Below are positions 1 to 23,070 of a DNA stretch of 23,070 bases, piece after piece (within the stretch, counting starts at the first letter, position 1; the number at the start of each line of letters is the position of its first letter). Made by a program: the position numbers and the translations under genes. The DNA is from a virus. The stretch spans positions 1-23,070 of IMG/VR virus record IMGVR_UViG_3300035119_000040. The stretch is one strand, 5' to 3'. The notes under the pieces are model-generated. The model saw only the letters and a list, made by a program, of their open reading frames with translations. It searched no databases and was not told where the DNA came from.

Positions 1-21
1 AAAATGCAACCAAACCAGTGA
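1..21 (+). CDS. 3' end of an upstream gene (fragment)
   Basis: Reading frame 1 enters from the left edge and stops at a TGA at 19-21, giving the last residues KMQPNQ. The stop lies on the ribosome-binding site of the next small gene, an arrangement usual in compact phage operons. Nothing can be said about function from six codons, and the other two frames cannot be excluded as the real upstream reading frame. Confidence 0.25.
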   Translation, partial: KMQPNQ

Positions 22-34
22 AAGGGATCAATGA

Positions 35-184
35 ATGCTGGAACTGATATTAACAGTACTGGCGATTGCAGCGATTATGGCAGCTACCATACCTGCTGCG
101 CTGCTGTCGGCCATGGTGCTGATCGGTATCATCCTGCTGAGCATCGGTGCAGTTTGCGCCATCACGATTGAGGCGCAGACATGA
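35..184 (+). CDS. Small hydrophobic membrane protein (49 aa)
   Basis: A 49-residue reading frame starts MLELILTVLAIAAIM and ends EAQT. It is almost wholly hydrophobic: residues about 3-17 and 22-43 form two potential membrane helices joined by a short turn around a Pro. An AAAGGG ribosome-binding site at 21-26 sits 8 nt before this ATG; the ATG at 31 is only 4 nt away and opens a different frame without hydrophobic character. The ATG of a short spurious frame follows at 181. Size and topology would fit a phage inner-membrane protein such as a holin-like or spanin-accessory peptide, but there is no lysis gene nearby to support that, so function is unknown. Confidence 0.6.
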   Translation: MLELILTVLAIAAIMAATIPAALLSAMVLIGIILLSIGAVCAITIEAQT

Positions 185-203
185 ACGTATGGGTGGTAGC
201 ACG

Positions 204-407
204 ATGATAAAGCGTGAGGAGCTTTTGGAGCTGATAACGTGGCACGGCACCATGCGAAGGCTTGCATGGGAGCAAGTGGTAGAAGCCAAGGACAATCATT
301 CACGGGAGGTGCATCTCAAACGTTTCAACAAGCACGGCGAAACGATAGACGTTTTGACGTCTATTTTACGCTTTGCTTCATCTGTTGAGGAAGCGCTAAG
401 ATCATAG
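204..407 (+). CDS. Hypothetical protein (67 aa), helical
   Basis: The product begins MIKREELLELITWHG and is rich in charged residues and Leu/Val, suggesting a small all-helical soluble protein. In-frame ATGs also exist at 147 and 189, but the first lies inside the preceding membrane-protein gene. The 204 start has a G-rich stretch (GGGTGG) 8-13 nt upstream, so it is preferred with moderate certainty. The stop is 11 nt before a strong terminator hairpin, which makes this the last gene of its unit. I do not recognise the family. Confidence 0.6.
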   Translation: MIKREELLELITWHGTMRRLAWEQVVEAKDNHSREVHLKRFNKHGETIDVLTSILRFASSVEEALRS

Positions 408-418
408 AATATGAAGAC

Positions 419-454
419 TAAGGGCTGGGATCAAACCCAGCCCTTATAGTTTTC
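419..454 (+). terminator. Rho-independent terminator
   Basis: A perfect 11-bp stem (TAAGGGCTGGG at 419-429 against CCCAGCCCTTA at 436-446) with a 6-nt loop is followed by TAGTTTTCC. It lies just after the stop at 407 and closes the first plus-strand gene group. Confidence 0.85.
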
Positions 455-545
455 CCGCTTTATTCAAACATCGGATGCAAAATAGATACTGATGGTAATT
501 TCCGTAAGTTTATATTTGAATAGTTAAGCCAAAGGGTGAGGCAAA

Positions 546-914
546 ATGAGCAGAAGACCCACAGGTAAAAAGGCGATGACGCCGCCTCAACGCCAACGTC
601 AACACCGTATAAAGGCTGAAGCCATGTCTACATCTTATGTAGTTGCCTTATATGAAACCGACAAAGCATATGGCGGGCCTGAGGAAGGTGGCTGGTGGTA
701 CGATACAGGTACGCTTGTCAGGATCATCAAAGTCTTCAAAAATGAAGATAAGGCATGGGAATATGTTAACAGAGCCACGCCTTCAATTGATAAAGTGCTC
801 AATAAAGACCGCTACCCAGTCAGTTCTGTACTGTGCACAGGATGGTACAGCTTGGAAGTGCATGAGGATATAGCCCCGCAAACTTACCCAACTAAGACAC
901 CGCGCTATAAGTAA
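546..914 (+). CDS. Conserved-type phage hypothetical protein (122 aa)
   Basis: The first 25 residues are basic and Gln-rich (MSRRPTGKKAMTPPQRQRQ). The rest looks like a compact alpha/beta domain beginning YVVALYETDKAYGGPEEGGWW (about 31-51), a pattern I associate with small uncharacterised phage proteins; no function is known to me. A GGGTGAGG ribosome-binding site at 533-540 precedes the ATG by 5 nt. An internal ATG (624, MSTSYVVALYE) could give a shorter product lacking the basic tail. It is the first gene after a terminator, so a promoter should lie in 455-530, but I see no clear -35/-10 pair there. Confidence 0.75.
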   Translation: MSRRPTGKKAMTPPQRQRQHRIKAEAMSTSYVVALYETDKAYGGPEEGGWWYDTGTLVRIIKVFKNEDKAWEYVNRATPSIDKVLNKDRYPVSSVLCTGWYSLEVHEDIAPQTYPTKTPRYK

Positions 915-922
915 AAAGACAC

Positions 923-1423
923 ATGACCGATAAACACGAATTTCAATGGGCTGAAAACCTGCCTCACATGGGTGTAAGGCGCTTCATCGCTGAACGTCTG
1001 CGTTCCGAGCTACCTTCACTTGAATTAGATGAAATAGTTTGCAGATACCTAAATATAGACAGAGTAGTTCCATGCACTTCAAATCTGCAAGCCGCAATTT
1101 CCCTTATACCTAGGGATTGGTGGTGGCACCTATCACATTTAGAAGCTAAAGTCATCCCAACAACTCCAGTTAATGGCGCTCCAGTTTCTAATGCTCAGCT
1201 TTATGATTTCTATGGTAAACCGATTGGTTTTGCAGCGATGACTCATGAGCGGTCGACTTTAGCAGTAGCGGTCTGTGAAGCACTTCTGAAAGCATATTAT
1301 GATCTACCATCGGCATTTGTGGTTGAAGCATCGGCATCTGCTCATGTAGATTTCATGTCAAAGATGCAGCGATTAAAGCATTCAAATCACAATAAAAGGA
1401 AATATGGACGGGCAAAGGAGTAG
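923..1423 (+). CDS. Hypothetical protein, possibly phage ABA-sandwich-like (166 aa)
   Basis: The protein contains a central block of about 100 residues with the order NLQAAISLIP - DWWWHL - ... - ERSTLAVAVCEALLKAYYD (about residues 54-130). This resembles the alpha-beta-alpha sandwich domain found in many small phage proteins, where a 'sxAxxLvP.gW.W' segment is followed by a terminal helix with a 'TxAlAicxAaL' pattern. The assignment rests on remembered pattern only. The C-terminal 20 residues are Lys/Arg/His-rich. It starts 8 nt after the preceding stop, with a weak purine-rich leader, and is followed 3 nt later by the next gene, so the two are probably cotranscribed. Function is unknown. Confidence 0.7.
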   Translation: MTDKHEFQWAENLPHMGVRRFIAERLRSELPSLELDEIVCRYLNIDRVVPCTSNLQAAISLIPRDWWWHLSHLEAKVIPTTPVNGAPVSNAQLYDFYGKPIGFAAMTHERSTLAVAVCEALLKAYYDLPSAFVVEASASAHVDFMSKMQRLKHSNHNKRKYGRAKE

Positions 1424-1426
1424 AAC

Positions 1427-1768
1427 ATGTCAACGCTCAGGCCACATATTCAGTATTCAGATAAATGGACACAGCAAGATCAAGATGATTTAGACCTTAT
1501 GTTTATCGAGGCTAAACGGTTAAATATGTGGTTCTACAGTCAGAATTTAACGGGTACACACTGGTTCAGCCCCGATGAATTAGATCAGGAACAAGCTAAA
1601 GGCAATTATTTATGGGGCAAAGTTAACTGGACTTTAAAACACCCCGAAACTTATCTTAGACAGTTATTAGATGAACTCAAAACCAAGTCAGCAGAATTAG
1701 ATCAAGTCCGGACAAAGATGCGTAACGTAAACAAATGGATACACGATCACCAACAGGAGGTATATTAA
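1427..1768 (+). CDS. Hypothetical phage protein (113 aa)
   Basis: A strong AAAGGAG ribosome-binding site lies about 7 nt upstream of the ATG. The central part reads MWFYSQNLTGTHWFSPDELDQ and then NYLWGKVNWTL, an aromatic-rich pattern seen in small uncharacterised phage proteins. The last 40 residues are an amphipathic, charged segment with coiled-coil potential (QLLDELKTKSAELDQV). The stop TAA shares its last base with the next ATG (TAATG), indicating translational coupling. No function is recognised. Confidence 0.7.
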   Translation: MSTLRPHIQYSDKWTQQDQDDLDLMFIEAKRLNMWFYSQNLTGTHWFSPDELDQEQAKGNYLWGKVNWTLKHPETYLRQLLDELKTKSAELDQVRTKMRNVNKWIHDHQQEVY

Positions 1769-1938
1769 TGTTTGAGCCAACAATGAATCTGCGGATTAAC
1801 AGATTCAGAAAGATGATTCCAGACCCTAATGCCCCAGCATCTGGTCACTTAGAATGGGTTGAAGTTTTGGAACAAAGATTTGTGGATGAATTAAATCAGG
1901 AGGATTGGAGGCCAGTTCCGAAAGTTATTTCGAGGTGA
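1768..1938 (+). CDS. Hypothetical phage protein (56 aa)
   Basis: The ATG at 1768 overlaps the preceding stop by one base and has a canonical AGGAGG at 1755-1760, 7 nt upstream; an in-frame ATG at 1735 is rejected because it has no ribosome-binding site and lies within the previous gene. The product ends in a pattern, VLEQRFVDE...WRPVPKV, typical of short phage proteins that seem to be small beta-rich domains of unknown role. Gene order and coupling suggest joint expression with the 1427 gene. Confidence 0.7.
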   Translation: MFEPTMNLRINRFRKMIPDPNAPASGHLEWVEVLEQRFVDELNQEDWRPVPKVISR

Positions 1939-1982
1939 TCTAGATACAAACGTCGGACTACCCCGGATGGATATTAAAATAA

Positions 1983-2006
1983 AGGGGTGGCCCAAAAGCC
2001 ACCCCT
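1983..2006 (-). terminator. Terminator hairpin between convergent genes
   Basis: The 9-bp stem AGGGGTGGC / GCCACCCCT has a 6-nt loop. On the minus strand it is followed by TTTATTTTAAT, so it should terminate the minus-strand gene at 2020 efficiently. On the plus strand the tail is TAATTCT, a weaker signal, but it may also stop transcription from the 1427-1938 genes. Confidence 0.8.
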
Positions 2007-2019
2007 AATTCTGCCCCTC

Positions 2020-2193
2020 CTAAAACTCTTTGGCCCACTTGATCGCAGCACTGGCAGCGCCTTTAGGCGTCTTACCTTCATCATACCAGTCACGTGACGG
2101 CCAGTCAGGCAGATCATTGGCACTCAGGCCGACCTTTTTCTGTACCTCAATGTCAACCAGCTTGAACCAGTCTTCGTATGATTTCTTAGCCAT
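2020..2193 (-). CDS. DUF5419-like small phage protein (57 aa)
   Basis: Starting at 2193 the product is MAKKSYEDWFKLVDIEVQ and continues with VGLSANDLPDWPSRDWYDEG and TPKGAASAAIKWA. The YEDW... / GLS..DLPD.P.RDWYD.G / P..AA..A. pattern matches my memory of the DUF5419 family of small phage proteins; function is unknown. The start is chosen because GAGGT lies 7 nt upstream. A longer in-frame version (to 2262) would run into the neighbouring membrane-protein gene. It lies on the strand opposite to the flanking genes, together with the 2249 gene, and ends just before a terminator. Confidence 0.7.
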   Translation of the reverse strand: MAKKSYEDWFKLVDIEVQKKVGLSANDLPDWPSRDWYDEGKTPKGAASAAIKWAKEF

Positions 2194-2248
2194 ACCAAAA
2201 ACCTCAAATGCCAAGCCCCAATACAAAGTATAGCAATAAAACAAAGAA

Positions 2249-2452
2249 TCAGCTAATATCAAACTCCGAGAAACATCTTCTTGCCAGTCTGAGATTTATG
2301 AAGCCTAGCCCCGAACACCCCAGAAATGATAAAGTATTTATTAGAAAGGCATCAAAGAAGCCTTGGATGTATGAAACAGTAGCCAGTACTGCTGCACACA
2401 GTGCCCCAAGGAAACAGAGGTAGGCTAATATTCTGTGAAGCTTTTCTATCAT
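2249..2452 (-). CDS. Small membrane protein (67 aa)
   Basis: From the ATG at 2452 the product starts MIEKLHRILAYLCFLGALCA and has two potential membrane helices (about residues 8-26 and 34-54), each followed by charged residues. A GGAG sequence lies about 9-12 nt upstream of this ATG, which favours it over the in-frame GTG at 2473. A plus-strand frame covers part of the same interval but has no ribosome-binding site. With the 2020 gene it forms a short minus-strand pair. It may be a holin-like or superinfection-related membrane protein; the sequence does not decide this. Confidence 0.55.
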   Translation of the reverse strand: MIEKLHRILAYLCFLGALCAAVLATVSYIQGFFDAFLINTLSFLGCSGLGFINLRLARRCFSEFDIS

Positions 2453-2578
2453 GGGTCTAACTCCAAACAACACAGACAGTATATATCTAATTCAGAAAAT
2501 AAAAGGAAATAACCTATCAGCATCTAACTCAAAATCATATAACGTGACTAACCATTACCCAAGGGCTAGTCACATCCC

Positions 2579-3127
2579 ATGTTCAAATCGCCAGGACAAA
2601 TCCGTGATTATCTGACAAAGAAAAGAGAGTATAAAGTCATAGGAAGTGGATTACACAGTATGGCCTTACATAAGCCACCTCACAAGAAAATCATAAAATT
2701 ATCACGGGATATGGATATGTGGCCAGATTACATACTATGGGCAAAGGAACATAATTACCTAGGGAATAAAGCACCACTAGTTTACTCACTAAGAATTGAG
2801 AAAGAACACCACGAACATCAAGTAAAGAACTTATATTATGTAGCATCAGTAGAACTCCTGACCGATGCTAACGATTCACCAGAACAGACCGACCTCATCA
2901 AAAAAATAGAATGTTATGTACGCATACATAATTGTGGATCACACGATCAGATAGATCTACCAGATGATTGGAAAGAATTTTTAGAAAATTACAAAATGGA
3001 ATTCAAGATGTACCCCTCAGATTTGGGTGGACGTAATTGGTTATCACGACAGGGGGAACTAGTTCTGAATGATCCATCGGGTTCAGATAGCCGATACAAA
3101 CAGGTTCAGAAGCTTAAGATCAAGTAA
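2579..3127 (+). CDS. Possible minimal protein-kinase-fold protein (182 aa)
   Basis: The order of short motifs is that of a protein-kinase-like fold in a very small protein: a glycine-loop-like IGSGLHSMAL (21-30), a candidate beta-3 lysine in KKIIKLS (K40), a hinge-like LYYVASVELL (85-94), a catalytic-loop-like SDLGGRNWL (147-155, D148 and N153) and a metal-binding-like LVLNDPSG (161-168, D165). In small phage kinase-like proteins the last two motifs usually read close to DLHxxN and TDP. The HRD histidine is missing (S-D here). At 182 residues it lacks most of a normal C-lobe, so it may be a minimal enzyme or a pseudokinase. The ATG at 2579 has no clear ribosome-binding site. This is an inference from motif order only. 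Confidence 0.55.
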   Translation: MFKSPGQIRDYLTKKREYKVIGSGLHSMALHKPPHKKIIKLSRDMDMWPDYILWAKEHNYLGNKAPLVYSLRIEKEHHEHQVKNLYYVASVELLTDANDSPEQTDLIKKIECYVRIHNCGSHDQIDLPDDWKEFLENYKMEFKMYPSDLGGRNWLSRQGELVLNDPSGSDSRYKQVQKLKIK

Positions 3128-3139
3128 AAAGGACAAACC

Positions 3140-3457
3140 ATGTTTGAAGCACCGCAACTGGATGAGGTAGCCAAAGGTTTACTTGAGGCAGCCAACCTTA
3201 TTAAGGAACGTGGATGGTGGAATGGAAAGATACAGCCTGAAGAACGACAGATATGTGCAGCGATGGCTATTCGCGAAATATTTGGGGATAATCGACGCCT
3301 AGATTGTGAAGAAGCATTTATAAGGTTGGCTAAACAGGCTGGGGTTGCAGTAAGGGGTGATATCCCTTTATGGAATGATAGTCAAGATGCGCATACGGTC
3401 ATAAGGACTATGCAGGAAGCAGCTTATAACCACTCGAAATTATGGAATCAACTGTAA
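3140..3457 (+). CDS. DUF6197-like protein (105 aa)
   Basis: The protein begins with a helix LDEVAKGLLEAANLIKERGWW, then EERQICAAMAIREIFG, and ends with IPLWNDSQDAHTVIRTMQEAA. This matches the layout I know for DUF6197 proteins (A.LIE.hGWcqG...GR.CA..AI....IxxWND......eV...l..A), which are found in actinobacteria, phages and others and have no known function. An AAAAAGGAC ribosome-binding site precedes the ATG. It follows the kinase-like gene by 12 nt and precedes the next gene by 18 nt, so all three are probably one transcript ending at the hairpin near 3765. Confidence 0.7.
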   Translation: MFEAPQLDEVAKGLLEAANLIKERGWWNGKIQPEERQICAAMAIREIFGDNRRLDCEEAFIRLAKQAGVAVRGDIPLWNDSQDAHTVIRTMQEAAYNHSKLWNQL

Positions 3458-3475
3458 ACCTTGTGAGGTAGCCTT

Positions 3476-3757
3476 ATGTTTACACCTGATAAAGATGCAA
3501 AAGATCACGAAGGCTTTCACGGTGATGACCACCCTGATGAAAGCCCTTTAGCTGTCATCTGGCGTGGTGAAGGTCAGGTGTATGACGAAGAACGACATAC
3601 CGGACCGGGTTGGTACTACGCCGTACTGATACCGGGTGACCTACCCGAATTTGTATCACCCGACGGGCGTAAATGGGCCTTAGCCGATGACTGGAACGGC
3701 CCCTTTCAAACGTCGACTGACGCCTACAATGCTATCACATATCCACAGGTAGGCTAA
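3476..3757 (+). CDS. Hypothetical phage protein (93 aa)
   Basis: The N-terminal 25 residues are acidic and His-rich (DKDAKDHEGFHGDDHPDES). The core GPGWYYAVLIPGDLPEF ... WNGPFQTSTDAYNA suggests a small beta-rich domain. A GAGGT ribosome-binding site lies 7 nt upstream of the ATG. The stop is followed directly by a terminator hairpin. I do not recognise the family. Confidence 0.65.
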   Translation: MFTPDKDAKDHEGFHGDDHPDESPLAVIWRGEGQVYDEERHTGPGWYYAVLIPGDLPEFVSPDGRKWALADDWNGPFQTSTDAYNAITYPQVG

Positions 3758-3764
3758 TAAGTAC

Positions 3765-3792
3765 GGGAACAGCTAGAGCTGTTCCCCTTCTT
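3765..3792 (+). terminator. Rho-independent terminator
   Basis: GGGAACAGCT (3765-3774) pairs with AGCTGTTCCC (3777-3786), and a pyrimidine-rich CTTCTT tail follows. It closes the 2579-3757 gene group. Confidence 0.7.
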
Positions 3793-3800
3793 GAAACTAA

Positions 3801-3831
3801 AAAGTCGGAGACAATATCTAAGTATATCCGA
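3801..3831 (-). terminator. Possible terminator of the minus-strand HTH gene
   Basis: On the minus strand, TCGGATAT and ATAT...TCCGA form an imperfect stem directly after the stop of the 3834 gene, followed by CTTTTTAG. The outer 5 bp are perfect and the inner part is bulged, so this is a weaker case than the other terminators in the window. Confidence 0.4.
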
Positions 3832-3833
3832 TG

Positions 3834-4043
3834 TCAGCTACCCCCGTATTTGATGTTGTGGATTTGTTGTTTGGATAGGTTGTAGCGGACAGCTAGGCGG
3901 TGGATGGGTTCATGACTGGTTCGGATGATACTGATCTGGTCGGGGGTAAGACCAAGTTCATGGTATACAGCCTGTTCAAGTCGGACTAAACGTGAGTCTA
4001 GGTCTGTGAGTTTATCGAGGATCGGTTTTAGGGGGTTTGACAT
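3834..4043 (-). CDS. Small helix-turn-helix DNA-binding protein (69 aa)
   Basis: The C-terminal 31 residues read IRTSHEPIHRLAVRYNLSKQ and then QIHNIKYG, the standard spacing of a helix-turn-helix (A-[x3]-Y-N-L-S-xx-x-I-xx-I) of the kind found in small phage regulators and HNH-associated domains. The N-terminal part is a heptad-like helix (LTDLDSRLVRLEQAVYHEL) that could dimerise. The start at 4043 has a GGA 7 nt upstream; an in-frame ATG at 4055 has no purine-rich leader. The gene is on the opposite strand from its neighbours and reads away from the TATC-rich non-coding region, so that region is a natural place for its operator; this is inference. Confidence 0.6.
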   Translation of the reverse strand: MSNPLKPILDKLTDLDSRLVRLEQAVYHELGLTPDQISIIRTSHEPIHRLAVRYNLSKQQIHNIKYGGS

Positions 4044-4079
4044 GTTATATTCCATAGATCAAGGAAATGGGAGAATGTA

Positions 4080-4490
4080 GAACTCGAGAGTTCGGATGTA
4101 AGTTTATCGGGGGTATTATACCGTGTTTTTACGGAAGATACCCCCATAGACCCCATTAGACTTGGCAGACGAAGACGAATTAGAAGAATAAGACGACGAC
4201 AATTTTAGTAAGTATACCGTCTCTATCCTTATCCATATCGTCTAAGGCCACGCAGTCGTCTGGCATATATTGCCACCTTATCGGATAGCTATCCGAACTC
4301 TATCCTTATCCTAACCTTATCTATATCGTCGGAATACGGTATCAAAACCATATCGTCCTCCAAGCTTATCCGCAGTCATCGGATCAGTTTATCGTCGTCT
4401 CTATCCTTATCTATATCCATATCGTCCGATCATGAGCACCTGGTCCGCAGCCGTCGACGCACCCGGACGAGGCCGGATGGCACCCAGCTA
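4080..4490. other. Non-coding TATC-rich region, candidate origin or operator array
   Basis: No credible gene lies here. From about 4215 to 4430 the plus strand is built from repeated TATC words, often spaced 6 bp (TATCCTTATCCATATCG). One phrase, CGTCTCTATCCTTATC, occurs at 4218-4233 and again at 4396-4411, each ending in CCATATCGTC. Some words approach a DnaA box (TTATCCATA at 4229-4237 differs from TTATCCACA at one position). The left part (4160-4200) holds GACGA repeats. Such clusters occur at replication origins and multi-site operators; the sequence does not say which. The region lies between divergent transcription units. Confidence 0.5.
4218..4426 (+). repeat. Direct repeat CGTCTCTATCCTTATC (two copies)
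   Basis: Copies start at 4218 and 4396. Both continue into CCATATCGTC, the second with an extra TATAT insertion. The copies mark the two ends of the TATC-rich stretch. Confidence 0.7.
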
Positions 4491-4694
4491 TTGACAGCTA
4501 GCCAAAACGTGGCTAGCCCCTTTCACAAATTTGTGACTAGTGATGGGGCTGTGGTAGCTAGTCAAACAAGCTTTTATGTGACATATATACGTCACGGTTT
4601 GGTTACTGCTAAACCGGGCTATTTGACAAGTGAACAAGCAAAGGCGGTTTGGCCCATTAGGGGCCAGCCCGTAGCTTTGCCAACAATGAGGTAA
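4491..4694 (+). CDS. Hypothetical protein with uncertain start (67 aa)
   Basis: The open frame begins with TTG at 4491 and ends 5 nt before the next gene. No ATG is available near the 5' end and there is no good ribosome-binding site, so the start is provisional. Its first 25 codons lie over a group of inverted repeats (see sites at 4497 and 4523), so the 5' part may be regulatory DNA rather than coding. The middle (SFYVTYIRHGLVTAKPGYLTS) looks like ordinary protein, and the GC-rich composition matches the next gene. Function is unknown. Confidence 0.45.
   Translation: MTASQNVASPFHKFVTSDGAVVASQTSFYVTYIRHGLVTAKPGYLTSEQAKAVWPIRGQPVALPTMR
4497..4517. promoter_or_regulatory. Inverted repeat GCTAGCC...GGCTAGC
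   Basis: Perfect 7-bp arms flank a 7-nt centre (AAAACGT). CTAG, a tetramer scarce in many bacterial genomes, occurs in both arms and twice more by 4562. It could be a protein-binding dyad or a hairpin. Confidence 0.5.
4523..4536. promoter_or_regulatory. Perfect 14-bp palindrome TCACAAATTTGTGA
   Basis: The site is fully self-complementary without a spacer, as in operators for dimeric regulators. A further imperfect dyad, TGACTAG ... CTAGTCA, spans about 4534-4564 and overlaps it. All of these lie at the start of the GC-rich island. Confidence 0.55.
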
Positions 4695-4699
4695 GTGTT

Positions 4700-5716
4700 A
4701 TGAATGAACCTAAAGGGTTTGGTGCACTGGCTGGCTTGTTCACCAAGCCGTCAACTGAGGTTGAGCCTGATCAACCGGCAACCCCGGTTGAGGCAGCTAC
4801 CACGGCGGCAACGGTTGAACCGGCAACCCCGGTTGAGCCTGCAACGGTTGAGCCTACCGCCAACCCTGAAAACGCGCCTACCGTGACCGCTGACGCGGGT
4901 GAGGGTGAAGCCGCTGCACCCGTAGCGGCCAACCCTGAAACGCCCACCAGTGACGTGCCTACGGTCACGGCAAAGGGTACGGTCAAAGGTGACCGGGGTG
5001 CACCGCCTGCTAAGCCCAAAGGTGAAACCAAGGCGCAACGCAAAGCCCGTGAAAAGGCTGCACGTGATGCGCGGTTGGGCAAGGGCAAGCCTGATCAACC
5101 GGCAACCCCGGTTGACCAGCCCGCACCGGCAACCCCGATTGAGCCTGCAACGGCAAGCCCCTCAGTTGAGGTAGCGGCAACACCTGCTACTGAAACTGAC
5201 ATGACCAACGTGTTAGGGTATGACTTGACACGCTGGCCCAATGAACCGGGCTTGCCGCCGCTCAACCCCGTGTGGCGGCACCAACAAGTTGACGCCGCAA
5301 CCGGCAAGCCCGTGACTGATGAACACGGGCAACCGGTCATGATTGAAACCACGTTGAGCATGATTGACTTTATCAGGGTTGCTCATGCCAGCCATATCAT
5401 GACACGGCCGGTCACCAAGCAGGCACTGGCGCTGGCCTGCTACTGCCGGCCTGACGCGCACAAGTACAGCCTTGAAATTTGGGCATACGTGTTGCGTGTG
5501 GTTTTTGACCCCCACAACTCAGTGCTTGACCCAAAGCGCAACATCATCACCCGCGCCACGCAAGGGCCGCATGCCATGTTTGTTTACATGACAAGCAATG
5601 TGGGCAACCGCAAAACCTACCGGTTGAGCCTAACGGCGTACGGCTTGGGCAAGGTGCGCAAAGCGCTTACGGCTGAAAATGCGGCATATCAGTTGCCGCA
5701 GTATTTCACGGCGTAA
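4700..5716 (+). CDS. Pro/Ala/Thr/Val/Glu-rich protein with a C-terminal domain (338 aa)
   Basis: After a short N-terminus (MNEPKGFGALAGLFTKPSTE), residues about 20-165 are low complexity with recurring ATPVE, ATVEP and DQPATPV units, interrupted by a Lys/Arg-rich segment (GETKAQRKAREKAARDARLG, about 107-126). Residues about 175-338 form a likely folded domain with ordinary composition (from LTRWPNEPGLPP to the end). The low-complexity part is encoded by repeated DNA around CAACCGGCAACCCCGGTTGA. The gene is visibly GC-rich (about two thirds GC in the repeat part), unlike the flanking genes. It may be a multi-partner linker protein or a virion protein; I do not recognise the C-terminal domain. 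A strong terminator follows. Confidence 0.75.
   Translation: MNEPKGFGALAGLFTKPSTEVEPDQPATPVEAATTAATVEPATPVEPATVEPTANPENAPTVTADAGEGEAAAPVAANPETPTSDVPTVTAKGTVKGDRGAPPAKPKGETKAQRKAREKAARDARLGKGKPDQPATPVDQPAPATPIEPATASPSVEVAATPATETDMTNVLGYDLTRWPNEPGLPPLNPVWRHQQVDAATGKPVTDEHGQPVMIETTLSMIDFIRVAHASHIMTRPVTKQALALACYCRPDAHKYSLEIWAYVLRVVFDPHNSVLDPKRNIITRATQGPHAMFVYMTSNVGNRKTYRLSLTAYGLGKVRKALTAENAAYQLPQYFTA
4771..5146 (+). repeat. Repeated CAACCGGCAACCCCGGTTGA units
   Basis: Near-identical units begin at about 4771, 4815, 5098 and 5127 (the last two bases or one internal base vary). Each carries the inverted pair AACCGG / CCGGTT. They encode the ATPVE-type repeats, so the repetition could come from protein-level selection, but synonymous identity is high. 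Confidence 0.6.
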
Positions 5717-5722
5717 AACTCA

Positions 5723-5758
5723 GGGCAGGGTTAGCAATAACCCTGCCCAATATATTTT
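5723..5758 (+). terminator. Rho-independent terminator
   Basis: An 11-bp perfect stem (GGGCAGGGTTA / TAACCCTGCCC) with a GCAA tetraloop lies 6 nt after the stop of the 338-aa gene, followed by an AT-rich tail ending in TTTTC. Confidence 0.8.
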
Positions 5759-5803
5759 CATTAGGCAATATGCCATAACCTGCAAACTGAGGTTAAACTA
5801 GTT

Positions 5804-6052
5804 ATGACAACTAATGACAATATCACGGTTGAGGTTCACGGCAACAAGTTGGTTATCACTGTTGACGTATCACCCGCTGCAATCAGTGCCGCGCCACTGG
5901 CCTCAACAGGCGCGGCTAAGCTCATAGCGTCAAGCCGTGGCTGGCTTGAGTTTGAAAATGGTGAGGGGCAACAGGCCGCTGTGAACCTTGCAGTTACATC
6001 ACGCCATGGCGTACGGCCAGCCGTACGTCACGTACGTCAAGTACGCAAGTAA
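5804..6052 (+). CDS. Small hypothetical phage protein (82 aa)
   Basis: The N-terminal half reads ITVEVHGNKLVITVDVSP and then ASTGAAKLIASSRGWLEF. This is an alternating beta pattern like the short phage proteins that end in an 'aSTgG...vgLNvyr' motif; here the second half (AAVNLAV) fits but the tail VRPAVRHVRQVRK is basic and repetitive. The basic tail is encoded by GTAC-rich palindromic DNA. GAGG lies upstream of the ATG. It sits between two terminators, so it has its own promoter or depends on read-through. Confidence 0.65.
   Translation: MTTNDNITVEVHGNKLVITVDVSPAAISAAPLASTGAAKLIASSRGWLEFENGEGQQAAVNLAVTSRHGVRPAVRHVRQVRK
6010..6045. repeat. Cluster of CGTACG palindromes within the 3' end of the gene
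   Basis: CGTACGGC-CA-GCCGTACG (6010-6027) is a perfect inverted repeat and is followed by CACGTACGTCAAGTACG. GTAC thus occurs four times in 36 bp. Confidence 0.6.
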
Positions 6053-6067
6053 CCCTGAGCTAAACCC

Positions 6068-6103
6068 ACCCGGTCAAGTTTAACCCTTGACCGGGTTTTA
6101 TTT
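6068..6103 (+). terminator. Rho-independent terminator
   Basis: A perfect 11-bp stem, ACCCGGTCAAG (6068-6078) with CTTGACCGGGT (6086-6096), and a 7-nt loop are followed by TTTATTTT. It ends the plus-strand GC-rich island. Confidence 0.88.
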
Positions 6104-6112
6104 TAACTGAAT

Positions 6113-6212
6113 AGGTAAATACTATTTACCTATGTATATAAGTAGTTTAATTAAATAGGTAAATAGTAATAGGTAAATAGTATTTACCTTAGTATATAAG
6201 TAGTTTAATTAA
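6113..6212. repeat. Two 42-bp repeats, each starting with a 19-bp palindrome
   Basis: The copies at 6113-6154 and 6171-6212 differ at three positions. Each starts with AGGTAAATA-N-TATTTACCT (6113-6131 and 6171-6189), a near-perfect dyad, followed by TATATAAGTAGTTTAATTAA. A lone half-site AGGTAAATA lies at 6157-6165 between them. Spacing is 58 bp. The DNA is very AT-rich and non-coding. It could be an operator pair, an iteron-type origin, or folded RNA. Confidence 0.75.
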
Positions 6213-6342
6213 TACCTAATAAGTTTAACTAGGTATACTATATACTATACAATAACCCAGTACCATATAAACTAGCGGTTGAAAATTTTCCAATAAAAAC
6301 AAAAAAGGTAGGCGGAATGGCAAGAATTTTGCGAGGTCTCTC

Positions 6343-6451
6343 TGTCTTTGGTAGGTTAAATTTCTGAATTTTATTCGTTTTTATCTTTAAGTGGCTTTGC
6401 GCTTGTCTTTGGTAGGTTAAATTTCTGAATTTTATTCGTTTTTATCTTTAA
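6343..6451. repeat. 48-bp direct repeat, two copies
   Basis: The copies at 6343-6390 and 6404-6451 are identical and 61 bp apart, beginning TGTCTTTGGTAGGTTAAATT and ending TTTTTATCTTTAA. The second copy ends 7 bp from the encoded CCA end of the tRNA gene. On the minus strand they lie directly downstream of the tRNA and contain no hairpin. Confidence 0.85.
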
Positions 6452-6458
6452 AAAGTGC

Positions 6459-6533
6459 TGGCTCCTCGGGTAGGGTTCGAACCTACGACCGCCCGGTTAA
6501 CAGCCGGATGCTCTACCGCTGAGCTACCGAGGA
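6459..6533 (-). tRNA. tRNA-Asn (anticodon GTT), CCA encoded
   Basis: On the minus strand the sequence folds as a standard tRNA: acceptor arm TCCTCGG/CCGAGGA with discriminator G and encoded CCA; D arm GCTC-AGCGGTA-GAGC; anticodon arm TCCGG-CTGTTAA-CCGGG (one T-G pair) with GTT at plus positions 6499-6501; T arm GTAGG-TTCGAAC-CCTAC. All stems are intact, so it should be functional. It follows the stop of the winged-helix gene (6540) by 6 nt and may be processed from the same minus-strand transcript. Phage tRNAs usually supplement or replace host tRNAs that are scarce or cut by defence nucleases. Confidence 0.96.
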
Positions 6534-6539
6534 TCATAC

Positions 6540-6992
6540 TTATTTGATTCTTGGGATATTGACAATATTAGTTGGCTCCGGACGGCTTATTTCTTTTCGC
6601 GGCTGTTCAACTTCAGGTTCTTTCTGAACCAATTCGAATAAAGTCCGGTTCAGTGTAACCGTAATCTGTTCATCATGAGTTAACTGATTGTAGTCAAATA
6701 TAGTCTCAAGCTCCTTTAATGAACGCCTTGAACCAGATTTTAACCGCCTCTTATTCTTTTCAGACCGTAAAACTTTGCCACTGTCAGTAAGGCGTTGTAA
6801 CCCAAAACCGATTATGGGTTCAAACAGTATCTTATCGTTGAGCAGCACCCTCCTTGCCGAAGTCAGGACACGTTTGACATCAGGCACCGTTGTTTTGGTG
6901 CGCTTTGCCAGTTCAGAATAACTAATGTCATCATTGACACCCCTTAAGATGACAATGACGGCATCAGTCAATTGGGAGCGTTTGAATCTCAC
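6540..6992 (-). CDS. Winged-helix DNA-binding protein (150 aa)
   Basis: Residues about 8-70 have a winged-helix pattern: ISYSELAKRTKTTVPDVKRV (23-42) as the helix-turn-helix, then ARRVLLNDKILFEP and GFGLQRLTDSGKVL as wing and linker. This resembles a family of small phage proteins I know by its 'SARR.LLrd..i.F..v.G.GlkRL.D' signature, of unknown function. Residues 78-93 are strongly basic; the last 30 are Pro/Glu-rich and probably disordered. It starts with GTG at 6992 and overlaps the RAMP-like gene by 4 nt (GTGA), so the two are translationally coupled and may act together. Confidence 0.75.
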   Translation of the reverse strand: MRFKRSQLTDAVIVILRGVNDDISYSELAKRTKTTVPDVKRVLTSARRVLLNDKILFEPIIGFGLQRLTDSGKVLRSEKNKRRLKSGSRRSLKELETIFDYNQLTHDEQITVTLNRTLFELVQKEPEVEQPRKEISRPEPTNIVNIPRIK

Positions 6993-7558
6993 TCAATTAT
7001 GTCCTCAAATTTGATGTTTGTAATTTCATACCGACCATTCAAGCCACCGTTAGACGGCCTGAACTGTCCTACGCCAATTGATCGGCCGGCATACTTGATA
7101 ACCTTGGTGAAGACATCATGATTGATCTTAGGCTCCAAGACCACAAAGCTGGTGACACCCTGCCATTGAGGCGTCTGTGGTAGCGTACGTAAGACACGCT
7201 TACCTGACGTACGGTTCCCATCAACGTGAGCGTTGATCCTGACAAAGCCTATCTCATCCTTTTTGATGCCGATCGACATATTCTGTTCGCAGAATACATC
7301 ACTGACAAAGAACTTGGTGAGGCGAGCCTTCTTTGAATCTGGGTCAGGTATGCTGAGCCGGGTTGCTGCTGCATCTAAGCACTGTTTGAAGGCCATGGCT
7401 GGTACGTAAATAATACCGTTTTCATCGTAATGGCACTTTTCACGCCACGTACGTTCTTCATAAACATCATGGCTTTCACCCTGTTTGAATGGGGTATAAT
7501 GTTGCCTTGACTGGCTGAGGGGAGCCATACCCCGGATACTGACTATCGCTCGATACAT
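6989..7558 (-). CDS. RAMP/Cas7-like orphan protein (189 aa), tentative
   Basis: Three features follow the RAMP (Cas5/6/7) pattern: an N-terminal strand and turn, AIVSIRGMAPLSQSRQ (4-18), like the '...i.G..PL..gs' opening of Cas7-type proteins; a strand-helix IIYVPAMAFKQCLDAAATRL (49-68), comparable to the RAMP 'yiPgSslKgalR.a' segment; and a C-terminal glycine-rich loop GRSIGVGQFRPSNGGLNGRY (158-177), like the RAMP G-rich loop. The rest is mixed alpha/beta. No cas genes are present, so if the fold is right it is a stand-alone phage RAMP. AAAGGAG lies 10 nt before the ATG. Alternatives: a distinct phage fold with a coincidental Gly loop. Its upstream side faces the GTGNN array. Confidence 0.6.
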   Translation of the reverse strand: MYRAIVSIRGMAPLSQSRQHYTPFKQGESHDVYEERTWREKCHYDENGIIYVPAMAFKQCLDAAATRLSIPDPDSKKARLTKFFVSDVFCEQNMSIGIKKDEIGFVRINAHVDGNRTSGKRVLRTLPQTPQWQGVTSFVVLEPKINHDVFTKVIKYAGRSIGVGQFRPSNGGLNGRYEITNIKFEDIIE

Positions 7559-7579
7559 CTGTATTCTACTCCTTTTACT

Positions 7580-8502
7580 TTGTCGTGTTGTACTGTCATG
7601 GAGTGTATCTTGTCATGTCATAGTGTGCGGTGTCGTGTCATGAAGTCAAATCATTTATTAGATATAATCTGCCATTGTAGAATGTTGTGATGTAGCGTCC
7701 TGTGGAGTGCGGTGCCTTATAGTAACGTGTTGTGGTGTCAGAGTGATATGGCATGTCATGGAGTGCAGTGTTGCGGTGTTTCGTGGTGTGCTGTGGTGTG
7801 CTTGTAAAGTTCTGTGTCGTAGAGCTGGCAATCTCTCTAAATTAAATCTGTCGTGACGTGCCTTGTTGTAGAGTGTTGTAGAGTAATTTGTTGTGTAGTG
7901 TGGTGTTTCGTACGTGGGGTGACGTGGAGTGTATTATAATGTAGCGATGTGTCGTGAAGTGTCTTGTTGTGCCGTACAGTGATATGACGTGCTGTATCGT
8001 AAGGGATCATATCGTGTAGTAACGTGTAGTGATGTGTGGTGACGTGATGTATGGTGACGTGATGTGCGATGTACCGTAGAACGTATAACGCATAGACAGG
8101 CAGCCTCTGAGTTTGGTTTAGAGCATTGACGTGTCGTGTTGTGCTATGTAGTGCTATGTAGTGCAGGATTGTGTCTTGTGGTGAAATGTAATGATGTTGA
8201 GTGTAGTTGAGTGTAGTGCGGTGTTGTGTGGTGATGTGCTGTGGAATGCAGTATAGTATAGTGTTGTATCTTATGGGGAAGTGTAGTGATGTGTGGTGAT
8301 ATTGAGTGCAGTGCTGTGTTGTGGAGGTACAGTATAGTGCTGTGTCCTGTAGTGTAGTGCGGCGTCTTGTGGTGAAGTGTCGTGTCTTACGGTGAAGTGT
8401 AATGAAATGCAGTGGAGTGTCTTGATTTTACGGATGGTGTATGGTGGCGTGAGGTGCGGTAAGATATTGTGTCATGACGTGACATGTTGTTGTGTGATGT
8501 GT
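7580..8502. repeat. Degenerate 5-nt-period array (GTGNN)n, about 920 bp
   Basis: The stretch has no gene on either strand. The plus strand is G/T-rich and follows a 5-nt period. From 7921 to 8070, 22 of 30 consecutive pentamers end in GT in one phase. From 8131 to 8325, 24 of 39 begin GTG in one phase and 5 more begin ATG. From 8341 to 8425 the phase shifts by one and GTG recurs in the same way. The other two bases vary freely. The phase slips a few times, mostly at AT-richer interruptions (about 7646-7680, 7821-7853, 8076-8130). The minus strand is correspondingly (NNCAC)n. It lies between two minus-strand gene groups and would be transcribed on read-through. Confidence 0.9.
7620..7649 (-). 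promoter_or_regulatory. Weak candidate minus-strand promoter inside the array
   Basis: In the first AT-rich interruption the minus strand has TTGACT (plus 7644-7649) and, 18 bp on, CACTAT (7620-7625), preceded by an A/T-rich upstream stretch. The -35 is close to consensus, the -10 poor. It would drive the RAMP-like, winged-helix and tRNA genes. Confidence 0.25.
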
Positions 8503-8512
8503 AAGCAGAACT

Positions 8513-8544
8513 TAATTGACAGAACCACTAATTGACAGAACCAC
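8513..8544. repeat. 16-bp perfect tandem duplication
   Basis: TAATTGACAGAACCAC occurs twice in direct succession (8513-8528, 8529-8544). The second copy encodes the last codons and stop of the 8528 gene; the first repeats the same sequence beyond the stop. Confidence 0.85.
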
Positions 8545-8761
8545 TTGGTCCTAATGGTGGTTCATAACTGAATTTACCTTTACATTTAGGGCAATGCCAC
8601 AAGGCAGGCTCATTGATCTTCATCAATTGTGTATGTAGGGTACCACAAAATACACATTTAGGTGGGTTATCCCTTAAAAAGTTCTGTCTTTCTAAGATGT
8701 AATCCATGTTGTCAAGGATTTCTGTTAAGCCTGCAAGCATTTGTTTTCCAGCTTTGCTCAT
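8528..8761 (-). CDS. Zinc-ribbon protein (77 aa)
   Basis: Two CxxC pairs, CVFC (36-39) and CPKC (57-60), are separated by 17 residues and form a typical rubredoxin-like or zinc-ribbon metal site. The N-terminal 30 residues form a single amphipathic helix (LAGLTEILDNMDYILERQ). The start ATG overlaps the end of the dCTP-deaminase-like gene (ATGA). Small zinc ribbons of this kind in phages often bind nucleic acid or modify transcription, but no specific role can be assigned. Its last residues and stop come from a tandem duplication. Confidence 0.75.
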   Translation of the reverse strand: MSKAGKQMLAGLTEILDNMDYILERQNFLRDNPPKCVFCGTLHTQLMKINEPALWHCPKCKGKFSYEPPLGPSGSVN

Positions 8762-9219
8762 GCCTGTTCCAATATCGCTTTGATGGGTTTGTCAGGCTGG
8801 TCCTGATATTTGCCTGCATAAGGCATATCAGTCGGCTCATCCAATAGCTCAAAAATGACTTGTGCTATTGGATCACCTTTATGTAAAAACTGCTTATCCT
8901 TACTTTGATTGGTAATTTCAAGGGTTAGGTACCCCCTCCACCCCGGCTCAGCAACAGTATTCTGTACAAAAATACCCCGACGAGCCCAGGTACTTTTATC
9001 ACAAATACGCATCAGCAGATGTGTTGGTAGATCAAAACATTCTACAGATGATGCTAAGGCGAATTCACCAACTCTCAACATGAGGTCCTGGGCTATCCGA
9101 ATGTCATAACCGCAAGATGATAAACCATAGGTCAAACCGGATTGCGTCTGTTGCTGGCAGACAAAGGGTTTGATAAGGTATTCGCCGTAGCGGCGAATTG
9201 ACTGCGCGCTTAAGATCAT
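8758..9219 (-). CDS. dcd: dCTP deaminase-like protein
   Basis: From the ATG at 9219 the 153-residue product carries the dCTP deaminase/dUTPase-fold signatures in order: SCGYDIRI (35-42), DKSTWARRGIFVQ (74-86; compare DKSSLARxGL), EPGWRGYLTLEI (91-102, including E101 in the position of the catalytic Glu), KGDPIAQVIF and YAGKYQDQ near the C-terminus (compare Y.GKYQGQ). The family converts dCTP to dUTP, feeding dTTP synthesis or base-modification pathways. It is shorter than the usual 185-195 residues. GGGGGG lies 6-7 nt upstream of the start, and the stop of the preceding phosphoribosyltransferase gene overlaps it (TAATG). A dUTPase or bifunctional activity is possible. Confidence 0.85.
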   Translation of the reverse strand: MILSAQSIRRYGEYLIKPFVCQQQTQSGLTYGLSSCGYDIRIAQDLMLRVGEFALASSVECFDLPTHLLMRICDKSTWARRGIFVQNTVAEPGWRGYLTLEITNQSKDKQFLHKGDPIAQVIFELLDEPTDMPYAGKYQDQPDKPIKAILEQA

Positions 9220-9575
9220 TAAATCCCCCCAAAGTGCCATATAGCCTTGACCCATGGCGGGACTGGTCCTCGGGCAAACATGCAGATGCCCAAGGCGTCA
9301 CGGCCATCACGCAGCTCTTCCATTGAATTGCCAGTGGTCACAACATCTTCAGCAATGAGCAGGCGGCCACCTTCTTGACTGTACTTGGCAAGGGCCGTTG
9401 CAAAACGTAGGCCACCCCGCATGACAGGTTGCACTGTGCCGAAGGGCGGCAGCATCTTAACTGCTATGTGGGCCAAGGTTTGAATAGATTCATCGGTCAG
9501 GGCAGCGCAGTCGATGATCCAATCGGTATGTTGCCCCGAATGAAGAACGAACGTTCCTGATTTAAACAGACTCAT
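9219..9575 (-). CDS. Phosphoribosyltransferase, OPRT-like (118 aa)
   Basis: The N-terminus FKSGTFVLHSGQHTDWIID (4-22) matches the orotate phosphoribosyltransferase opening 'F.SG.F.LhSG..S..yiD'. LLIAEDVVTTGNS (72-84) is the PRPP-binding loop shared by type I phosphoribosyltransferases. At 118 residues it is about half the size of PyrE and lacks the middle part, so it may be a minimal phage version or act on another base. These enzymes join a base to PRPP or catalyse the reverse. AAGGT precedes the ATG, which directly follows the stop of the preceding gene. It lies in an operon with dCTP deaminase-like and PLP-enzyme genes, suggesting nucleotide metabolism or modification. Confidence 0.8.
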   Translation of the reverse strand: MSLFKSGTFVLHSGQHTDWIIDCAALTDESIQTLAHIAVKMLPPFGTVQPVMRGGLRFATALAKYSQEGGRLLIAEDVVTTGNSMEELRDGRDALGICMFARGPVPPWVKAIWHFGGI

Positions 9576-9869
9576 TTAGATTACCTTTTTAGTGTTGTAG
9601 TAGATGTGCCCATTATACCAATAAATACTATTTCCATCATTGAAGACAGCGCCTTTTGGGCTGAGTGCTTTATCTAAATCTTTCTGAAGGAGCATATTTT
9701 TATATCTTAATTGATATGCTCTGCTAGAGACTTGAGATACGAAATGACCAAACATACGACAGGCAACCATGTCGGTTTTATATAAATATTCTTTAAGTAT
9801 AGAAATAGATTCCTCTAGATCAGTACCGTACTTTTCCCCTTCATCTGGGTTAGCTGGTATGAATGCCAT
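9576..9869 (-). CDS. Hypothetical protein (97 aa)
   Basis: The start at 9869 (MAFIPANPDEGEKYG) gives a 20-nt overlap with the end of the PLP-enzyme gene, which is compatible with coupling. A longer frame extending to 10052 is rejected because it would overlap 200 nt of the well-supported PLP gene. The N-terminal half is helical (LEESISILKEYLY) and the C-terminus ends SIYWYNGHIYYNTKKVI, a beta hairpin-like segment. I do not recognise it. The next gene starts immediately after its stop. Confidence 0.6.
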   Translation of the reverse strand: MAFIPANPDEGEKYGTDLEESISILKEYLYKTDMVACRMFGHFVSQVSSRAYQLRYKNMLLQKDLDKALSPKGAVFNDGNSIYWYNGHIYYNTKKVI

Positions 9870-10722
9870 TGGGTCCGGTCCATATGCTGAATACTTTTTG
9901 ACAGTCTTCCGGCATAGCCCTAACAGGGCGCAACCCTGGTGGCCAAAATAGATCGCCCTCTTTACAGAGTAGCCATGACTTAGCGGCATAGAATGGATCG
10001 AGGGGCGTCCCATCAGGCAGTATGTCAATGATATACTTATCGTATGGCACACTAGGTGGAATGAATTCTATAGGTCCAAGATTACTATTTTTATCGGGCA
10101 AATAGCGGGTTGCTAGGGTCATGATATTGGTTGCGCCGGTCATAGGTGACGTAGCCGCAACAACCACCTGTATGCCCGTCCCAGCGGTGCCTATGAGTAC
10201 GCCAGCGGCCGTTAGACCGCTACCGCTGGGCACTATAATGCGTTTAATGCCCGGTGGCAGGTTGACGCATTGCTTGGCAGTATCGAGTATGGCCAATGGG
10301 CGATCCCACTGCACCACGTCTTTTAAATCAACGACTCGTTGTCGGGTCTTCTTGCGCACAACGCTCAGGTATCCGGGGCGTACTTCGTTTATCTCAGCGC
10401 CCATTTGTTCGCAGTATTTAGTGGCGGCAGTGCGCTGTGCCCGCGCGGGCACATAGATGATTGCCTTAGTTTTTAGAAGTTTGGCAGTGGCCGCTACATA
10501 AATTTGTTGTGCGCTGTTGGCGCTGCAACCAACAATGCATGGCGGCTCTTTGCCATTTTCATAAAAGCCATTTATCCATTCCACACCACCGGCCATATGA
10601 AAATATTGACGAACCTTGGAACCCGACGGATATTCAAGGTCTGTCCAAAACGCCAAATCTTCCCGTTTAACATATACACCGTTTAACTCATGAACTGGTG
10701 TAATGTTTGGATACAGTGCCAT
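9850..10722 (-). CDS. PLP-dependent enzyme, fold type II (290 aa)
   Basis: The sequence matches the tryptophan-synthase-beta superfamily, closest to the ACC deaminase/D-cysteine desulfhydrase group: VYVKREDLAF (17-26), YPSGSKVRQY with K36 as the candidate Schiff-base lysine, GCSANSAQQIYVAATAKLL (65-83; compare GxxSNHxxQxAxxAAxxG) and the phosphate-binding loop VPSGSGLTAAG (164-174). The catalytic core is complete, though at 290 residues it is shorter than the usual 320-340. Such genes recur in phages; PLP enzymes are known in some phage thymidine-hypermodification pathways, but fold type II members there are not established, so the substrate is unknown. AAGG lies before the ATG, and the upstream gene ends one base before it. 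Confidence 0.85.
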   Translation of the reverse strand: MALYPNITPVHELNGVYVKREDLAFWTDLEYPSGSKVRQYFHMAGGVEWINGFYENGKEPPCIVGCSANSAQQIYVAATAKLLKTKAIIYVPARAQRTAATKYCEQMGAEINEVRPGYLSVVRKKTRQRVVDLKDVVQWDRPLAILDTAKQCVNLPPGIKRIIVPSGSGLTAAGVLIGTAGTGIQVVVAATSPMTGATNIMTLATRYLPDKNSNLGPIEFIPPSVPYDKYIIDILPDGTPLDPFYAAKSWLLCKEGDLFWPPGLRPVRAMPEDCQKVFSIWTGPNGIHTS

Positions 10723-10723
10723 G

Positions 10724-10942
10724 TCAGCCTTCTATTGTACGTGGCGGGTCGCTTTTTAATTTTTCAATGAATTCTTTTGCTTCTTTTTCGCTTTTAAAAA
10801 GTCCTTTGCAATCGTTATACCCACCAAACTTGCGTTGCCATACGAAATAGCCTGTGCCAGTAAATTCGATATAATAAGTATCTAATTTACTTACATGCCA
10901 TATGACTAATATGATAACAGTCGCTAAGATTACAAAAGTCAT
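10724..10942 (-). CDS. Small membrane-anchored protein (72 aa)
   Basis: Residues 2-17 (TFVILATVIILVIWHV) form one N-terminal membrane helix. They are followed by a soluble domain of about 50 residues with beta strands and a final helix (YYIEFTGTGYFVWQRK ... FKSEKEAKEFIEKL) that resembles a small DUF1508/SPOR-like beta-alpha unit. AGAGATTAAGT precedes the ATG. It sits 1 nt from the PLP-enzyme gene. Function is unknown. Confidence 0.65.
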   Translation of the reverse strand: MTFVILATVIILVIWHVSKLDTYYIEFTGTGYFVWQRKFGGYNDCKGLFKSEKEAKEFIEKLKSDPPRTIEG

Positions 10943-10944
10943 AC

Positions 10945-11178
10945 TTAATCTCTTCTGTTGACGTTATTCAGCCTATCACAGACTTCATCAAGTAAAGGAA
11001 ACGGATCAAACCCCGGAGGGAAGTATAACGTACCCTCAAGGTTAGAAAAGCCCGTTCCCTTTTCGCGGTAATTGATTCTGAAACGCCTCCAGCCTTTCAT
11101 GCTGTATCCAGGTACTGCACTAGATTGGAGTATTTCTTCTGTCGTATCTACGTGTGATATCTCATAGACTTTAGTCAT
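10945..11178 (-). CDS. Hypothetical protein (77 aa)
   Basis: A small mixed alpha/beta protein beginning MTKVYEISHVDTTEEIL and ending in a helix LLDEVCDRLNNVNRRD. It overlaps the upstream gene by 4 nt (ATGA), so expression is coupled. I do not recognise the family. Confidence 0.6.
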   Translation of the reverse strand: MTKVYEISHVDTTEEILQSSAVPGYSMKGWRRFRINYREKGTGFSNLEGTLYFPPGFDPFPLLDEVCDRLNNVNRRD

Positions 11179-11423
11179 TCAGACGCTTCCGGCTTTGTGG
11201 TGCTTTCCCATGCGTAATCCCATTCCTGTATTAAGAACATGACGCAGTGCCACTCTTTGGTACGGTCAGAATCAAACTCCTTGAAATCAGGTGGCGGGCG
11301 GATAAGCCCCGCCCCCTCAGTGTAACCAAGGGACGTCAAGAACTGGTAAGGCCCACTGTCATCAATAGGATCACCGAAGTATTCATTCATCAGGTTGCGG
11401 AGTTCGGCTGTTGCTTCAGGCAT
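11175..11423 (-). CDS. Hypothetical phage protein (82 aa)
   Basis: The product starts with a helix (TAELRNLMNEYFGD) and contains GPYQFLTSLGYTEGAGLIRPP. This is similar in feel to small phage proteins with a 'Y.FL...Gy' segment followed by a Pro-rich turn; no function is known to me. GAGGTAGGG directly precedes the ATG and is a strong ribosome-binding site. Confidence 0.65.
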   Translation of the reverse strand: MPEATAELRNLMNEYFGDPIDDSGPYQFLTSLGYTEGAGLIRPPPDFKEFDSDRTKEWHCVMFLIQEWDYAWESTTKPEASE

Positions 11424-11463
11424 CCCTACCTCACGTCATTGGTCCGGGGTGATGCAGTGACTT

Positions 11464-12207
11464 TCATCCCCAATGCTTTCTATGTGCTTCTACCATGAAC
11501 TTATTGATGACATCTTTATCAACTTTGAGGTCACAACACGTATTGATTAATGTACGTAAATAGTTTTCGGCCGTTTCTATAAGTTGTAATACTTCACTAA
11601 GGGATTTATTACCAAGACGCACATTGCGCAGCAATGTTAAAGGAGGTTCTTCCATAGGCAGGCTTAGATGCTTATTTTGAAGGAGTTCAATACCTTGAAG
11701 ACCCAGACGCAAGGCGTGCATAGCAAATTTTGTATCGTAGCCATATTTTTCAACAAGTTCGGGGCGGCTGACTTTAGGCGAACTTTCGCCTTTCAAGCGC
11801 GCTTTTTGCGCACGCAGATAACCCAGGAATCGTTTGCCTGATTCCTTGCTAATAAACTGATGTCGTAGATTGATGAGTTGGCGTCCTATATCTGTCTCAG
11901 TTGTGTAGGAAGGCAACCACAACAGAAGGATGACACTGGGATTACCTGCTGTAGCCAGCCTACAAAACTTGCGCAGGCTATACATGGTCAGATCAAGATC
12001 GCCCGGTTGGCTGCGTACGCCATCAGGTTGATCCCGTTGTATTAGGTGATCTATTGGACTAAGACCGCATACGGCTTCGGGCGGTTCTATAAATATGCCC
12101 ATTTCGTCACGGTCATCTTGACCTTCGATCGCTAAACCATGCACGGTAGAACCAACTACCCCACGCAGGATTGTACTGTCAAATATCAATTCATTTCTTA
12201 CTGACAT
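11464..12207 (-). CDS. Predicted nucleotidyltransferase (247 aa)
   Basis: The N-terminus has the polymerase-beta-type nucleotidyltransferase signature: GVVGSTVHGLA (16-26) with the GS pair, followed by DDRDEMGIFIEP (31-42), where D32/D34 would bind metal; the later block DLDLTMYSLRKF (71-82) supplies the third acidic strand. The all-helical C-terminal half (YGYDTKFAMHALRLGLQGIE, 155-174) is typical of the YcgL-type family of predicted nucleotidyltransferases found in bacteria and phages. The family probably transfers a nucleotide to a protein, RNA or small molecule; the target is unknown. It begins at the base after the stop of the gene upstream and is the first large gene of the minus-strand operon. 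Confidence 0.85.
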   Translation of the reverse strand: MSVRNELIFDSTILRGVVGSTVHGLAIEGQDDRDEMGIFIEPPEAVCGLSPIDHLIQRDQPDGVRSQPGDLDLTMYSLRKFCRLATAGNPSVILLLWLPSYTTETDIGRQLINLRHQFISKESGKRFLGYLRAQKARLKGESSPKVSRPELVEKYGYDTKFAMHALRLGLQGIELLQNKHLSLPMEEPPLTLLRNVRLGNKSLSEVLQLIETAENYLRTLINTCCDLKVDKDVINKFMVEAHRKHWG

Positions 12208-12414
12208 TTACGTTGCCCATTTATGCCATCGGCCATCGGGGTATTGAATAGCGAAACTTCCTTGACCCTTTAATTGTTCTACTTTGGTCAAAGCTAAAGT
12301 TAGGCTAGAACACTCGCCCACCACTACACTGTCCTGGCCTTCTTGGGTGCAGTGTATCTTGTATTTGCCTGAGGGTTTTTTCCCATTTCTGATAAAATGC
12401 CGTTGTCCCATCAT
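12208..12414 (-). CDS. Hypothetical protein (68 aa), first gene of the minus-strand operon
   Basis: The preferred start is ATG at 12414 (MMGQRHFIRNGKKPSG), with AGGTG 4-8 nt upstream; the second ATG at 12411 is equally possible. A TTG at 12441 is rejected because the promoter predicted at 12450-12479 would place the transcript start almost on it. The protein is a small beta-rich unit (YKIHCTQEGQDSVVV ... GSFAIQYPDGRWHKW). No family is recognised. Confidence 0.6.
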   Translation of the reverse strand: MMGQRHFIRNGKKPSGKYKIHCTQEGQDSVVVGECSSLTLALTKVEQLKGQGSFAIQYPDGRWHKWAT

Positions 12415-12449
12415 GGGGCACCTGATACTAAGTTTGTACAACCCCTTAT

Positions 12450-12479
12450 ATTATACGGTTTTTTTAATTAATGGCTCAA
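12450..12479 (-). promoter_or_regulatory. Promoter for the minus-strand operon
   Basis: The minus strand has TTGAGC (plus 12474-12479), an 18-bp spacer and a perfect TATAAT (plus 12450-12455). This is the best sigma-70-type match I see in the window. It lies in the 76-103 bp divergent gap between the minus operon and the NusG-like gene. Transcription would begin near 12443. Confidence 0.7.
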
Positions 12480-12517
12480 CAGCTTATTGCGATTTAACAT
12501 ACAGAAGGAAATCGCAG

Positions 12518-13027
12518 ATGTCTTATTGGGCTGTGGCAATGACAAAGGCGGCATCTGAGCGCATAGCTCAGTTCAATTTAGTACGTCAAAATTTTGAGAC
12601 GTACTTGCCTAGGTATATTACTAGAATAGGCAAAGAAATTAAGGTAAAAATATTATTTCCAAGATACATATTTGTCCGAGTAGATTTACAATGGCACTCA
12701 ATTAATGGTACTAGAGGGGTCACCAGACTTATCATGAATGAATCGAAGCCAGCCCAGGTTCCTGAGCGGATCATAACTGATTTAAAATCAAAGGAAGATC
12801 AAAAGGGCTTTGTCATGCTTCCAGCACCATTGAAATTTAGAAAAGGTGAAACACTGAGAGTTGTCAAAGGTCCATTGGAAGGGTATATTGCCATTTATGA
12901 TGGAATGCGCCCTAATGAAAGGGTGCGCGCTCTAGTTCAAATGTTAGGCCAGTCCGTTCCAGTTGAACTGGATGAGGGGGATCTGGCAGCGGTAGCCGTG
13001 ATTAAAGAGGATGAAGTTGAATTATGA
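12518..13027 (+). CDS. NusG/RfaH-family transcription antitermination protein (169 aa)
   Basis: The NGN domain (1-90) has the expected order: YWAVAMTKAASERIAQFNL, FETYLPRY (26-33), ILFPRYIFVRVD (45-56) and GTRGVTRLI (64-72). After a linker, the KOW motif spans about 108-131 (FRKGETLRVVKGPLEGYIAI), followed by NERVRALVQMLGQSVPVEL as in alphaproteobacterial NusG paralogs. Such proteins bind the RNA polymerase clamp and suppress pausing or termination. AAGGA lies 9 nt before the ATG at 12518; a longer frame from 12284 would run across the divergent gene and promoter. It is the first gene of the late plus-strand block and overlaps the cold-shock gene by 4 nt, so an antitermination role for late genes is a reasonable inference. 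Confidence 0.88.
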   Translation: MSYWAVAMTKAASERIAQFNLVRQNFETYLPRYITRIGKEIKVKILFPRYIFVRVDLQWHSINGTRGVTRLIMNESKPAQVPERIITDLKSKEDQKGFVMLPAPLKFRKGETLRVVKGPLEGYIAIYDGMRPNERVRALVQMLGQSVPVELDEGDLAAVAVIKEDEVEL

Positions 13028-13248
13028 CAGATCCAGTTCAAGTAAAAGTACGCGGCACGGTGAAGTGGTTTTCAGATGAAAAAGGATTTGGATTTTTAAT
13101 GTGTGAAGGAGTTGGTGTGGATGTATTCGTTCACAAACAACAACTTCAAAAATCAGGCGTCGATGACATTAAAGAAGGCGATCGTATTACCTGTGTGGTG
13201 AACAAAGGCATAAAAGGCATGTATGCCACATTGATAGCTAAAGACTAA
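13024..13248 (+). CDS. csp: Cold-shock domain protein (74 aa)
   Basis: A complete cold-shock domain: GTVKWFSDEKGFGFL (11-25, containing the RNP1 aromatic patch), DVFVHKQQL (33-41, RNP2), and EGDRITCVVNKGIKGMYATL at the C-terminus. Length is normal for the family. These proteins bind single-stranded RNA/DNA, melt RNA hairpins, and some bacterial members act as transcription antiterminators. It overlaps the NusG-like gene by 4 nt (ATGA), implying matched expression and possibly a shared function. Confidence 0.93.
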   Translation: MTDPVQVKVRGTVKWFSDEKGFGFLMCEGVGVDVFVHKQQLQKSGVDDIKEGDRITCVVNKGIKGMYATLIAKD

Positions 13249-13499
13249 TGACCGTTAGATGGTATCATTATATTATATATAATCTCAGACTGAGATTATG
13301 CATCTATAAGGTGCAAAAACTATTTGACAAAATCCTTACCAAACTTAAGTTAAGAAAAGAAGAACCAATTCATATTTATTGGACCGGCAAGATGTATCTA
13401 TCAAATTCTTATATAATTGCAACTCTTATAAAGGACGACGACGATGCCCGTAGGTCCGACACGCACCAAAGCTCAAAAACAAAAAGTCGTCCATACTGA
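13248..13499 (+). CDS. Doubtful small basic protein (83 aa)
   Basis: The ATG shares its A with the stop of the cold-shock gene (TAATG), a typical coupled start. The product is basic and aromatic (MTVRWYHYIIYNLRLRLCIY) with no recognisable domain. Its last 56 nt overlap the well-supported DUF6496 gene, and the composition of that tail (HQSSKTKSRPY) looks like a shadow of it. It may be real only in its first two thirds, or not at all. Confidence 0.4.
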   Translation: MTVRWYHYIIYNLRLRLCIYKVQKLFDKILTKLKLRKEEPIHIYWTGKMYLSNSYIIATLIKDDDDARRSDTHQSSKTKSRPY

Positions 13500-13626
13500 G
13501 ATGCATAAGTTCAAGCATGGGCAGCTCCATTCAGGGTCTAAAAAAGGGCCGCTTGTAAAAAGTAGAAAGCAGGCAATAGCCATTTCACTTTCCGAATCAG
13601 GCCAGTCACGAAAGAAAAAGGATTAA
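13444..13626 (+). CDS. DUF6496-like small basic protein (60 aa)
   Basis: The core VVHTEMHKFKHGQLHSGSKK and the tail KSRKQAIAISLSESGQSRKK follow the DUF6496 pattern (V..vM.eFk.GkLHSGS..GP.V..rkQAIAIalsEA..skk). The family is short, highly basic and found in many bacteria and phages, with no known function; it may bind nucleic acid. AAGGACG lies about 10 nt before the ATG. It precedes another low-complexity protein by 4 nt. Confidence 0.8.
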   Translation: MPVGPTRTKAQKQKVVHTEMHKFKHGQLHSGSKKGPLVKSRKQAIAISLSESGQSRKKKD

Positions 13627-13630
13627 AGTT

Positions 13631-14158
13631 ATGGGTAAAGGGACTGTTACCAAAGGCTCATCGGTTAAATACGGTTCAGGCCAATATGATTCTACACCTC
13701 ATGGTGGTAAAGGCAAAGAACAGAAGCTTTTGCCGCCAGCGGCTGGGGAAGGTTACAACAAACCTACGCCTCATACCAATGAAGCTACAGTAAGGGATGG
13801 GGTTGAAGGTAAAGGAAGCCGTAAGCGCGGCTATCAAATGGATGCTCACAGTGGTTTATACCACGGTCCAAAAGGTGAGGCTGTAGGTCATAGCAGCGAT
13901 CTCAGACCTATGGAATACGATCATCCGCTCTACAGTGAAGGTGGGGAAGGCAAAGAAGTAGGTAATGTTGGTACTGGCCGTCATCATTCCGAAGGTTCAG
14001 GTAAAGCTGAACATCACCCGCCAGCTCCAAAGACAGCCCATATATTCCCTACAACTGGTTCTGCTGGTGCACATGGTTTTGGGCATACAGGCAGTCAACG
14101 CCAAGGCGTGCTGCGTATGTCAGGGCATACAAAAGGGCACCAAATAGGGAAGCGGTAA
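13631..14158 (+). CDS. Gly/His/Lys-rich low-complexity protein (175 aa)
   Basis: The whole chain is rich in Gly, His, Lys, Ser and Pro with no hydrophobic core, for example VTKGSSVKYGSGQYDSTPHG at the start and GHTKGHQIGKR at the end. Recurring units are 'GGKGK', 'GEGK' and 'HSS/HHS'. It is predicted to be disordered and positively charged, so nucleic acid binding or virion internal packing is possible. Position between DUF6496 and the terminase genes suggests a late gene. No family is recognised, and function is open. Confidence 0.65.
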   Translation: MGKGTVTKGSSVKYGSGQYDSTPHGGKGKEQKLLPPAAGEGYNKPTPHTNEATVRDGVEGKGSRKRGYQMDAHSGLYHGPKGEAVGHSSDLRPMEYDHPLYSEGGEGKEVGNVGTGRHHSEGSGKAEHHPPAPKTAHIFPTTGSAGAHGFGHTGSQRQGVLRMSGHTKGHQIGKR

Positions 14159-14208
14159 TCCTAAATGTTAAGATGGCTTCGGGCCAAATCAGTTGAGGTT
14201 AGAAACTA

Positions 14209-14808
14209 ATGGGCGGTCCAGGAAGTGGGCATGGTACTAAAAGGCCAGATCATCCAACTGGTGTTTTGACCAAGGGCATACCAAAGACTTATTCGCAACA
14301 ACGTAAACATTTAAAATCGTTGTTTTCGGATAAGCCTGATCCAAGCTGCTATGGTCATAAAAGGGAACGTGACCGTATGGCAGGCTTGCCTGATTATGGA
14401 AAGGCTACCCTTGATAGGGCAAAGGAACGGTATGAGCGTGACTCGGAGCTTAAAATGTTTGAGGAAAATCGTCGTAAAGCGATTGCTTTAGAAGCAAGGG
14501 ACTTACAAGATCTTGCTCGTCAGATGGCAACTAAGGCTATGGGGGCCTTAGTTGCCATATTGGATAATCCAGACTCAGCCGACTCTGCCAAACTGCAAGC
14601 TATTCAAATGTTATGGGATCGGGGCTATGGCAAGCCGGCTGCTACAACGGTTAATATAAATCAGAATATGGATGCAAAGCCAAGTCAGTTAGATGCTGAA
14701 TCTTTGGATAAACGGATTGCAGATACTCTCAATCGGGTTGAGAAGCTTACGAGAGAATCATCTGAAGATGGTGACAAACGTCCTACTGATATCCGCAAAT
14801 ATAATTAA
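14209..14808 (+). CDS. Terminase small subunit-like DNA-packaging protein (199 aa)
   Basis: The N-terminus is basic and flexible (MGGPGSGHGTKRPDHPTG), followed by a charged helical region. The core MATKAMGALVAILDNPDSAD, then AKLQAIQMLWDRGYGKP (about 127-143) is the helical segment I associate with small-terminase-like and other packaging proteins placed just before large terminases ('Al..L..i..dp.asa.arv.Aa..iLdRgwGkP'). The C-terminal helix ADTLNRVEKLTRE could oligomerise. It precedes the large terminase by 44 nt. Small terminases recognise viral DNA and regulate the large subunit. Confidence 0.7.
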   Translation: MGGPGSGHGTKRPDHPTGVLTKGIPKTYSQQRKHLKSLFSDKPDPSCYGHKRERDRMAGLPDYGKATLDRAKERYERDSELKMFEENRRKAIALEARDLQDLARQMATKAMGALVAILDNPDSADSAKLQAIQMLWDRGYGKPAATTVNINQNMDAKPSQLDAESLDKRIADTLNRVEKLTRESSEDGDKRPTDIRKYN

Positions 14809-14852
14809 CTTCATTCTAATACACAGGGCTGATAAAGCTTTCATTACGCAGA

Positions 14853-16502
14853 ATGTTAGATGATCCAACGAGTGAATTAAAAACCCTCTCAACAGAGTTG
14901 AGGGGGTTACAAACTGAACGCCTGAAAAGGCAGAGGGCAAGAAGTGATCTTTTGACCTATGCCTCGTCAATTGACATACCGGGTGCCCCTGCTAATACTT
15001 CTATTGAAGAAAAGGAAGAATTTGTACCAATAAGGAGTGCCTTTGGTAAACATCATGTTTTATGGCTGAAATGCCTTCAAGATATTGAAGACGGTAAAAT
15101 CAGACGCTTAATGGGTTTGATGCCGCCAGGAAGTGCAAAAAGCACCTATTCTAGTATTGTATTTCCTACTCATTATTTGGGGCGATTCCCCGGCAGAGCA
15201 ACAATTGTTGCATCCTATGGTAGTGACCTTCCTAAAAAATTCGGACGCAGAGCCAGATCGGTTGTAAGGCAGCCTATCTATAAGCGTATTTTCAATACTG
15301 AGTTATCTCAAGAGAGCCAAGCCGTAGATGAATGGACACTTACCAATGGCAGTGAATGGATTGCTATGGGTATTGGAGCCGGCATCACTGGCAACCGCGT
15401 TGACGGTGTTATATGGGATGACTTAATCAAAGGGCGTGAACAAGCCGATTCTAAAACTATCAGGGATAAGACGTGGGATTCATATATTAACGATTTGATG
15501 ACCCGTAAAAAGCCGGGTGGTTGGGAAGTTGGCATTACTACCAGATGGCATGAGGATGACCCGGCCGGTCGGATTTTACCTCTTGATTACAATGGTGAAT
15601 CAGGTTGGATTAAAGGTCAGGATGGTAATGACTGGTATGTAGTTTGTTTGCCGGCTGAAGCCGAACGCGAAGACGATATTTTGCAGCGTAGTATAGGTGA
15701 TGTACTTTGGCCGGAATGGTTTAGCAAAGAACATTTTGCTCCATTCAAATTAAATTCACGAAGCTGGGCTGCTCTATTCCAACAACGCCCTGCACCTGAA
15801 ACGGGCAACTTCTTTCAGGTTGAATGGCTCAGACCTTATGGTGAAGGTACTCGTTTATCACTTCCTCACCGTGATACTTTACATATTTATGGTGCCAGTG
15901 ACTATGCTACGACTGATGAAGGCGGCAATTACACAGTTCATATCGTAGCCGGTGTAGACCCTGAACATAATATTTACATACTTGATCTATGGCGTGAAAG
16001 AACTTCATCAGATATTTGGGTCGAATCGTTCTGTGATTTAGTCAAAAAATGGCGACCACTAGGTTGGGCTGAAGAAACTGGGCAAATTAAATCAGGTGTA
16101 GGTCCATTTTTAAATAGGCGTTTGATGGAGCGCCATTTATATATTGCCCGTGCTGATTTTCCAGCTAGGGGTTCAAAAGAAACTAGGGCACAGTCAATCA
16201 GGGGCCGTATGGCTATGGGTAAAGTTTATTTCCCCATATCCCAGCCATGGTTCCATGAACTTAAGCGTGAACTTTTGAATTTCCCGGCTGGTAAAACTGA
16301 TGACCAAGTTGATGCGTTGGGTTTATTAGGTCAAGTTTTGGATAAGATGATTTCAGGTCACCCATTGTTACCGGACCCTGAAAAGCCAAAAATACTTTCT
16401 ACAGATCCAAATGAGTGCACAGTTACATTAACTGACTTGTTTGAAGATAATGAAAGGCGTTATGATAAAATCAGACATCAAAGAAAAGTAAGGATAGCCT
16501 GA
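14853..16502 (+). CDS. terL: Terminase large subunit (549 aa)
   Basis: The ATPase part has a Walker A motif GLMPPGSAKST (88-98), a Walker B strand GVIWDDL (185-191, with the catalytic acid at its end) and GITTRWHEDD (227-236) as the motif III-like segment. The C-terminal nuclease has IYGASDYATTDEGG (345-358, first metal-binding Asp) and TDDQVDAL near residue 480. The length is normal. Together with portal and small terminase it packages DNA into the prohead. The ATG at 14853 lacks a strong ribosome-binding site, and a stable hairpin (14882-14908) starts 27 nt after it, which could modulate translation. The stop overlaps the next ATG by one base. Confidence 0.95.
   Translation: MLDDPTSELKTLSTELRGLQTERLKRQRARSDLLTYASSIDIPGAPANTSIEEKEEFVPIRSAFGKHHVLWLKCLQDIEDGKIRRLMGLMPPGSAKSTYSSIVFPTHYLGRFPGRATIVASYGSDLPKKFGRRARSVVRQPIYKRIFNTELSQESQAVDEWTLTNGSEWIAMGIGAGITGNRVDGVIWDDLIKGREQADSKTIRDKTWDSYINDLMTRKKPGGWEVGITTRWHEDDPAGRILPLDYNGESGWIKGQDGNDWYVVCLPAEAEREDDILQRSIGDVLWPEWFSKEHFAPFKLNSRSWAALFQQRPAPETGNFFQVEWLRPYGEGTRLSLPHRDTLHIYGASDYATTDEGGNYTVHIVAGVDPEHNIYILDLWRERTSSDIWVESFCDLVKKWRPLGWAEETGQIKSGVGPFLNRRLMERHLYIARADFPARGSKETRAQSIRGRMAMGKVYFPISQPWFHELKRELLNFPAGKTDDQVDALGLLGQVLDKMISGHPLLPDPEKPKILSTDPNECTVTLTDLFEDNERRYDKIRHQRKVRIA
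14882..14908 (+). promoter_or_regulatory. RNA hairpin in the first codons of terL
   Basis: AACCCTCTCAAC (14882-14893) pairs with GTTGAGGGGGTT (14897-14908), with one G-U pair and a 3-nt loop. There is no U-tract, so it is not a standard terminator. It spans codons 10-18 of the gene. Confidence 0.5.
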
Positions 16503-16846
16503 TGATTCCGAAACTGTACGTTACATGCTATCGTGATATGGCTCGTGATAGCAACAATCAATTGGTTGGCGCACCTTTAACTCCTCCAATTGCAGAACAA
16601 ACTATTGACATTACGCATGAATCGATTGCTGGTGCTCAATTTCCACCTCACACAAGATTTATATGCATCAAAGCTGAAGCTGATTGTTGTTTAGCTTTTG
16701 GGCAAAATCCTATTGCTGATCCGAATTTTCATTTTATTGATGGTGGTGAACGCATTTTCTATGGTGTGCACGAAGGACATCAAGTTGCAGTAGTTGATTC
16801 TACAATCAGGGATGCACAACATGGTATCAATGATGGTGAGCGGTAA
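16502..16846 (+). CDS. Small head-associated phage protein (114 aa), function unknown
   Basis: The layout KLYVTCYRDMARD - LTPPIAEQTIDITHESI - THTRFICIKAEADCCLAFGQ - FIDGGERIFYGVHEGHQVAVV is a mostly beta protein. I recognise this pattern from small proteins placed between terminase and portal or capsid genes, often thought to be virion components or decoration proteins. It is coupled to terL by a TGATG overlap. Its 3' end overlaps the next gene by about 26 nt. Confidence 0.7.
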   Translation: MIPKLYVTCYRDMARDSNNQLVGAPLTPPIAEQTIDITHESIAGAQFPPHTRFICIKAEADCCLAFGQNPIADPNFHFIDGGERIFYGVHEGHQVAVVDSTIRDAQHGINDGER

Positions 16847-17354
16847 GCGCAAATCTTTGATGGATTTGCTATTATCAGATCCCGATAAATTTCAAGCACA
16901 ATTAAAAGCGCATGATAATGCGGTCACTGCCCGTACGAAAGCGGGGGAAGAATATAATCAGCGCAGAGCTGATGCCATTAAAACAATGCAAGACCTTGCT
17001 GAAAAGCAACTCGCTTTTGACATACGCGAAAAACAGATAGAAACGTCTGAAAAACAATTGATGGAATGGGAGCAGCAATTATCCAGAAAGGAAGCTGAAT
17101 TACATAGACAGGAAAGATTACTTGAAGGCATAAGGCAACAAGCCGATCTTCACAAGGAGGCAGTTAATCAGAGCTGCCGGCAACGTGAAATGGAAGTGGC
17201 ACACAAAGCCGAACAAGTCAGGCAACGTGACCAAGCGTCTGAAGCTAAAGCTGTGGATATAGATAAAAGATATGCAGCATTAGTTTCACGTGAAACATTG
17301 GTATCTGAACGTGAAAAATTCATACTAGATGTGGCCCATAAACTGAAATCATAA
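16821..17354 (+). CDS. Coiled-coil phage protein (177 aa)
   Basis: Residues about 30-150 form a long, charged coiled coil (RADAIKTMQDLAEKQLAFDI ... ISRKEAELHRQERLLEG-type heptads rich in Gln/Glu/Lys). This resembles an internal scaffold or adaptor-like phage protein. The start at 16821 is preferred because AGGGA lies 8 nt upstream; other in-frame ATGs at 16794, 16830, 16833 and 16860 are possible. Its stop overlaps the portal ATG (TAATG). The position between terL and portal suggests a role in head assembly or DNA injection, not proven by sequence. Confidence 0.75.
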   Translation: MVSMMVSGKRKSLMDLLLSDPDKFQAQLKAHDNAVTARTKAGEEYNQRRADAIKTMQDLAEKQLAFDIREKQIETSEKQLMEWEQQLSRKEAELHRQERLLEGIRQQADLHKEAVNQSCRQREMEVAHKAEQVRQRDQASEAKAVDIDKRYAALVSRETLVSEREKFILDVAHKLKS

Positions 17355-20338
17355 TGGCAGACCCAGCAGATATTGGTATTGGCGATCAGCCCGATAAGTC
17401 CAAACCTAAATACTTAAAGGTAGACTTGGACCCATTGGCTGGGCCTGATGGCGGGGCTATGAGCCGCAGACTGGCATCGTTCTGGATTAATCAAGTTATT
17501 GATGTAGATGACGACCGTGAGTTCAAACGTTGGCTCAAGCGCGGTACTACGATTGAAAAACGGTACAGGGATGAACGCAGCCGTGTAGATGAAGAAGGTC
17601 AACGGCACGTTAATTCACTTTGGGCTAATGTTGAAATACTTACACCAGCTCTTTATGGAAGGCCGCCAGTTCCTGTATGCGAACGTAGGTTTAGGGATAA
17701 AGATCCGGTAGGGCGCGGTGCTGCTCAAATGCTTGAGCGTGCTCTTAGGAATGAAATGGAAATATGCGGCTTTGATGAATCAATGCGTCAAGCTTTGCGT
17801 GATTATCTATTACCAGGGCGTGGTTCAGTTTGGGTAAGGTACGAACCTGAATTTGGTGAAGGGTCATCAATTCCAACTGATGATGAAATGGATCAGACCG
17901 ATTCTCAAGGTCCGATTGAATCCCCTGATGAATCTGAAGAGGAAGAAAAATTAAGGGAAACTGGCATCCGAGTAACACGGGAATCAACACCTGTTGATTA
18001 CATTCAATGGACTGACTTTTATACATTCCCATCAAAAGCACGTATATGGAAGGAAGTTACTGCTGTAGGTAAGCGGGTTTATATGACTCGTGAGCAAATG
18101 AAGAGGAGGTTTGGCGATGAAATTGGCCGAGCTATACCTTTTCAGAAGGATGATCGCAGGACTCGCCGCCAGGAGGATTCGGCGCATGGCCATGCGATTG
18201 AGGAAAAAGCACAGATATTTGAAATATGGGATAGAACCAAAGAAGAAGTCGTATGGATTGCTGAAGGGTATCATTACCTTTGTGACCGTAAAGACGATCC
18301 CCTCAAACTTGAATCTTTCTTTCCATGCCCCAAACCCTTATACGCTAACCCTACTAATAATACTCTGGTACCTGTGCCTGATTTTATACAGTATCAAGAC
18401 CAGGCAATTCAGATAGATGAATTAACCCAGCGCATTTCTATGTTAGCTAAAGCCTGTAAAGTTGCCGGTGTTTACAATTCGGCAGCTAAAGGTATCCAAC
18501 GGTTATTTAATGAGTCTGTTGAAAATGAAATGATCCCAGTCGATGACTGGGCAGCTTTTGCTGAGAAAGGCGGTATAGCCGGTAACCTCAGTTTTATTCC
18601 GCTTAAAGAAATAATGGGAGTTATTGAAGAGCTTACTAAAATAAAAGAACGTGCTCTTATTGAGATGGACCGCCTTACTGGTATTAACGATATTATGCGT
18701 GGAACGACTGACGCCCGTGAAACTTTGGGTGGGCAGCGTCTTAAATCAAATGCTTCAGGTACAAGGCTTCAAGCGCGTCAGAATGAAGTTGTCAGATTTG
18801 CACGTGACGTGTTGAAGATCATGGCCGATATCATGTGTCGGCATTTCAGTGCTCAATCGCTCATAGAAGTATCTGGGGCTCTCTATGAGCAAGGTCTGGG
18901 CACTATGGATGTAGCTACACATGATATGTTACTTCAGACGGATTTGCCTTCTGGACCTGTGACAGAAGGTCAAGGCGGTTATCCAACGTCAGGTTTGATT
19001 GGCACCTCCTCCGTGCCAGGGGGACCGGGTGGCAGTGGTGTAGGTCCAGGCAGCGTACCACCAAGGCCGCCCGGTCCAGTCCCCCCAGGTCCAATGCCTC
19101 AAATGCCAGGGGGCATGCCCCCAGGAGGTATGCCCGGTGCGCCAATGCCAGGAATGCCGCCAACTGGCCTTACCCCAGGAATGCCCTCAATTCCAGGTGC
19201 TCAGCCCCCTGGACCGCCACCTATTCCAGGTCTCCCAGCTAGGCCAACGCCACCTGCCGCGCCAAGTTTTGGCTTCCAGGGACGTATGCCCCCTAATAAT
19301 GCACCTTCAAACCCAGGTCTGCCTACTGAACTAATAGATAAAATACAGGGCTTTGAAAGAATTGCCAGATCAATACGCCTTATTAGGGATGAGAAATTAT
19401 TAGGGTTTAGAGTTGAAATTGAAGTTGAGTCGACAATATATGCTGACACTCAACAGGAAAAGGCTGACAGAACAGCATTTATAGCATCAGTCACCCAGTT
19501 TCTTCAACAGAGCATGGTGATTGGTGCACAATTGCCTCAAGCAACACCATTGCTCGGAAAATTCCTCCAATTTGGAGTTAGAGGTTTTAACATCGGACGC
19601 GAGTTAGAACAAGCCATTGAGGATTTCTGTGATGAGGCTGTGGTAGCTGCTAAGATGCACCAACAGATGGCACAACAGATGCCAAATCCGATGCAAATGA
19701 AAGCCCAGGCCGATATGATGAAAGCCCAGGCCGATATTCAAGGGCAGCATTTTAAGATACAAAGTGACCAACAGAAAGCCCAGGCTGAGGTCCAACGGCA
19801 GCATATTGAAAATCAGGGTGAATTACAGAATTCGGCAGCCGATACACAGCAGAAACAGCTTGATATGCAGATGCGTCATATGGAGATGGAAATTGAATTA
19901 ATCCGACTTCAAATTGAAAAGATGAAAGCACAAGCCCAGCTCCAGACTGAAGGGTTAAAGGCACATACGGCACAACAACAATCAGTAATGGATCAACATA
20001 AATCAGTCTTAGATATGCAGGGTATGCATATGCAACATGCGCAGGATCAGCAAAAGATGCAGATGCAGCGTGAAGAGCATGACCATAATATACAAAGTAT
20101 GGGCATGGAGCATAATCAAGAACAGCAAAAGATGCATCAGCAAGGTCTATTTGACCAGCAAAAGTTGTACGCACAACAACAGCAACACGATCAAGATCTG
20201 CAAATGCAGCGCGAGCAACAGCAGCATGAAATTGAGCAGGGCCGCGTAGAACATAATCGAAGTATGGAACAAGGCAATATGCAGCATAAGTTGGCTAGGG
20301 CAAAATTGAGTGCAGCCAACAAGCCGAGAAGCCAATGA
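17354..20338 (+). CDS. Portal protein, P22-like, with a long C-terminal extension (994 aa)
   Basis: The first about 540 residues match P22/podovirus-type portals in overall order: FKRWLKRGTTIEKRYRDE, SLWANVEILTPALYGRPP (about 88-105), LLPGRGSVWVRYEP (about 152-165), WTDFYTFPSKARIWKEV (about 220-236), and GINDIMRGTTDARETLGGQR (about 440-459). A Pro/Gly/Met-rich linker of about 100 residues (553-655) follows, then a further segment, and then a Gln/Met/His-rich coiled coil with repeated MKAQAD units from about residue 765 to the end. The portal forms the dodecameric DNA channel and docks terminase; the long helix may be a barrel extending into the head. The final part of the gene is repetitive and could be variable in length. 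Confidence 0.92.
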   Translation: MADPADIGIGDQPDKSKPKYLKVDLDPLAGPDGGAMSRRLASFWINQVIDVDDDREFKRWLKRGTTIEKRYRDERSRVDEEGQRHVNSLWANVEILTPALYGRPPVPVCERRFRDKDPVGRGAAQMLERALRNEMEICGFDESMRQALRDYLLPGRGSVWVRYEPEFGEGSSIPTDDEMDQTDSQGPIESPDESEEEEKLRETGIRVTRESTPVDYIQWTDFYTFPSKARIWKEVTAVGKRVYMTREQMKRRFGDEIGRAIPFQKDDRRTRRQEDSAHGHAIEEKAQIFEIWDRTKEEVVWIAEGYHYLCDRKDDPLKLESFFPCPKPLYANPTNNTLVPVPDFIQYQDQAIQIDELTQRISMLAKACKVAGVYNSAAKGIQRLFNESVENEMIPVDDWAAFAEKGGIAGNLSFIPLKEIMGVIEELTKIKERALIEMDRLTGINDIMRGTTDARETLGGQRLKSNASGTRLQARQNEVVRFARDVLKIMADIMCRHFSAQSLIEVSGALYEQGLGTMDVATHDMLLQTDLPSGPVTEGQGGYPTSGLIGTSSVPGGPGGSGVGPGSVPPRPPGPVPPGPMPQMPGGMPPGGMPGAPMPGMPPTGLTPGMPSIPGAQPPGPPPIPGLPARPTPPAAPSFGFQGRMPPNNAPSNPGLPTELIDKIQGFERIARSIRLIRDEKLLGFRVEIEVESTIYADTQQEKADRTAFIASVTQFLQQSMVIGAQLPQATPLLGKFLQFGVRGFNIGRELEQAIEDFCDEAVVAAKMHQQMAQQMPNPMQMKAQADMMKAQADIQGQHFKIQSDQQKAQAEVQRQHIENQGELQNSAADTQQKQLDMQMRHMEMEIELIRLQIEKMKAQAQLQTEGLKAHTAQQQSVMDQHKSVLDMQGMHMQHAQDQQKMQMQREEHDHNIQSMGMEHNQEQQKMHQQGLFDQQKLYAQQQQHDQDLQMQREQQQHEIEQGRVEHNRSMEQGNMQHKLARAKLSAANKPRSQ

Positions 20339-20562
20339 GCATTTTTAAATCAATAATGGAAACTGTCTGTGACAAAAAGTTTGGCACAATAGGCTACAGC
20401 ATTTCAGAATGGTATGTTCCAAACACTAATACTATGAATTATACGGTTCAATATCAAGGCGAGACAAAGCAGATAACAATACATGGAATAGCTGACATAG
20501 AATATTATGGTGGATCGGTTGGAGCGGTTATGAGGTCAGAGCTAGATAAGGAATTTCCGTAA
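20335..20562 (+). CDS. Hypothetical protein (75 aa)
   Basis: It overlaps the portal stop by 4 nt (ATGA) and the next start by one base (TAATG), so it is coupled on both sides. The protein is a compact beta-rich unit (YSISEWYVPNTNTMNYTVQY ... ITIHGIADIEYYGG). I do not recognise it; position suggests a small head or connector component. Confidence 0.65.
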   Translation: MSIFKSIMETVCDKKFGTIGYSISEWYVPNTNTMNYTVQYQGETKQITIHGIADIEYYGGSVGAVMRSELDKEFP

Positions 20563-20870
20563 TGCCAACGTATGTAATCAGAAATGGTGAATTAGTAGAT
20601 AAACGTTTTGCGGAACCTCAGTATCAAACTGATAGTGCTGCCAATGTTATCAGCGATACTATGGACTCTACCCGTCACATGGCTGATGGCAATTATTATG
20701 AAAGTAAGTCAGAGTTTAGAAAAGCCACAAAGGCCGCAGGTTGTATAGAGTACGGATCAGAGATTCCGACTTTACTTAAGCCGCGAAAGCCAATACCTTT
20801 GGATAGAGCCAAGCGCCGTGATGATATACGGCGAGCTATATATGAACTTAGAAATGGAATTCGTCGGTAA
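20562..20870 (+). CDS. Conserved-type phage protein near the scaffold gene (102 aa)
   Basis: The product starts with PTYVIRNGELVDKR and contains RHMADGNYYESKSEFRKATK followed by AAGCIEYGSE. This is a pattern I know from small phage proteins encoded between portal and scaffold genes ('hmADGk.ydSKS.FRrATKaaGcvE.G.e'). Function is unknown. The C-terminus is strongly basic (DRAKRRDDIRRAIYELRNGI). It follows the 20335 gene by a one-base overlap. Confidence 0.75.
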   Translation: MPTYVIRNGELVDKRFAEPQYQTDSAANVISDTMDSTRHMADGNYYESKSEFRKATKAAGCIEYGSEIPTLLKPRKPIPLDRAKRRDDIRRAIYELRNGIRR

Positions 20871-20882
20871 GGAATGTTGAAC

Positions 20883-22124
20883 ATGGACCTCAATCAAGAA
20901 GTTGATACCTCCACCACGCGCATACCACCGGAGGCTGACACAAGTTCTGATCGCGATAATTTTGGTTATGATCGTGACCGTGATCGTGATCGTGACAGAG
21001 ATAGGGATAGTCGGAAAGATAGACCATCTGTAAGGGATACTATCAGGCAAACGTTTGATGATGCCCGTCAGGATGATGCTCAGGAAGAGCGACCTCGTGA
21101 ACGTGTACGTGAAGAAGAGCCACCTGAGACCGAAGCTGGGACGGGCAAATCTGAAAAGAAGGCTGCTGAAGAAACAGCACCTACATCTTGGACTAGGGAA
21201 GCTAAGGAATCATGGGCTGAACTTCCTGAGCGCATAAAGAAGGAAGTTCTTAAGCGTGAAACTGATATGCAAAAGGGGGTTGAATCCCTTAAAACTCAAT
21301 ATAAAGAAATTGATGAAGCTATTGCACCTTATGCGCCAGTTATCAAACAGTTTCAAAAGACCCCAGCCCAGGCAGTTTCACAGCTATTTGCATGGTTCGA
21401 TGCTTTAGCCAAAAACCCAGATCAAGCCTTCCCAGCTCTTTTACAGAGTTACAAGTATGAGCCGGCACGCCTTTTGGCAGCTTACGGCATCGATCCAAAT
21501 GCATTATACCAATTCTTGCAGCAACAAACTCAGACGCAGCAAACGCAGCAAGCTAATGGGCAAGTGCCTAATGGGCAAGCCCAAGATGACGTACCGCCAG
21601 TAGTCAAGAATTATATCAGCGATCTTCAGAAAGAACTAGCTGAACTGAAGAATGCAGTTGGTTATCAATTCAATGGTCTGGCACAGACTTTTGCTGAGCA
21701 AAACGCCGCTAAGACTCAGGAAATGTTAGACCGTTGGGCATCAGATAAGCCTTATTTTAACGAAGTTAGGGTTATGATGGGTCATTTATTGACTCCTGAT
21801 CCTTCAACAGGGCAAGCGGCAGTACCTTTGAAAGACGGCAAGGTTGATCTTGACGCAGCTTATGAGATGGCAATCCATGCCATGCCTGACGTAAGGGCTA
21901 GGGTATGGCAGGAATATCAAACCCAGCAAGAGACGGCACGTAAAGCTAAGGCAGAAGCGGATTACAAAGCCCAACAAGATAGGGCTAATAAAGCAAAACG
22001 TGCTTCAGGCAGTCTTACCACATCTGCACCCGGTGCGCAGATCAGCCGGCGTGATTCCGCACAAAAGGGTCTTAGTGTGCGGGAAAGCCTAAAACAGGCT
22101 ATTACTGAACTCTCAAGCAACTGA
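20883..22124 (+). CDS. Capsid scaffolding-like protein (413 aa)
   Basis: The N-terminal 100 residues are highly charged, with an Arg-Asp repeat (DRDRDRDRDRDRD, about 30-45 of the product) and an acidic Glu/Lys segment. The core SWTREAKESWAELPERIKKE, then READMQKGV-like KRETDMQKGVESLKTQYKEI, and SQLFAWFDALAKNPDQAFPA matches podovirus-type scaffold proteins ('W....W..LPpe.q.yi..RE.dm.kGie....'). The 3' half has a Gln-rich linker and a charged helical C-terminus. Scaffolds guide capsid assembly and leave or are degraded. The ATG at 20883 is chosen because AAGGA lies 9 nt upstream; the ATG at 20874 abuts it. Confidence 0.85.
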   Translation: MDLNQEVDTSTTRIPPEADTSSDRDNFGYDRDRDRDRDRDRDSRKDRPSVRDTIRQTFDDARQDDAQEERPRERVREEEPPETEAGTGKSEKKAAEETAPTSWTREAKESWAELPERIKKEVLKRETDMQKGVESLKTQYKEIDEAIAPYAPVIKQFQKTPAQAVSQLFAWFDALAKNPDQAFPALLQSYKYEPARLLAAYGIDPNALYQFLQQQTQTQQTQQANGQVPNGQAQDDVPPVVKNYISDLQKELAELKNAVGYQFNGLAQTFAEQNAAKTQEMLDRWASDKPYFNEVRVMMGHLLTPDPSTGQAAVPLKDGKVDLDAAYEMAIHAMPDVRARVWQEYQTQQETARKAKAEADYKAQQDRANKAKRASGSLTTSAPGAQISRRDSAQKGLSVRESLKQAITELSSN

Positions 22125-22132
22125 AATACTAG

Positions 22133-22168
22133 AGCAGGTAGCCCTCTGGTGGCTACCTGCTTATTTTT
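22133..22168 (+). terminator. Rho-independent terminator in the late operon
   Basis: The 11-bp stem AGCAGGTAGCC / GGCTACCTGCT (22133-22143, 22151-22161) with a 7-nt loop is followed by TATTTTT. It separates the scaffold gene from downstream genes and is a natural place for regulated read-through. Confidence 0.88.
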
Positions 22169-22180
22169 GTGGAGATAATC

Positions 22181-22366
22181 ATGCCAAGAGGATTAAGAAC
22201 TACACCAAAATTGCCTATGAAGGCTAAGCAGTTTAAAGGTATGACGTCTATGACGGCAGCTACAGCCCGGCCTAGCAAGATGATGGGTCCACCTATGGCA
22301 CCAGTTGGGCCTAAAGGACCAAAAGGTTTTAGTTCGCCAAAGCCAAAAAAGACATTCAAGTATTAA
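22181..22366 (+). CDS. Small Pro/Lys-rich basic protein (61 aa)
   Basis: The ATG at 22181 follows GGAGATAATC, a good ribosome-binding site, so an in-frame ATG at 22169 is not needed. The chain is basic and proline-rich (MGPPMAPVGPKGPKGFSSPK) with no hydrophobic core. It is the first gene after the late-operon terminator. Function is unknown; it may be virion-associated. Confidence 0.65.
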   Translation: MPRGLRTTPKLPMKAKQFKGMTSMTAATARPSKMMGPPMAPVGPKGPKGFSSPKPKKTFKY

Positions 22367-22367
22367 A

Positions 22368-22973
22368 ATGGCATTTAACAGTGATTGGAATCAAATTTAC
22401 ACCAAGAAAGCTATGGGATCGTACCCAGATACGGCATTGGTACGGTTTATAGCTAAGAATTACTACAAAGAACCTGATAGAAAGGCGATAAAATTCTTTG
22501 ATGTAGGGTGTGGTGCCGGTTCAAGTACGTGGTATCTGGCGCGTGAAGGCTTTAGTGTTGCGGCAATTGATGGTTCATTGATTGCTACTGACCGTTTACG
22601 TCAGCGACTTCAGAAAGAAAACCTTGAGGCGCTAATTGCGTGCGGTGATTTAGCCGATCTTACGCTTAAATCTGATTATTTCGACTGTATTATTGACATA
22701 AGTGCTCTTTGTTACGTTCCAAATGACAAAATTGATGCCATAATGTCAGAATTACATAAAGTTCTTAAGCCAGGAGGGAAGTTTTTCTCAATAACTCCGT
22801 CAATTGAGTGCGATAAAGCGATTTTTAACAATATTATTGAAGGAGTTGACTTACAGGCACGGTTTTTAAGCGATGGCGACATAAAGAACTTGTTTAGAAA
22901 CTTCACTGAATTCAGTGTAGCACCGTATATGTATGATGATGTTAAACTTTTAGAAATACATGCGGTGAAATGA
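22368..22973 (+). CDS. Class I SAM-dependent methyltransferase (201 aa)
   Basis: The Rossmann-type SAM-binding motif I is FFDVGCGAGSSTWYLAREGF (about 44-63), followed by VAAIDGS (motif II, acidic loop) and DYFDCIIDISALCYVP (about 105-120, motif IV-like) and LKPGGKFFSITPS. An N-terminal segment NSDWNQIYTKKAMGSYPDTA precedes it, as in small phage and bacterial methyltransferases of the UbiE/small-molecule type. No target-recognition domain for DNA is present, so the substrate could be a small molecule, protein or nucleotide. The ATG at 22368 lies right after the preceding stop. It lies between scaffold and presumably capsid genes. Confidence 0.88.
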   Translation: MAFNSDWNQIYTKKAMGSYPDTALVRFIAKNYYKEPDRKAIKFFDVGCGAGSSTWYLAREGFSVAAIDGSLIATDRLRQRLQKENLEALIACGDLADLTLKSDYFDCIIDISALCYVPNDKIDAIMSELHKVLKPGGKFFSITPSIECDKAIFNNIIEGVDLQARFLSDGDIKNLFRNFTEFSVAPYMYDDVKLLEIHAVK

Positions 22974-22974
22974 A

Positions 22975-23070
22975 ATGTTCAACTACTATATGGACCGTGG
23001 ACTGTCAGTTGTTGAGCTTTTGGTCAAGGTATTTAAGAATAGAACTTGGTATATACCCGATTTTATACAT
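22975..23070 (+). CDS. 5' end of a gene cut by the window edge
   Basis: An ATG one base after the stop of the methyltransferase opens a frame (MFNYYMDRGLSVVELLVKVF) that remains open to the last base of the window. The first 32 residues do not resemble a capsid protein and cannot be assigned. Confidence 0.5.
   Translation, partial: MFNYYMDRGLSVVELLVKVFKNRTWYIPDFIH

Follow-up and report, generated by a model that had tools for sequence, protein, structure and literature searches.

A pentameric array beside a RAMP-fold gene of an uncultured phage very probably encodes the guide RNAs of a VIPR system

Introduction

Between positions 7580 and 8502 of a 23,070-nt viral contig (IMG/VR record IMGVR_UViG_3300035119_000040, positions 1 to 23,070; hereafter the window), a degenerate pentamer, GTGNN, recurs throughout an intergenic stretch. 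What purpose does such an array serve? A sequence-only reading of this DNA proposed a long binding track for a repetitive nucleic-acid-binding partner, on RNA or on DNA, and knew of no described phage element of this form.

That last statement has been overtaken by a bioRxiv preprint of 2026 on VIPR, the Viral Interference Programmable Repeat (PMC13142463). In its account, Vipr is a RAMP protein thought to predate CRISPR, and its guide RNAs (vrRNAs) are composed of 9-16 YNNGG repeats and a 3' tail. The fixed triplet of each pentamer serves as scaffold and the variable dinucleotide holds the target information; when the NN pairs read double-stranded DNA, a single base is skipped from each pair to the next, and rival elements are silenced (PMC13142463). 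The preprint allows ‘a related consensus’ besides GGY and mentions staggered overlapping arrays, and it reports RNA expression, RNP formation, DNA binding and silencing for other VIPR members (PMC13142463). VIPR is a proposed viral CRISPR ancestor with a guide code unlike that of other known RNA-guided systems, known from this one preprint.

This work identifies the locus as a VIPR system of the described kind, which differs from the described clade in its triplet (CAC) and in its array format. By computation we characterize the array and, linked to it, vipr and a vap1-like gene; the RAMP fold; the conserved linkage of arrays to vipr across about 90 phages; and the one-base-skip code of a sister clade. 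The array matters because it extends a gapped two-of-five code to an uncultured phage family: together with about 90 relatives, the locus widens VIPR to uncultured phages with CAC, CGC and GAC triplets.

The array and its blocks

The periodicity claimed for this stretch is real. In an autocorrelation of 7580-8502, identity at lag 5 was 0.493, against 0.289 ± 0.017 in 300 dinucleotide-preserving shuffles (z = 12.4); it was high at lags 10, 15 and 20 as well, and depressed at lags 4, 6, 9, 11 and 14. The period-5 index averaged 0.22 within the array versus 0.004 ± 0.024 in the rest of the contig, where it reached 0.11 at most. The pentamer count given earlier for 8131-8325 (24 GTG of 39, plus five ATG) was reproduced exactly; the one given for 7921-8070 (22 of 30) was not, the best fixed phase yielding 17 GTG of 29 and two ATG.

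A cyclic HMM divided the array into four long blocks with, in total, about 160 pentamers. In the block profile, G (.77), T (.94) and G (.74) precede two near-uninformative positions; the triplet is degenerate, being conserved at 74-94% per position. The linkers between the blocks are non-periodic and 24-54 nt long, and a few phase slips occur as well. Read on the minus strand, which is that of the adjacent vipr gene, block A (8127..8502; ~75 CAC-NN pentamers, GTG-NN on the plus strand) would be the first array block to be transcribed. The non-periodic linker A/B (8073..8126), a gap in the HMM path that follows ...CACGACACGT, is possibly a 3' tail or processing region. Putative vrRNA block B (7849..8072, ~44 pentamers) ends in ...GTCACGACA and is separated by an AT-rich linker (7825..7848) from block C (7675..7824), which has ~30 pentamers and two phase slips; a second linker that is AT-rich in the sense sequence (7647..7674) leads to block D (7581..7646, ~13 pentamers). 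Block D ends in ...CAACACGACA and adjoins the vipr ribosome-binding site, the array lying just upstream of it. CACGACA recurs at block ends in the window, where the blocks are long and discrete invariant ends are not clear; neither discrete units of 9-16 repeats nor clear 3' tails were resolved in this array.

The non-coding nature assigned to the array is borne out by stop codons, of which each plus frame has 21-26 and each minus frame 7-8. Open stretches of up to 196 codons on the minus strand arise because CACNN contains no stop. A decayed gene with codon structure, which the sequence-only reading had named as the finding that would overturn it, was rejected: every frame has stops, and there is no codon signal beyond that of the stop-poor CACNN. 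A known RNA family or a hammerhead was likewise ruled out, as the only Rfam match in the window is a tRNA and 12 related loci gave none. Promoter and terminator scans returned chance-level matches only. A perfect 16-bp tandem duplication of TAATTGACAGAACCAC is present at 8513-8545, bordering the array operon on its upstream side.

The adjacent operon

Downstream of the array on the minus strand, a ribosome-binding site (AAGGAG, 7569..7574) read in the sequence 10 nt before an ATG opens a gene of 189 codons (6989..7558), which, from profile and structural model, is predicted to encode the RAMP/Cas7-fold protein Vipr with a G-x-GxxRPxxGGxxGR loop. The protein matches phrog_4652 (2.1e-12), of which SUSP1 Vipr itself is a member (322.8 bits). 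When the profile of family A1 was searched against the PDB, one informative entry was obtained, namely 36pp, ‘SUSP1 Vipr protein’ (E 1.2e-6); the A1 alignment of 25 proteins has an invariant core and a G-x-GQFRPxNGGxxGR loop. The similarity is remote and emerges by family profile, a comparison of the window Vipr with SUSP1 Vipr as single sequences giving no match. The AF2 model of Vipr (pLDDT 92) has as its best Foldseek matches in the PDB type VII Cas7, Csm3 and Cmr subunits (E 3e-7, probability 1.0), and a viral structural match carries the annotation ‘Cas system-associated RAMP superfamily protein’.

The start of the next gene (6540..6992, minus strand) overlaps the vipr stop. It is predicted to encode a 150-aa winged-helix protein of the vap1 type, based on family linkage, profile and AF2 model. 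This family adjoins vipr at 103/124 loci, its profile matches SUSP1 vap1 remotely (32.8 bits), and the model (pLDDT 91) is a confident helical, winged-helix-like fold with weak MarR-like winged-helix matches. Among the neighboring proteins scanned, no cas gene was recognized, one weak and partial Cas5_IIId match (16.7 bits) aside.

The wider surroundings are a tRNA-Asn(GTT) (6459-6533), a dCTP deaminase (8758-9255), an RlaP-like nucleotidyltransferase (11464-12207), a NusG-like antiterminator (12284-13027) and a cold-shock-like protein (13024-13248). Genes for a terminase and a portal are also present on the 23-kb contig; among isolated phages, those of Bradyrhizobium and Myxococcus come closest in the portal, with up to 37% identity. 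Another record (IMGVR_UViG_3300047310_000484), 99.2% identical to window positions 9764-21620, represents the same phage and stops short of the array.

Linkage of arrays to vipr across phages

The sequence-only reading had suggested searching related phages for (GTGNN)n arrays. An IMG/VR scan for (GTGNN)5GTG yielded 119 stretches, and by HMM many of these have long arrays, the clusters of which are spaced by about 600-700 bp. At one of these loci (L055), the arrays flank a homologue of the window gene 6989-7558, and an iterated profile search located vipr in about 30 array loci, with arrays directly on its flanks. Within these contigs of 4-20 kb, arrays lie at the ends of vipr, downstream as well as upstream, and almost nowhere else.

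A second set was seeded with the Vipr protein alone, two scans giving about 97 vipr loci of which 93 were examined. A period-5 index of at least 0.16 was found within 2.5 kb of vipr at 92/93 loci (median 0.32), as against 6/83 in the same contigs beyond 3.5 kb of vipr and a comparable signal in 2/80 terminase relatives without vipr; these counts are not independent, because loci overlap and share ancestry. Throughout, the dinucleotides are near-random while the triplets are conserved.

The loci most like the window are three from uncultured IMG/VR phages (L332, L333 and L334), whose Vipr is 61-66% identical to that of the window and which have CAC-NN arrays on the vipr strand and a vap1-like gene. 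Their arrays lie on both sides of vipr, whereas that of the window is upstream only, since vipr and vap overlap. A direct search for close relatives with the window vipr or dCTP deaminase gave none, and tblastn in isolated phages gave none for the window clade and two remote matches for another clade. Vipr was found in 2/337 sampled genomes from the class of a Rhizobium genome and in 0/321 from that of a Paraburkholderia genome; a pattern scan of bacterial genomes found repeats, but these were without vipr.

Guide code and targets

Guides of all loci were decoded with skips of 0-3 bases against 2.9 Mb of array-masked phage DNA. Matches of at least 18/20 numbered 101 at skip 1, 26 at skip 0, 34 at skip 2 and 45 at skip 3, versus 47 for shuffled guides at skip 1, all of these counts being inflated by redundancy. 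With a stricter per-guide score over all guides the skip-1 excess is modest, and some top matches at skips 3 and 2 are arrays matching themselves or their own contig.

The signal is clear in a sister clade (L352-L354). When the guides of these three phages were compared with each other's genomes, scores of 19, 19, 18 and 14 were reached at skip 1; skips 0, 2 and 3 gave no score above 12, and none of 25 shuffles exceeded 14. The three best targets are in the coding sequence of an SNF2-type helicase gene just downstream of vipr, and in each case the guides fit the phage's own copy of this gene worse than the copies of its rivals (18 vs 21 and 20; 20 vs 25; 23 vs 25 and 24). The one-base-skip code thus holds in this clade, with guides onto genes of rival phages. 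A guide from another locus, L286, matches 22/24 positions in the L280 codons for LIPSVTNVLGM, downstream of vap, and the skipped base is the wobble position. With these results the one-base-skip rule has been checked computationally, and independently, beyond the two characterized clades; they also suggest that phages direct guides to genes next to their rivals' own VIPR loci. The helicase reading frame itself includes short CGC-NN arrays (L352:5196-5255, L353:8578-8647, L354:2222-2305), which are read through in frame (L352 ORF 4291-5799); the in-gene guide of L354 matches the homologous L352 site, close to L352's own in-gene array.

For the window guides, best scores equaled those of shuffles in the same 2.9 Mb and in 0.95 Mb of terminase relatives. 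When IMG/VR was scanned twice for exact matches to window guides of eight dinucleotides, 2 and 16 were obtained, at or below chance, and the dinucleotides flanking these matches provided no convincing extension. The window array may be partly decayed, as its degeneracy would allow, or the DNA searched may not include its targets.

Strand of the RNA

The sequence-only reading left two transcripts open, GUGNN from the plus strand or NNCAC from the minus strand. Across loci, the fitted triplets on the vipr strand are CAC, CGC, GGC, GAC, GGT and a few others; that of the window is CAC, with CGC, GAC, GGC and GGT in related loci. This triplet ends in a pyrimidine before NN at 123/124 loci. The GGT-NN repeats of SUSP1 also lie on the vipr strand, and on that strand invariant GCAACGCAACG and a T-rich end come after the variable repeats of L352-L354, as in vrRNA tails. 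Because of this Y-NN strand agreement, the SUSP1 strand and the 3' position of the invariant ends, the array RNA is probably minus-strand (CAC-NN)n, and the plus-strand option is the less likely of the two. Arrays inverted relative to vipr at a few loci (L261, L262 and L324) keep this assignment short of proof.

Could the locus be a VIPR array whose guide is instead the plus-strand GUG-NN RNA, antisense to vipr and expressed from promoters of its own? GUG resembles the G-rich GGY, the inverted arrays would fit, and at one locus (L068) the GTG strand is the vipr strand. We nevertheless regard this as unlikely, given where the SUSP1 repeats sit, the shared pyrimidine before NN on the vipr strand, and unit ends (GCAACGCAACG and T-rich) that are 3' of the variable part on that strand only. 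Moreover, the arrays fill gaps between same-strand genes, which leaves little room for opposing promoters.

Guide array or binding track

Two further explanations do without guides. TRAP, an 11-mer RNA-binding ring, recognizes triplets that recur about every 5 nt, its site consisting of 11 (G/U)AG triplets. By analogy, the array could be a track for a TRAP-like regulator or a ssDNA-binding protein, with the triplets as signal, NN as filler and autoregulation of the downstream gene as outcome; the period of 5, the position directly upstream of the vipr ribosome-binding site and the RNA-binding fold of the partner all agree with this. Yet that partner is a RAMP homologous to a protein that is RNA-guided by experiment, no TRAP-like protein is encoded in the window, the triplet is GTG/CAC in about 160 repeats, and arrays also occur downstream of vipr. 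Filler, furthermore, would not decode onto rival genes at a specific skip as the sister-phage dinucleotides do; the variable letters carry information. We consider such a track very improbable, and the TRAP-like, RecA-like, packaging and replication roles raised by the sequence-only reading found no support. Its binding track was right in kind, as the repetitive partner, Vipr, is encoded next door; it erred in leaving the varying bases as filler, since in VIPR these hold the target information. Both the strand of the RNA and the letters that bear information are hereby corrected.

A microsatellite that grew by slippage and then decayed by mutation, without function, had already been dismissed, and we agree in giving it practically no weight. 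Some pure pentamer arrays do exist without vipr, at L032 and at bacterial genome loci (8-kb), as such an origin would predict. Slippage produces identical units, unlike the conserved triplets and near-random NN seen here, and would not explain arrays kept beside vipr at 92 of the 93 protein-seeded loci with differing triplets.

Proposed mechanism and comparison with known systems

Taken together, the period-5 array very probably encodes the guide RNAs (vrRNAs) of a phage VIPR system with vipr and a vap1-type gene. It would be transcribed with these two genes from the minus strand, probably as (CAC-NN)n. The small protein Vipr, with its Cas7/RAMP fold, is expected to polymerize on this RNA with one subunit per pentamer, holding the fixed CAC and exposing the variable NN. 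Successive dinucleotides would pair with double-stranded DNA in the pattern NN-x-NN-x-NN, one base being skipped between pairs, which would silence genes of rival phages with the assistance of the winged-helix Vap. For the window phage, we infer the RNA strand, the unit boundaries and the targets.

The closest described system is the type II VIPR of Escherichia phage SUSP1 (PMC13142463, PDB 36pp). Both are phage-borne, with a RAMP-fold vipr beside a vap1-family gene and pentamer arrays of fixed triplet and variable NN in adjacent intergenic DNA. They differ in the triplet, GGY in SUSP1 versus CAC on the vipr strand in the window, and in format, four ~100-nt units with structured tails versus ~160 pentamers in four long blocks. 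With class 1 CRISPR systems (type VII Cas7, Csm3, Cmr) the locus shares the fold of the backbone subunit, whereas in the window the period is 5 rather than 6, the guide is gapped, the array shows no CRISPR-type repeat-spacer structure, and no other cas gene was recognized among the neighbors. A doubtful but conceivable extension is that in the window phage and its close relatives the VIPR code takes the form of a long, continuous CAC-NN ‘tape’ of ~160 pentamers, with a non-GGY triplet and no discrete units, and that many overlapping guides, aimed at the VIPR neighborhood of rivals, could be cut from it or read in any register.

Other repeat arrays

One long, simple array of pentamers (CTGTG/CTTAT), located where a phage contig ends (L032:9760-10190) and not accompanied by vipr, is truly microsatellite-like. 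In L010 (1900-2700) and L021, a regular GACGCCGAG element occurs among GTG-rich repeats; no match to phrog_4652 was obtained for the L010 record. Four arrays beside vipr (L244, L250, L243 and L252) consist of units of ~60-70 nt cut by a conserved GGAAA(A) on the GTG strand, which is TTTTCC on the vipr strand and, in L244 and L250, adjoins invariant CGACA pentamers. This element probably marks the boundary of units, or forms their tail, in another VIPR subtype.
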